A DNA stretch of 51,316 bases from Altibacter sp. Its GTDB lineage: Bacteria; Bacteroidota; Bacteroidia; Flavobacteriales; Flavobacteriaceae. Where the stretch lies: contig NZTP01000057.1 in NCBI GenBank assembly GCA_002696485.1, forward strand, positions 1 through 51,316, given 5' to 3'. The notes below the pieces were generated by a model. That model had not been told where the DNA came from. It saw nothing but the letters and a program-made list of their open reading frames with translations, and did not search any database. Within the stretch, counting starts at the first letter, position 1. Each line of letters begins with the position of its first letter. Positions 1 to 51,316 of this stretch are shown in pieces. The position numbers were made by a program, and so were the translations under genes.

Positions 1-575
1 CCAATGTAGTTTGAGTTAGCACCAGTAGGACCAGCATCTGTAACCCAATAGCGAAATGCAAAAGTAGTTGCAGTTTCTCCCGCAGGAAGTCCGGAAACAA
101 CTACAGATTGTTGTGGCTCCCAAGTTTCAGGATAACCACCTTGAGTTAATCCTGGATTGATCTCTAATAAAAGACCAGTATACGAACCAACATCACCTGA
201 AGTTGGTAACGTACCAGAACCATCAACATCTAGACGTACTTCCAATCTGTCAGGAAACGTACTTCCGGTTCCGGTTCTTGTGTAAAAAGTAATGATATCA
301 CCATTTTGCAACATAAGCGTTGGTGAAATCAAATAAAGGTCGATCAATGTACCAGCGGTAGCATTGAAGTTCATTCCTAAGTATGAAGTAGGATCACCGT
401 CGAAAGCTGGAAACACCGTATCATTTCCTTGGAAAATATCTGTATTTGGACTATCGCTCACATTTACTACAGTATAATCTGTAAGTGTGGTTATATCGTC
501 GAATCCTTCGTCGATAAGTTGTGCATTCATAGCAAAAGCAGCAAACATTGCTGCCAGTAAAGTAATTTTTTTCAT
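1..575 (-). CDS. Secreted protein, choice-of-anchor-J-like domain (3' end outside window)
   Basis: An open frame runs from the ATG at 575 to the window edge, giving 191 codons without a stop. It starts with a Sec signal peptide (MKKITLLAAMFAAFAMNA, cut before QLIDEGF). The mature part begins with the 'EGFDDITTL' pattern, followed by a beta-rich stretch with 'SPTLMLQNGDIITFYTRT' and 'RLEVRLDVDGSG'. This is the layout of the choice-of-anchor-J / cleaved-adhesin jelly-roll domains common in flavobacterial surface proteins. Such proteins usually end in a type IX sorting domain, but that end is not in the window. The likely role is a cell-surface or exported adhesin-like protein; no enzyme motif is seen. 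The upstream gene is divergent. Family assignment rests on motif memory only. Confidence 0.8.
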   Translation of the reverse strand, partial: MKKITLLAAMFAAFAMNAQLIDEGFDDITTLTDYTVVNVSDSPNTDIFQGNDTVFPAFDGDPTSYLGMNFNATAGTLIDLYLISPTLMLQNGDIITFYTRTGTGSTFPDRLEVRLDVDGSGTLPTSGDVGSYTGLLLEINPGLTQGGYPETWEPQQSVVVSGLPAGETATTFAFRYWVTDAGPTGANSNYI

Positions 576-605
576 TTTAATTGTTTTTAGAGAGTTATGA
601 AGTAT

Positions 606-613
606 CAAAAATA
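606..613 (-). promoter_or_regulatory. Bacteroidota -7 element for the secreted protein gene
   Basis: On the minus strand this reads TATTTTTG, a match to the Bacteroidota sigma-A -7 consensus TAnnTTTG. It lies 31 bases upstream of the ATG at 575. No clear TTG is seen at the -33 position, so the call is tentative. Confidence 0.4.
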
Positions 614-668
614 AGAAATCTTAGTGAATTGTACGATACGTTTCGATTTTATTTATTTTTACTTCCAG

Positions 669-1646
669 ATGAAAATAGTCTCTCAAATAAAGCAGCCCAT
701 CGAATTTGAGATGGAACTTTTTGAAAAAAAGTTCTCCGTGGCCATGTCTTCAAAGGTTTCGCTTTTAAATAGGATCACGCACTATGTGGTAAACAGAAAA
801 GGCAAACAGATGCGTCCTATGTTCGTATTTCTAATCGCGAAAATGACCAACAACGGCGAAATAAATGACCGTACCTATCGGGGAGCTTCGGTGATCGAAT
901 TGATCCACACAGCCACCTTGGTTCATGACGACGTTGTAGATGACAGCAACCGCCGCCGTGGATTCTTTTCAATTAATGCGCTGTGGAAGAACAAGATCGC
1001 AGTTTTGGTAGGAGATTATTTGTTGTCCAAAGGGCTTTTACTTTCCATAGATAACAACGATTTCGACCTGCTAAAGATCATATCGGTGGCCGTACGGGAA
1101 ATGAGCGAAGGCGAATTACTTCAAATTGAGAAGGCCCGAAAACTGGACATTACCGAGGCTGTATATTTCGACATTATTCGCCAAAAGACGGCCACCTTGA
1201 TAGCTGCCTGCTGTGCCATGGGGGCACAATCTGTAAATGCGCCTAAAAAAGAAGTGGAATCGCTTCGCAAATTTGGGGAGCTTATTGGAACAGCCTTTCA
1301 AATAAAAGACGACCTCTTCGATTATGGCGAGGAGAAGATAGGCAAGCCCACAGGTATCGATATCAAGGAACAAAAAATGACCTTGCCGCTTATTTACGCC
1401 TTGAATACTGCTTCGGAAAAGGAAAAACGTTGGTTGATCAATTCAGTAAAAAATCACAATAAAGACAAAGAACGAGTTAAGGAGGTGATCGATTTTGTAA
1501 AAGAGATTGGCGGACTTTCCTACGCAGTCACCAAAATGAAGGAATATCAACAACAAGCACTTCAGATCCTGCAAACCTATCCCGACTCTCCCTATAAAGA
1601 ATCGCTGGAGCTCATGGTGAATTACGTGATCGATCGAAAGAAGTGA
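669..1646 (+). CDS. Long-chain polyprenyl diphosphate synthase
   Basis: Trans-prenyltransferase of 325 aa that would condense isopentenyl diphosphate onto an allylic primer to make the isoprenoid tail of menaquinone (known to be MK-6 in Flavobacteriaceae). Both aspartate-rich motifs are present: 'LVHDDVVDDSNRRRG' near residue 80 and 'KDDLFDYGEE' near residue 215. The 'NRKGKQMRPMF' substrate-binding stretch lies near residue 40. The ATG at 669 (MKIVSQIKQPIEFEM) is chosen over an upstream ATG at 624, because the extra residues are Phe/Tyr-rich and unlike the family N terminus. The gene is divergent from the secreted-protein gene. The exact chain length cannot be read from the sequence. It is probably functionally linked to the ubiE/menG gene at 47948. 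Confidence 0.9.
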   Translation: MKIVSQIKQPIEFEMELFEKKFSVAMSSKVSLLNRITHYVVNRKGKQMRPMFVFLIAKMTNNGEINDRTYRGASVIELIHTATLVHDDVVDDSNRRRGFFSINALWKNKIAVLVGDYLLSKGLLLSIDNNDFDLLKIISVAVREMSEGELLQIEKARKLDITEAVYFDIIRQKTATLIAACCAMGAQSVNAPKKEVESLRKFGELIGTAFQIKDDLFDYGEEKIGKPTGIDIKEQKMTLPLIYALNTASEKEKRWLINSVKNHNKDKERVKEVIDFVKEIGGLSYAVTKMKEYQQQALQILQTYPDSPYKESLELMVNYVIDRKK

Positions 1647-1690
1647 TTTTCAGAAACAATCCCTAACTCTCACATTTTTTTTACCTTCAG

Positions 1691-1720
1691 GCAACCTTTT
1701 CCTAAAATACTGCGTCTTTA
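1691..1720 (+). promoter_or_regulatory. ECF sigma-type promoter (AACCTT-N16-TCTTTA)
   Basis: GCAACCTT at 1691-1698 and CGTCTTTA at 1713-1720 match the general ECF promoter layout: a -35 with an AAC core, about 16 bases, then a CGTC-type -10. It stands 30 bases before the GTG start of an ECF sigma gene, which suggests autoregulation. No such pair was noticed elsewhere in the window by eye. Confidence 0.55.
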
Positions 1721-1749
1721 ATAATAGAAGCGTTTAAAAAACGAAGTTT

Positions 1750-2313
1750 GTGAAGATCGTATCCTTACATAAGAACTATAGTAAATTGATCGCCAAAGCA
1801 GGGAAAGGTGACCGCAGGGCACAACACGACCTTTATGAACTTTTTGCGCCTAAGATGCTGAGCGTTTGCAGACAATACCTCAAGAATACCGAACAGGCCG
1901 AGGATGTCATGCTTACAGGTTTCATGAAGGTGTTCAAGTATTTACACACCTATACGGCACAAGGAAGTTTTGAAGGATGGATACGCCGTATTATGGTAAA
2001 CGAATCCATTTCGCAACTACGTAAGGAAAAAAAACTGGGCTTCACTGCTGAAACCGAGATCGAGAATTCCTTAGATCATGTGGCCTATATCGAGACTGCG
2101 TTGGAAGTAGAGGAAATACAGAAAATGATAGATGCACTTCCGGATGGCTACAAGACCGTTTTTGTATTGTATGCCGTGGAAGGATACAAACACAGTGAAA
2201 TCGCCGAATTATTAGAGATAAGTGAAAGTACCTCGAAATCGCAATTATTCAAGGCTAGAAAAATGCTTCAGTCGAAGTTAGAACCAAATACAATTAGTTA
2301 TGGCACCCATTAA
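1750..2313 (+). CDS. ECF-type RNA polymerase sigma factor
   Basis: Sigma-70 family factor of 187 aa, the usual ECF size. Region 2 is at about residues 20-95 ('AEDVMLTGFMKVFKYL', 'SFEGWIRRIMVNESIS'). Region 4 is at about 120-180 ('ALPDGYKTVFVLYAVEGYKH' then 'SEIAELLEISESTSKSQLFKAR', the helix-turn-helix that reads the -35). The start is a GTG at 1750; no in-frame ATG keeps region 2 intact. It overlaps the next gene by 14 bases, so the two are translationally coupled. It is preceded by a promoter of ECF type (1691-1720). It probably directs its own operon and perhaps envelope genes; the signal is unknown. Confidence 0.92.
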   Translation: MKIVSLHKNYSKLIAKAGKGDRRAQHDLYELFAPKMLSVCRQYLKNTEQAEDVMLTGFMKVFKYLHTYTAQGSFEGWIRRIMVNESISQLRKEKKLGFTAETEIENSLDHVAYIETALEVEEIQKMIDALPDGYKTVFVLYAVEGYKHSEIAELLEISESTSKSQLFKARKMLQSKLEPNTISYGTH

Positions 2314-3076
2314 ATTTGAAGAGAATATTAGAGAGAAGTTGCAAGAACGGGAGCTGTCACCGTCCAAAGATGCATGGAGCAAGCTGGAAGCACAACTGGA
2401 TGCTCAAGAGCCAAAAAAGCGGACAACCACAGTATGGTTTGCCGTGGCAGCCGCGGTCGTTACTTTGCTGGTCGTGGGAGCATTGGTCTATAACCCTTTT
2501 TTAAAAGAGCATAATGCCATTGTCGTAGAAGAAAATCCTTCAGAAGAGCGCAGTGCAGAACCAACAGAATTTGCACAACCTAACGAGAATGTAGTTGTGG
2601 AAATCGCTTCAGAAACGAGTACTTCGGAAGAGCGCGAAGCCGAAGAAGTTTCAGTCACCGAAAGTATCCCGCGTGTCAATAAAAATACAAGACCGGAGCG
2701 TCGTACTATTTCTTCCGAAGCAGTCGCACAGGTTTCAAAAGATCTTAAAAAAGAAGCTACTACTGCGGAAGCTGTCGCGGTCGAGCAAAAATCCTTCGAG
2801 GATGCCAAGGCAGAGGAGGTCATCCATGAACTTAAAAAATTAAAAGAATCGAATATCGAGATCAGTATAGAGGAGGTCGATGCGCTTTTGGCCAAGGCGC
2901 AACGGGAGATACAAACCCGGCGTATCCTTACGGAGAGCACACAAAAAGTAGATGCTGCAGCATTGCTTTTGGATGTGGAACTGGAGTTGGAACGTAGCTT
3001 TAGGGACAAGGTATTCGACGCATTGGGAGATGGTTTTGAGAAGATCCGAACCGCCGTCACCGAACGAAACAATTAA
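2300..3076 (+). CDS. Single-pass membrane protein, putative anti-sigma partner
   Basis: A 258-aa protein overlapping the ECF sigma gene by 14 bases. The N-terminal ~46 residues are soluble ('MAPIKFEENIREKLQEREL'). They are followed by one hydrophobic segment at about 47-66 (WFAVAAAVVTLLVVGALVY), then a long Glu/Ala/Ser-rich periplasmic stretch and a helical C-terminal part with 'SNIEISIEEVDALLAKAQRE'. The topology and position are those of an anti-sigma factor, but the zinc anti-sigma motif (HxxxCxxC) is absent. It may regulate the sigma factor or be a regulated envelope protein. The assignment is by context only; the sequence family is not recognised. Confidence 0.7.
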   Translation: MAPIKFEENIREKLQERELSPSKDAWSKLEAQLDAQEPKKRTTTVWFAVAAAVVTLLVVGALVYNPFLKEHNAIVVEENPSEERSAEPTEFAQPNENVVVEIASETSTSEEREAEEVSVTESIPRVNKNTRPERRTISSEAVAQVSKDLKKEATTAEAVAVEQKSFEDAKAEEVIHELKKLKESNIEISIEEVDALLAKAQREIQTRRILTESTQKVDAAALLLDVELELERSFRDKVFDALGDGFEKIRTAVTERNN

Positions 3077-3102
3077 CAATCATTCATCAATCAAGCTTTT
3101 CT

Positions 3103-3127
3103 CATCCCTCTCCGGGCGGGAGGGATG
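3103..3127. repeat. Intergenic hairpin element inside the ECF operon
   Basis: CATCCCTC (3103-3110) and GAGGGATG (3120-3127) are perfect inverted repeats around a GC-rich loop, TCCGGGCGG. No T-run follows, so it is not a standard terminator. It resembles the 'CCCTCTCC...GGAGAGGG' dispersed intergenic repeats that I recall from flavobacterial genomes. It could attenuate expression or protect mRNA between the membrane protein and the outer-membrane protein. Confidence 0.5.
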
Positions 3128-3156
3128 CCGGAAGAGCACTAAATCAAAATCACAGT

Positions 3157-4215
3157 ATGAAAACTAGTACGTATTGCATCGCAGCGGTGCTTTGGGCTAT
3201 CGCTATGTCTTTTAGTATGGCGCAGGAAACCGATCAAGAGAACACCATCGAGTTTTTGAAGGCCACCAAAGAACGCATCATCAATGAAGAAAAGGACGCG
3301 TTAAAACAAGAGGTCGAACAAATTAATCGTAAGTTGGAAGATGAGGAGATCTCTTATGAGGAAGCGGAAACATTAAAGAATGAAGCCGCCGAGAAACGGG
3401 CTATGAATATCGAGAACCGACTCGCAATTGTTGATAATAAGATCGCTTTGATACAACGAAATGGAGTGGAAGAGGAGGAAGACAGCATTATTGTTATTGG
3501 TCTCGGCAAAGACGGTGAAACCGGGAGATCGATTTTTGGTATTCAATTTAACACATCGAATGAGAGAAAATATGACCGACGTACCTATAGCGATTTTGTG
3601 TTGGCCGTGGGTTTGAACAATGTGATCACAAAAGGGGAGTCGCTAAACGACAGCGATTTTAAAATTGGTGGCAGCCGATTTGCTGAGATTGGTTGGGCGT
3701 GGAAAACACGTGTTTTTGACGAAAGTAACTGGCTTCGTATTAAATACGGGTTCTCTTTTCAGTTCAACGGATTGAAACCTACCGACAATCGGTTTTTTGT
3801 AGATACCGGAACTCAAACTGAACTGCAAGAATTTCCGGAGGAGCTGGACAAATCGAAGTTCAGAATAGATAATCTTGTATTTCCGGTCCACTTCGAATTA
3901 GGGCCATCTAAAAAGATAGAAGGAGAAAATTATTTTCGATATTCAACCTATAATAAGGTAAAGGTTGGAATAGGAGGCTATGCCGGATTCAAACTTAGTT
4001 CACGCCAGAAATTAAAGTATACAGCCGATGGTGAGGATGTAAAGGAAAAGCTTAAGGCCGATTATAATACCAATAATTTCATATACGGTTTGAGTGCCTA
4101 TGTGGGTTGGCGTGAGACAGCCTTGTATGTGAAGTACGATTTAAATACCATTTTTAAAGATAATCCAACAGAAATGCGCAACGTTTCTCTAGGGTTACGA
4201 TTTGATATGGATTAA
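3157..4215 (+). CDS. Outer-membrane beta-barrel protein with periplasmic coiled coil
   Basis: A 352-aa protein with a Sec signal peptide (about 1-22, MKTSTYCIAAVLWAIAMSFSMA, cut before QETDQ). Residues ~25-105 form a charged, heptad-like helix ('ATKERIINEEKDALKQEVEQ'). The remaining ~230 residues alternate hydrophobic and polar residues with aromatic girdle residues and end 'NVSLGLRFDMD', as expected for an outer-membrane barrel ending near the C terminus. It is third in the operon with the ECF sigma factor and its membrane partner, so it may be the sensor or a main target of the response. No specific family name is recognised. Confidence 0.75.
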   Translation: MKTSTYCIAAVLWAIAMSFSMAQETDQENTIEFLKATKERIINEEKDALKQEVEQINRKLEDEEISYEEAETLKNEAAEKRAMNIENRLAIVDNKIALIQRNGVEEEEDSIIVIGLGKDGETGRSIFGIQFNTSNERKYDRRTYSDFVLAVGLNNVITKGESLNDSDFKIGGSRFAEIGWAWKTRVFDESNWLRIKYGFSFQFNGLKPTDNRFFVDTGTQTELQEFPEELDKSKFRIDNLVFPVHFELGPSKKIEGENYFRYSTYNKVKVGIGGYAGFKLSSRQKLKYTADGEDVKEKLKADYNTNNFIYGLSAYVGWRETALYVKYDLNTIFKDNPTEMRNVSLGLRFDMD

Positions 4216-4240
4216 CGAACCTTCTATTTTATTTTGATTT

Positions 4241-4266
4241 AAAGCTCCTGTAAAGGGGCTTTTTTC
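4241..4266 (+). terminator. Rho-independent terminator of the ECF operon
   Basis: AAAGCTCC (4241-4248), loop TGTAAA, GGGGCTTT (4255-4262; one G-U pair), then a run of T. It follows the stop of the outer-membrane protein gene by 25 bases. Confidence 0.75.
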
Positions 4267-4322
4267 TGTGTATAGAAGTGTAAATATTTAATAGTATTTT
4301 TACAGAAAATACATTCAGTCCA

Positions 4323-6284
4323 TTGATCTCAAAAACCACTATCGATTCAGTATTCGAAACCGCCCGCGTGGAGGAGGTTATTGGAGATTTTGTGCAGCTA
4401 AAGAAATCGGGGAGTAACTTTAAGGGTTTGAGTCCGTTTAGTGATGAACGCACCCCCAGTTTTATGGTATCACCCGTTAAACAGATCTGGAAGGATTTTT
4501 CAAGCGGAAAAGGAGGGAATGTCGTGGCATTCCTAATGGAACACGAGCATTTCACCTATCCTGAAGCGATCAAGTATCTGGCGAAAAAATACGGGATCGA
4601 GATTGAAGAGACACAGCAAACCAACGAAGAAAAAGAATCGGCTAACGAGCGCGAGAGTCTATATCTTGTAAGTGAATTTGCCAAAGCGTATTTTCATACA
4701 ACCTTGCTTAAAACAGAGGAAGGCAAAGCCATAGGCCTTTCTTATTTCAAAGAACGAGGCTTCACGGAAGAGACGATCAAGAAATTTGAATTAGGATATT
4801 CACCCAACTCCTGGGAGGCATTTACAAGTCATGCCATTAAGAAAGGATATCAGCTTGAATATCTTGAAAAGACCGGACTCACAATTGTTAAAGAAGAGAA
4901 GCAGTTCGATCGTTTCAAAGGCCGGGTGCTATTTCCTATTCTTAGTTTAAGCGGAAGGACGCTTGGTTTTGGCGGAAGGATACTCACCAATGACAAGAAG
5001 GCAGCGAAATATCTTAACTCGCCCGAAAGTGATATTTACCACAAGAGCAAAGTGCTTTATGGGATCTATCATGCAAAACAAAGCATCGCGAAAGAAGATA
5101 ATTGCTATTTAGTAGAAGGATATACCGATGTCATCCAATTCTATCAAAAAGGGATACACAACGTGGTGTCATCTTCGGGTACAGCCCTCACTCCGGAACA
5201 GATTCGTTTGATCAACAGACTTACAAAAAATATTACCCTGTTGTTCGATGGTGACGCCGCAGGCGTACGTGCCTCCTTACGAGGTGTAGACCTCATTTTG
5301 GAGCAAGGGATGAATGTAAAGATATGTACGTTTCCCGCGGGTGAGGATCCGGATAGTTTTGCTCGCAGTAATTCACTTGAAGAAATCACGCTTTATCTTG
5401 AAGAACACAGTCAGGATTTTATCAATTTTAAGGCCTCACTCTTGGCTTCCGAAGCTAAGAACGATCCGGTAAAGAAGGCAGATACTATTCGGGATATGGT
5501 ACTAAGTATCTCGAAGATTCCGGATGTTATTAAGCGCGAAGTATACATTCAAGAATGTGCTAGGCGAATGGATATAAGCGAAGCGGTCTTATTCAATACT
5601 TTGGCACAGATCCTTCAGAAGGACAAAAGGGATGCAGCCAAGAAAACGCCACAGGAGTCGGGTGAGATGCAGGTTGTTGCTTCAGAGAGTAAACCGGTTG
5701 CTAAAGTCGACGTCCAATTTGAGTTGGAACGCAAACTCATTGAATTGTTACTTCTCTACGGAAAAGAGGAGGAAGACTTTGAGGAAATTTTGCTCGAAAC
5801 CGATGAGAAAGGAGCCATTGCGTTAAAACCGGAGACCCATAAAGCCAAAGTATATGAAAAGATCTATTTGGACCTACAGGATGATGAGATCGAATTTGCG
5901 AATGACACTTTTAAAGAAGTGTATTATGCAATAATCAATAAATTGACTCAAGACACCAATTTTCAGATCAATACCTTAGTAAACGAACTTGAACCCGGAC
6001 CCGCCGAAACGATCTCTCACATTCTCATGGAAGAAGAAAAGTACCAATTACACAATTGGGAGGGTAAGGATATTTATGTGAAGGAAAAAAATACCTCGAT
6101 TGCTCAAGTAGTGAGTGAGACCATTTTAAATCTACGAAGATTTTTGGTTTCACAGAAGATCAATGAACTTTCCAATGAAATTAAGGATGGCGACAGTGCC
6201 GATAAAGAAACAAGACTTCAAGATATTGTAGATTACATTACCTTGAAAAAGGTTCTTTCTGAAAAATTGAACCGGGTGCTGTAA
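4323..6284 (+). CDS. dnaG: DNA primase DnaG lacking the zinc ligands
   Basis: Primase of 653 aa that makes RNA primers at the replication fork. Domains: CHC2-type zinc-ribbon fold at about 1-100; catalytic core with the TOPRIM domain at about 255-345 ('YLVEGYTDVIQFYQKGI', 'LLFDGDAAGVRASL', 'GEDPDSF'); C-terminal helicase-interaction region with a long charged linker from about 430. The start is TTG at 4323 (MISKTTIDSVFETARVEEVI), which matches the family N terminus; no ATG is available nearby. In the zinc ribbon the Cys-x2-His...Cys-x2-Cys positions are Ser37, Ser40, Asp58 and Ser61 with spacing 3-18-3 kept, so zinc cannot be bound in the usual way. Catalytic acids are kept, so the enzyme should be active. 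Confidence 0.95.
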   Translation: MISKTTIDSVFETARVEEVIGDFVQLKKSGSNFKGLSPFSDERTPSFMVSPVKQIWKDFSSGKGGNVVAFLMEHEHFTYPEAIKYLAKKYGIEIEETQQTNEEKESANERESLYLVSEFAKAYFHTTLLKTEEGKAIGLSYFKERGFTEETIKKFELGYSPNSWEAFTSHAIKKGYQLEYLEKTGLTIVKEEKQFDRFKGRVLFPILSLSGRTLGFGGRILTNDKKAAKYLNSPESDIYHKSKVLYGIYHAKQSIAKEDNCYLVEGYTDVIQFYQKGIHNVVSSSGTALTPEQIRLINRLTKNITLLFDGDAAGVRASLRGVDLILEQGMNVKICTFPAGEDPDSFARSNSLEEITLYLEEHSQDFINFKASLLASEAKNDPVKKADTIRDMVLSISKIPDVIKREVYIQECARRMDISEAVLFNTLAQILQKDKRDAAKKTPQESGEMQVVASESKPVAKVDVQFELERKLIELLLLYGKEEEDFEEILLETDEKGAIALKPETHKAKVYEKIYLDLQDDEIEFANDTFKEVYYAIINKLTQDTNFQINTLVNELEPGPAETISHILMEEEKYQLHNWEGKDIYVKEKNTSIAQVVSETILNLRRFLVSQKINELSNEIKDGDSADKETRLQDIVDYITLKKVLSEKLNRVL

Positions 6285-6285
6285 T

Positions 6286-6918
6286 TTACCCGAATTGAAA
6301 CATTCTGGACTGGTGGATAAGATCTGCCAAGTTATCCACCTTTAACTTTTTTAACAAGCGGGTCTTGTACGTGCTTACAGTTTTCTCATTAATGTTAAGT
6401 GCGTTGGCAATATCTTTATTGCGTTTGCCGCTGGATAGTAAATTCAAAACTTCGATCTCTCTGGAAGATAATTTTTTGTACCGGCTTATGGCACTCGTTT
6501 CACCCACATTACGGCTTGTAAAGGTAGACGTTAGTTCTTCATTGAGGAAGATACCGCCTTTCGCAATTTGTTTAAGAGCTTTTAAGAATACTTTAGTGGA
6601 TGCAGTTTTTGGAACGTAACCGGCTGCACCGGATTTTATAGATCGCAAGGCATATATCTCTTCGGGATGTGTGGAGAAGATAAGAACGCGCATATTTGGA
6701 AACTCGGTTTTGATCCCTCGCAAGGCATTTATACCATTCAAATTAGGCATGTCGATCTCCATGATAAGAATATCTGGTTGTTCTTCTTGTAAGTTCTTAT
6801 ACAATTCGTCACCGTTGTTGGCTTTCCCGATGATGGTGTAGTTGCTGTTCTTTTTTAACATACAGGCGATCCCTTTCCGGGTCACTGGATGATGATCTGC
6901 AATAATGATTTTCTTCAT
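6286..6918 (-). CDS. NarL/FixJ-family response regulator with Glu at the phosphoacceptor site
   Basis: A 210-aa transcription factor. The receiver domain is at about 1-120 and the LuxR-type helix-turn-helix at about 147-205 ('LSSREIEVLNLLSSGKRNKD', 'INEKTVSTYKTRLLKKLKV'). In the receiver the usual acidic pair is Asp8-His9. The phosphoacceptor position is Glu54 ('DILIMEIDMPNLNG', where D-x4-D is expected), while Ser82 and Lys104 are kept. Glu often mimics phospho-Asp, so the protein may be constitutively active or gated by something other than a kinase. It is convergent with dnaG with a one-base gap, and no histidine kinase is next to it. The target genes are unknown. Confidence 0.9.
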   Translation of the reverse strand: MKKIIIADHHPVTRKGIACMLKKNSNYTIIGKANNGDELYKNLQEEQPDILIMEIDMPNLNGINALRGIKTEFPNMRVLIFSTHPEEIYALRSIKSGAAGYVPKTASTKVFLKALKQIAKGGIFLNEELTSTFTSRNVGETSAISRYKKLSSREIEVLNLLSSGKRNKDIANALNINEKTVSTYKTRLLKKLKVDNLADLIHQSRMFQFG

Positions 6919-7074
6919 TTTATAGTCTTTAACGATGCGAAAGACACTTAAAACAATTGCGATGCTAAAAGTGTGAGGTTTTTGTAATATTTATACTACA
7001 AATCAAAACTAAAAAAAAGTTAAACTACTTAAGATTAATTTCGTCCAACAACACGAAAACTCGTTAAATAACGG

Positions 7075-7866
7075 TTAACTTTTTAGAGAGGGGGGTATTT
7101 CGCAGATTGGAATGGGTTTCATTTTGTGCTGGTTGGCAGAATTGAGTCTGGTGAAGATCTCAAAAACCATTTTTTGACGTCCGGAAAAGTCACTTAATAC
7201 CTTTCCTTCATCTTTCATTTTCATGGCCCACTCCAATTCGTCATAACTGGCACCAATTTGATCCTCATCGGTACGACTGTCACCAAATAAGCCGTCGGTT
7301 GGAGCTGCTTTTAAAATAGAGTCGGGGACGTTTAAATACCTTCCAAGTGTATAGACCTCGCTTTTAAGCAGATCTGCGATGGGGCTTAAGTCTACACCGC
7401 CATCACCGTATTTGGTGTAAAAACCAACCCCAAAATCCTCTACTTTGTTTCCGGTCCCGCATACCAGATAGCGATGCAGTCCTGCAAAATAGTATAAGGT
7501 TGTCATGCGTAAACGAGCGCGTGTATTGGCGAGACTAAGATCTAAATGTGTATCGTTCAGCGTGAATGGAGCTTGCTTTTTAAAACTTTCAAAGACCGGA
7601 GTGAGATCCACGCGTACGTCACTCACATTTGCAAATTGTTGTTTGAGCAAGGCAATATGCGCTTCTCCTCTCACCACTTGACTTTGCGCCTGGTGGATGG
7701 GCATTTCAACACAAAGCGTTCGCAAACCGGTTCGTGCACAAAGGCTTGAGGTTACCGCAGAATCGATACCGCCACTAATGCCTACTACGAAGCCTTCCAT
7801 TTTTGCAGTCACGGCATACTGTTTTAGCCAATTTACAATGTGGTCCACTACTTTTTCTGTGTGCAT
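7075..7866 (-). CDS. nadE: NH3-dependent NAD(+) synthetase
   Basis: A 263-aa enzyme that amidates nicotinic acid adenine dinucleotide to NAD with ATP and ammonia. The PP-loop 'SGGIDS' is at residues 31-36. 'VCGTGNKVEDFGVGFYTKYG' and 'VDLSPIADLLKSEVY' are the conserved substrate and dimer stretches, and 'TDEDQIG' follows. There is no N-terminal glutaminase (nitrilase) domain, so it is the short, ammonia-using type. It is divergent from gldB with closely packed promoters. Length and motifs are complete, with nothing odd. Confidence 0.95.
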   Translation of the reverse strand: MHTEKVVDHIVNWLKQYAVTAKMEGFVVGISGGIDSAVTSSLCARTGLRTLCVEMPIHQAQSQVVRGEAHIALLKQQFANVSDVRVDLTPVFESFKKQAPFTLNDTHLDLSLANTRARLRMTTLYYFAGLHRYLVCGTGNKVEDFGVGFYTKYGDGGVDLSPIADLLKSEVYTLGRYLNVPDSILKAAPTDGLFGDSRTDEDQIGASYDELEWAMKMKDEGKVLSDFSGRQKMVFEIFTRLNSANQHKMKPIPICEIPPSLKS

Positions 7867-7893
7867 TTTCTACGGTTTAATCGTTTATAATAA

Positions 7894-7901
7894 TACCTTT
7901 G
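7894..7901 (+). promoter_or_regulatory. -7 element for gldBC
   Basis: TACCTTTG matches TAnnTTTG. It is about 70 bases upstream of the gldB start and only five bases from the opposing nadE element. No good TTG at -33. Confidence 0.5.
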
Positions 7902-7906
7902 CCACA

Positions 7907-7914
7907 CAAAAGTA
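7907..7914 (-). promoter_or_regulatory. -7 element for nadE
   Basis: The minus strand reads TACTTTTG, matching TAnnTTTG, 41 bases upstream of the nadE ATG at 7866. The two divergent promoters interleave. Confidence 0.5.
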
Positions 7915-7971
7915 CGCTAAAAGTAAAATTTAAAAAAGGGAATGACGTTAAAGACAAGCCAAACCCACAGT

Positions 7972-8934
7972 ATGATGAAATATTTCATTTTCATTGCGCT
8001 CGCCATGCCTTTTCTAGCCTGTGAAACGAAATCAGAGAAGGCAGATGAGATCGAAAAGATCCCGGTAGATCTTACCATTGTTCGATTCGACAAAACCTTC
8101 GCGAATGCTTCGGTCGCAGATCTTCCAAGTCTTAAAGCAACCTACCCGCTGTTCTTTCCGGAACAATACGCAGACAGCATTTGGGTGCAACGGATGCAAG
8201 ACACACTTCAGCAGCAATTGCACAGCGAAGTAGTACAACGTTTCCCGGACAATTCAGTCTTGGAAGACGACCTCACTCCGCTTTTTCAGCATATAAAATA
8301 CTATTTTCCACAGTTTGAAACACCTAAGGTCTATACCACGACATCGGATGTTGATTACCGAAACAAGGTGATCGCAACAGACAGCTTACTCATTATCGCC
8401 CTAGACACGTATTTGGGGGAAGCACATCCCTTTTATGAAGGCATTCAAAGATATACAGTAAAGAATATGAAGCCGTCTCAAATCCCTGTGGACGTTGCCG
8501 AAGCGTATGCGCAAAGGTATGTCGCACCGCCGCGAGACCGGAGCTTGCTTTCGTTTATGATCTACTACGGAAAAATTCTGTATCTCAAGGATTTGTGGTT
8601 GCCCAAGGTTTCCAATGCCGAAAAACTGGGATATACCGAAGCCGAATACCAATGGGTCGAAGACAATGAGGTCGATATGTGGCGCTATTTCGTGGAGAAT
8701 GAATTATTATATAGTACCGATCCAAAGTTGCCGCCGCGCTTTATCAATCCGGCGCCATTTTCTAAATTCTATCTCGAGATCGACAACGAATCACCCGGCA
8801 TGACCGGAAGATATTTAGGATGGCAGATCGTGGCATCCTATATGGAGAACAACGCGGCAAGCCTTCAGCAACTAAGCATCCTTGAGGCCGAAGAGATCTT
8901 TAAAAATTCTAAATACAAACCAAAAAAGAACTAA
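7972..8934 (+). CDS. gldB: Gliding motility lipoprotein GldB
   Basis: About 320 aa. GldB is a cell-envelope lipoprotein required for gliding in Flavobacterium and linked to the gliding/type IX machinery. A lipoprotein signal is visible: MMKYFIFIALAMPFLAC, acylated Cys at residue 17. I start at 7972 (or 7975) rather than the ATG at 7942, because the ten extra residues would precede an otherwise standard signal. Body motifs such as 'RFDKTFANASVADLPSLKAT', 'HIKYYFPQF', 'DTYLGEAHPFY' and 'GRYLGWQIVASYMENN' fit the GldB family (DUF2268-like, protease-like fold). The HExxH zinc motif of peptidases is not present. The stop overlaps the gldC start by one base. Confidence 0.92.
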   Translation: MMKYFIFIALAMPFLACETKSEKADEIEKIPVDLTIVRFDKTFANASVADLPSLKATYPLFFPEQYADSIWVQRMQDTLQQQLHSEVVQRFPDNSVLEDDLTPLFQHIKYYFPQFETPKVYTTTSDVDYRNKVIATDSLLIIALDTYLGEAHPFYEGIQRYTVKNMKPSQIPVDVAEAYAQRYVAPPRDRSLLSFMIYYGKILYLKDLWLPKVSNAEKLGYTEAEYQWVEDNEVDMWRYFVENELLYSTDPKLPPRFINPAPFSKFYLEIDNESPGMTGRYLGWQIVASYMENNAASLQQLSILEAEEIFKNSKYKPKKN

Positions 8935-9269
8935 TGGCAGTACATACTTCAGAAATAAAAATTCAAGTAGATCTTGATGAGAACAAGATTCCTGAGAATC
9001 TTCAATGGACCGCCGAAGATGGAGGGATCACTAACGAAGCGGCCAAAGCTATATTCTTGTCGGTTTGGGACCATAAGGCCAAAGAAGCGCTTCGTATAGA
9101 CCTTTGGACCAAGGACATGCCGTTGGACGAAATGAAGATCTTTTTCCATCAAACCTTAACGGCCATGGCAGATACCTTTGAGCGTGCAACATCCGATGAA
9201 AAGATGAGTGCGACCATGCGGGATTTTTGCCATTATTTTGCCGAAAAACTTGAGCTGAAAAAAGAATAG
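8934..9269 (+). CDS. gldC: Gliding motility protein GldC
   Basis: A 111-aa soluble protein without signal peptide. GldC is a small cytoplasmic protein encoded after gldB in gliding flavobacteria; its biochemical role is unknown. Recognised by 'SEIKIQVDLDENKIPENLQW', 'WDHKAKEALRIDLWTKDMP' and the conserved helical C terminus. The ATG shares its A with the gldB stop codon (TAATG), so translation is coupled. A terminator follows at 9313. Confidence 0.93.
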   Translation: MAVHTSEIKIQVDLDENKIPENLQWTAEDGGITNEAAKAIFLSVWDHKAKEALRIDLWTKDMPLDEMKIFFHQTLTAMADTFERATSDEKMSATMRDFCHYFAEKLELKKE

Positions 9270-9312
9270 GTCTAAATTGAATTAGCCCATGGAGACGTAA
9301 AGAATCCCTCTG

Positions 9313-9343
9313 AAACTTCAGGTTTTCTTGTGCTGAAGTTTTT
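9313..9343 (+). terminator. Terminator after gldBC
   Basis: AAACTTCAG (9313-9321) pairs with CTGAAGTTT (9333-9341) around an 11-base loop, followed by T residues. It lies between convergent gldC and engB and may serve both. Confidence 0.65.
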
Positions 9344-9353
9344 GTTGCGCCAT

Positions 9354-9959
9354 TTAGGCGCTGTGAATGGAATCGTTGATGGAATCGATATACTGAAGCA
9401 ACTCATCCCGCCCTTCGGATGAAGTAGCTGAAGTGACAAAATATTGCGGCGCTTCTTCCCACGTTTCCAACAATTTCTGCAGATAAGCTTCTATATTTCT
9501 AGAGAGGGCCTTCGGTTTTAATTTATCGGCTTTGGTAAATACAATAGAAAAAGGAATTTGATTTTCGCCCATCCAGTGCATGAATTCCAGATCTATAGTT
9601 TGAGGTTCATGACGGCAATCGACGAGTACAAAGGCCGAAACCAATTGTTCTCGCTTACTAAAATAGTTCGTGATAAATTTTTGAAAGGTCTTTTTGGCTG
9701 TTTTGGAAACACGCGCATAGCCATAACCGGGAAGATCGACCAAATACCAGTTCTTGTTGACTAGAAAATGATTGATCAACTGGGTTTTCCCGGGACGTCC
9801 GCTCGTTTTGGCCAAACTTTTTCGTTGCATCAACATGTTGATCAACGACGATTTCCCAACATTAGAGCGACCAATAAAGGCATATTCGGGCAGGCGGTCT
9901 TTAGGACATTTAGCAACATCGCTGTTGCTCATTACAAATTCTGCCGATTTGATCTGCAT
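9354..9959 (-). CDS. engB: Ribosome-biogenesis GTPase EngB (YihA/YsxC)
   Basis: A 201-aa TRAFAC GTPase involved in 50S subunit assembly. The motifs appear in order: G1 'GRSNVGKSS' (30-38), G2/switch '[13 protein letters not shown]', G3 '[12 protein letters not shown]', G4 'FTKADK' and G5 'TSATSSEG'. The length is that of the family. It is followed downstream on the same strand by nothing close, and upstream by the hydrolase gene with a 52-base gap, so the two may be co-transcribed. Confidence 0.95.
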
Positions 9960-10011
9960 GCTCTAATTTTTACGTTCTTAATTAAAGTAGAAATATCCTA
10001 ACGGATCAATT

Positions 10012-10776
10012 CTAAAAATTGCGCTCTTGAAGCCAAGCAAAAAGAAGCTCATTGAATGTTTCCGGATGTTCCATCATAGCGGCATGACCACATTTGGCGA
10101 TCCAAAAAAGATCGGAGTCCGGAAGCAAATCATGAAATTCCTTGGCAACTTCCGGTGGGGTAACATTGTCATCCTCACCCCAAATGATACAGGTGGGTGT
10201 GCTCATGTGAGGTAGGTCTTTGGACATGTTGTGACGAATAGCGCTTTTAGCAATGGCTAGGGTTCTAATTAATTTGTTGCGGTCGTTCACAGTGGCGTAC
10301 ACCTCGTCTACAATCTCTTTCGTCGCAACCTTAGGGTCATAGAATACATTTTCGGCCTTTTTCTGGATGTAATCGTAGTCACCTCGCTTAGGATAACTCT
10401 CGCCCATGGCACTTTCGTACAAACCCGAACTACCTGTGATGACGAGGGCTTTTATCTTTTCGGGATATAGTTTTGCGCACAGCAAACCAATATGTCCACC
10501 CAACGAATTTCCCAACAAGATCACATCTTTGAATCCTTTATGGTCAATGAATTCTGAAACGTATTTAGCAAAATTCTTTACGTTCGTCTTTAAAAGGGAC
10601 ATCTTGTAGATGGGTAATTCGGGGATCAATACCTTATATCCTTTCGGTGGGAAAAATTGGGTCACCCCGTCAAAATTACTTAGCCCTCCCATAAGTCCGT
10701 GAAGCACAATGATTGGGGTTCCTTCGCCCAATTCTAAGTAATTAAATTTTCCTTCTTTCTTTAGCTGGTTCGTCAT
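10012..10776 (-). CDS. Alpha/beta hydrolase
   Basis: A 254-aa cytoplasmic hydrolase of the alpha/beta fold. Visible elements are the oxyanion 'HGLMGGLSNF', the nucleophile elbow 'LGNSLGG' (Ser about 91), the acid in 'WGEDDNVTPPE' and the His in 'KCGHAAMMEHPE'. I start at the ATG at 10776 (MTNQLKKEGKFNYLELGEG). An in-frame upstream ATG at 10803 sits inside the likely promoter and adds a non-family peptide. Substrate cannot be told; many flavobacteria carry this gene beside engB and mraZ. The gene is divergent from mraZ. Confidence 0.85.
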   Translation of the reverse strand: MTNQLKKEGKFNYLELGEGTPIIVLHGLMGGLSNFDGVTQFFPPKGYKVLIPELPIYKMSLLKTNVKNFAKYVSEFIDHKGFKDVILLGNSLGGHIGLLCAKLYPEKIKALVITGSSGLYESAMGESYPKRGDYDYIQKKAENVFYDPKVATKEIVDEVYATVNDRNKLIRTLAIAKSAIRHNMSKDLPHMSTPTCIIWGEDDNVTPPEVAKEFHDLLPDSDLFWIAKCGHAAMMEHPETFNELLFAWLQERNF

Positions 10777-10800
10777 TGTGGTTAATGCAATTAACAAAGG

Positions 10801-10808
10801 CAAAAGTA
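10801..10808 (-). promoter_or_regulatory. -7 element for the hydrolase gene
   Basis: The minus strand reads TACTTTTG, a full TAnnTTTG match, 25 bases upstream of the chosen ATG. This supports the downstream start. Confidence 0.5.
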
Positions 10809-10905
10809 CACAAATTTATTTCACTGATTCAATTTATAATTCCCTGCTCACATTTCCTCACACACCCTTTAAATAGATTTGGAGTGGTAAAACTTATCAA
10901 CAATG

Positions 10906-10930
10906 TGGTAAATTGTGGTAAATTGTGGGA
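10906..10930 (+). promoter_or_regulatory. MraZ-binding direct repeats (operator of the dcw operon)
   Basis: TGGTA (10906-10910), AATTG, TGGTA (10916-10920), AATTG, TGGGA (10926-10930): three pentamers spaced exactly 10 bases apart. In E. coli and Mycoplasma, MraZ is known to bind TGGG-type direct repeats with 5-base spacers upstream of its own gene. The repeats end nine bases before the -7 element, so MraZ binding would cover the -33 region. A further GTGGTA is at 10884-10889, off register. Confidence 0.75.
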
Positions 10931-10939
10931 AAAGTTCTC

Positions 10940-10947
10940 TATATTTG
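10940..10947 (+). promoter_or_regulatory. -7 element of the dcw operon promoter
   Basis: TATATTTG matches TAnnTTTG, 30 bases upstream of the mraZ ATG and just after the MraZ repeats. Confidence 0.6.
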
Positions 10948-10977
10948 AATTTAAAATTTTGTTAAAGAACACCTCTC

Positions 10978-11451
10978 ATGGTCAATCTTATAGGGACATA
11001 CGAGTGTAAAGCCGACGTGAAAGGAAGGCTTATGGTGCCTGCTCCATTGAAGAAGCAGCTCACCCCTGTAATGACTGAGGGATTTGTAATTAAGCGAGCG
11101 GTTTTTCAACCGTGCCTTGAAATGTATCCCATGAACGAATGGAATGCATTAATGCAAAAGATGGGTGAGCTCAATCGATTCAACCGTAAGAACAACGATT
11201 TTATAAGAAGGTTTACTGCCGGTGTAAAAACTGTAGAACTGGATGCTACCGGCCGACTTCTTATCCCAAAGGATTTGTTGTCATTTGCGGGAATCACTAA
11301 AGAAATTGTCATCTCTACTGCGATCAACATTGTGGAGATATGGGATAAAGAAAAGTACGAACAAGCCATTGACGACGCTGCCAACGATTTTGCAGATCTG
11401 GCTGAAGAAGTAATGGGAGATGCAAGCGATGCTGCTCATGGAATATCATAA
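10978..11451 (+). CDS. mraZ: Transcriptional regulator MraZ
   Basis: A 157-aa DNA-binding protein made of two AbrB-like SpoVT halves. Each half has the DxxGR signature: 'KADVKGRLMVP' (about 11-21) and 'LDATGRLLIP' (about 83-92). It is known to act as a ring-shaped multimer repressing or tuning the division and cell-wall cluster. It is the first gene of that cluster here and is preceded by three matching operator repeats (10906-10930). It overlaps rsmH by 14 bases. An acidic tail ('DLAEEVMGDASDAAHG') extends past the core. Confidence 0.97.
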   Translation: MVNLIGTYECKADVKGRLMVPAPLKKQLTPVMTEGFVIKRAVFQPCLEMYPMNEWNALMQKMGELNRFNRKNNDFIRRFTAGVKTVELDATGRLLIPKDLLSFAGITKEIVISTAINIVEIWDKEKYEQAIDDAANDFADLAEEVMGDASDAAHGIS

Positions 11452-12334
11452 ACCGGTATTATTAAAAGAAACGGTTGACGGTTTGAACATCCGCCCCAAC
11501 GGGGTCTATGTGGATGTAACTTTTGGCGGCGGCGGTCACTCCAGAGAAATTCTTTCGCGACTGGATGAAAACGGAACTTTGATCGCGTTCGATCAAGATA
11601 AAGACGCGCTTGAGAATGCTATCGACGACCCGAGATTTTTATTGATCAATCAGAATTTCAGGTTTCTCAAGCGCTTCTTACGTTTTCATGGCTACAAGCA
11701 AGTCGATGGTATTTTAGGGGACTTTGGAGTCTCTTCCCATCAATTCGATGTAGCCGAACGAGGGTTCTCTACACGATTTGAGGCCAATTTGGATATGCGT
11801 ATGGACCAGAATAGTGCATTTTCGGCGTACGATGTGGTCAATAAATATGAGGAGGCTCAATTGCGAAGCGTCTTATTCCAATATGGCGAATTGCGAGCGG
11901 CTCCCGGAATGGCACGAGTGATCGTGGCAGCCAGGGCCAAAGAGCCCATAAAGACCAGTGAGCAGTTGAAGCAGGCTTTAGGGCGGTTTCTTCCAAAGCA
12001 TAAAGAGAACAAGATCCTCGCGCAGATCTATCAAGCGATTCGCATTGAGGTTAACCAGGAGCTGGAAGCTCTAAAAGAATTTTTATTACAAACGCAAGAA
12101 GTACTTCGTCCGGGAGGTCGTCTTAGTTTAATAAGCTATCACTCCTTGGAAGATCGATTGGTAAAACGATTCATTCGGAATGGATTGTTTGAAGGAGAGC
12201 CGGAGAAGGATGTCTTCGGAAGGGTGGAAGTACCCTTCAAAGCAGTAGGAAAGTTTAGTATTCCTTGCAAAGCAGAAATAGAAATGAACAACCGCGCTCG
12301 AAGTGCCAAGCTTCGTGTTGCAGAAAAACTTTAA
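11438..12334 (+). CDS. rsmH: 16S rRNA (cytosine1402-N4)-methyltransferase RsmH
   Basis: A 298-aa SAM-dependent methyltransferase modifying C1402 in the ribosomal P site. Motif I is 'VDVTFGGGGHSREIL', followed by 'AFDQDKDAL' and 'GILGDFGVSSHQFDVAERGF'. The C-terminal part has 'GGRLSLISYHSLEDRLVKRF' and 'NNRARSAKLRVAEK'. The ATG at 11438 (MEYHKPVLLKETV) matches the family start; the in-frame ATG at 11420 would only add six residues deeper inside mraZ. It overlaps the end of mraZ by 14 bases. Confidence 0.96.
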   Translation: MEYHKPVLLKETVDGLNIRPNGVYVDVTFGGGGHSREILSRLDENGTLIAFDQDKDALENAIDDPRFLLINQNFRFLKRFLRFHGYKQVDGILGDFGVSSHQFDVAERGFSTRFEANLDMRMDQNSAFSAYDVVNKYEEAQLRSVLFQYGELRAAPGMARVIVAARAKEPIKTSEQLKQALGRFLPKHKENKILAQIYQAIRIEVNQELEALKEFLLQTQEVLRPGGRLSLISYHSLEDRLVKRFIRNGLFEGEPEKDVFGRVEVPFKAVGKFSIPCKAEIEMNNRARSAKLRVAEKL

Positions 12335-12365
12335 TAACCAAGGAACAAGCGTAACGGCTAAACAG

Positions 12366-12683
12366 ATGAAGAAGAGCTTTTACAATATCATGAAAGGAAA
12401 ATTCTTAATAAGTGATGATGCTTTTAAGAACTGGCGCTTTATCATCTTCCTGTCGGTGTTGGCGCTAATCATGATCGCAAGCTCCCATAGTGCCGATAAA
12501 AAAGTGCATCGAATTGCGCAACTCAACAACGAGGTAAAGGAGTTAAAAAGTGAATATGTTGATGTGCGCATGCGACTCATGCAAACAAAGATGGAAAGCA
12601 AGATCATAGCGGCGATGGCCCGACGGGGACTACAACCTTCGGTCACGCCTCCGCAAAAGATCAAGATAACAACAAAAAAGTAA
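12366..12683 (+). CDS. ftsL: FtsL-like division protein
   Basis: A 105-aa bitopic membrane protein. The cytoplasmic N terminus is 'MKKSFYNIMKGKFLISDDAF'. One membrane segment is at about 24-40 (RFIIFLSVLALIMIASSH), followed by a periplasmic coiled coil ('VHRIAQLNNEVKELKSEYVD') and a basic tail. Size, topology and place between rsmH and ftsI fit FtsL, which with FtsQ and FtsB activates FtsWI. The start at 12366 is chosen because the longer frame from 12303 overlaps rsmH and adds an unrelated peptide. Sequence similarity to proteobacterial FtsL is weak, so the name rests on synteny and topology. Confidence 0.85.
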   Translation: MKKSFYNIMKGKFLISDDAFKNWRFIIFLSVLALIMIASSHSADKKVHRIAQLNNEVKELKSEYVDVRMRLMQTKMESKIIAAMARRGLQPSVTPPQKIKITTKK

Positions 12684-12687
12684 CGCG

Positions 12688-14688
12688 GTGGCCATTGAGG
12701 AAAAGAACATATTGAACCGCTTGTATTTTGTCGCCGGATGTATGTTCGTCTTTGCGATAGCTGTTACTGTGAATTTGATCAAAATTCAATTTGTGGAAGG
12801 GGAGAAGTACAGAGATCTTGCGCTCAAGAACACCACAAAGAACTTTACGATCCCGGCAAATCGGGGAAATGTATATGCAGATGACGGCAGTCTGTTGGCA
12901 ACATCGGTACCTAAATACGATATCCGTTTTGACGCCGTGACTGTGTCTCCCGAAAACTTCAAAGAACACCTAGTGCCGCTTTCCAAAGAACTTTCCAAGA
13001 TGTTTGGCAAGCCTGCTTCATTCTATCAAAACAGTTTCCGGAAAGCACGCGCCAACAAGAACCGATACATGTTGGTTGCAAAGAATCTGGGGTATTCAGA
13101 CTATATACGTGTTAAAAAAATGCCTCTGTTCCGTTTGGGGCCCTACAAAGGAGGGATCATAGTAGAACAGCGCACGGTACGGGAGCATCCCATAGGGAAA
13201 ATCGCTCAACGTACTGTCGGGGATGAAGCGTATGACAGACCGGGATACTATGCGGTGGGTCTGGAAGGAGCATTTCATGAATTATTAAAAGGCAAGGAAG
13301 GACACCGATTAAAACAAAAGATCGCTAAAGGACAATGGAAGCCTGTGTACGACGATAATGAGGTGGAGCCACAGGATGGTTTCGATATCGTATCTACCAT
13401 TAATGTGAACATTCAGGATATTGCACATCATGCTCTTTTAAAGCAATTGGAATATTACGAAGCCGAGCACGGAACGGTGATCGTAATGGAAGTGGCGACC
13501 GGTGAGATTAAAGCGGTCTCCAATTTAGGTCGGACCAAGGATGGTACGTATTACGAGAAATTGAATTACGCTATTGGCGAATCGCACGAACCCGGCTCTA
13601 CATTCAAGGTGATGGCACTCATGGCTGCGTTGGAAGATAAAGTGATCGACACGTCTACTGTTGTAGATACCAAGGAGGGTGTAAAAAGTTTCTATGGTAG
13701 AAAGATTTATGATTCGCATCGCGGAGGCTTCGGAAAGATTTCTGCAGCCAAAGCATTAGAGGTCTCTTCCAACATTGGTTTAGCGACCATTATTGATGAG
13801 CACTATGCCGCCAATCCGAAAAAATTGATCGATCGCTTTAAAAATTGGCATCTTACAGAAAAAACGGGCGTTGCTATAAAGGGAGAAGGAGAGCCCTTTA
13901 TTCCGGAACCCGGTCACAGCAAATGGTCTAAGAATGCCCTGCCATCTATTTCTTACGGATACAACCTTCGGCTCACCCCACTACAAACCTTGAATTTTTA
14001 CAACACCATTGCCAATAACGGTGTCATGGTAAAACCTCGCTTCATCAAGGAAGTCCGCGCTTGGAATCGGAAAGTGGAAAGCTACGATACCAAAGTGATC
14101 GATTCCAAGATCTGTTCAGACGAAACCTTGAAAAAGATCCAAGAGATCCTTAAAAATGTAGTGAAGCGTGGTACGGGTAAATCCTTGTATTCGCCTCATT
14201 TCTCTATGGCAGGAAAAACAGGGACCGCACAAACGGAATATTGGATGGACGATTGGCGCGAGAACCGACGGTATGTTTCTTCCTTCGCGGGCTATTTTCC
14301 GGCTGAAAAACCAAAATACTCCTGCATTGTAGTGATACATAAACCCAGCATTAAAAAGGGGTATTACGGGGCAGATGTCTCGGGGCCGGTCTTTCAGCGT
14401 ATTGCGCAAAAGATCTTTACAGATGCTCCAACGGTGGCAGAGATAGCTAGTATCGATACTTCAGATCCTGCCATAACCAAAGATTTTGAGAACTACTATG
14501 CCAAGGTGCAGACCCGACACGAGAAAATTCCCAATGTAAAAGGAATGGCCGGAATGGATGCTGTATCTCTTTTGGAAAATCTAGGGTTGAAAGTAAAAAT
14601 TGAGGGCAATGGTACCGTGACCTCACAATCGATAGAACCGGGAGAGCTTTTGAAACAAGGCACACAAATACTATTAAAATTATCGTGA
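12688..14688 (+). CDS. ftsI: Septal peptidoglycan transpeptidase FtsI (PBP3 type) with PASTA domain
   Basis: A 666-aa class B penicillin-binding protein that cross-links septal peptidoglycan. One membrane anchor at about 12-33, then the pedestal domain ('IPANRGNVYADDGSLLATS') and the transpeptidase with SxxK at Ser304-Lys307 ('EPGSTFKV'), SxN at Ser360-Asn362 and KTG at 510-512 ('AGKTGTAQT'). A C-terminal PASTA domain is at about 612-666 ('PNVKGMAGMDAVSLLENLGL'). The start is GTG at 12688, four bases after ftsL. It shares GTGA with murE. Confidence 0.96.
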   Translation: MAIEEKNILNRLYFVAGCMFVFAIAVTVNLIKIQFVEGEKYRDLALKNTTKNFTIPANRGNVYADDGSLLATSVPKYDIRFDAVTVSPENFKEHLVPLSKELSKMFGKPASFYQNSFRKARANKNRYMLVAKNLGYSDYIRVKKMPLFRLGPYKGGIIVEQRTVREHPIGKIAQRTVGDEAYDRPGYYAVGLEGAFHELLKGKEGHRLKQKIAKGQWKPVYDDNEVEPQDGFDIVSTINVNIQDIAHHALLKQLEYYEAEHGTVIVMEVATGEIKAVSNLGRTKDGTYYEKLNYAIGESHEPGSTFKVMALMAALEDKVIDTSTVVDTKEGVKSFYGRKIYDSHRGGFGKISAAKALEVSSNIGLATIIDEHYAANPKKLIDRFKNWHLTEKTGVAIKGEGEPFIPEPGHSKWSKNALPSISYGYNLRLTPLQTLNFYNTIANNGVMVKPRFIKEVRAWNRKVESYDTKVIDSKICSDETLKKIQEILKNVVKRGTGKSLYSPHFSMAGKTGTAQTEYWMDDWRENRRYVSSFAGYFPAEKPKYSCIVVIHKPSIKKGYYGADVSGPVFQRIAQKIFTDAPTVAEIASIDTSDPAITKDFENYYAKVQTRHEKIPNVKGMAGMDAVSLLENLGLKVKIEGNGTVTSQSIEPGELLKQGTQILLKLS

Positions 14689-16148
14689 TACTGCTTAAAG
14701 ACATACTCTATAAGGTAACGATCGAAAAAGTGATCGGGAATACCTCTGTGGCAGTCACGAATCTTGAATTCGACTCTAGGAATATAGGGCTGAACGATGT
14801 GTTCGTGGCGGTACGGGGGACTCAAACCGATGGGCATGATTTTATAAAAATGGCAACCAATAAGGGAGCGATCGCTATTATTTGTGAAGTCCTTCCGGAC
14901 ATGATCATTAATGGGATCACATACGTGCAGGTAGTGGACGCGCAACGGGCACTGGCTTTAATGGCTGCTAATTACTACGAGAATCCTTCCGAAGCAATTA
15001 AACTAATTGGCGTTACGGGCACCAACGGCAAAACAACGGTAAGCTCATTATTATATAATCTTTTTAAAGCAGCGGGTTATGAAGTAGGATTGCTGTCAAC
15101 TGTGAGGATTATGGTGGGGAATGAGGAGCACAAGGCTACCCATACGACCCCCGATTCTTTAACGATCAATAAGTATTTGCGCGACATGGTTGATGCAGGT
15201 GTCACATATTGTTTTATGGAAGTGAGCTCCCATGGGATCCATCAAAAGCGTACAGAAGGACTTCATTTTGCCGGAGGTATCTTCACTAATCTGTCGCATG
15301 ATCATTTGGATTATCACAAGGATTTTGCCGAGTACAGGGATGTTAAAAAGAAGTTTTTTGACCAGCTTCCGAAGACAGCATTCGCACTGGTCAATACCGA
15401 CGATAAGAATGGTCCGGTGATGCTTCAAAACACACGAGCTAAAAAATACACATACGCGCTCAAGTCGTATGCAGACTATAAAGTTCAAATTTTAGAGAAT
15501 CAATTTACAGGATTGCTTCTGAAGATAAACAACAGCGAGTTATGGGTAAAACTCATAGGTTCCTTCAATGCCTATAACATGCTGGCCATCTACGCAACAG
15601 CTGATCTTTTAGGGTTAGAAACACTGGAGATCCTTCAGTTAATGAGCACACTGGAAAGTGTCGATGGCCGCTTCCAATATCGTGTGTCACCTACCAACAT
15701 TACCAGCATTGTGGATTACGCGCATACACCGGACGCATTGCAGAATGTATTAGAAACAATCAATAGTATACGAACCGGGAACGAAGAACTCATCACCGTT
15801 GTGGGATGTGGTGGAGACCGTGATACGCAAAAACGACCCAAGATGGGGCAGATAGCAGCCGCCCTGAGTACCAAGGTCATTTTTACCAACGATAATCCTA
15901 GAAGTGAAGACCCAGACACTATTATAAAGCAGATCGAAGCAGGAGTATCGCCGGAACACTATAAGAAAATAATTTCCATTACAGACAGGAAACAGGCTAT
16001 TAAAACGGCTTGCCAACTAGCAAAAGACGGAGATATCATTCTCGTAGCCGGGAAGGGACATGAGACCTATCAGGAGATCAAAGGAGAGCGTTTCGATTTT
16101 GACGATTTTAAAATAGTGAACGAATATATCAATGCCCTAAATAAGTAG
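14685..16148 (+). CDS. murE: UDP-MurNAc-tripeptide ligase MurE (meso-DAP adding)
   Basis: A 487-aa Mur ligase. The ATP-binding loop 'GVTGTNGKTT' is at 109-118, 'EVSSHGIHQKR' and 'FTNLSHDHLDYHKD' follow, and 'DYAHTPDAL' and 'VVGCGGDRDTQKRPKMGQIA' lie in the C-terminal half. 'DNPRSEDP' at 403-410 carries the DNPR motif typical of meso-diaminopimelate-specific enzymes, which predicts DAP-type peptidoglycan. The start is GTG at 14685, overlapping the ftsI stop by four bases (GTGA). murF does not follow as it does in E. coli. Confidence 0.97.
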   Translation: MILLKDILYKVTIEKVIGNTSVAVTNLEFDSRNIGLNDVFVAVRGTQTDGHDFIKMATNKGAIAIICEVLPDMIINGITYVQVVDAQRALALMAANYYENPSEAIKLIGVTGTNGKTTVSSLLYNLFKAAGYEVGLLSTVRIMVGNEEHKATHTTPDSLTINKYLRDMVDAGVTYCFMEVSSHGIHQKRTEGLHFAGGIFTNLSHDHLDYHKDFAEYRDVKKKFFDQLPKTAFALVNTDDKNGPVMLQNTRAKKYTYALKSYADYKVQILENQFTGLLLKINNSELWVKLIGSFNAYNMLAIYATADLLGLETLEILQLMSTLESVDGRFQYRVSPTNITSIVDYAHTPDALQNVLETINSIRTGNEELITVVGCGGDRDTQKRPKMGQIAAALSTKVIFTNDNPRSEDPDTIIKQIEAGVSPEHYKKIISITDRKQAIKTACQLAKDGDIILVAGKGHETYQEIKGERFDFDDFKIVNEYINALNK

Positions 16149-16151
16149 ATC

Positions 16152-17384
16152 ATGCTGTATTATTTGTTTGAATATTTAGAAAGAACCTACCAACTACCGG
16201 GGGCCGGACTGTTTCAGTTCATCACTTTTCGGGCAGCATTGGCGGTGATTCTTTCCTTATTTATCGCAGCCGTCTACGGTAAGAAGATCATAAATTACTT
16301 GCGACGCAAGCAGATGGGTGAGACCATACGCGATCTTGGGTTGGAGGGGCAGAGTGAAAAGGCGGGGACGCCTACCATGGGAGGGATCATTATTATTTTG
16401 GCGACGGTTGTGCCTGTGTTGCTTTTTGCACGCCTAGAGAATATCTATGTGATCTTATTGCTCATAACGACGCTTTGGATGGGAACGATTGGTTTTATAG
16501 ATGACTATCTAAAAAAATTCAAGAACGATAAAGCAGGTCTCGCAGGACGGTATAAGGTTGTAGGGCAAGTAGGTTTGGGAATTATTGTCGGGGCGACTAT
16601 GTTCTTCCATCCGGATATCACCGTAAAGCGGGAAAAAGTCAATCCGGTGAACAGCACCGAATCCATCACTCAAAATTCTCCGCGGGAGTTCTATGATTCC
16701 GAAAAGACATTATTGACCACAATCCCTTTTGTAAAAGAAAATGAGTTTAATTACGAACGTCTTATCGCCTGGGCGGGACCGGATTATACGAAATATGCTT
16801 GGATCATTTTTATACCCATCGTGATTTTTATTATCACTGCAGTATCGAATGGAGCCAACCTCACCGATGGGATCGATGGTCTTGCCGCCGGAAGTTCGGC
16901 CATCATTGCATTAACTCTTGCCATTTTTGCATGGGTCTCCGGAAATGTAATTTTTTCAGACTATCTCAACATCATGTACCTCCCCAATACAGGAGAGCTT
17001 ACCATTTTTATAACAGCTTTCGTTGGGGCACTCATTGGTTTTCTTTGGTACAACGCCTATCCGGCTCAGGTCTTTATGGGAGATACAGGCAGTTTGACCA
17101 TAGGGGGTATTATTGCGGTGATCGCTATCGCAATTCGCAAAGAGTGGCTTATTCCTATTCTATGTGGGATCTTTTTAATGGAGAACCTCTCGGTGGTGTT
17201 ACAGGTAAGCTGGTTCAAGTATACAAAGAAGAAGTTTGGTGAAGGTCGACGCATTTTTAGGATGTCGCCGCTACACCACCATTATCAAATAAAAGGGTTT
17301 CACGAAAGTAAGATCGTAACACGATTTTGGATCGTTGGAATTTTTCTGGCCATTCTTACCATCGTTACATTAAAAATAAGATAA
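16152..17384 (+). CDS. mraY: Phospho-MurNAc-pentapeptide transferase MraY
   Basis: A 410-aa polytopic membrane enzyme making lipid I. Catalytic stretches are '[20 protein letters not shown]', '[19 protein letters not shown]', '[16 protein letters not shown]' and '[19 protein letters not shown]'. It is about 50 residues longer than the E. coli enzyme. The extra part is a polar stretch at about 157-205 ('[20 protein letters not shown]' onward) between membrane helices. The insertion sits where an extracytoplasmic loop is expected. The stop is two bases before the murD GTG. Confidence 0.97.
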
Positions 17385-17386
17385 GG

Positions 17387-18724
17387 GTGGCAGATAGATT
17401 GGTCATATTGGGTGCAGGAGAAAGTGGGGTAGGAACCGCCATTTTAGGAAAGAAGAAGGGGTTTGAGGTGTTTGTTTCAGACTTCGGAAAAATTAAGGAC
17501 AAATACAAACAAGTTCTTTTACATCATGAGATCGAATGGGAAGAAGGAGGTCACACCGAAGCTACATTACTTTCAGCAACGATAGTAATGAAAAGTCCGG
17601 GTATCAAGGATGCCGCTCCTATAGTACTAACACTGAGGGAAAAAGGCATTCCTGTAATTTCTGAAATAGAGTTTGCTGCTGCTTACACTGAAGCTACCAT
17701 CGTAGGAATTACCGGAAGCAACGGAAAGACCACGACAGCAACGCTTACCTACCAATTACTTAAGGACGGGGGGCTAAACGTTGCTTTAGGAGGAAATATA
17801 GGAAAGAGTTTTGCCGAACAGGTAGCCGAAGATAAATATGCACATTTTGTCTTGGAATTAAGCAGTTTCCAGTTGGACGGGATCGTAAAGTTTCATCCGC
17901 ACATTGCAGTGCTTACAAATTTAAGTCCGGACCATTTGGACCGATATGATTACAAATATGAAAATTATATCGCTGCCAAATTCCGAATCGCAATGAATCA
18001 GACCGCCGATGATTATTTTATTTACGATGCCGATGATGAAGAAATAGCAAAGTGGCTAGCCACGCACCCCATACGATCTAAAAAGATACCTTTTTCAGTA
18101 AGAAAGGAACTCGAAGAAGGAGCATACATAAAAAATAAACAAATAATACTAACAATAGATAATACCAATCTCACTATGCCAATTGCAACATTAGGATTAC
18201 AAGGTCAACATAATATCAAGAACGCTATGGCGGCGTCTACGGTAGCAACGCTGCTAAAAATTAGAAAAGCCACGATTCGGGAAAGCTTAGAAAGTTTTCA
18301 AGGGGTGGAACATCGTTTGGAAAAAGTACTTCGAATCAACAAGGTACTTTATATTAATGATTCAAAAGCTACCAATGTCAACGCTACTTTTTACGCGTTG
18401 GACAGTATGGAAACGCCTACCGTATGGATCGTTGGCGGTGAAGATAAAGGAAATGACTATAGTGAATTGCTACCCTTGGTCAACGAAAAAGTGAAAGCGA
18501 TCATCTGCTTAGGAGTAGATAACGAAAAGATCGTTAATGCATTTGGGAATGTTGTAGATGTTATGGTGGAAACTCAGTCGATGCAGGATGCAGTGCAGAT
18601 AGCCTATCGAATGGCAGACAGAGGAGAGACTGTCCTGCTTTCTCCTGCTTGCGCCAGTTTTGACCTTTTTGAGAATTACGAGGACCGTGGTAGACAATTT
18701 AAAGAGGCTGTTCGAAACCTATAG
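17387..18724 (+). CDS. murD: UDP-MurNAc-L-alanine:D-glutamate ligase MurD
   Basis: A 445-aa Mur ligase adding D-Glu. The N-terminal nucleotide-binding 'ILGAGESGVGTAILGKKKG', the ATP loop 'GITGSNGKTT' at 107-116, 'LELSSFQLDGI', 'LTNLSPDHLDRYDYKYENY' and 'YINDSKATNVNATFYALDSM' are all present. I start at the GTG at 17387 (MADRLVILGAGES), two bases after the mraY stop. An in-frame ATG at 17327 lies inside mraY and would add a spurious 20-residue leader. Nine bases separate it from ftsW. Confidence 0.96.
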   Translation: MADRLVILGAGESGVGTAILGKKKGFEVFVSDFGKIKDKYKQVLLHHEIEWEEGGHTEATLLSATIVMKSPGIKDAAPIVLTLREKGIPVISEIEFAAAYTEATIVGITGSNGKTTTATLTYQLLKDGGLNVALGGNIGKSFAEQVAEDKYAHFVLELSSFQLDGIVKFHPHIAVLTNLSPDHLDRYDYKYENYIAAKFRIAMNQTADDYFIYDADDEEIAKWLATHPIRSKKIPFSVRKELEEGAYIKNKQIILTIDNTNLTMPIATLGLQGQHNIKNAMAASTVATLLKIRKATIRESLESFQGVEHRLEKVLRINKVLYINDSKATNVNATFYALDSMETPTVWIVGGEDKGNDYSELLPLVNEKVKAIICLGVDNEKIVNAFGNVVDVMVETQSMQDAVQIAYRMADRGETVLLSPACASFDLFENYEDRGRQFKEAVRNL

Positions 18725-18733
18725 GATGAAATA

Positions 18734-19924
18734 ATGCGTGCTATTTTTCAACATATTCAAGGAGATAAAGCAATCTGGGCAGTTGTAGGACTGCTGGCGC
18801 TCTTTTCCTTCTTGCCTGTGTATAGTGCCAGTAGTAATTTGGCCTATTTGTATGGCGATGGAAGCACACTTCCGTATCTGCTGAAGCATTTTGCGCACTT
18901 ACTTTTAGGTTTTGCCATCCTTTACGGAGTGCACAAGATTCCCTATCATTATTTCAGAGGGCTTTCGATCATCGCACTGCCAATTGTTATTATTTTGCTA
19001 TTGATCACCTTATCTGAAGGCACGACCGTAGAAGGAGCCAATGCGAGTAGATGGATACGCGTACCTTTTGTGGGGGTTACGTTTCAAACATCGACATTGG
19101 CATCTGTCGTATTACTCACCTATGTGGCCCGCTATCTTTCTCGAATTAAAGATAAGGCAATTACTTTTAAAGAGACCATAGTGCCGCTGTGGCTCCCGGT
19201 CTTTATTGTGTTAGCCTTGATATTACCTGCCAATCTTTCAACAACCGCAATTCTTTTCAGTATGGTGGTGATGCTGGTCTTTGTGGGGGGCTATCCTATT
19301 AAATACTTAGGCATTATTTTGGGAGCGGGACTGTTGTTTCTCACCTTGTTCATTACTACTGCAAAAGCCTTTCCTACGTTATTTCCCAATCGTGTGGATA
19401 CTTGGATGAGTCGTATTGATAATTTCACCAACGGGGAAGACACGGAAGCCGATTACCAAATTGAAAAGGCGAAGATAGCCATCGCTTCGGGCGGTGTGAC
19501 CGGTTTAGGACCTGGTAAAAGCATACAGAAGAACTTTTTACCTCAATCTTCTTCCGATTTCATCTATGCGATTATTGTAGAAGAATTTGGAATACTTGGA
19601 GCACTTTTTCTCATGTCATTGTATCTGTTTCTCTTGTTCAGACTCGTGATCGTCGCATATAAGGCCGAGTCGGTCTTCGGGAAATTATTGGTGATAGGAG
19701 TGGGACTGCCTATTGTGTTTCAAGCCCTTATCAATATGGGAGTTGCAGTCGAATTGTTTCCGGTCACAGGAAAGACCCTTCCGCTTATAAGCAGCGGTGG
19801 AACTGCGATCTGGATGACGTGTTTGGCATTAGGGATGGTGCTAAGTGTAAGTGCTAAGCGAGAAGTGGTTAAAAAAGAAGAACAAGAAGAGAACCCTTTA
19901 GATATATTGAGTGAAGCCCTATAG
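18734..19924 (+). CDS. ftsW: Septal peptidoglycan polymerase FtsW (SEDS family)
   Basis: A 396-aa polytopic SEDS glycosyltransferase that polymerises lipid II at the septum together with FtsI. There are about ten hydrophobic segments. SEDS signatures are '[19 protein letters not shown]', '[20 protein letters not shown]', '[13 protein letters not shown]' and '[19 protein letters not shown]'. The C terminus is charged ('[17 protein letters not shown]'). It overlaps murG by 14 bases. Confidence 0.97.
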
Positions 19925-21008
19925 ATTCATCATAAGTGGAGGAGGAACCGGAGGTCATATCTACCCGGCCATAGCGATTGCGAACGAATTGCGCATCCGC
20001 TATCCGGAAGCCGAATTTCTTTTTGTTGGTGCTAAGGACAGAATGGAAATGCAAAAAGTGCCTCAGGCAGGCTATCCTATTGAAGGGCTCTGGATCTCCG
20101 GATTGCAGCGAAATTTGACTGTTAAGAATCTTTTATTTCCCCTAAAGCTGGCTTCTAGCCTTATAAGGGCTCGAAGCATTCTGAAAAAATTTAAACCTAA
20201 CGTTGCTATAGGGACCGGAGGTTATGCCAGTGCACCCTTGCTTCGAGTTGCATCCATGAGAAGAATTCCTTGTTTGATCCAAGAGCAGAACAGTCATGCC
20301 GGGATCACCAACAAATGGTTGGGCAGTAAGGTGGAACGCATTTGTGTGGCTTATGAGGGAATGGATGCATTCTTCCCTTCAGAAAAAATAATCCTTACCG
20401 GCAACCCGGTACGGCAGGACCTGCTTGCGGTGGGATCAAAACGTGCCGAAGCTCAGACTTTTTTTAAGTTGGACGCTGCAAAGAAAACATTACTTGTGTT
20501 AGGCGGTAGTCTCGGTGCCAAGCGCATTAATGAATTGATCGCTACCTCGCTTCCCTTTTTCGAGCGTCATGACCTGCAAGTGATCTGGCAGTGTGGAGCG
20601 CATTATGAAACGACCTACAAAGACGAAGGCACCCGGTTGGTTCAAGTACATGCGTATTTGAACCGTATGGACTTGGCCTATGCTGCGGCCGATATCATTA
20701 TATCGCGAGCAGGCGCCTTATCGGTTTCTGAGTTATATCTTGTAGGAAAACCTGTATTATTCATTCCCTCGCCTAACGTGGCAGAAGATCACCAAACAAA
20801 GAACGCGATGGCAATTTCAGAAAAAAATGCAGCGTTAGTATTAAAGGAGAGTGAGCTAAACGATAAGTTCGAAGCAGAATTTTCAGCGCTTTTGGAGTCG
20901 GAAACTACCCGCAAGCTTCTTTCGGAAAATATCAAGGAACTGGCAAAGCCTAACGCGACTCAAGAGATCGTTGCAGAGATCGAAAAACTATTAAATAACG
21001 CGCCATGA
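19911..21008 (+). CDS. murG: UDP-GlcNAc:lipid I transferase MurG
   Basis: A 365-aa GT-B glycosyltransferase converting lipid I to lipid II on the inner membrane face. The glycine-rich '[16 protein letters not shown]' is at 9-24, '[11 protein letters not shown]', '[15 protein letters not shown]' and 'TGNPVRQDL' follow, and the C-terminal UDP-sugar site '[11 protein letters not shown]' and '[12 protein letters not shown]' are complete. The start is GTG at 19911 within the end of ftsW. The stop overlaps the murC ATG (ATGA). Confidence 0.97.
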
Positions 21009-22360
21009 AAGAGATGAAGGACATAGAGGCCCTATATTTCGTGGGTATTGGAGGCATCGGGATGAGTGCCTTGGCGCGCTATTGTAAATTATTGGGCAAA
21101 ACTGTGTCGGGATACGATAAAACACCTACCGATCTTACCGCAGCGTTGATGGACGAAGGTATTGATGTGACGTATGTAGATGCCGTTAGTGAAATTCCTG
21201 AAGCATTTCAGAATAAAGAAAAAACACTAATCGTCTATACCCCGGCAATCCCGGGCTCAAGTCGACTTTTGCATTATTTTACTTCGGAAGGGTATACAGT
21301 GGTGAAACGCTCGTCCCTTCTTGGTGCGGTCACAGAGAACTCTTTGTGTCTTGCGGTGGCCGGTACACACGGAAAAACAACAACATCGGCGATCTTAGGG
21401 CATCTTTTGGCTGCGTGTGACATGCCCGTCACGGCTTTTCTTGGGGGTATTGCCGAAAATTACGGCAGTAATTTTATAAGTAACGGGACAGCGATCACAG
21501 TAGTGGAAGCCGATGAGTTTGATCGTTCGTTCCTCACACTTCGACCCGATATTGCTTGTGTCACATCGATGGACGCGGATCATTTGGATATTTACGGTAA
21601 TTCTGAAACCATTGAAGAAGCATTTAAAAGTTTTGCCGCATTGCTTCCCGATACTACTAATTTGTTGTTCCGAAAAGGCTTACCGCTGAAAGGGCAAACC
21701 GTAGCAGTGGGGGAGACAGCAGATTTTGAAGCGCAAAACATTCGAATCGAAGATGGAAGTTATCGTTTCGACCTGAAGACACCCAATACAATACTACGAG
21801 ATCTTGTTTTTAATCTGCCCGGACATCATAACCTACACAATGCTGTAACTGCTTTGGGCATGGCCATTCTTTCCGGTATCCCAACACCCGGCCTGCCCAA
21901 AGCTTTACAAAACTTCAAAGGCGTGCAAAGACGCTTTTCTTATAAGATAAAACGTGAGGACTTGGTACTCATTGATGATTATGCGCACCATCCCACTGAG
22001 ATCGATGCATTACATCAGGCTGTGGAAGAAATGTATCCGCAGGATAGGAAATTGATCGTTTTTCAGCCCCACTTATTCAGCAGGACCAAAGATTTTGCTT
22101 CGGGATTTGCACAAAGCCTTTCTAAGTTTGATGAGATCTTACTACTCGATATTTATCCGGCGCGGGAAGAACCTATGGAGGGAATTACGTCTGAATGGTT
22201 GCTTGGTCAAATTACCGCATCGAACAAACAACTTATTACTAAAGAAGAATTGGTCCATAAGATACAGGCATCGCATTGCCGCATTAAAATGCTTGTAGGT
22301 GCGGGCGATATTGGAGCCGAAGTAGGAAAAATCACAAAAATATTGAGTCATGAAAGTTAA
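21005..22360 (+). CDS. murC: UDP-MurNAc:L-alanine ligase MurC
   Basis: A 451-aa Mur ligase for the first peptide residue. The N-terminal '[20 protein letters not shown]', ATP loop 'GTHGKTT' at 120-126, '[19 protein letters not shown]', 'DADHLDIYG' and '[10 protein letters not shown]' match the family. It starts four bases before the murG stop and ends 11 bases into ftsQ, so translation of three genes is coupled. Confidence 0.97.
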
Positions 22361-23066
22361 TTGGGGACTTATCAAATTTGTGGTTGTAAGTGGACTCGTC
22401 GTCTTCTTGTTCAGTTTTTCAAAAAGCAGAAACGAAAACAGGAAATTGACAGAGATAAAAATTGAATTTATAGATGAGAACGACCCTTTTATCACAGTAA
22501 ACACGGTTAATAAATTGTTAATACAAAATAAGGACAGCGTTACGAGTATCGATAAAGAAACTTTAGTTTTGAAAGAGATGGAAGATAGGCTGCTGAAAAA
22601 CCCTATGATCCGTGATGCCGAGGTATTTGTAACTGTAGACGGGGTGTTGGGGGCGAAAATTGAACAACGCGAGCCCATTGGAAGAGTTGCTGCTTCGCCA
22701 CATTTTTATTTGGATAGTGACGGAAAAAAGATGCCTTTGTCATCGGTTTATGCAGCCAGAGTGCCCTTGATCACCGGAACATCGGTATCGGATTTTTCAG
22801 AAGTAACGCCCCTGCTTCTAAAAATTAAGGAAGATCCTTTTATGAAGAGTAGTGTCGTGGGGGTCCATGTACACAGTAACGGGACCGTCGATCTGAGATT
22901 GCGAAAACACGATTGTAAGGTGTTGTTTGGGAAACCAACGGCAATCGAGAAGAAATTTCAGAATTTCAAGGCATTTTATAAGAAAACGAAACAGGACAGT
23001 ACGCTATCGAACTACGGTTTGGTGAATTTACAATTTGAGAATCAAGTGGTAGCCACAAAAAAATAA
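22350..23066 (+). CDS. ftsQ: Division protein FtsQ
   Basis: A 238-aa bitopic membrane protein. A short basic N terminus and one membrane segment at about 5-24 (GLIKFVVVSGLVVFLFSFSK) are followed by a periplasmic POTRA-like part ('IDENDPFITVNTVNKLLIQN', 'LLKNPMIRDAEVFVTVDGVL', 'REPIGRVA') and the FtsQ/DivIB domain. It recruits and regulates the FtsLB-FtsWI complex. The start is ATG at 22350 overlapping murC. It is shorter than E. coli FtsQ by about 40 residues. Four bases separate it from ftsA. Confidence 0.93.
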   Translation: MKVNWGLIKFVVVSGLVVFLFSFSKSRNENRKLTEIKIEFIDENDPFITVNTVNKLLIQNKDSVTSIDKETLVLKEMEDRLLKNPMIRDAEVFVTVDGVLGAKIEQREPIGRVAASPHFYLDSDGKKMPLSSVYAARVPLITGTSVSDFSEVTPLLLKIKEDPFMKSSVVGVHVHSNGTVDLRLRKHDCKVLFGKPTAIEKKFQNFKAFYKKTKQDSTLSNYGLVNLQFENQVVATKK

Positions 23067-23070
23067 GGGA

Positions 23071-24399
23071 ATGGAAAACGACAACATAGCTGTAGGTTTA
23101 GATATTGGAACTACCAAGATTGTTGCCATGATTGGTAGGGAGAATGAATATGGAAAAATGGAGATTCTGGGCATTGGTAAATCCAAAAGCCTTGGCGTCC
23201 ATCGCGGTGTTGTAAATAACATAACCCAAACCATTCAGTCCATTCAACAAGCCGTGCAAGATGCCGAAACATCTTCGGGGATCAAGATCAAAGAAGTTGT
23301 GGTGGGTATTGCAGGACAACACATTCGAAGCCTGCAGCACAGTGATTATATTACAAGAACCAATAGTGACGAAGTGATCGATGAAGGGGATATCGATCGC
23401 CTGTGCAATCAAGTGCATAAATTGGTGATGCTGCCCGGAGAAGAGATTATTCATGTATTGCCACAGGATTTTAAGGTAGACGGACAGGCAGAAATCAAGG
23501 AGCCCATTGGTATGTACGGAGGTCGTTTGGAAGCTAATTTTCACGTGGTCGTAGGGCAAGTCTCTTCCATTCGCAACATTGGAAGGTGTGTAAAAAGCTC
23601 CGGATTGGAATTATCAGGCATAACCCTGGAGCCTTTGGCTTCTGCAAATGCTGTGTTGAGTCAAGAAGAGAAAGAAGCCGGAGTAGCATTGATCGATATT
23701 GGTGGAGGCACCACAGACTTAGCCATCTTTAAAGATGGCATCATACGTCACACAGCGGTCATTCCTTTTGGGGGCAACGTGATTACTGAAGACATCAAAG
23801 AAGGCTGCTCCATCATAGAAAAACAAGCAGAGCTGTTAAAGATAAAGTTTGGTTCGGCGTGGCCTGGTGAAAATAAAGATAATGAAATTGTTTCCATTCC
23901 GGGATTACGGGGTCGAGAGCCAAAAGAGATCACGTTGAAGAACCTCTCAAAGATCATCCATGCTCGGGTCGTGGAGATCATTGAACAGGTGTACTTAGAG
24001 ATCAAGAACTACGGCCATGAAGAACAAAAGAAGAAATTAATAGCTGGTATTGTATTGACAGGTGGTGGTGCGCAACTACAGCATATCAAGCAATTGGTGG
24101 AGTACATCACCGGAATGGATACTCGAATTGGATATCCCAATGAGCACTTGGCAGGGGATACAGACAGTGAAACGACCAGTCCTATGTATGCCACAGCGGT
24201 TGGATTGGTGTTGAACAGCTTGAAAAGCAAACCAAAATTTAAACAAGCAACGTCTTTTTCTACCATGGAAGCCTCTCAGGAGACTCCCGAGGACCAGAAC
24301 ATGGACGAAGAAGAAATTGAAGAGACACCAAAAGAGCGGAAACGCTTTTTTGATAAATGGGCTGAGAAGTTTAAGGAATTCTTAGACAACGCAGAATAA
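23071..24399 (+). CDS. ftsA: Division protein FtsA
   Basis: A 442-aa actin-like ATPase that tethers FtsZ to the membrane. Phosphate-binding motifs are 'GLDIGTTKIVAMIG' at 9-22 and 'ALIDIGGGTTDLAIF' near 208, and the adenosine motif is 'GIVLTGGGAQLQHIKQLVEY'. The C-terminal part is acidic ('EEEIEETPKERKRFFDKWAE') and ends with an amphipathic helix, 'KRFFDKWAEKFKEFLDNAE', suitable as membrane-targeting sequence. A 42-base gap separates it from ftsZ. Confidence 0.97.
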   Translation: MENDNIAVGLDIGTTKIVAMIGRENEYGKMEILGIGKSKSLGVHRGVVNNITQTIQSIQQAVQDAETSSGIKIKEVVVGIAGQHIRSLQHSDYITRTNSDEVIDEGDIDRLCNQVHKLVMLPGEEIIHVLPQDFKVDGQAEIKEPIGMYGGRLEANFHVVVGQVSSIRNIGRCVKSSGLELSGITLEPLASANAVLSQEEKEAGVALIDIGGGTTDLAIFKDGIIRHTAVIPFGGNVITEDIKEGCSIIEKQAELLKIKFGSAWPGENKDNEIVSIPGLRGREPKEITLKNLSKIIHARVVEIIEQVYLEIKNYGHEEQKKKLIAGIVLTGGGAQLQHIKQLVEYITGMDTRIGYPNEHLAGDTDSETTSPMYATAVGLVLNSLKSKPKFKQATSFSTMEASQETPEDQNMDEEEIEETPKERKRFFDKWAEKFKEFLDNAE

Positions 24400-24441
24400 A
24401 CCCAATTAAAATGAAATTAAAAACCTCACAAAATTAAGTAT

Positions 24442-26487
24442 ATGAGCAGCAACACAGAATTTGACAACATTTCTTTTGATCTGCCAAAAAACCAATCCAA
24501 CGTGATAAAGGTCATTGGCGTGGGAGGTGGCGGAAGTAATGCCATCAACCACATGTTTAGCCAGGGTATCAAGGGCGTGGATTTCGTTATTTGCAACACC
24601 GATGCCCAAGCACTCGAAAATAGTCCTGTACCTGTAAAGATCCAACTTGGCGTGTCTTTAACCGAAGGGCTGGGAGCAGGCGCCAACCCAAAGATCGGTG
24701 AGCAATCGGCTGTGGAAAGCCTTGAAGAGATCAAGAACATGCTTGCTACCAATACCAAAATGATCTTTATTACCGCAGGGATGGGCGGTGGTACCGGTAC
24801 CGGTGCTGCGCCTATCATCGCTAAAATGGCCAAGGAATTAGACATCCTAACCGTTGGGATCGTCACAATCCCTTTTCAGTTTGAGGGGAAGATACGCAAC
24901 GATCAGGCACAGATAGGTGTGGAGAATTTGCGTCAGAATGTAGATTCGTTGGTTGTGATAAATAACAATAAATTACGTGAGGTGTATGGAAACTTGGGTT
25001 TTAAAGCCGGTTTTTCCAAAGCCGATGAAGTATTGGCCACGGCTGCCCGAGGAATTGCCGAGGTCATTACCCATCACTACACGCAAAACATAGATTTACG
25101 GGATGCGAAAACCGTACTTTCAAACAGCGGTACTGCCATCATGGGAAGTGCCAATGCGATAGGAGAGAACAGAGCACACGTAGCCATTAGTAAAGCTCTA
25201 GACTCGCCCTTGTTGAATGATAATAAGATTCGAGGCGCAAAGAATGTGCTGTTGTTAATCGTTTCAGGAAGCGAGGAAATCACGATTGACGAGATAGGAG
25301 AAATTAGTGATTATATACAAGATGAGGCAGGTCACAGTGCTAATATCATCATGGGGGTTGGGGAAGATGAAACCTTAGACGGCGCGATCTCTATTACCGT
25401 GATCGCCACAGGATTCAACGCCGAGCAACAACATGAGATCGTGAATACCGAATCCAAGAAGATTATCCATACGTTGGAAGAAGAGCAACGCGCAGAGCAA
25501 GTATTAACTACCAAGCCTTCGGCAGGACCTGTAGAATTGCCGAAACAAGGAAATGCCAAGCCTAGTGCAGCACCTTCGGAAAAAGCACCCATTATAAAGC
25601 ATACTTTGTTTGAAGCGGAAGAAGAAACGCCCAAACCACAAATGAGCCTTCCTTTTGACGGTTACATTAAGACTTCAGAATTGATTAAGAATATTGACGT
25701 TCAATATGAAGCGATCGATATCCATCATTTGGCAGAGTTCGAGCAAATCCTTATCAACGAGATTGATGTGAACGATTTTGTGATCGTTGAACCAAAACCT
25801 AGAGAAGAAGTACGTAAGCCGATTGTTTCTGAAAAAGCTTCAGAAGAAGAATATACCTATACAAAACCGAAGCAAACTTCCGAAGCAGATGAGCAAATGC
25901 TCATGTTCGACCTTCCATTGCACAGCTCCGAAGGTGAGACTGAAAAGAAACAGAAGAAAGAAGAAGAGGCTGAGGTTGCCACTTCACGGGTGGAAGAGAT
26001 CGAAGTAAAGGACCACGTGGAGATCATTCCGGTAACTGAAGTGTCCGGTGAAGGGATCAAACGATACAGTTTAGATGATTACCAGGAGGTTGAAAACATG
26101 CTTAATGAAGCAAAACCCGCTGCGAAAGGTACAGAGACTCTTGAAGAAGAAGAGATTGTTTTCGAGAAAAAGACAGTTGCAGCTCCCGAAGCTCCCGCAA
26201 CCGATTTGGACGAGCCTGCCGACCCGATGAACTCTCCTATTTCTAAAATATTGAGAGATCGATCTGAAGAGCGTAAGAAGAAGATGAAGGAGTTCAATTA
26301 TAAGTTTAGAAACAGTGCCTCGAAAATTGAGGATATTGAAAAACAACCTGCCTATAAGCGAATGGGTATTGATTTGGATGAAACTTCCGACTCAAAAGTA
26401 AGTATCTCACGAACGTCTGTAAATACGGATGATGACGATATTGAATTGCGATCCAATAACTCTTTCCTTCACGATAATGTAGACTAG
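24442..26487 (+). CDS. ftsZ: Division GTPase FtsZ with a very long C-terminal linker
   Basis: A 681-aa tubulin homologue forming the Z ring. The GTPase domain is about 1-320: 'GVGGGGSNAINHM' near 27, the tubulin signature 'GGGTGTGAAP' at 115-124, and the T7 loop 'GFKAGFSKADEVLATAARGI'. Residues about 340-650 are a low-complexity Glu/Lys/Pro-rich linker, several times longer than the ~50 residues of E. coli. A conserved C-terminal peptide, 'IELRSNNSFLHDNVD', probably binds FtsA. It is the last gene of the operon; a terminator follows at 26534. Confidence 0.97.
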   Translation: MSSNTEFDNISFDLPKNQSNVIKVIGVGGGGSNAINHMFSQGIKGVDFVICNTDAQALENSPVPVKIQLGVSLTEGLGAGANPKIGEQSAVESLEEIKNMLATNTKMIFITAGMGGGTGTGAAPIIAKMAKELDILTVGIVTIPFQFEGKIRNDQAQIGVENLRQNVDSLVVINNNKLREVYGNLGFKAGFSKADEVLATAARGIAEVITHHYTQNIDLRDAKTVLSNSGTAIMGSANAIGENRAHVAISKALDSPLLNDNKIRGAKNVLLLIVSGSEEITIDEIGEISDYIQDEAGHSANIIMGVGEDETLDGAISITVIATGFNAEQQHEIVNTESKKIIHTLEEEQRAEQVLTTKPSAGPVELPKQGNAKPSAAPSEKAPIIKHTLFEAEEETPKPQMSLPFDGYIKTSELIKNIDVQYEAIDIHHLAEFEQILINEIDVNDFVIVEPKPREEVRKPIVSEKASEEEYTYTKPKQTSEADEQMLMFDLPLHSSEGETEKKQKKEEEAEVATSRVEEIEVKDHVEIIPVTEVSGEGIKRYSLDDYQEVENMLNEAKPAAKGTETLEEEEIVFEKKTVAAPEAPATDLDEPADPMNSPISKILRDRSEERKKKMKEFNYKFRNSASKIEDIEKQPAYKRMGIDLDETSDSKVSISRTSVNTDDDDIELRSNNSFLHDNVD

Positions 26488-26533
26488 AAGTCTTGTAAAA
26501 ATATCTATATAGTTCAATTGCTGTAACACGACG

Positions 26534-26570
26534 AAATCCGGATGTTTTTTTAAAACATTCGGATTTTTTT
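26534..26570 (+). terminator. Terminator closing the dcw operon
   Basis: AAATCCGGATGTTTT (26534-26548) pairs with AAAACATTCGGATTT (26552-26566; one G-U) around TTT, followed by T residues to 26570. It is 46 bases after the ftsZ stop. Confidence 0.85.
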
Positions 26571-26634
26571 AGGGCAGAACTTCTTTTTCAGAAACCATAG
26601 AATTACTATCTTCGCACTCTATTTAAAAAGTGTT

Positions 26635-27084
26635 ATGAGTTTACAGCAACAGGTTATGGACGCCATGAAGAAGGCGATGAAAGAAAAGGATACTGTTGCG
26701 CTTCAAGCACTGCGTGCTGTAAAGTCGGGGATTTTATTAGCCCAAACTGAAAGTGGCGCAAAGGAAAGTATTTCTGATGCTGATGAGCTGAAACTACTTC
26801 AAAAGCTGGTAAAACAACGAAAAGACAGTGCTGCCATCTATATGGAGCAAGGGCGCGCCGATCTTGCCGAGCCTGAATTGGCAGAGGCAGCTGTGATCGA
26901 ACAGTTTTTACCTGAGCAACTTAGTGAAGAAGAAGTGGCAAAAATAGTGAATGAGATCATCGCTCAAACCGGGGCGACCTCGATGAAAGACATGGGTAAG
27001 GTAATGGGTATGGCGAACAGTCAACTGGCAGGAAAGGCAGACGGAAAAACCATTTCGACAGTAGTAAAAAAAAGATTGTCATAA
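26635..27084 (+). CDS. GatB/YqeY domain protein
   Basis: A 149-aa protein of the YqeY family, related to the tRNA-binding tail of the amidotransferase GatB. Signatures are 'QQQVMDAMKKAMKEKD', 'ALRAVKSGILLAQTE', 'EAAVIEQFLPEQLSEEEVAK' and 'DMGKVMGMANSQLAGKADG'. A role in tRNA-dependent processes is suspected for the family but not proven. It follows ftsZ after a terminator and precedes tRNA-Arg by seven bases, a neighbourhood common in flavobacteria. A weak -7-like TATCTTCG is at 26607-26614. Confidence 0.93.
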   Translation: MSLQQQVMDAMKKAMKEKDTVALQALRAVKSGILLAQTESGAKESISDADELKLLQKLVKQRKDSAAIYMEQGRADLAEPELAEAAVIEQFLPEQLSEEEVAKIVNEIIAQTGATSMKDMGKVMGMANSQLAGKADGKTISTVVKKRLS

Positions 27085-27091
27085 AGTATAA

Positions 27092-27165
27092 GGCCGCGTG
27101 GCGCAACTGAATAGCGCATCAGATTTCGGCTCTGAGGGTTGGGGGTTTGAATCCCTCCGCGGTCA
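27092..27165 (+). tRNA. tRNA-Arg (anticodon TCG)
   Basis: The sequence folds as a full cloverleaf. Acceptor GGCCGCG (27092-27098) pairs with CGCGGTC (27158-27164) with one G-U. The D arm is GCGC/GCGC, the anticodon stem TCAGA/TCTGA has loop TTTCGGC giving anticodon TCG, the variable region is GGGTT, and the T arm GGGGG/CCCTC has loop TTTGAAT. The discriminator is A and CCA is not encoded. It reads CGA codons. Confidence 0.93.
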
Positions 27166-27175
27166 CTACAAGCAC

Positions 27176-27207
27176 AAAGTTCTGCAATGAAAATTGCAGA
27201 ACTTTTT
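27176..27207 (+). terminator. Terminator after tRNA-Arg
   Basis: A perfect 13-bp stem (27176-27188 with 27193-27205), GAAA loop and T residues, 10 bases after the tRNA end. It probably terminates a yqeY-tRNA transcript. Confidence 0.85.
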
Positions 27208-27228
27208 GTTTTCGGAAGAAAACGAAGC

Positions 27229-27422
27229 TTGCTTCAGTTTTGGAGAGAAAACAAAAAGTGCAAGGCGAATGCCTTGCGAACTTTGTATTTGCAAAGGGGA
27301 GTGTTTTTTGGGATCTGTAATCCCTTGTTGCTTCAGTTTTGGAGAGAAAACAAAAAGTGCAAGGCGAATGCCTTGCGAACATTGTATTTGCAAAGGGGAG
27401 TGTTTTTTGGGATCTGTAATCC
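27229..27422 (+). repeat. Two-copy tandem repeat, 99-bp period
   Basis: Copies at 27229-27323 and 27328-27422 are identical over 95 bases except for one base (T27282 versus A27381). Each contains a 7-bp perfect hairpin GCAAGGC-GAAT-GCCTTGC (first copy 27260-27277). Because 99 is a multiple of three, reading frames stay open through both copies, but the encoded peptides look random and one frame overlaps the tRNA. The near identity implies a recent duplication. No known element is recognised. Confidence 0.85.
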
Positions 27423-27745
27423 GTGTTTGATGCTGCTTTTTATTTCAGAAAACAAAATTCGTTGCATGAGTTCCACGCGTAAGACAATGGACAGGTGCAC
27501 CAAGGTGGGATACTGTTTTTTAGAGGTATTTTGTTACAAAAAATGCGTTTTGAGATACTGCGTTTAAACCCTAAGAGGTATTTTTAAACCGAAATAATTG
27601 GTAGGATCACCTCGTATGGGTTTTAGTTAGTTTACAGGTGACTTTTACGGTTATTTTAAAAAATTCAATCAATTTGGTAGACTTGAATTTTTTTGTTTCA
27701 TTGGTTGTAAGCCAAAGCCTCTTTGCTTTTGCAAAGAGGCTTTTT
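27423..27745. other. Gene-free stretch with two terminator-like inverted repeats
   Basis: No convincing coding frame. A diverged duplication seems present: 'GATACTG...AGAGGTATTTT' occurs around 27510-27533 and again around 27553-27585. Inverted repeat AAAAAATTCAA (27658-27668) with TTGAATTTTTT (27683-27693) and a strong hairpin at 27714-27743 lie before the AraC gene, which is transcribed toward this region. Confidence 0.5.
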
Positions 27746-27747
27746 TT
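27714..27747. terminator. Strong hairpin downstream of the AraC gene
   Basis: AAAGCCTCTTTGC (27714-27726), loop TTTT, GCAAAGAGGCTTT (27731-27743): 13 bp perfect. The T-run (to 27747) is on the plus strand, so it terminates plus-strand transcription best. It may also end the minus-strand AraC transcript, whose stop is at 27746. Confidence 0.7.
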
Positions 27748-28777
27748 ATTTGCTTCGCAGCAGATTGCGATTTTTTTGCCTAAATTCTGAAGGCGTAATA
27801 CCGTACTGCTCTTTGAATACTTTAGAGAAATAACTTTTACTTGACAATCCAATTTTCTCTACAATTTCTGAAATGTTTAATTGCGTTGAAATGAGCAGGT
27901 GTTTCGCTAAACCAAGACGACTTTTTTGAATATAGCTATTCACCGTACTACCATACAAATACTTGAAACCTTCTTGTAATTTGTTAACATTGAGTCCAAT
28001 CTCTTCGGCCAATGAATCAATGGTTTCGGGTTGTGAGAGATTCATGTCGATTTTCCCTGCTACCTTCTCGATCAAATTAATCTCATGCTCTCGTAAGAGG
28101 GAGCGTTTACCTGCATCTTTGAGGTCATCATGATATTGGAGTACCAGATACGTGAGTATCTGATAGGCTTTTCCTTCCAAAAAAATGCGTCTAATAAAGT
28201 CATTATTCTCAAACGTATCTATTTTTCTGAAAAGATCTGCAATTTGTAAACTGTAGAAACCGGCATAATAAAAAGGATTGCTAGCCTTAGAGTCCATAAA
28301 GAGCTCTTTCAACTTAGGGTCAAGATTGCGCAATTCACAATCCATCTTTTCCTGAAATTTTTCACGATCGATCTCAAGACTACTCACTTTTATCTTTTGC
28401 TGGCCCTTAAACTGAAGGATATGTCCGTTATAGCTTTTGCTTGCAACAATAGAACTTTGATACTGATCGATCTCGTTGTAGGAAGATTCATCTTCAAAGC
28501 GATGAAGTAATTCTCCGCTTAAACAAAACAAAAATTTAAGCGGATGCACCTTACTGACTATAAAATGGATCTCCAGATCTTCATGAAACGTACATTCATA
28601 AATTATGAGTCCGAAACCACCGTGAAAATTAATACCTCGAATGGTTCCTGTTCCGCAATGGTCGGGAATACGAACGTAATACTCGCCGCAATTCTCTTCA
28701 TATGTGGTGTCAAGTGCTTCGGCGATATCCCTAATCACCTCATACAGAGGCAATGATTTTACCGTAATTTGATTCAA
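27746..28777 (-). CDS. AraC-family transcriptional regulator
   Basis: A 343-aa cytoplasmic regulator. The C-terminal ~100 residues carry the double helix-turn-helix of the AraC family ('ETIDSLAEEIGLNVNKLQEG', 'ARHL'-like 'LAKHLLISTQLNISEIVEKI', 'SSKSYFSKVFKEQYGITPSE'). The N-terminal ~230 residues resemble a cupin-like sensing half ('FHGGFGLIIYECTFHEDLEI', 'PLKFLFCLSGELLHRFEDES'). No signal peptide or membrane segment. Ligand and targets are unknown, and no obvious target gene is adjacent. The 5' region up to 28939 is shared with a divergent gene. Confidence 0.88.
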   Translation of the reverse strand: MNQITVKSLPLYEVIRDIAEALDTTYEENCGEYYVRIPDHCGTGTIRGINFHGGFGLIIYECTFHEDLEIHFIVSKVHPLKFLFCLSGELLHRFEDESSYNEIDQYQSSIVASKSYNGHILQFKGQQKIKVSSLEIDREKFQEKMDCELRNLDPKLKELFMDSKASNPFYYAGFYSLQIADLFRKIDTFENNDFIRRIFLEGKAYQILTYLVLQYHDDLKDAGKRSLLREHEINLIEKVAGKIDMNLSQPETIDSLAEEIGLNVNKLQEGFKYLYGSTVNSYIQKSRLGLAKHLLISTQLNISEIVEKIGLSSKSYFSKVFKEQYGITPSEFRQKNRNLLRSK

Positions 28778-28939
28778 AGTCTTTTTGTTTAACCTAAAAG
28801 TACAATTTTATTTTTTATGGTAAATTTTTCGTGATAGGGCCCGCTTAATCTAGCCTATGCATGTGCAATTTTAAATTCCCGAAAATCCTTTCAGAAAAAA
28901 CAAAAATGTGTATTTTCACTTTTTCAGAAATACTATAGT

Positions 28940-29470
28940 ATGAACAGAATTTTAGGAATAGGATCGCGAATTGAACACCCCGACCACGGTAAAGGAGTAA
29001 TTACCAATGTTACCTCACAAATGTATTGGGTGACATTTATGGATAAAGGTCTTGAAACTATTGCGACAGATGCTGATTTCACTGTGATCGAGGCGGTAGA
29101 AGGCGAGGTGGATACAGTGAGCTTTTACGAAGTAGAAAAAAGCCTTCGGGAGATCTTGAAAAAATGGAGTGATGCCAGTGAGATCGTACCTATAGCCGAC
29201 AAATTTCGAGGGGGAACAATGGTCCTTCAGCCTAAAGACAGTAGCCTTTCCAATAAGGAAATACCTATTGAAACCTTTTTTCATAAGATCGTAATGCTTC
29301 GTGACAGGTTGCGCGTAATGGAGCAGAAAATCAATGCTAGTAAAGTACTCGATGACCAATATAAAATTGACCTTCAGCAATATATTACACGTTGTTATGG
29401 TAGCTTAACTACTTTTAACGTGCTTTTTAAAAATCAATCACAACAATTCAAAGGCGAAAGCTCCAAGTAA
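28940..29470 (+). CDS. Conserved hypothetical protein with Tudor/KOW-like N terminus
   Basis: A 176-aa soluble protein. Residues ~5-45 ('GIGSRIEHPDHGKGVITNVT', 'WVTFMDKGLETI') follow the H-x-x-x-G-x-G-x-V pattern of the small beta-barrels at the end of UvrD/PcrA helicases and in CarD, which bind RNA polymerase. The rest is helical, with 'EVEKSLREILKKWSDASEIV' and a conserved-looking 'KIVMLRDRLRVMEQKINASK'. The function is unknown; RNA polymerase or nucleic-acid contact is an inference from the fold resemblance. It is followed after 21 bases by the Bax-inhibitor-type gene and is probably co-transcribed. Confidence 0.8.
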   Translation: MNRILGIGSRIEHPDHGKGVITNVTSQMYWVTFMDKGLETIATDADFTVIEAVEGEVDTVSFYEVEKSLREILKKWSDASEIVPIADKFRGGTMVLQPKDSSLSNKEIPIETFFHKIVMLRDRLRVMEQKINASKVLDDQYKIDLQQYITRCYGSLTTFNVLFKNQSQQFKGESSK

Positions 29471-29491
29471 ATGTAACCAACTTAATTTCCC

Positions 29492-30202
29492 ATGGAAGAA
29501 CTACAACAACAACCCACGTACCCAACCATTGTTACCCTTAGTGATGAAAAACGCGTCGCTTTTTATAAAAAGACGTATACACATCTTGCGTTAGCTGTAT
29601 TACTCTTTGTGTTGGTAGAAATGATTTTCTTTCAGATTCCTGCTTTGCTGAAATTTGCTCTTTCCCTAACCGAAGGTTGGCTGTGGTTATTGATGCTGGG
29701 AGGATTCATGCTGGTGACCAATTATGCTGAAAAAATGGCGCTTACCAATCATGACAAGAATAAGCAGTATCTCGCTCTGTTGTTATACGTAGTTGCGGAA
29801 GCTTTTATTTTTATTCCTCTCATTTTTATGGCGATGATGATTGCGGAAGACGGTGGGATGGAGATACTCAATCAAGCAGCCATTCTAACATTATCCTTAT
29901 TCTCCGGACTCTCAGCCGTGGTGCTGTTAACCAAAAAAGATTTTTCTTTTTTAAAATCCATTTTGGCGATCGGATTCTTCATTGCATTGGGTTTAATCGT
30001 GGCTGGCGTACTATTTGGTTTCAATTTAGGCCTTTGGTTTAGTGTTGGCATGGTGGTACTGGCTTCAGGATCCATATTATACCAAACGTCCAATATGGTA
30101 CATCGGTACAGTGAAGATCAATACGTAGCTGCATCATTAGGTCTGTTCGCATCCCTCATGTTATTGTTTTGGTACATTTTAAGTATTCTCTCTAGGGATT
30201 GA
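29492..30202 (+). CDS. Bax inhibitor-1 / YccA-type membrane protein
   Basis: A 236-aa polytopic inner-membrane protein with about seven hydrophobic segments after a soluble N-terminal ~30 residues. Features of the BI-1 family are 'FYKKTYTHLALAVLLFVLVE', 'YVVAEAFIFIPLIFMAMM', the mid-protein 'SGLSAVVLLTKKDFSFL' and the C-terminal 'LYQTSNMVHRYSEDQYVAAS' with the acidic residues thought to gate a pH-sensitive calcium leak. The bacterial role is unclear; some members control the FtsH protease. Start at ATG 29492. Confidence 0.88.
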   Translation: MEELQQQPTYPTIVTLSDEKRVAFYKKTYTHLALAVLLFVLVEMIFFQIPALLKFALSLTEGWLWLLMLGGFMLVTNYAEKMALTNHDKNKQYLALLLYVVAEAFIFIPLIFMAMMIAEDGGMEILNQAAILTLSLFSGLSAVVLLTKKDFSFLKSILAIGFFIALGLIVAGVLFGFNLGLWFSVGMVVLASGSILYQTSNMVHRYSEDQYVAASLGLFASLMLLFWYILSILSRD

Positions 30203-30297
30203 TACTTTGGTAGTATGTACTAAAATTGCTAAATAAAACGTTTACATTCAGACATATAGTTTGAGTGATAATCGACTGAACCCTTACAACATCCCAA

Positions 30298-31140
30298 ATG
30301 TGTATGATGCTACTGTTACAAGCCGACGAGAATGCAGCATGGCTCGCACCTTACGCCTATACTATTGTCTTGTTAGGGATAGCATTCTTTTTGTTCAGGG
30401 TGTTTGAGAACTGGTATGCCAATCAGTTTAACAGACCCCTGTATCGCCATTACTTTGTTTACAAAAGGCTGTCTGCATCACAACTTCGGATCCTGGAAGA
30501 GGAATTTACCTTTTACAATAAGCTATCTTCAAAACACAAGCGTCAATTTCAGCACAGGATGGTAACCTTCCTAGGGGATAAAAAATTTGTAGGGCGAGAC
30601 CAACTTGTGGTCAAAGAGCGTATGAAGGTATTGATTGCGGCTATGGGATGTATGCTTAGTTTCGGAAGAAAGAATTATGAATATTCATTGATCGATTATA
30701 TCCTGTTATATCCGAATGAATTTTACAGCACTATGAACAATGCATATCACAAAGGTGAGTTCAATCCGCGGGAGCGCGCCCTCGTGCTTTCATGGAGTGA
30801 TTTTGAAAATGGGTATAAGATCACAGACGATAACCTGAATTTGGGCATACATGAATTTATGCATGCCATGCAACTCGAATCCTTAAAAAGTCGGGATCTG
30901 GATTCTTCACGCTTTGGGAAACAGTTCCAAAAGATTCTTCAACAGCTCACACAACAGGAAGTAAAAGATAAGCTTGATGAAACACGATATTTTAGAGCGT
31001 ATGCATTTACCAATCAATACGAGTTTATGGCAGTGCTCACCGAATATTTTATAGAATCGCCGGGTGATTTTAAAATGCACTTTCCTAAACTTTATCAACA
31101 CACACGACAACTCCTAAATTTTAATTTTGCCGGCTATTAG
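30298..31140 (+). CDS. Membrane-anchored zinc metallopeptidase, MtfA-like
   Basis: A 280-aa protein. One N-terminal membrane segment at about 18-36 ('YAYTIVLLGIAFFLFRVF') is followed by a domain with 'LSSKHKRQFQHRMVTFLGDK' and the zinc motif HEFMH at 185-189 ('NLGIHEFMHAMQLESLKSRD'). A downstream 'ANQYEFMAVLTEYFIESP' places the third ligand (Glu). This is the pattern of M90/MtfA peptidases, which in E. coli act with the regulator Mlc. ATGs at 30298, 30304 and 30307 are all possible starts. It stands alone, between the BI-1 gene and a convergent secreted-protein gene. Confidence 0.85.
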   Translation: MCMMLLLQADENAAWLAPYAYTIVLLGIAFFLFRVFENWYANQFNRPLYRHYFVYKRLSASQLRILEEEFTFYNKLSSKHKRQFQHRMVTFLGDKKFVGRDQLVVKERMKVLIAAMGCMLSFGRKNYEYSLIDYILLYPNEFYSTMNNAYHKGEFNPRERALVLSWSDFENGYKITDDNLNLGIHEFMHAMQLESLKSRDLDSSRFGKQFQKILQQLTQQEVKDKLDETRYFRAYAFTNQYEFMAVLTEYFIESPGDFKMHFPKLYQHTRQLLNFNFAGY

Positions 31141-31144
31141 AAAA

Positions 31145-31172
31145 GGGTAGCATATCCAAAGCAACGCTACCC
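31145..31172 (-). terminator. Hairpin between convergent genes
   Basis: GGGTAGC (31145-31151) and GCTACCC (31166-31172) pair around a 14-base loop. On the minus strand TTTT follows, so it fits as terminator of the secreted-propeller gene. Confidence 0.55.
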
Positions 31173-31194
31173 CGGGATATTTCCATTTTATTAT

Positions 31195-32319
31195 TTATTT
31201 CTTTTTCACCAGCACCCGTTGTTGCGAGCGCACGCCCTCTTGCATTCCTGTAAGTATATAGACCCCTTCGGTAAGATTAGAAGCGTCCCAAATAGTGGTT
31301 TCTGAAAGTACAATGGTTTCTACGAACGTCCCGGAAATTGAATAGACATTCAAGTGTGAATAACCGGAAAGCATGGGCATATTCAACCGAAATTTAGTTC
31401 CTATCGTGGGGAGTACGAAGGTTTTTTTTTCAATCGTTGAAGGTATTGAAAGAGGAATGTCTTCGCGTATTACAATGGCATTGGGTGTTGTCAAAGGACC
31501 ACTCTCTATAAAATTCTCTATAAAATTATAATTGCTGTCGTACCGTTTCACGGTTCCGTCACCCCCATTACCAATAAGAATGTCGCCATTAGGAAAGAAA
31601 GCAACACCTTCGGGGCCGCTAAGACCTGTTATAAGGTCTTCGATAAAATTTCCCGATGCATCATATCTCTTTATAATACCATTGTTATAACTAAACACGA
31701 TCATGTTCCCTGACGCTTCGAAAAAGATATTGGTAGGACCGTTTAAGCCACTGTCAATAAAAAGCCCCATGTCTGCACCCGTAGTGCCATTAAATTTTCG
31801 AACGGTCGATTCAGAATAAGAAGAAACATACAGATCTCCGGCACTGTCCCAAGCCATGCCAATACTTCTGGGAACACCTATTGCAGTAAATTCACCCTCA
31901 AAGGTTCCTTCAAGCGAATAACGAAGTACTTTATTGTTGGTAGTATCCCATTGGATAACGTATAGGAGACCGTCTGGTCCTACCTTCATACGTGTAGGTC
32001 CGCCTAGACCTTCAGCGAAGTTAGAGATGAAATCTCCGGTAGCCCAATCGTGTTTTGAGATGATTCCGGCAGTACTGAGATTGGAAATAAGTACTGCTTC
32101 TTCATCTTCTAAGAATATAATATCCTGTGGCCATACGATCCCGTCATTTTCCGAAGTTATCAAGGCTCCTAAAAATGTTCCGTCGGCGTCGAACTTGGCA
32201 ATTTGCCATGGACCTACGTTGAAATTGCCCGCATCGCTTACGTAAACTGCCATTTCCTGCCCATAGAGCATTAGGCCTGTAATCAAATATACAATGGAAA
32301 GTAAAAGATTGTTTTTCAT
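31195..32319 (-). CDS. Secreted NHL-like beta-propeller protein with type IX sorting domain
   Basis: A 374-aa protein. A Sec signal peptide is at about 1-20 (MKNNLLLSIVYLITGLMLYG, cut before QEMAV). About six repeats of roughly 40-45 residues follow with the pattern 'G-N/D-hydrophobic-V/I-x-R/K-Y/F-D/N-x-x-G' ('NGIIKRYDASGNFIEDLITG', 'DGTVKRYDSNYNFIENFIES'), as in NHL or six-bladed propellers. The last ~75 residues form a type IX (PorSS) C-terminal sorting domain: 'HLNVYSISGTFVETIVLSET', 'WDASNLTEGVYILT', 'VLVKKK'. The likely fate is export across the outer membrane and surface attachment or release. Function beyond that is unknown. Confidence 0.88.
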   Translation of the reverse strand: MKNNLLLSIVYLITGLMLYGQEMAVYVSDAGNFNVGPWQIAKFDADGTFLGALITSENDGIVWPQDIIFLEDEEAVLISNLSTAGIISKHDWATGDFISNFAEGLGGPTRMKVGPDGLLYVIQWDTTNNKVLRYSLEGTFEGEFTAIGVPRSIGMAWDSAGDLYVSSYSESTVRKFNGTTGADMGLFIDSGLNGPTNIFFEASGNMIVFSYNNGIIKRYDASGNFIEDLITGLSGPEGVAFFPNGDILIGNGGDGTVKRYDSNYNFIENFIESGPLTTPNAIVIREDIPLSIPSTIEKKTFVLPTIGTKFRLNMPMLSGYSHLNVYSISGTFVETIVLSETTIWDASNLTEGVYILTGMQEGVRSQQRVLVKKK

Positions 32320-32402
32320 GACTTGTGCTTTTTAAGAGTTCTATGGCACGAATGTCGATATCCCTGGTATATAAAGGGTACAATCTTATAAAAGTTAACC
32401 CA

Positions 32403-33491
32403 TTAGGATGCGTTTTGGTCCTTGTATTGAGACGGGGTACATTGATGCTTCTTTTTGAAGGCTTTGTAGAAAGTAGCTTTGTTATTAAACCCTACGTCGA
32501 AATATATAGACTTTACGTATTGGTTTGAATCCTTCTGAAGCAGACGTTCTGCCTCTTCCAAGCGATATTCGTTTACAAAGTGATTGAAGCTTTTTCCGGC
32601 TTTCTTATTGATCACCTTCGACAATAAATGTGTGGAAAATCCAACCTGATCGGCCAAATGTACCAATCGCAGCTCGTTATCAAGATAGGGTTTTTCTCGT
32701 TTCATATAAGCGGTAAGATGGTCGAAGAACTCATTGAGTAGGGAGTTTTCGAACGATTCGTCTTTGTTGCGTATGGGTAGGAATAATTCAGCAAAGAGCG
32801 CTCCGTCAAAGATGCGGGGTTCTTTAATAATGAAATAGCCAATAGTATATATAGAAAGCGTCATCATTGCAGAGATCATATAGTCCCATTCGCTGTTAAA
32901 GAATTGAAAATTGACCAATACATAATATGAAACGTACGAAAGAAGAAACAAGCCGTAGAGGCTTAATAGAACCAATGCCCACCGATGTCGTACCTTCTTA
33001 TATTCTGTCTCGGGAGATGTGTGGACTCTTATTTTTTTCGCAATAAGGAAACAATAAACTCCCATGTGGGCCGCAATCCCCCAGTAGGCGCCTACAAACC
33101 AGCGTAAAGGGATTTCAGTATCGGTCCAACCGGTTAAACGCAGCCAAAGCACTAAGGTAGGCACTACCGCAATAAGTGCCGGTATAAAATGCATCCAATA
33201 ATTCGTGGTAATCTTTGCCTGATATAGGTTTAAAAAATACCGATAGAGCAGTGGTCCGGACGCAAAATAGCATACCGGGGGCAGGAATATGAAATAGGGG
33301 TATATGCGTTCATAGCGAGTCCAAAATAATACATATTGGAATAGAATAACAGCAAAGGCTAAAAGAAGGAATGCAATTGGATGGTTCTTTTTCTGTCCAC
33401 TAGTAATCAATACGGTGAACAAGAATAATCCCATGGCAACCGCAAATAGAAATAGGGACGTCCAAGTATCGAAGCTAGGTGTTGTCATCAC
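32403..33491 (-). CDS. Membrane-anchored AraC-family regulator
   Basis: A 362-aa protein. The N-terminal ~240 residues hold about seven hydrophobic helices ('LFLFAVAMGLFLFTVLITSG', 'PIAFLLLAFAVILFQYVLFW', 'WALVLLSLYGLFLLSYVSYY', and others). The C-terminal ~100 residues form the AraC double helix-turn-helix ('LVHLADQVGFSTHLLSKVIN', 'EAERLLQKDSNQYVKSIYFD', 'NNKATFYKAFKKKHQCTPSQ'). Such 7TM-AraC proteins are common in Bacteroidota and probably sense a membrane-side signal without a separate kinase. It precedes the propeller gene on the same strand by 83 bases, so that gene may be its target. Confidence 0.88.
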   Translation of the reverse strand: MMTTPSFDTWTSLFLFAVAMGLFLFTVLITSGQKKNHPIAFLLLAFAVILFQYVLFWTRYERIYPYFIFLPPVCYFASGPLLYRYFLNLYQAKITTNYWMHFIPALIAVVPTLVLWLRLTGWTDTEIPLRWFVGAYWGIAAHMGVYCFLIAKKIRVHTSPETEYKKVRHRWALVLLSLYGLFLLSYVSYYVLVNFQFFNSEWDYMISAMMTLSIYTIGYFIIKEPRIFDGALFAELFLPIRNKDESFENSLLNEFFDHLTAYMKREKPYLDNELRLVHLADQVGFSTHLLSKVINKKAGKSFNHFVNEYRLEEAERLLQKDSNQYVKSIYFDVGFNNKATFYKAFKKKHQCTPSQYKDQNAS

Positions 33492-33561
33492 AATGATCGC
33501 TAAAATAGTGCTCCTATTTTAAAATGGAGTGTATACTTATAAAAAGAAACCTTTTAAGTTC

Positions 33562-34224
33562 CTATCTGCTTACCAGATCCCGCAATCCTGAAATTGTCTC
33601 AACAGGGTTGGAACTTCCAAAAACATAGCTTCCTGCGACTAGCACATCGGCTCCCGCAGCAACAAGTTGTGCTGCATTGCTATTGGTTACGCCACCATCG
33701 ATCTCAATTTTGGTGGTTGCTCCTTTTTCTGAGATCATAGCGCGAAGTTGCTTTACTTTATCATACGTATTTTCAATAAAGCGCTGTCCTCCAAAACCGG
33801 GGTTCACGCTCATCATGCACACCAGATCGATGTCTACAATAGTATCGCGAAGTAATTCTACGGAAGTATGCGGATTCAAAGCCACGCCTGCCTTCATTCC
33901 TTCTGCTTTAATAGCTTGTAAGGTCCGGTGTAAATGTGTGGACGCTTCATAATGTACCGTCAGGGTGTCTGCACCCAGTAAGGCAAAATCTTTAATATAG
34001 CGTTGCGGTTCTACGATCATCAAATGTACGTCCAAAGGTTTCTTGGCATATCTGGAAATTGCTTCTATTACAGGCATTCCAAAGGATATATTAGGAACAA
34101 ACACCCCATCCATAACGTCCAAATGGAACCAGTCTGCATCGCTGGCATTCACCATGTCAATGTCACGTTGTAAGTTGGCAAAATCGGCAGCAAGGATCGA
34201 AGGGGCAATAAAGGTTTTGTTCAT
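33562..34224 (-). CDS. rpe: Ribulose-phosphate 3-epimerase
   Basis: A 220-aa TIM-barrel enzyme interconverting ribulose-5-P and xylulose-5-P in the pentose phosphate pathway. Metal and substrate motifs are 'APSILAADFANLQRDI', 'FHLDVMDGVFVPNISFG', 'DVHLMIVEPQRY', 'MMSVNPGFGGQRF' and 'KIEIDGGV'. The ATG overlaps the stop of the upstream BLUF gene in ATGA, so its translation is coupled to that photoreceptor gene. Confidence 0.97.
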   Translation of the reverse strand: MNKTFIAPSILAADFANLQRDIDMVNASDADWFHLDVMDGVFVPNISFGMPVIEAISRYAKKPLDVHLMIVEPQRYIKDFALLGADTLTVHYEASTHLHRTLQAIKAEGMKAGVALNPHTSVELLRDTIVDIDLVCMMSVNPGFGGQRFIENTYDKVKQLRAMISEKGATTKIEIDGGVTNSNAAQLVAAGADVLVAGSYVFGSSNPVETISGLRDLVSR

Positions 34225-34625
34225 ATCGCTAACAAAAAAGGATGGATCAATCGGTTAATTTTACTGGAAAAAGAAGTTTTGTTGTTGAAGACATCGAGAT
34301 AATTTTTAATCTCAGATAATTCTTTTTGAGTCTTCACGACGTTAAACTTCGAATTGTAAGTGCCAAAGATAGGTTTTTTAATAGGATGATGTATCAAGGT
34401 TTCAATTCGATCGTGACGGTGATCCTCACAAATTGTGTCAAAGAGCGTGGTGATTTGTTTTTTTTCACCCTCTAAGACCTGAAAGAAATTACCAAACCCG
34501 TAGAGTAGGATACCCGTGATGTTCTCATTCGTATTATGACGTTGGGTTTTAGCAAAGATTGCTTCTATTTCTTCCTCTGAGAGCCCTTGTCTCGCTTTAC
34601 TTACATAACAAATAGTATGGTTCAT
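34221..34625 (-). CDS. BLUF-domain blue-light photoreceptor, copy 1
   Basis: A 134-aa short-type BLUF protein that should bind flavin. The flavin-contact triad is present with canonical spacing: Tyr7 ('HTICYVSKA'), Asn31 (24 later, before 'ENITGILLY') and Gln49 (18 later, 'GNFFQVLEGE'). The beta-5 positions that are usually Trp and Met are Tyr90 and Ser92 ('FGTYNSKF'). About 40 C-terminal residues form capping helices. No effector domain is attached, so output must be through a partner. It lies 80 bases after copy 2 and overlaps rpe by four bases. A weak promoter-like TATCTTG is in the 80-base gap. Confidence 0.9.
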   Translation of the reverse strand: MNHTICYVSKARQGLSEEEIEAIFAKTQRHNTNENITGILLYGFGNFFQVLEGEKKQITTLFDTICEDHRHDRIETLIHHPIKKPIFGTYNSKFNVVKTQKELSEIKNYLDVFNNKTSFSSKINRLIHPFLLAI

Positions 34626-34705
34626 GGTAACGTTCGTTAGTTTTCAAGATACAAAAATGTAAGAAATTGTAAAAATCATGTATTCGCGTAGCAGCATTCA
34701 AAAAA

Positions 34706-35101
34706 TTATAATAAGAAGGGTTCTAGAATTCCTAACATGCTTTTGGATAGCGTTTTGATCTCCACCGTAGCATTTAGATAGTCTTTTAAGTTGTTGAGGT
34801 CTGACTTGTTCTTGACGACACTAAACCCGGATTTATAATCACTAAAGGTTCGTTCTTCAATGGATTTGTCCAATATCACAAAAATACTGGCATGTCTCGA
34901 ATCTTCTTTGATAAGATCGAACAGCGGACCTATCACTTCCTTTTTTCCTTCTAAAACCTGAAGAAAATTACCGTCAAGGTACAACAGTATACCGGTGATA
35001 TTTAAGGAGTGGTTTTTGCGCTGCGTGGTCTCGAACAATTCCTCAATGTCCTTGAGATCAAGATGAGGGACTTTATTGCTCAAATAGCAAATTGTATGCA
35101 T
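34706..35101 (-). CDS. BLUF-domain blue-light photoreceptor, copy 2
   Basis: A 131-aa BLUF protein clearly paralogous to its neighbour. The triad is Tyr6 ('HTICYLSNK'), Asn30 and Gln48 ('NITGILLYLDGNFLQVLEG'). The Trp and Met positions are again Tyr89 and Ser91 ('FSDYKSGF'). It has the same short length and C-terminal helical tail, without an output domain. The start is ATG at 35101. The gene begins just beyond the rpoD terminator, so it probably has its own promoter; TATATTTA lies in that terminator's T-run on the coding strand. The duplication is old, since the DNA is well diverged. Confidence 0.9.
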   Translation of the reverse strand: MHTICYLSNKVPHLDLKDIEELFETTQRKNHSLNITGILLYLDGNFLQVLEGKKEVIGPLFDLIKEDSRHASIFVILDKSIEERTFSDYKSGFSVVKNKSDLNNLKDYLNATVEIKTLSKSMLGILEPFLL

Positions 35102-35133
35102 GTGTGGTTAGAAAGGTTGTTGAGGTAAATATA

Positions 35134-35163
35134 TAAAAAAACCTCCGGTAATCAGCCGGAGGT
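35134..35163 (-). terminator. Terminator after rpoD
   Basis: ACCTCCGG (35141-35148) and CCGGAGGT (35156-35163) pair around a 7-base loop. On the minus strand a run of seven T follows the stem. It separates rpoD from the BLUF genes. Confidence 0.85.
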
Positions 35164-35224
35164 CATTCATCAATCAAAAAACGAACAGTTATTTTTAACT
35201 GTAAGTTATCTTTATAGGATACGC

Positions 35225-36088
35225 TTATCCCAAATACGTTTTCAATATCTTACTTCTGGAAGTATGCTTTAAACGACGTATCGCTTTTTCCTTGATCTGT
35301 CGAACACGTTCACGAGTTAGATCAAAGGTTTCGCCAATCTCTTCCAGGGTCATAGGGTGTTGATCTCCTAAGCCAAAATACAGACGGATCACATCGGCCT
35401 CTCTTGGCGTAAGAGTTTCCAGAGCACGCTCTATTTCAGTTCTTAGTGATTCATGCAATAAGGAACGGTCGGGGTTCGGGGATTCTCCACTCCGCAATAC
35501 ATCATACAAATTGGAGTCTTCTCCTTCCACCAAAGGGGCATCCATCGATACGTGACGGCCCGAATTCTTCATGGATTCTTTCACATCGTTGATCGTCATG
35601 TCCAATTCCTTGGCAATTTCTTCGGCCGAAGGCGGGCGTTCATGTGCTTGCTCCAAAAAGGCAAACGTCTTGTTGATCTTGTTGATGCTGCCAATCTTGT
35701 TCAATGGCAGACGAACAATACGAGATTGCTCAGCCAAGGCTTGTAAGATCGACTGGCGAATCCACCAAACAGCATACGAAATAAATTTAAAACCACGCGT
35801 TTCATCAAAACGCTGCGCGGCTTTGATAAGACCGAGGTTCCCTTCATTAATAAGATCGGGTAGGGTTAATCCCTGATTTTGATATTGCTTTGCTACCGAT
35901 ACAACAAAACGTAGGTTCGCTTTGGTCAACTTCTCCAAAGCACGTTGATCCCCCGCTTTTATACGTTGTGCCAACTCTACTTCTTCGTCTGCGGTAATTA
36001 AGTCAACTTTTCCAATCTCCTGAAGGTACTTGTCTAAAGAAGCGGTTTCCCGGTTGGTGACCTGCTTCGTAATTTTAAGTTGTCTCAT
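35225..36088 (-). CDS. rpoD: Primary RNA polymerase sigma factor (sigma-70/SigA type)
   Basis: A 287-aa factor. Region 1.2 is '[20 protein letters not shown]', region 2 '[20 protein letters not shown]' to '[20 protein letters not shown]', region 3 '[20 protein letters not shown]', and region 4 '[20 protein letters not shown]'-like ('[19 protein letters not shown]') with '[20 protein letters not shown]'. It lacks region 1.1 and the non-conserved insert, as is usual for the Bacteroidota housekeeping factor that reads TTG/TAnnTTTG promoters. An AGGAG lies just upstream of the ATG, unusual in this phylum. An independent terminator follows. Confidence 0.96.
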
Positions 36089-36210
36089 TTAAGGTGTCTC
36101 CTGTATTACTAAGTTAAATTTGCTTGTGCATTAGGTTATACGTAACAAAACGTAAAAATGTTACAAAAGCGTGTAAATTAATTTTATAAAATGTGTGGAA
36201 GGTTTTTTTT

Positions 36211-36310
36211 GGGCATTTCCCGGCTGCGACCGCACCACGGGACCGCGCTATCCGCTTTAGCTCCCCCTACTTCGCAGGGAGAGGCTGCCGCTGCTATCGC
36301 TAATGCGGAT
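36211..36310. repeat. GC-rich structured intergenic element
   Basis: About 100 bases, far more GC-rich than the AT-rich spacers on either side, beginning GGGCATTTCCCGG and ending GCTGCTATCGCTAATGCG. It contains internal complementary blocks, such as GCATT/AATGC at its two ends (36213-36217 and 36301-36305) and CTCCC/GGGAG. Its wording (GGGC..., 'GCGCTATCCGCTTTAGCTC') resembles dispersed intergenic elements I recall from flavobacterial genomes. No coding frame. It may be a mobile repeat or a folded RNA at the 3' end of the HTH gene. Confidence 0.5.
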
Positions 36311-36320
36311 TTTTAATCGG

Positions 36321-37289
36321 TCAATTAAAATCCAACAGCTGCTTCGAGTCGATCCATTGCTCCAACGCACTTATTTTGGAATACAACGAATTAAAAAAGC
36401 GATGCTGCTCCTTTTCGCCGGCAGTATTCAACAATTTCGAATGCTGTAATTGTTTGTTCAAATATTCCGATGCCTGTTCGCAAAACAGGACATCGCCGGT
36501 GCTAACATAAGACAACAGGGTAAACGGAACGAACACTCTATTTCCTTTTGGAGTGTTCACCAACACATTGTTATTCATTAGCAAAAGTTCATTGAAATAC
36601 AACGTATATCCTTTGGCCCCATCGGCTATTTTTCCATGAAGATGCTTCAGTAAGCCTCGTAATTCATTACATATTTGCTTTGCATCGGAAACCGATACGA
36701 GACCGGCTTCGTAATAAAAGTGGATCTGTTTTAACGTGCTATTTATAGTGGTGGTGTCCCAGATCTCGGTGGTGCTGACCGATTCATACAAATCTCCGAG
36801 TCGCTTGGCAGATCTCAATACATCCAGCCCGGGATGAAAACTTTCAAAAGGAATGTCATGAAACCGGGGATGTAGCAACTTCAACCATACGTATATTTTG
36901 AACTTGGCCAACAAAGTACCGGTAAGGGTATAGAAAAGAGGGAGGTCCTTAGCGGAGTAGGTAAGGGAACTTTCGGGATGAGCGAGCAAGGGAGCTAAAG
37001 ACGCATACGAATTTTCAAAATAGTGATGCAATTCGCTTTCCGAAGCTATCGTAGCGGTCTTGCTCATAATAACCCGCTCAGGATCCTGCGCAATATACAG
37101 CTGATCTAAAGAAATTGAAAAATGTTTTGCCAATATGATACTTTCTTCTAAGGAGAGTTTGGCTTTCAAACTGGTGCGTCGATGCGCTGCATCATAGCTT
37201 ATGTCCAACAGCATTGCTACGGTATCCAGTAATGAAGTGCCTGCCTCCAATTTCGAGGCGATCTCAGAAAAGAGGTTTTCCTGCATCAT
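36321..37289 (-). CDS. HTH-domain regulator with large helical C-terminal domain
   Basis: A 322-aa soluble protein. Residues ~5-65 ('LFSEIASKLEAGTSLLDTVA', 'LLDISYDAAHRRTSLKAKLS', 'LEESIILAKHFSISLDQLY') have the repeat of an XRE/BetR-like helix-turn-helix. The remaining ~250 residues are mainly helical and hydrophobic-patterned ('YAGL'-like 'FHYEAGLVSVSDAKQICNEL' region), without a known enzyme motif. The start is ATG 37289 or 37286. It is divergent from an outer-membrane protein gene with a 112-base spacer, so it may control it. The ligand is unknown and the family is only loosely recognised. Confidence 0.75.
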   Translation of the reverse strand: MMQENLFSEIASKLEAGTSLLDTVAMLLDISYDAAHRRTSLKAKLSLEESIILAKHFSISLDQLYIAQDPERVIMSKTATIASESELHHYFENSYASLAPLLAHPESSLTYSAKDLPLFYTLTGTLLAKFKIYVWLKLLHPRFHDIPFESFHPGLDVLRSAKRLGDLYESVSTTEIWDTTTINSTLKQIHFYYEAGLVSVSDAKQICNELRGLLKHLHGKIADGAKGYTLYFNELLLMNNNVLVNTPKGNRVFVPFTLLSYVSTGDVLFCEQASEYLNKQLQHSKLLNTAGEKEQHRFFNSLYSKISALEQWIDSKQLLDFN

Positions 37290-37369
37290 AATACATCAAT
37301 AATTGCGAAAAACGCAAAAAATAAAAGTGTGGGTTGTGAATATACTTTAAATAATTGTGATATAAGCAA

Positions 37370-37377
37370 TAAGTTTG
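37370..37377 (+). promoter_or_regulatory. -7 element for the outer-membrane protein gene
   Basis: TAAGTTTG matches TAnnTTTG, 24 bases before the ATG at 37402. No well-spaced TTG is seen upstream, as expected for an activator-dependent promoter. Confidence 0.45.
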
Positions 37378-37401
37378 ATCATATTTTTAAATTAAACTTT
37401 T

Positions 37402-38040
37402 ATGAAGTATATAATAAGTGCAGCTTTATTCTTTCTAGCTAACCTGGGAATCGCACAGGAGAATGTTTCGGTTGTAGAAAGAAACAATTTGGACCATTGG
37501 GAATTGGCAAACATATTTTCAGTAGAAGTAAACCGTTTTATGCCTATAGGTAATCTTTCAGAAACTTTAAAACCCGGTGTGGGGTTCGGGTTGTACGCAG
37601 GATTCCCTGTAGATCATCGCACGCGAATTGATATAGGAACTTCGGTCTTCTTTCCGGTCACCAAACACCCCATTCAATATACCACAGACGAGGGTGTAGA
37701 GGAGGGAGGAGCGTCGTTAAGCGGCACTATCGGGATTTGGGCCACCCGGGTAAAACGATTGGGGCGCTCGTGGTATTGGGACACTAGGGCTGGGACGGGA
37801 CTGGGCTTTTTTCAAACCGATATAGAAACCGGAAAACCGGCAGACGCAAACGATACGGTGTATGGTTCGGAAACGGTGTTTCTAAGTGTCGGGACCGCAT
37901 TTAGAACCCCGATATTTAATGAGAACATTGGTGTCAAAATCGACTATTTTTTAGTGCCCTATAATCTTTTTACCAAGCACTTGCCTTCCGATTTTGGGAT
38001 GCAGTACGTCACTGTGGGGCTTATTTATGGATTCAAATAA
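37402..38040 (+). CDS. Small outer-membrane beta-barrel protein
   Basis: A 212-aa protein with a signal peptide of about 18 residues (MKYIISAALFFLANLGIA, cut before QENVS). The mature part alternates polar and hydrophobic residues in strands ('GFGLYAGFPVDHRTRIDIGT', 'GASLSGTIGIWATRVKRLG', 'MQYVTVGLIYGFK'), and ends on an aromatic as outer-membrane barrels do. The family is not recognised; OmpW/porin-like fold is an inference. It is divergent from the HTH regulator and converges with pnp across a shared hairpin. Confidence 0.75.
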   Translation: MKYIISAALFFLANLGIAQENVSVVERNNLDHWELANIFSVEVNRFMPIGNLSETLKPGVGFGLYAGFPVDHRTRIDIGTSVFFPVTKHPIQYTTDEGVEEGGASLSGTIGIWATRVKRLGRSWYWDTRAGTGLGFFQTDIETGKPADANDTVYGSETVFLSVGTAFRTPIFNENIGVKIDYFLVPYNLFTKHLPSDFGMQYVTVGLIYGFK

Positions 38041-38064
38041 AAAACGCCTCCATAGTTGGAGGCG
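38041..38064 (-). terminator. Bidirectional terminator, pnp / outer-membrane protein
   Basis: CGCCTCCA (38045-38052) and TGGAGGCG (38057-38064) with a TAGT loop. The minus strand continues with T residues, so it best serves pnp. Confidence 0.8.
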
Positions 38065-38092
38065 CTCTTATTTATTAAGGGATCAATAAAAT

Positions 38093-40330
38093 TTAATCTC
38101 TTTTACGATCTCTATTTCTATTGTCACGTCCGCGATTGTCACGTCCTCTGTCCTTATTGTCAGATCGTGGAGGTCGTTCTTTAAACCCTTCAGGTTTTGG
38201 TAACAATGCTTTGCGGGATACTTTATCTTTCCGTGTTCTTGGATCGACCCCAAAATATTTCACATCAAAAACATCACCCATGTTCACTACATCGCTCACA
38301 TTTTCGGTGCGTTCCCACGCCAATTCAGAAACGTGTAACAGAACTTCGTTGCCCGGTGCTTCGGTGTATTCAACTACAGCGCCAAAATCTAACATTTTGA
38401 TCACTTTCACCTCATATACACTTCCTACTTCAGGCTTGAAAGTAAGGGAGTCGATCTTAGCTAATACTGCATCAATTCCCTCCTGACTGGTTCCTAGAAT
38501 CTCAACGATTCCTTCTTCAGTAACAGGATCTTCATTGATAACAATGGTGGTCTTTGTTGCTTTTTGCAATTCCTGGATCACCTTTCCACCGGGACCTATC
38601 AAGGCACCAATATATTCGTTCGGGATGGTCACCGTCACCATTTTCGGCGCGTGCGGCTTCACATCTTCGTTAGGTGTTGCAATGGTTTCGGTCAATTTCT
38701 CCAGGATGTGTAGACGCCCTTTAGCTGCTTGTTTTAGTGCATTCACAAGAATTTCATACGACAATCCTTTTACTTTAATGTCCATTTGACAGGCTGTAAT
38801 CCCATCGGCAGTTCCGGTTACCTTAAAGTCCATATCACCCAAATGATCTTCGTCACCAAGAATATCGGACAAGACGGCGTATTTTCCGGAATCTCCGTCG
38901 GAGATAAGCCCCATGGCAATACCCGAAACAGGTTTCTTCAATTGTACCCCTGCATCCATTAATGCCATAGTACCACTACAAACAGTTGCCATAGACGAAG
39001 AACCATTAGATTCTAACACTTCGGCTACCACACGTACGGTATAGGGGCAATCTGCAGGGATCATTCCTTTTAAGGCACGTTGTGCCAAATTCCCATGACC
39101 GATCTCTCGTCGCGAGGTTCCACGAATAGGTCTTGCTTCTCCTGTCGAGAACGGCGGGAAATTATAGTGTAAATAGAATGTTTCTTCACCTTCAAACGAA
39201 GGCATATCAATCTGGTTCGCCTCTCTTGAAGTCCCCAAGGTAACTGTTGCCAGCGCCTGTGTTTCCCCACGGGTAAAGATCGCAGAACCGTGTGTGGAAG
39301 GTAGGTAATCTACTTCACACCAAATAGGTCTGATCTCGTCGGTCTTTCTTCCGTCCAAGCGCAATCCTTCATTTAAGGTTAGATCTCGAACCGCGGCCTT
39401 TTCGGCCTGATAATAATATCGCGAAATAAGATCTCCATAGTCTTCTAATTCTTCTTCAGAAAAAGAAGCCTTTACTTCTTCCTTGATCGCATCGAACGCA
39501 GCACTGCGTTCATGCTTAGAGGAACCTGCCTTTGCAATGGCATACACTTTATCGTAAGACATCTCATGAATTTTCTTGGCAAGTCCTTCATCTTCACGTT
39601 CGGGTTCGTACTCGCGTACTTCTTTCTTGCCAAAAGCTTCTGCCAAACGTACCTGTGCAGCACATTGTTCTTTAATGGCGTCATGCGCGAACTTAATGGC
39701 TTCCACCATTTCTTCTTCTGAAATTTCTTTCATTTCGCCCTCTACCATCATAACTGAATCTGCAGAGGCACCGATCACCATATCAATATCACTCGCGTCC
39801 AGTTGTGCACGTGTCGGGTTAATGATAAATTTACCATCCACACGGCCTACACGTACTTCGGAAATAGGACATTCAAAAGGGAAATCGGATAACTGAATGG
39901 CTGCTGAAGCTGCCAATCCGGCCATGGCATCCGGCATCACATCGTCGTCATGAGACATGAGTTGGATCATCACCTGTGTTTCAGCATGATAGTCTTTTGG
40001 AAATAGAGGACGTAACACTCGGTCAACCAAACGCATGGTCAATACCTCTCCATCGCTGGGACGTGCCTCCCTTTTAAAGAATCCGCCCGGGTAGCGCCCG
40101 GATGCGGCAAATTTTTCACGATAATCTACCGTGAGGGGTAAAAAATCTACGTCGCTTTGTTTGTAGTTGGAAACAACCGTACATAACAACATACATTTTC
40201 CCGATTGTACAACAACAGAACCATGGGCCTGTTTTGCTAATTTTCCGGTTTCAATAGAGATCTCTCTACCGTCGCCAAGGTCTATGACCTCTTTAAATAC
40301 TTTAGGTATCATTTGTTTTTCATTTTCCAC
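38093..40330 (-). CDS. pnp: Polynucleotide phosphorylase
   Basis: A 745-aa 3'-5' phosphorolytic exoribonuclease, trimeric core of RNA turnover. Two RNase PH domains (about 10-230 '[20 protein letters not shown]', '[20 protein letters not shown]', and about 320-560 '[20 protein letters not shown]', '[20 protein letters not shown]') are followed by a KH domain ('[20 protein letters not shown]') and an S1 domain ('[20 protein letters not shown]'). A 25-residue tail of Arg/Asp/Asn repeats ends the protein and is likely an RNA-binding extension. The start may be ATG 40330 or the sixth-codon-later ATG at 40312 ([13 protein letters not shown]). It is downstream of rpsO, the classic pairing. Confidence 0.97.
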
Positions 40331-40379
40331 AAGCCCAAGACCACTGCATGGGAGCTGTGTGGGGTTACTAAATGGTCAA

Positions 40380-40396
40380 CGACCGGCTATCGGTCG
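40380..40396 (-). promoter_or_regulatory. Hairpin in the pnp leader
   Basis: CGACCG and CGGTCG pair around a 5-base loop about 50 bases upstream of the pnp start. A short ACAAC-type repeat stretch (minus strand) precedes it. pnp leaders in other bacteria fold and mediate autoregulation; the same role here is inferred. Confidence 0.4.
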
Positions 40397-40495
40397 CGTT
40401 GTTGTTGTGTTGTTGTGGTGACCAATGAAAAACCTAAGGGTAGCTTTTCTATGTGTTTCTGAAGAAATAATTTCAGAAAAAATATAAAAATAAAT

Positions 40496-40517
40496 AAAAA
40501 GGGGCGAAAAGCGCCCC
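40496..40517 (-). terminator. Terminator after rpsO
   Basis: GGGGCG (40501-40506) and CGCCCC (40512-40517). On the minus strand TTTTTATTTATTTT follows. It stands between rpsO and pnp and may allow partial readthrough. Confidence 0.75.
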
Positions 40518-40525
40518 TCTCTGTA

Positions 40526-40795
40526 TTACTTACGTAAACCTAATTCTTTAACGATGGCACGATATCTCAAGATATCCTTTTTCATAAGATAATCTAGGAG
40601 AGAACGACGCTTACCTACCAATTTAACCAAAGAACGCTCTGTATTGTAATCCTTGTGGTTGTTTTTAAGGTGTTTTGTTAAATGTTCGATGCGATACGTG
40701 AATAACGCGATCTGACCTTCGGCAGAACCGGTATCTGTTTTAGATTTTCCGTGTTTTGCAAAGATCTTTTCTTTTTCTTCTGGTGCTAAATACAT
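40526..40795 (-). CDS. rpsO: 30S ribosomal protein S15
   Basis: An 89-aa protein, the exact family length, binding the central domain of 16S rRNA. Recognised by 'KHGKSKTDTGSAEGQIALFT', 'RIEHLTKHLKNNHKDYNTER' and 'LVGKRRSLLDYLMKKDILRY'. A promoter -7 element lies at 40852. The 5' leader of about 50 bases may host S15 autoregulation as known in other bacteria, but no clear pseudoknot can be asserted. Confidence 0.98.
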   Translation of the reverse strand: MYLAPEEKEKIFAKHGKSKTDTGSAEGQIALFTYRIEHLTKHLKNNHKDYNTERSLVKLVGKRRSLLDYLMKKDILRYRAIVKELGLRK

Positions 40796-40851
40796 GCCAA
40801 TATTATTTAAATGATTTTTATGTACCGATGACCGCTTTGGTAATCGAGCGG

Positions 40852-40859
40852 CAAAAGTA
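40852..40859 (-). promoter_or_regulatory. -7 element for rpsO
   Basis: The minus strand reads TACTTTTG, matching TAnnTTTG, 57 bases upstream of the rpsO ATG. Confidence 0.5.
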
Positions 40860-40906
40860 CAAAATCTATTTCTAAATGATCGGGTTCTTACGCAAATTCT
40901 TACAAA

Positions 40907-40937
40907 TTGTGTACGAAATTAAACTTTTTTACGTTTG
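40907..40937 (+). promoter_or_regulatory. Complete housekeeping promoter (TTG-N20-TACGTTTG)
   Basis: TTG at 40907-40909 and TACGTTTG at 40930-40937 are spaced by 20 bases, the Bacteroidota sigma-A layout. The lipoprotein ATG lies 35 bases downstream. This is the best full promoter match noticed in the window. Confidence 0.65.
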
Positions 40938-40971
40938 AATGGTCAACAAATAATAACTCTAAAACAAACGT

Positions 40972-41802
40972 ATGAAAAACCTAACAAAGAAGATCGCCCT
41001 ATTTTCTTGCATCACCACAGCGCTTTTAATGTCGAGTTGTGACACCTCAGACGACAGCGGCACCGTAGATGTAAACTATTCGGCAGAAGATGCCACCCGG
41101 GCAGCACAAGCCGATATTATTGTTGAAAATACCTTGAATATTATGGAGAACGGCTATGTGGAAAATGAAGAGACTAGAAACAGTTCGGTCTCATTCTTTC
41201 CCTCCTGTACTACCATCACGATCACTCCCAACGGGAGCGGCGGTACTATTGTATTGGATTTTGGTACATCCTGCACCTTGAACAACGGAAGTGTGGTTTC
41301 GGGAAAAATTAACTTAGAATATGGTGCCATAGTGGACGGGACCAGAACCATCAACTATTCTTTCGAGAACTATACCTACAATGGCCACGGCGTCGAAGGT
41401 GGTGGCGAGATCGTTCGCGATATCGAGAACGAGAATGGAAATCCTTCCTCTACGGTGAACGAGACGATAACCGTTAGTTTTGAAGGTACCGCAATAACTG
41501 CCACTCGGGTAGGATTGCGCATTGCTGAATGGATCGAAGGGGTAGGAAGCGGTACTTGGACGGACAATGTATATAGCATTACCGGAAACTGGAACACAAC
41601 TTTTTCAAACGGTTTTAGCCGAAGCGGAGAAGTCACCCAACCTCTTATTCGAAAATTGAATTGCTTATATCTGGTAAGCGGTACGCTGGATATCTCTCAA
41701 CAGGCCCTAACCGGAACGCTCGATTTTGGGGATGGTAGCTGTGACAATATAGCGGTCTTCACATTTAACGGACAAGATTACACCATCATCTTAGGACAAT
41801 AA
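40972..41802 (+). CDS. Lipoprotein of unknown function
   Basis: A 276-aa protein with a clear lipoprotein signal (MKNLTKKIALFSCITTALLM, then SSC; acylated Cys at 23) followed by an acidic 'DTSDDSG' linker. The mature part is Thr/Asn/Gly-rich and beta-patterned, with four Cys that could form disulfides ('FPSCTTITI', 'FGTSCTLNNG', 'KLNCLYLVSG', 'GDGSCDNIAVF'). No catalytic motif is recognised. It is a single-gene unit with its own promoter and terminator, converging with accD. It is probably an outer-membrane or periplasm-facing lipoprotein. Confidence 0.8.
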   Translation: MKNLTKKIALFSCITTALLMSSCDTSDDSGTVDVNYSAEDATRAAQADIIVENTLNIMENGYVENEETRNSSVSFFPSCTTITITPNGSGGTIVLDFGTSCTLNNGSVVSGKINLEYGAIVDGTRTINYSFENYTYNGHGVEGGGEIVRDIENENGNPSSTVNETITVSFEGTAITATRVGLRIAEWIEGVGSGTWTDNVYSITGNWNTTFSNGFSRSGEVTQPLIRKLNCLYLVSGTLDISQQALTGTLDFGDGSCDNIAVFTFNGQDYTIILGQ

Positions 41803-41824
41803 ATCTTCTAATTATGAAAACATT

Positions 41825-41853
41825 AAAAAGCCGCTAAAAAGCGGCTTTTTTTA
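41825..41853. terminator. Bidirectional terminator, lipoprotein gene / accD
   Basis: AAAAAGCCGC (41825-41834) and GCGGCTTTTT (41841-41850) around a 6-base loop. Both strands have flanking T/A runs. Confidence 0.85.
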
Positions 41854-42729
41854 TTAAGCTATCTTGGCTGATTTCTCTCTAAGGGGTCTGTTAAGAATGA
41901 GATCGAGATACAAGTTTATTTTTCGCTTGAGGTCTTTTCGGTGGCTAATAAAGTCTAGAAAACCGTGGTCCAAGACAAATTCTGCAGTTTGGAACCCGTC
42001 CGGTAGCTCCTTTCCTGTAGTATCCCGTACCACTCTGGGACCTGCAAAACCGATAAGTGCTCCGGGTTCGCTAATGTTAATATCTCCTAACATGGCAAAA
42101 GAAGCCGTTGTACCTCCGGTAGTAGGATCTGTACATAAAGAAATATAGGGAATCCCAGCTTCTGAAAGTTGAGCTAGTTTGGCACTGGTTTTTGCCAGTT
42201 GCATGAGCGAATAAGCGGCCTCCATCATTCGGGCACCACCACTCTTGGATATGATCATGAATGGAATTTTCTTTTTCAACGAATAATCGGCTGCACGTGC
42301 GATCTTCTCACCCACAACACTTCCCATAGAACCGCCTATAAAACTAAAATCCATACAGGCGATCACAATGTCTTCGCCCATAGACTTCCCTACGGCAGTG
42401 CGAACCGCATCTTTCAATCCGGTCTTGTCCTGAGCCTCTTTCAATCTATCGGTATATTTTTTATTGTCCTCGAATTTGAGTGGGTCTTTTGATGCTAGAT
42501 TCTTATCGAGTTCCTTAAATTTATTGTCGTCGAAGAGGATCTCAAAATATTCCTTGCTTCCAATTCGAACGTGGTAGCCGTCCTCCGGACTTACATAATA
42601 GTTTGCTTCGAGTTCGTCGGAATCTACAATTTTCCCTGTGGGAGATTTATACCAAAGACCTTTTGGAACATCTTTTTTCTCTTCCGTTGGGGTTTGAATC
42701 CCCTTTTTTGTTCTTTTAAACCAAGACAT
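41854..42729 (-). CDS. accD: Acetyl-CoA carboxylase carboxyltransferase subunit beta, zinc-ribbon ligands lost
   Basis: A 291-aa subunit that, with AccA, transfers CO2 from biotin to acetyl-CoA, the first step of fatty-acid synthesis. The crotonase-like core is intact: '[20 protein letters not shown]', '[20 protein letters not shown]', '[17 protein letters not shown]', 'IGFAGPRVV'. The N-terminal zinc ribbon, normally C-x2-C...C-x2-C, reads 'WYKSPTGKI' and 'YVSPEDGYH', with Ser29, Gly32, Ser47 and Asp50 in place of the four Cys. The fold stretch itself is kept. It follows fbaA by 17 bases on the same strand, probably one operon. Confidence 0.96.
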
Positions 42730-42746
42730 ATTATATTGGGTTTCGT

Positions 42747-43814
42747 TTATAATGTATGTATGTTGTTTAGATCTTCGAACGCTTTTTCAAGACGTTTTTT
42801 AAATGTTAACTCTCCCTCGCGTAACCATTTGCGAGGATCGTAGTGCTTTTTGTTTGGAGCATCGGCACCATCTGGATTTCCAATTTGTGTTCTAAGATAC
42901 TCAATATTATTGACCATATAATCGCGAATCCCTTCATTGAACGCAAATTGAAGATCGGTATCTATATTCATCTTTACTACACCGTATCCAATCGCTTCAC
43001 GGATCTCTTCGAGCGTAGAACCACTTCCGCCGTGAAAAACAAAATCAATAGGATTGCGTCCCGTGTTGAATTTTTTCTGAACGAACTCTTGCGAGTTCTT
43101 AAGGATAACAGGAGTTAATTTCACATTACCGGGCTTATAGACACCGTGTACATTTCCGAAGGCAGCGGCAATGGTAAATTGATCGCTCACTTTCATAAGC
43201 TCCTCATAAGCATATGCTACTTCTTCCGGCTGGGTGTATAATTTTGAAGAATCTACATCACTGTTATCAACACCGTCTTCTTCACCTCCAGTAATGCCCA
43301 ATTCAATTTCCAAGGTCATCCCCATTTTGCTCATACGTTCCAGATAACGTTTGGAGATCTCTATATTTTCTTCGATAGGTTCTTCAGAAAGGTCTAGCAT
43401 GTGCGAACTGTAGAGGGAAACCCCGTTCTTTTTGTAAAACTCTTCTCCGGCACTTATTAGTCCGTCCACCCATGGAAGGAGATTCTTTGCGCAATGGTCT
43501 GTGTGAAGTATCACGGTAGCGCCGTATACCTTCGCTAGTTCATGGATGTGTTTTGCTCCGGCAATGCCGCCGGCGATCGCTGCTTTCTGTCCTTCATTCG
43601 ACAATCCCTTTCCGGCATTGAAATGTGCACCGCCATTGGAAAATTGAATGATCACCGGCGATCGTAAAGAAGCTGCTGTTTCCAATACAGTATTAATACT
43701 GTTGGAGCCTACTACATTAACTGCGGGTAAGGCGAATCCTTTTTCTTTTGCGTATGCATGTATTTTTTGAACGTCTCTTCCCGTGGCGACACCGGGCTGA
43801 ATGGAATGACTCAT
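42747..43814 (-). CDS. fbaA: Class II fructose-bisphosphate aldolase
   Basis: A 355-aa zinc-dependent aldolase of glycolysis and gluconeogenesis. Zinc and active-site motifs are '[20 protein letters not shown]', '[20 protein letters not shown]', '[18 protein letters not shown]', '[14 protein letters not shown]' and '[19 protein letters not shown]'. The length and the GGEEDG stretch fit class IIA. It lies just upstream of accD with a promoter element at 43835. Confidence 0.97.
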
Positions 43815-43834
43815 GGTTGATTGAATTTGGTATG

Positions 43835-43842
43835 CAAAAATA
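43835..43842 (-). promoter_or_regulatory. -7 element for fbaA-accD
   Basis: The minus strand reads TATTTTTG, matching TAnnTTTG, 21 bases before the fbaA ATG. Confidence 0.45.
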
Positions 43843-43857
43843 ACAAAATTTAATCGT

Positions 43858-46440
43858 TTAGAAGGGATAGTTGATCCCTATATTGTAGACGGCATTGTTT
43901 AGATTATAATCCTTAAACCAGCGTTCTCCAACCGGACGAGCCGGGTCATGGGTCTTAAACCCAATATCGAATCGCAGTACGAAAAATCCAAAATCGTAGC
44001 GAATTCCAATACCCGAAGCGATAGCAATCTCTTTAAGGTCGGCAATTCCATTAAAGGTAGAAGCTTCATCTTCCACGTTATCGAATACATTCCAAATGTT
44101 TCCGGCATCCACAAAGAATGCGCCTTTAAAATCTCCCAGTATCGTAAACCTATATTCGGCATTGAGCGCGATCTTAAAGTTCGCTTCGTTGAAGTCTAAG
44201 ATACTTCCACTGCTTCCCGGTCCCAGATCATACGCGCGCCACCCACGATTGTCATTGGCACCCCCTGCAAAATAGCTGCGGGTAAAAGGAATGCTGTTGC
44301 TGTTGCCGTAGGGAATAGCGATTCCTCCAAAAGCCCGGATAGCAAAAATGTTATTATCGTTGAGTTCCCAATGTTTTATGTATTCGGCTTCTCCTTTCGC
44401 GTATTGTGAGAACACAACCCCCAATGCTTTATAATTACCATCTTCGTTCTTTTCAAACCCCGCTAGGCTCGAAATTCCCGCTAAGAGATTACCCGCTGCT
44501 TCTAGTTTCCAACGCAGTCGAGAAAAGTTATTGTCGAAGATGTTTTCCCTACTGTCACGTGTCCAAGTAAAATTTGAAGCGAAAATCAAATTGTTTTCGG
44601 TAAGACGAAATTGGCGTTCTGCGATACTAAGTACTTCCTGAAAATTTTCTTCGGAAGCCGCTGTATCCCCAAAAAGGACATCATTTATAAATTGACTGGT
44701 TTCATCGGGGATCTCAAGCATAGGATCGTTTGAAGGATTGTTGAAATCGTAGCCGATGTCTTGAGCGATCTCATTAAGCCGTTCATACGATGTGCGGTAT
44801 ACATTGAAATAATTTCCGGTATTCAGGTTTCTTACATATTGTACATTGACAAGATCTAATTTATTAGTTCTCACCTTAGAAGGTTTCCATCGATAGCTAA
44901 ACACCGAATTCAGGGTTTGTCGGTCCAATCCAATATTGCTTTGTGCATTAGCTCCCAGGCTTATGCTCGTGGAAGGTGACATGAATTTTGGAATCAACTT
45001 TTCGGTGCGAAGCGGGAACAGGATCCTGGGAAAGGTAAGTTTAGCATCGCCTCCCACTTCAGAAATATTAAAGAACCTACTGTCACTATCGGCAGCGTCC
45101 TTCGACGATCCTACACTTCCTCTTCCGGAAATCTCCAATATTTCGGCCCCTCTAAAGATATTCCGTATCAAAAACGTTGAGCTAAATCCAATCCCAAATT
45201 GTTGAATGGTGGATGTATACGCATCAAAATCCACCCCCAAGGTGTACTTCTTTTGCGGTGTGAGGAGGATGGTAGCGATCAAACCGGTTCCGGTGGTATC
45301 TGCCGGATCTTCTTGATATGAAATATTCGGATACTTAAAGATACGAAGGTCGCTAATCTGATTGTAGGTAAGGGTGCGGTCAATGTCCTTAAAGATCTTA
45401 TTGGGTGTGATTGATATTGCGTCTGTAATGGCCTTTGGCCGAAATTTTAATTCGTCGTAACTAAACAGTTTATAACCGTTATACGAGACGGTGTCTGTTA
45501 TCGACTCGTTTCTATTGGCAAAGGTATAATCGGTGACGATACGCACCTCATTGATGGTGTGAACTTTGAAAGGCTCGGTACGGATACTGTCTCCTTCGTC
45601 AATTTTACGATCTGGAATGATATACGTAATGTTGGCTTTGTGTCCTGTATTTACCGTATCGGCTTCAAATCCTACATAATCTTGATCAAAATAATAAAGT
45701 CCGCTGTTTCGAAATTGAATGGTCAATCGATCGCGTTCATTTACGAAGTCGTTCGCCGAATATTGCTTTCCTTGCACTATAAAGGTATTTTGTCTCGTGG
45801 CTTTAAAGAGCGAATCTACAATAGGTGAACTTATCTTCTTTGTGATACTATCAACAAAATAGGGCTGTTGTCTGTCTACAAAATATGTTACAGCGGCTCT
45901 TTTTTCTTTCTTTTCATTTGGGATAATGGAATAATCGGCTTTCGTATTAAAATAACCATAACTGGCATAATATCGTTTTAATCGATCTACGGATTTTTTA
46001 ATCTTCGCTTCTTCGATCACAACTGGGGGATCACCCGATTTTTCAAGCCATTTGTTAAATCCCACATAGCTGTTCCCTATTTCTTCTACTTGCTTAGCAG
46101 AAAGAAATCGCACCAGCCGTTCTTCTCGCTTAGGATTTCTATGGAGCCACTTCTGGAAGGTAGAATCTGGTTTCGGATCGGCGAGATTGTATATGAAGAT
46201 GCCTATGGGCACCCCAAGCACTCGTGAGTTTGGCCGTTGAGAAAGTTGACTGTAGACTCTTGTATCCTTGATCTCCACACTATCTACCACAATAGTGTTC
46301 TCGGTTAAGAGGTAGCTATCCTCATCGACCCTTTTCACAGCATTACAAGAGAAAAGCAGTATCGTAACTCCTAAAAAAAATGATATTTTTGTGAGGCGTA
46401 GGGTCAATCGTTCGGGTTTACTTACATTTAACGGTACCAA
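43858..46440 (-). CDS. tamL: TamL-type Omp85 lipoprotein (BamA/TamA family)
   Basis: An 860-aa outer-membrane protein. The signal ends in a lipobox ('LGVTILLFSC', Cys32), unlike BamA and TamA, which are not acylated; this is the trait of TamL in Bacteroidota. Residues ~35-430 are POTRA-like repeats ('VDRLKRYYASYGYFNTKADY', 'LTIQFRNSGLYYFDQDYVGF'). The C-terminal ~430 form the Omp85 barrel with the signature 'GGANDNRGWRAYDLGPG' and an end at 'YNIGINYPF'. It may start at ATG 46440 or at a TTG 33 bases later. A role in outer-membrane protein or surface-lipoprotein assembly with a TamB partner elsewhere is inferred. It is divergent from the RNA methyltransferase. Confidence 0.88.
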   Translation of the reverse strand: MVPLNVSKPERLTLRLTKISFFLGVTILLFSCNAVKRVDEDSYLLTENTIVVDSVEIKDTRVYSQLSQRPNSRVLGVPIGIFIYNLADPKPDSTFQKWLHRNPKREERLVRFLSAKQVEEIGNSYVGFNKWLEKSGDPPVVIEEAKIKKSVDRLKRYYASYGYFNTKADYSIIPNEKKEKRAAVTYFVDRQQPYFVDSITKKISSPIVDSLFKATRQNTFIVQGKQYSANDFVNERDRLTIQFRNSGLYYFDQDYVGFEADTVNTGHKANITYIIPDRKIDEGDSIRTEPFKVHTINEVRIVTDYTFANRNESITDTVSYNGYKLFSYDELKFRPKAITDAISITPNKIFKDIDRTLTYNQISDLRIFKYPNISYQEDPADTTGTGLIATILLTPQKKYTLGVDFDAYTSTIQQFGIGFSSTFLIRNIFRGAEILEISGRGSVGSSKDAADSDSRFFNISEVGGDAKLTFPRILFPLRTEKLIPKFMSPSTSISLGANAQSNIGLDRQTLNSVFSYRWKPSKVRTNKLDLVNVQYVRNLNTGNYFNVYRTSYERLNEIAQDIGYDFNNPSNDPMLEIPDETSQFINDVLFGDTAASEENFQEVLSIAERQFRLTENNLIFASNFTWTRDSRENIFDNNFSRLRWKLEAAGNLLAGISSLAGFEKNEDGNYKALGVVFSQYAKGEAEYIKHWELNDNNIFAIRAFGGIAIPYGNSNSIPFTRSYFAGGANDNRGWRAYDLGPGSSGSILDFNEANFKIALNAEYRFTILGDFKGAFFVDAGNIWNVFDNVEDEASTFNGIADLKEIAIASGIGIRYDFGFFVLRFDIGFKTHDPARPVGERWFKDYNLNNAVYNIGINYPF

Positions 46441-46522
46441 CTATCTGGTCCAACAAAAGTTGCATGAAAACTTACTGTAAAAGTACACATTTGTTGGAGT
46501 GCATTTCAAAAATAGGATAATT

Positions 46523-47251
46523 TTGATAAGTAAAAGTCAAATAAAATTAATAACGAGTCTAGGCCAAAAAAAGTACCGTGATAAAACAGGACTTTTTGTG
46601 GCGGAGGGACCCAAAGTAATTTTAGAATTGCTGAAGGCGGGTTTCAAGCTTCATATGCTTTTTTCTTCGGAAGTTATTACCGAGCCTTCAGATAACCATT
46701 ATCACATTTCTGAAGCAGACCTTAAAAAAATCAGCTTTTTGAGTACAGCGAATACTGCCCTTGCCATCTTTGCGATCCCAGCCGAAGTTCCTCTTAAGGA
46801 AAGCGGATGGATTCTTGTCTTGGATGCGGTGCGGGACCCTGGAAATCTGGGTACGCTTATCCGTCTCTGCGATTGGTTTGGCATCCAACAATTGGTTTGC
46901 TCTAAAGACACGACCGATTGCTATAACCCGAAGGTGGTGCAGGCCACTATGGGATCCATTTCCCGAGTAGCTGTACATTATGTAGCGTTAACCAGTTATC
47001 TTCAAAATACAACACTTCCTGTAATTGGAGCCTGTATGGAAGGGACGAATGCGTATCAAAAAACATGGTCCAAGGAAGGTATTTTGGTGTTGGGGAACGA
47101 AGCAAATGGAATCTCGGATCCAATAATGAAATTGCTTCAGGAAAGGGTCACTATTCCGCAATTTGGCGTAAAACAAGAAACGGAAAGCCTTAATGTGGCT
47201 ACCGCAGGAGCAATTTTATTAAGTGAGGTGAGACGGTCTACTGAAATGTAA
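46523..47251 (+). CDS. SpoU/TrmH-family RNA 2'-O-methyltransferase
   Basis: About 242 aa. The N-terminal substrate-binding part has 'LITSLGQKKYRDKTGLFVAE' and 'GPKVILELLK'. The knotted SPOUT domain has motif 1 'DAVRDPGNLGTLIRL', motif 2 'ILVLGNEANGIS' and motif 3 'QETESLNVATAGAILLSEV'. I prefer the TTG at 46523 (MISKSQIKLITSL), which matches family starts; a GTG at 46499 is the longest option. A TAATTTTG overlaps the chosen start, so the transcript or start could differ. It probably methylates rRNA or tRNA ribose; the site is unknown. It converges with porT, 14 bases overlapping at the ends. Confidence 0.9.
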   Translation: MISKSQIKLITSLGQKKYRDKTGLFVAEGPKVILELLKAGFKLHMLFSSEVITEPSDNHYHISEADLKKISFLSTANTALAIFAIPAEVPLKESGWILVLDAVRDPGNLGTLIRLCDWFGIQQLVCSKDTTDCYNPKVVQATMGSISRVAVHYVALTSYLQNTTLPVIGACMEGTNAYQKTWSKEGILVLGNEANGISDPIMKLLQERVTIPQFGVKQETESLNVATAGAILLSEVRRSTEM

Positions 47252-47945
47252 AGTTCACGAAAATTCCTCTGGATGCCATCTTGTCGATATTCCCGGTCCA
47301 AGGACTGTTAGGGTCGTTATCGCGTACCAGCTCATCACTCAACGCAAAAACGCCGCGAATGGAAGGTGTAAACTTAAAGTAGTAAAGATAAAAATCAATG
47401 CCAAACCCTAGCTCATAGTAGCTGGTGGTATTGGTCATTCGAAATTGGCCGCTGCGGTTATCTTCAGGATTGTTCTCGTTGCTGGACAAATTAAATGAAG
47501 TGGAGACACCTCCTACAATAAACGGCTTAAAATTATTGAGTCGCTTGGTTGAAAGTTTCACAAGAAGCGGTACGTGGATATACGTGGATTTAGCCTCCCG
47601 AAGTTGGTCACGTTCTTCCGCAAATCCCGGAAATAGTAGATTGCGTTGGGTATAGTAGAGTCCAGGTTCAAGGCGAAGGTTGATGTATTTATTGATACGC
47701 ATATCACCTATAAGCCCCACATTGAAGCCCGCCTGCCCTTCTACCAGCACCTCAGTATTTTGATCTCCGAGATCGTCAATATAATCAAACTTAAAATCGT
47801 AACTGTTGAATCCTAAAAAATATCCCCAACTCAAAAAGCGATTATCGAAGGTTTCAAGATTCGCCAGCCGTTCTTTGGTGAACAATTGAGCCTGAGCCGC
47901 TTGAACGCCTACTAAAAATGTGACGATAAAAAGAATTTTTTTCAT
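47238..47945 (-). CDS. porT: Type IX secretion / gliding protein PorT (SprT)
   Basis: A 235-aa outer-membrane beta-barrel with a signal peptide (MKKILFIVTFLVGVQAAQA, cut before QLFTKE). Recognised by 'LETFDNRFLSWGYFLGFNSY', 'GFNVGLIGDMRINKYINLRL', 'EPGLYYTQRNL' and the ending 'SRGIFVNFTFQ'. PorT/SprT is required for type IX secretion in Porphyromonas and gliding flavobacteria. It stands two bases after ubiE on the same strand, the arrangement I recall for flavobacteria. Its 3' end overlaps the convergent methyltransferase by 14 bases. Confidence 0.85.
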   Translation of the reverse strand: MKKILFIVTFLVGVQAAQAQLFTKERLANLETFDNRFLSWGYFLGFNSYDFKFDYIDDLGDQNTEVLVEGQAGFNVGLIGDMRINKYINLRLEPGLYYTQRNLLFPGFAEERDQLREAKSTYIHVPLLVKLSTKRLNNFKPFIVGGVSTSFNLSSNENNPEDNRSGQFRMTNTTSYYELGFGIDFYLYYFKFTPSIRGVFALSDELVRDNDPNSPWTGNIDKMASRGIFVNFTFQ

Positions 47946-47947
47946 AC

Positions 47948-48679
47948 TTATTTTGTGGCTTTATAAATTGTGGCCACCCCAAAGGTTTGCGGTTTATTTT
48001 CCACTTCTATAAACCCGATTTTCTTTAAAATATTGTTGAGGGTTTCGCCGTACGGGAAAACCGAAGCGCTTTCACTTAGGTACTTGTAGGCAACTTTATC
48101 TTTAGAGAATATCCTGCCAATAAAAGGAAGTAATCTTCGACTGTAGAAATAGTACCCTTGTTTGAACGGAAATTTGGTAGGGACGGAAGTTTCCAAAATA
48201 ACAAAAAGTCCTTGAGGCTCTAGCACTCGGTATATTTCCGAAAGTCCCTGCTCAAGATCTTCAAAATTTCGAATGCCAAAAGACACCGTGATCGCTTCAA
48301 AAGAATTGTTTTCAAAGGGAAGTTTTTCAGAATCTCCTTTAATGAATTCGATTCGCTCTGAAAACGATTTGCCTTTTATTTTTTTTCGTGCCACTCCCAA
48401 CATGCCTTCAGAAAGATCTAATCCCACAATACGAGGAATGCCTGTCTTCTCTGCAAATTGAATGGCCAGATCGCCTGTTCCGGTGGCAATGTCCAACACA
48501 TTCTTTGGATGTCTCTTAGCCACCATTTTAATGATCTTTTTACGCCAAGAAGTATCAGTTCCCAAAGAGATCACACGGTTTAATCCATCGTAATTCCCGG
48601 AAATCGTGTCGAACATTTGCTCGACCTGCTCTTTCTTGTTGAGCGATGACTCTTTATACGGCGTTATTTTTTTACTCAT
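47948..48679 (-). CDS. ubiE: Demethylmenaquinone methyltransferase UbiE/MenG
   Basis: A 243-aa SAM methyltransferase for the last step of menaquinone synthesis. Motifs are 'VEQMFDTISGNYDGLNRVIS', SAM motif I 'VLDIATGTGDLAI', 'IEFIKGDSEKLPFENNSFEA', 'TVSFGIRNFEDLEQGLSEIY' and 'RVLEPQGLFVILETS'. I start at ATG 48679 (MSKKITPYK) rather than 48715, whose 12-residue extension is not family-like. It is upstream of porT with a two-base gap. It shares a pathway with the polyprenyl synthase at 669. Confidence 0.96.
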   Translation of the reverse strand: MSKKITPYKESSLNKKEQVEQMFDTISGNYDGLNRVISLGTDTSWRKKIIKMVAKRHPKNVLDIATGTGDLAIQFAEKTGIPRIVGLDLSEGMLGVARKKIKGKSFSERIEFIKGDSEKLPFENNSFEAITVSFGIRNFEDLEQGLSEIYRVLEPQGLFVILETSVPTKFPFKQGYYFYSRRLLPFIGRIFSKDKVAYKYLSESASVFPYGETLNNILKKIGFIEVENKPQTFGVATIYKATK

Positions 48680-48823
48680 TGTATTTTTTGTTTGCTCTTT
48701 TTTAAGGATGTGCACGATCGAAGTGCAAACAAGGCTGCAAAGCTACTACTTTTTTACTATTTCAACGAGAAACCTGTCACAAGAGAAATGTATTCCCAAT
48801 CTCAGGATTCGACTAAAATTCAA

Positions 48824-48831
48824 TACCTTTG
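48824..48831 (+). promoter_or_regulatory. -7 element for trkAH
   Basis: TACCTTTG matches TAnnTTTG, 23 bases upstream of the trkA ATG, implying a short leader. Confidence 0.55.
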
Positions 48832-48854
48832 CAGGACTCATTGCGCAATAGAAT

Positions 48855-50204
48855 ATGAAGATAATAATAGCCGGTGCCGGCGAGGTTGGATTCCATCTAG
48901 CAAAACTTCTCTCCTTCGAATCCCAGGACATCACCCTCATAGATACCAATAGAGAATCGTTGGCCTATGCCGATACTCATTTGGATATTCGGGTGGTGCG
49001 TGGAGACGCTACATCTATTTCAGTTTTAAAGGACTCTAAAGTGGACAATACCGATCTTGTTATCGCAGTCACATCTAGTGAGACAACTAATATTACGGTT
49101 TGCGTGCTCTCCAAACAATTAGGTGCAAAACGTACCATCGCGCGTATTTCAAATACCGAATTTATTGACAATAAAGACGAAGTTGGGTTCACGAAATTTG
49201 GTATCGACGAACTCATTTCGCCAGAATCTCTGGCAGCAAATGAAATAGAGCTGTTACTTAACCAAAGCGCATTCAACGATACGTACCAATTTGAAGAAGG
49301 TGCCTTGACCATGATAGGTCTTTCCTTATCGCGTACTGCGGTTTTTGTAGGTAAAACTGTGAAAGAAGTAGGTCAGTTATATCCGGAATTGAAGTATGTG
49401 CCCATTGCGATACAACGCTATGGAACTCAGTATACATTGATTCCGAGAGGAGACACTCAATTTAAAGAGGGCGATCAAGTATACTTTATCACCACAGAAG
49501 CAGGTGTTGAACACATTTATAAGCTTACGGGCAAAGTTCGTCAAGAAATAAAGAATGTGATGATCTTGGGAGGAAGTAATATTGGACGGAAAACGGCACG
49601 TGATCTTTGCAAGAGCAGCTTTAATGTGAAGCTTATTGAGAATGATAAGAATAAGGCGTTTGAGATCGCAGATGATATCCCCAGTTGCTTAGTGATCAAC
49701 GGTGACGGAAGAAACGTAGAACTGCTTCAGGAAGAATCCATACAAGAAATGGATGCTTTTATCTCGGTGACCGGAAACAGTGAAACGAATATCATGTCTT
49801 GTTTGGTGGCCAAATCCAAAGGTGTAAAAAAGGCCATTGCATTGGTTGAGAACATGGATTACTTCCAACTTTCTCATTCGATTGGGATTGATACGTTGAT
49901 CAATAAGAAATTACTGGCAGCAAACAATATTTTCAGGTATGTTCGAAAAGGGGAGGTGGTTGCCATGACCAAACTTAACAATATGAATGCCGAACTTTTA
50001 GAATTCATAGTTTCTCCAACATCCAAGGTTTGCAATATGATCATTAAAGAGATCGATTTTCCGCGTTCTGCGGTCATTGGCGGTGTAGTGCGCAATGGAG
50101 AAGGGATCATTGCTTTGGGTGATTTTAAGATTGCCAGCGGGGACCGTATCGTGGTCTGTTGTTTGCCGCAATCTATTACGAAAGTGGAAAAATTGTTCGT
50201 ATAA
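48855..50204 (+). CDS. trkA: Trk potassium uptake regulatory subunit TrkA
   Basis: A 449-aa peripheral membrane protein that gates TrkH by NAD(H)/ATP binding. It has two tandem RCK units: Rossmann 1 with 'IIAGAGEVGFHLAKLL' (GAGEVG at 7-12), its TrkA-C part, then Rossmann 2 with 'VMILGGSNIGRKTARDLC' (about 230) and a second TrkA-C part ending 'RIVVCCLPQSITKVEKLFV'. The two-unit length is the standard TrkA form. The stop overlaps the trkH ATG by one base. Confidence 0.96.
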   Translation: MKIIIAGAGEVGFHLAKLLSFESQDITLIDTNRESLAYADTHLDIRVVRGDATSISVLKDSKVDNTDLVIAVTSSETTNITVCVLSKQLGAKRTIARISNTEFIDNKDEVGFTKFGIDELISPESLAANEIELLLNQSAFNDTYQFEEGALTMIGLSLSRTAVFVGKTVKEVGQLYPELKYVPIAIQRYGTQYTLIPRGDTQFKEGDQVYFITTEAGVEHIYKLTGKVRQEIKNVMILGGSNIGRKTARDLCKSSFNVKLIENDKNKAFEIADDIPSCLVINGDGRNVELLQEESIQEMDAFISVTGNSETNIMSCLVAKSKGVKKAIALVENMDYFQLSHSIGIDTLINKKLLAANNIFRYVRKGEVVAMTKLNNMNAELLEFIVSPTSKVCNMIIKEIDFPRSAVIGGVVRNGEGIIALGDFKIASGDRIVVCCLPQSITKVEKLFV

Positions 50205-51316
50205 TGCGTGCTATATCCACCATCAATTTTAAGATCATATCTCACTTAATGGGTTTACTCCTTGGGGTGAACGGAGGCTTTATGCTGCTAGCATCACTTG
50301 TGAGCTTCTATTACAAAGATGGAGTTACACAAGAAATATTGATGGCCGGAGCAGTGACCGTTGCTGTTGGAGCGCTGGTCATGTTCTTTACGCGTAACCA
50401 TCGTAAAGAAATACAGAAAAGAGAGGGGTATATTATAGTAACCTTAGGTTGGATTTTTATGTCGCTGGCGGGAACTTTGCCTTACCTTTTTACAGGAGCC
50501 ATACCTAATTTTACCAATGCCTTCTTCGAAACCATGAGCGGGTATACTACTACCGGAGCTTCCATATTAAGTGACATTGAAAGTATCCCGAATGGGGTCT
50601 TGTTCTGGCGTAGTATCACCCACTGGATAGGAGGAATGGGGATCATTGTTCTTGCGATTGCCATCTTACCATTATTGGGTATAGGAGGAATGCAACTTTT
50701 TGCCGCAGAAGCACCGGGCCCGGGAGGAGATAAACTACATCCACGTATTACCGACACCGCCAAACGATTGTGGCTTATTTATGTTGGGTATACCATTGCT
50801 GAAACCATTTTGCTTCGCCTTGCGGGCATGAGTTTTTTCGATGCGATTAATCACTCGCTAAGTACACTTAGTACCGGAGGATTTTCTACCAAGAATGTCA
50901 GTGTTGCCTATTGGAACGATCAACCGATTATCCAATACATCATCATGGTGTTTATGTTCTTGGCGGGAACAAATTTTGTGCTCAGTTATTTTGCTTTTAA
51001 GACCAAGTTCAGCAAGGTATTTAGAGACGAAGAATTTAAATTATACACGTATGCGATACTTCTTTTTACTGGTATTGCGGCATTGGTCATCTATTTTCAA
51101 GCCGATGTGAGTGATTCGAGTATTGCACATCCCATGGTGTGGGGTGCCTTTGAGAGTGCGGTGCGACATGGATTGTTTCAAGTGCTGGCAATTGTCACCA
51201 CCACAGGTTTTGTTACTGCCGACTATACCTTATGGACACCATTCTTAACCATCTTTTTCTTTGGGTTGATGTTCTTGGGGGGCTCTTCAGGATCAACGGC
51301 AGGAGGAATTAAAATC
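50204..51316 (+). CDS. trkH: Trk potassium channel subunit TrkH (3' end outside window)
   Basis: The frame opens at the ATG at 50204, overlapping the trkA stop, and runs 371 codons to the window edge with no stop. It is a polytopic K+ channel of the TrkH/KtrB superfamily. Three complete filter-region repeats are visible ('MSGYTTTGASILSDIE', 'LSTLSTGGFSTKNVSV', 'IVTTTGFVTADYTLW'), and the fourth begins at the edge after 'FLGGSSGSTAGGIKI'. 'SITHWIGGMGIIVLAIAILP' is a family signature. Truncated only by the window. Confidence 0.95.
   Translation, partial: MRAISTINFKIISHLMGLLLGVNGGFMLLASLVSFYYKDGVTQEILMAGAVTVAVGALVMFFTRNHRKEIQKREGYIIVTLGWIFMSLAGTLPYLFTGAIPNFTNAFFETMSGYTTTGASILSDIESIPNGVLFWRSITHWIGGMGIIVLAIAILPLLGIGGMQLFAAEAPGPGGDKLHPRITDTAKRLWLIYVGYTIAETILLRLAGMSFFDAINHSLSTLSTGGFSTKNVSVAYWNDQPIIQYIIMVFMFLAGTNFVLSYFAFKTKFSKVFRDEEFKLYTYAILLFTGIAALVIYFQADVSDSSIAHPMVWGAFESAVRHGLFQVLAIVTTTGFVTADYTLWTPFLTIFFFGLMFLGGSSGSTAGGIKI

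Follow-up and report, generated by a model that had tools for sequence, protein, structure and literature searches.

In published accounts of BLUF photoreceptors, the Met of strand beta-5 is called highly conserved (PMC5899715); reviews describe it as a conserved residue essential for signalling, and both Trp and Met are reported to be highly conserved in a survey of 1,048 marine BLUFs. Mutants of AppA, PixD and bPAC at the Trp or Met site keep the red shift, and their signalling or dark recovery is lost or changed. AppA and bPAC require both sites for signalling but not for the red shift, and loss of AppA Trp104 or Met106 disrupts signalling with the red shift intact (PMC4630285). In PixD, the M93A variant retains the red shift, shows no conformational change and functions as if fixed in the signalling state (PMC5899715), and Trp91 is largely dispensable, with a W91F variant recovering about 50-fold more slowly (PMC5899715; PMC9853863). 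The W92A exchange in BlsA results in a lit-like state. Further background was drawn from PMC4844311, PMC6695109, PMC10799861 and PMC8805636, and one BLUF gene of Aquimarina longa is named in passing in PMC4603819. Among open-access papers, judged by titles and the starts of abstracts, no description of a flavobacterial BLUF clade without Trp and Met was found. Likewise, no open-access report of flavin binding, red shift or a light response was found for any member of such a clade.

The window analyzed here, the whole stretch of 51,316 nucleotides from the marine bacterium Altibacter sp. (Flavobacteriaceae), carries two BLUF genes on its reverse strand. Copy B (P0002, 131 aa, 34706..35101) is the first gene after an rpoD-like gene and is followed by copy A (P0001, 134 aa, 34221..34625). 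The initial annotation had described two short BLUF paralogues with an exactly spaced Tyr-Asn-Gln triad and with Tyr and Ser at the equivalents of AppA Trp104 and Met106, and both the open reading frames and all of these sites proved to be as claimed. In a profile search against Pfam BLUF (PF04940, curated cut-off of 25 bits), P0001 reached 91.8 bits (E 3e-26) and P0002 87.4 bits (E 7e-25), far above the cut-off in both cases. The relevant residues are Tyr7/Asn31/Gln49/Tyr90/Ser92 in P0001 and Tyr6/Asn30/Gln48/Tyr89/Ser91 in P0002, so that the spacing of +24/+42/+83/+85 from the first Tyr equals that given for AppA. At the Trp104 position, the codons lie at 34356..34358 (Tyr90, copy A) and 34835..34837 (Tyr89, copy B), and at the Met106 position at 34350..34352 (Ser92, copy A) and 34829..34831 (Ser91, copy B), all on the reverse strand. 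The Trp-x-Met site of AppA and of photoactivated-cyclase sequences aligns with both copies without a gap, and the profile alignment places the cyclase Trp-x-Met directly opposite Tyr-x-Ser. Neither Trp nor Met occurs at +83/+85: both proteins are free of Trp, the sole Met of P0001 is Met1, and P0002 contains only Met1 and Met122. Compared with the published relay, both copies thus have Ser in place of the beta-5 Met and Tyr in place of the semi-conserved beta-5 Trp. Over 130 aa the two copies share 45% identity, and the Altibacter assembly (95.8% complete) has no BLUF match besides them. Relative to Altibacter lentus, dN/dS was 0.044 for copy A (134 codons), 0.088 for copy B (131 codons) and 0.037 for the adjacent rpe (218 codons), values which are only rough because dS was high (0.77–1.11). 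Both BLUF genes of the window are under purifying selection.

The distribution of the replacement was followed in BLUF sequences from a Flavobacteriaceae sample and additional regions, a genus search, and 80 loci from a search seeded with the window proteins. From 217 rows, 200 distinct sequences were obtained, of which 193 with at least 80 aligned residues were kept and 7 short ones dropped. Of the 193 full-length BLUFs, 126 had Tyr or Phe at the first site and, at the second, a residue that was not Met but in most cases Ser or Thr. This count leans to the Y type, since the proteins of the window served as queries in the 80-locus search (86 of the 126 rows stem from this search and 40 from genome searches). 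The residue pairs at the Trp104/Met106 sites were YS (75), WM (62), YT (16), YF (13), YA (5), FN (5), FS (4), WL (4), YN (2) and seven types seen once each. The Flavobacteriaceae sample taken by itself comprised 199 genomes spread evenly over the family, 76 of them with a BLUF match. Met and Trp are called conserved in the published passages cited above, yet 37 of these 76 genomes carried only the Y/F type, 32 only the W type, 2 both, 1 the W type plus another type, and 4 only partial frames.

In background samples, Trp was mostly retained and the second site was almost always Met or Leu. A Bacteroidota sample of 395 genomes gave 57 distinct BLUFs with at least 80 aligned residues in newly fetched loci (WM 55, WL 1, YF 1), and the YF row came from a Flavobacteriaceae genome. 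Three relatives from the same order and outside Flavobacteriaceae keep Met in the alignments, two of them with Trp (L338, L345) and one with Arg (L346). Pseudomonadota, chosen as the phylum of the Burkholderiaceae genome at locus L114, were sampled with 70 loci (30 of the best-scoring and 40 more taken from lower places in the list); the 69 distinct rows were WM (58), WL (5), SM, VM, AM and FT (1 each), with 2 rows stopping short of the site. Loss of Trp alone therefore occurs outside the flavobacterial clade, and beyond that clade the FT row is the single case in these background sets where the second site holds neither Met nor Leu. The BLUF subfamily with these replacements that had been suggested for the Altibacter pair exists and is far wider than that pair. 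Judged by profile and triad, its proteins are BLUF members, and they make up a widespread flavobacterial clade that lacks both the Trp and the Met of the usual relay.

Phylogenies were calculated from short BLUF alignments (92–113 columns), in which many forks are unresolved, and the trees of 193 and 321 rows were built without the two trait columns. In the 193-row tree, one branch with an SH-aLRT of 98 united all 126 Y/F rows and a single W-M row, L065, and two changes of state were needed. Forcing the 126 Y/F rows together gave a likelihood 24 units above that of the free search, and the AU test did not reject their monophyly (p 0.828). In the 321-row tree, 127 flavobacterial Y/F rows formed an exclusive clade with a weak support of 78, and the Pseudomonadota FT row fell outside it. 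A 99-row tree that included the trait columns and, once thinned, retained 94 of the 126 members gave the clade a support of 96. The window copies both lie inside this one flavobacterial Y/F-x-S/T clade, and their common Y-x-S is best explained by descent within it and not by chance in two copies. The replacement marks one flavobacterial clade, which as an exclusive group is weakly supported.

The exceptional row L065 is a BLUF of Flavobacterium difficile (2995-3420, forward strand) with Trp and Met both present, and neither rpoD nor rpe was seen in the stretch examined there. It is placed inside the clade branch in the 193-row tree, outside the exclusive clade in the 321-row tree, and beside the clade on a weak fork (38) in the 99-row tree.

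Within the clade, the Tyr-Asn-Gln triad is present in 125 of 126 members, Ser8 in all 126 and Asp-x-Arg-His in 124, and the Tyr-to-Trp-site distance is 83 in 98 members, with small indels in 28. Five positions ahead of the Trp site, 63 of 66 W types have an Arg, versus 37 of the 126 clade members. Beyond the Met site, the clade proteins end in a tail with a median length of 43 residues, versus 53 in the W types. A long N-terminal extension is present in six W rows and in none of the clade members, whose longest open frame spans 195 residues, in agreement with the earlier claim that no output domain is attached. As a separate observation, W-type BLUFs of about 480–500 residues occur in some genomes of the family, with Flavobacteriaceae open frames of 482–499 residues at L032, L125, L140, L160 and L163. 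At L150 (1984-3426, forward strand), a W-type light-sensor/regulator fusion places an AraC-type HTH (residues 252–329) directly before a C-terminal BLUF (340–427).

At the Trp site, clade members have Tyr (113) or Phe (13); at the Met site, Ser is commonest (79), Phe (14), Ala (5), Val (2), Ile (1), Thr, Asn and Cys also occur, and Met is absent from all 126. Because the Met-site residue varies, Phe included, no single replacement chemistry is conserved. These counts bear on a conventional explanation, according to which signalling is of the ordinary PixD kind and Tyr and Ser merely stand in for Trp and Met, with nothing rewired. The prevalence of Ser, which could hydrogen-bond the Gln, would agree with this, as does the published dispensability of PixD Trp91; the side chains of Phe, Ala, Val and Ile, however, cannot form such a bond, and we regard this explanation as unlikely.

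The pair of the window sits in the usual, though not universal, setting of the clade, between an rpoD-like gene and rpe (33562-36088). The rpe gene (ribulose-phosphate 3-epimerase, 33562..34224, reverse strand) matches the NCBIfam equivalog TIGR01163 with 290.8 bits against a cut-off of 212.6, and its start is overlapped by the end of copy A by 4 bp (ATGA). The upstream neighbor (35225..36088, reverse strand) is a sigma-70 factor for which the best NCBIfam names are RpoD, although below the cut-offs of those models; among the matches listed, only that for the sigma-70 superfamily exceeded its cut-off. It is set off from copy B by a terminator-like hairpin and T run at its 3' side (35140..35164, reverse strand). 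Next to the rpoD-like gene, a 322-residue protein (36321-37289, reverse strand) without a Pfam match at E 0.01 is encoded, and proteins like it are encoded close to rpoD at some further flavobacterial loci. Elsewhere in the window, positions 10978-26487 (forward strand) hold what we take, from the list of open reading frames, to be a cell wall and division cluster running from mraZ to ftsZ.

Among 101 clade loci, some of them with short flanks, both rpoD-like gene and rpe were found on the same strand in 75, rpe only in 13, the rpoD-like gene only in 1 and neither in 12; restricted to the 83 loci whose flanks both reach 2 kb or more, the numbers were 66 for both, 8 for rpe only and 9 for neither. 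One or both neighbors thus accompany 89 of 101 clade loci versus none of 63 W-type loci, 36 of which have flanks below 2 kb. In L173, both genes are present but not adjacent; the rpoD-like/rpe pair is found on the other side, at a distance of several kb. Frame clustering of the 12 loci without rpoD and rpe gave no gene family common to at least 3 of them except BLUF, and the lack of a visible rpe there suggests that its adjacency is not required. For 88 loci, the distance from BLUF to rpe was −4 in 19, 0 to 30 in 17, 31 to 100 in 42 and more than 100 in 9, with rpe on the other side in one (L173). A terminator-like site was detected in all 67 rpoD-BLUF gaps shorter than 450 bases; shuffled gaps had one in 12 of 335 cases. 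With the limit at 1200 bases, all 71 gaps contained one, versus 2 of 75 coding control windows. None of the 48 BLUF-rpe gaps of 20–200 bases contained one. Going by this gene arrangement, the BLUFs are probably co-transcribed with rpe.

From 22 Flavobacteriaceae genomes picked for their lack of an intact BLUF, 21 had an rpe match, and in 16 of these the rpoD-like gene was near rpe within the stretch examined. In a genome of the same genus (G003), the two genes are about 145 bases apart with no BLUF. Since this neighborhood exists without BLUF, a standing rpoD-rpe pair has probably either gained the BLUFs or lost them, and the gene order may be mere inheritance. A functional link between the BLUFs and the rpoD-like gene was set aside on two counts, the terminator-like site in every rpoD-BLUF gap tested and the occurrence of the rpoD-rpe neighborhood without an intact BLUF.

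The initial annotation had also raised a heterodimer of the two copies. Copies A and B are adjacent, and 19 of 101 clade loci hold two or three copies, which speaks for an obligate heterodimer. The other 82 loci hold a single copy, and in the 99-row tree copy A belongs to a branch of 25 rows (support 99) and copy B to one of 10 rows (support 86). Because A-type relatives are the sole BLUF match in genomes G002, G015 and G066, and a B-type relative in G042, an obligate partnership is extremely improbable; an optional heterodimer is possible. A recent tandem duplication as the origin of the pair was discarded, given the different branches of the copies. Three clade BLUFs in a row are found at six Aquimarina loci (L046, L048, L049, L064, L078 and L093), each with one copy of the Phe-x-Ser or Phe-x-Asn type.

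The BLUF gene is often lost in Flavobacteriaceae: the four genomes of the genus contain 2, 2, 1 and 0 copies, and broken remnants lie between the rpoD-like gene and rpe at L189 (G011) and L190 (G054). At L082, the second tandem BLUF (3545-3988, forward strand) has a triad that reads Phe-Asn-Glu where Tyr-Asn-Gln is expected, and its beta-5 sites are Phe-x-Thr; with these residues it probably cannot photoswitch in the normal manner. Such losses, this one member without the triad, and the published behavior of the locked PixD M93A and the lit-like BlsA W92A could all be taken to mean that light signalling has disappeared from the clade, whose proteins would survive as flavin-binding or constitutively lit regulators in the manner of PixD M93A. 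The switching pair of Tyr6 and Gln48 is nevertheless retained in 125 of 126 members, Tyr6 would be expected to drift if light were irrelevant, and dN/dS is as low as 0.044 and 0.088, which makes a loss of light signalling a rather unlikely, though still respectable, explanation.

On balance, we consider it probable, with some reservation, that the copies are working single-domain BLUFs of one flavobacterial clade with an altered signal exit, co-transcribed with rpe. Copies A and B would act as blue-light switches without the Gln-Trp-Met relay, and the light signal would exit the flavin pocket along a different path, for instance an altered beta-5 contact, with the C-terminal tail, shorter by about 10 residues, as a candidate part of this exit. 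BLUF, BLUF and rpe would share one transcript separate from the rpoD-like gene, and candidate partners are Rpe or a diffusible regulator. By analogy with the published mutants, we infer that the clade keeps the red shift and differs in dark recovery; the rewired output and the shared transcript, too, we only infer. The initial annotation had proposed altered photochemistry. As the red shift survives in the published AppA, PixD and bPAC mutants while signalling or recovery is lost or changed, altered signal transfer is the better reading. Rpe as a partner is favored by gene order only, and the extended proposal of a new signal exit with Rpe as its direct target, through which blue light would adjust the pentose phosphate pathway in marine flavobacteria, seems decidedly unlikely to us. 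Independently of the partner, the clade offers a natural test of what Trp and Met really do in BLUF signalling, and the mostly Trp-free BLUF cores (116 of 126 members) could allow Tyr-to-flavin electron transfer to be studied without a competing Trp.

For comparison with known systems, the best solved-structure matches of the copies include AppA, Slr1694, Tll0078 and photoactivated cyclases. The Trp-less Ser/Val/Ala-x-Met BLUFs of Pseudomonadota (3 of 69 rows), presumably similar to BlrP1/YcgF, have Trp replaced as in the clade; they keep Met and have open frames of about 410–420 residues, whereas the flavobacterial clade lost both residues and is single-domain. The BLUF domain of AppA aligns ungapped with the copies through triad and beta-5 sites but differs by Trp104 and Met106, each described as needed for signalling, and by its further domains. 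BlsA of Acinetobacter is likewise a short BLUF without an enzyme domain; it differs by the presence of Trp92, whose loss reportedly leads to the lit-like state. PixD (Slr1694) and Tll0078 resemble the copies as single short-tailed BLUF domains with Tyr-Asn-Gln, and about 90 residues align with both copies. PixD is described as answering to PixE, and no gene resembling PixE stood out next to the window pair; at the beta-5 sites, PixD has Trp91 and Met93 where the window copies have Tyr and Ser.
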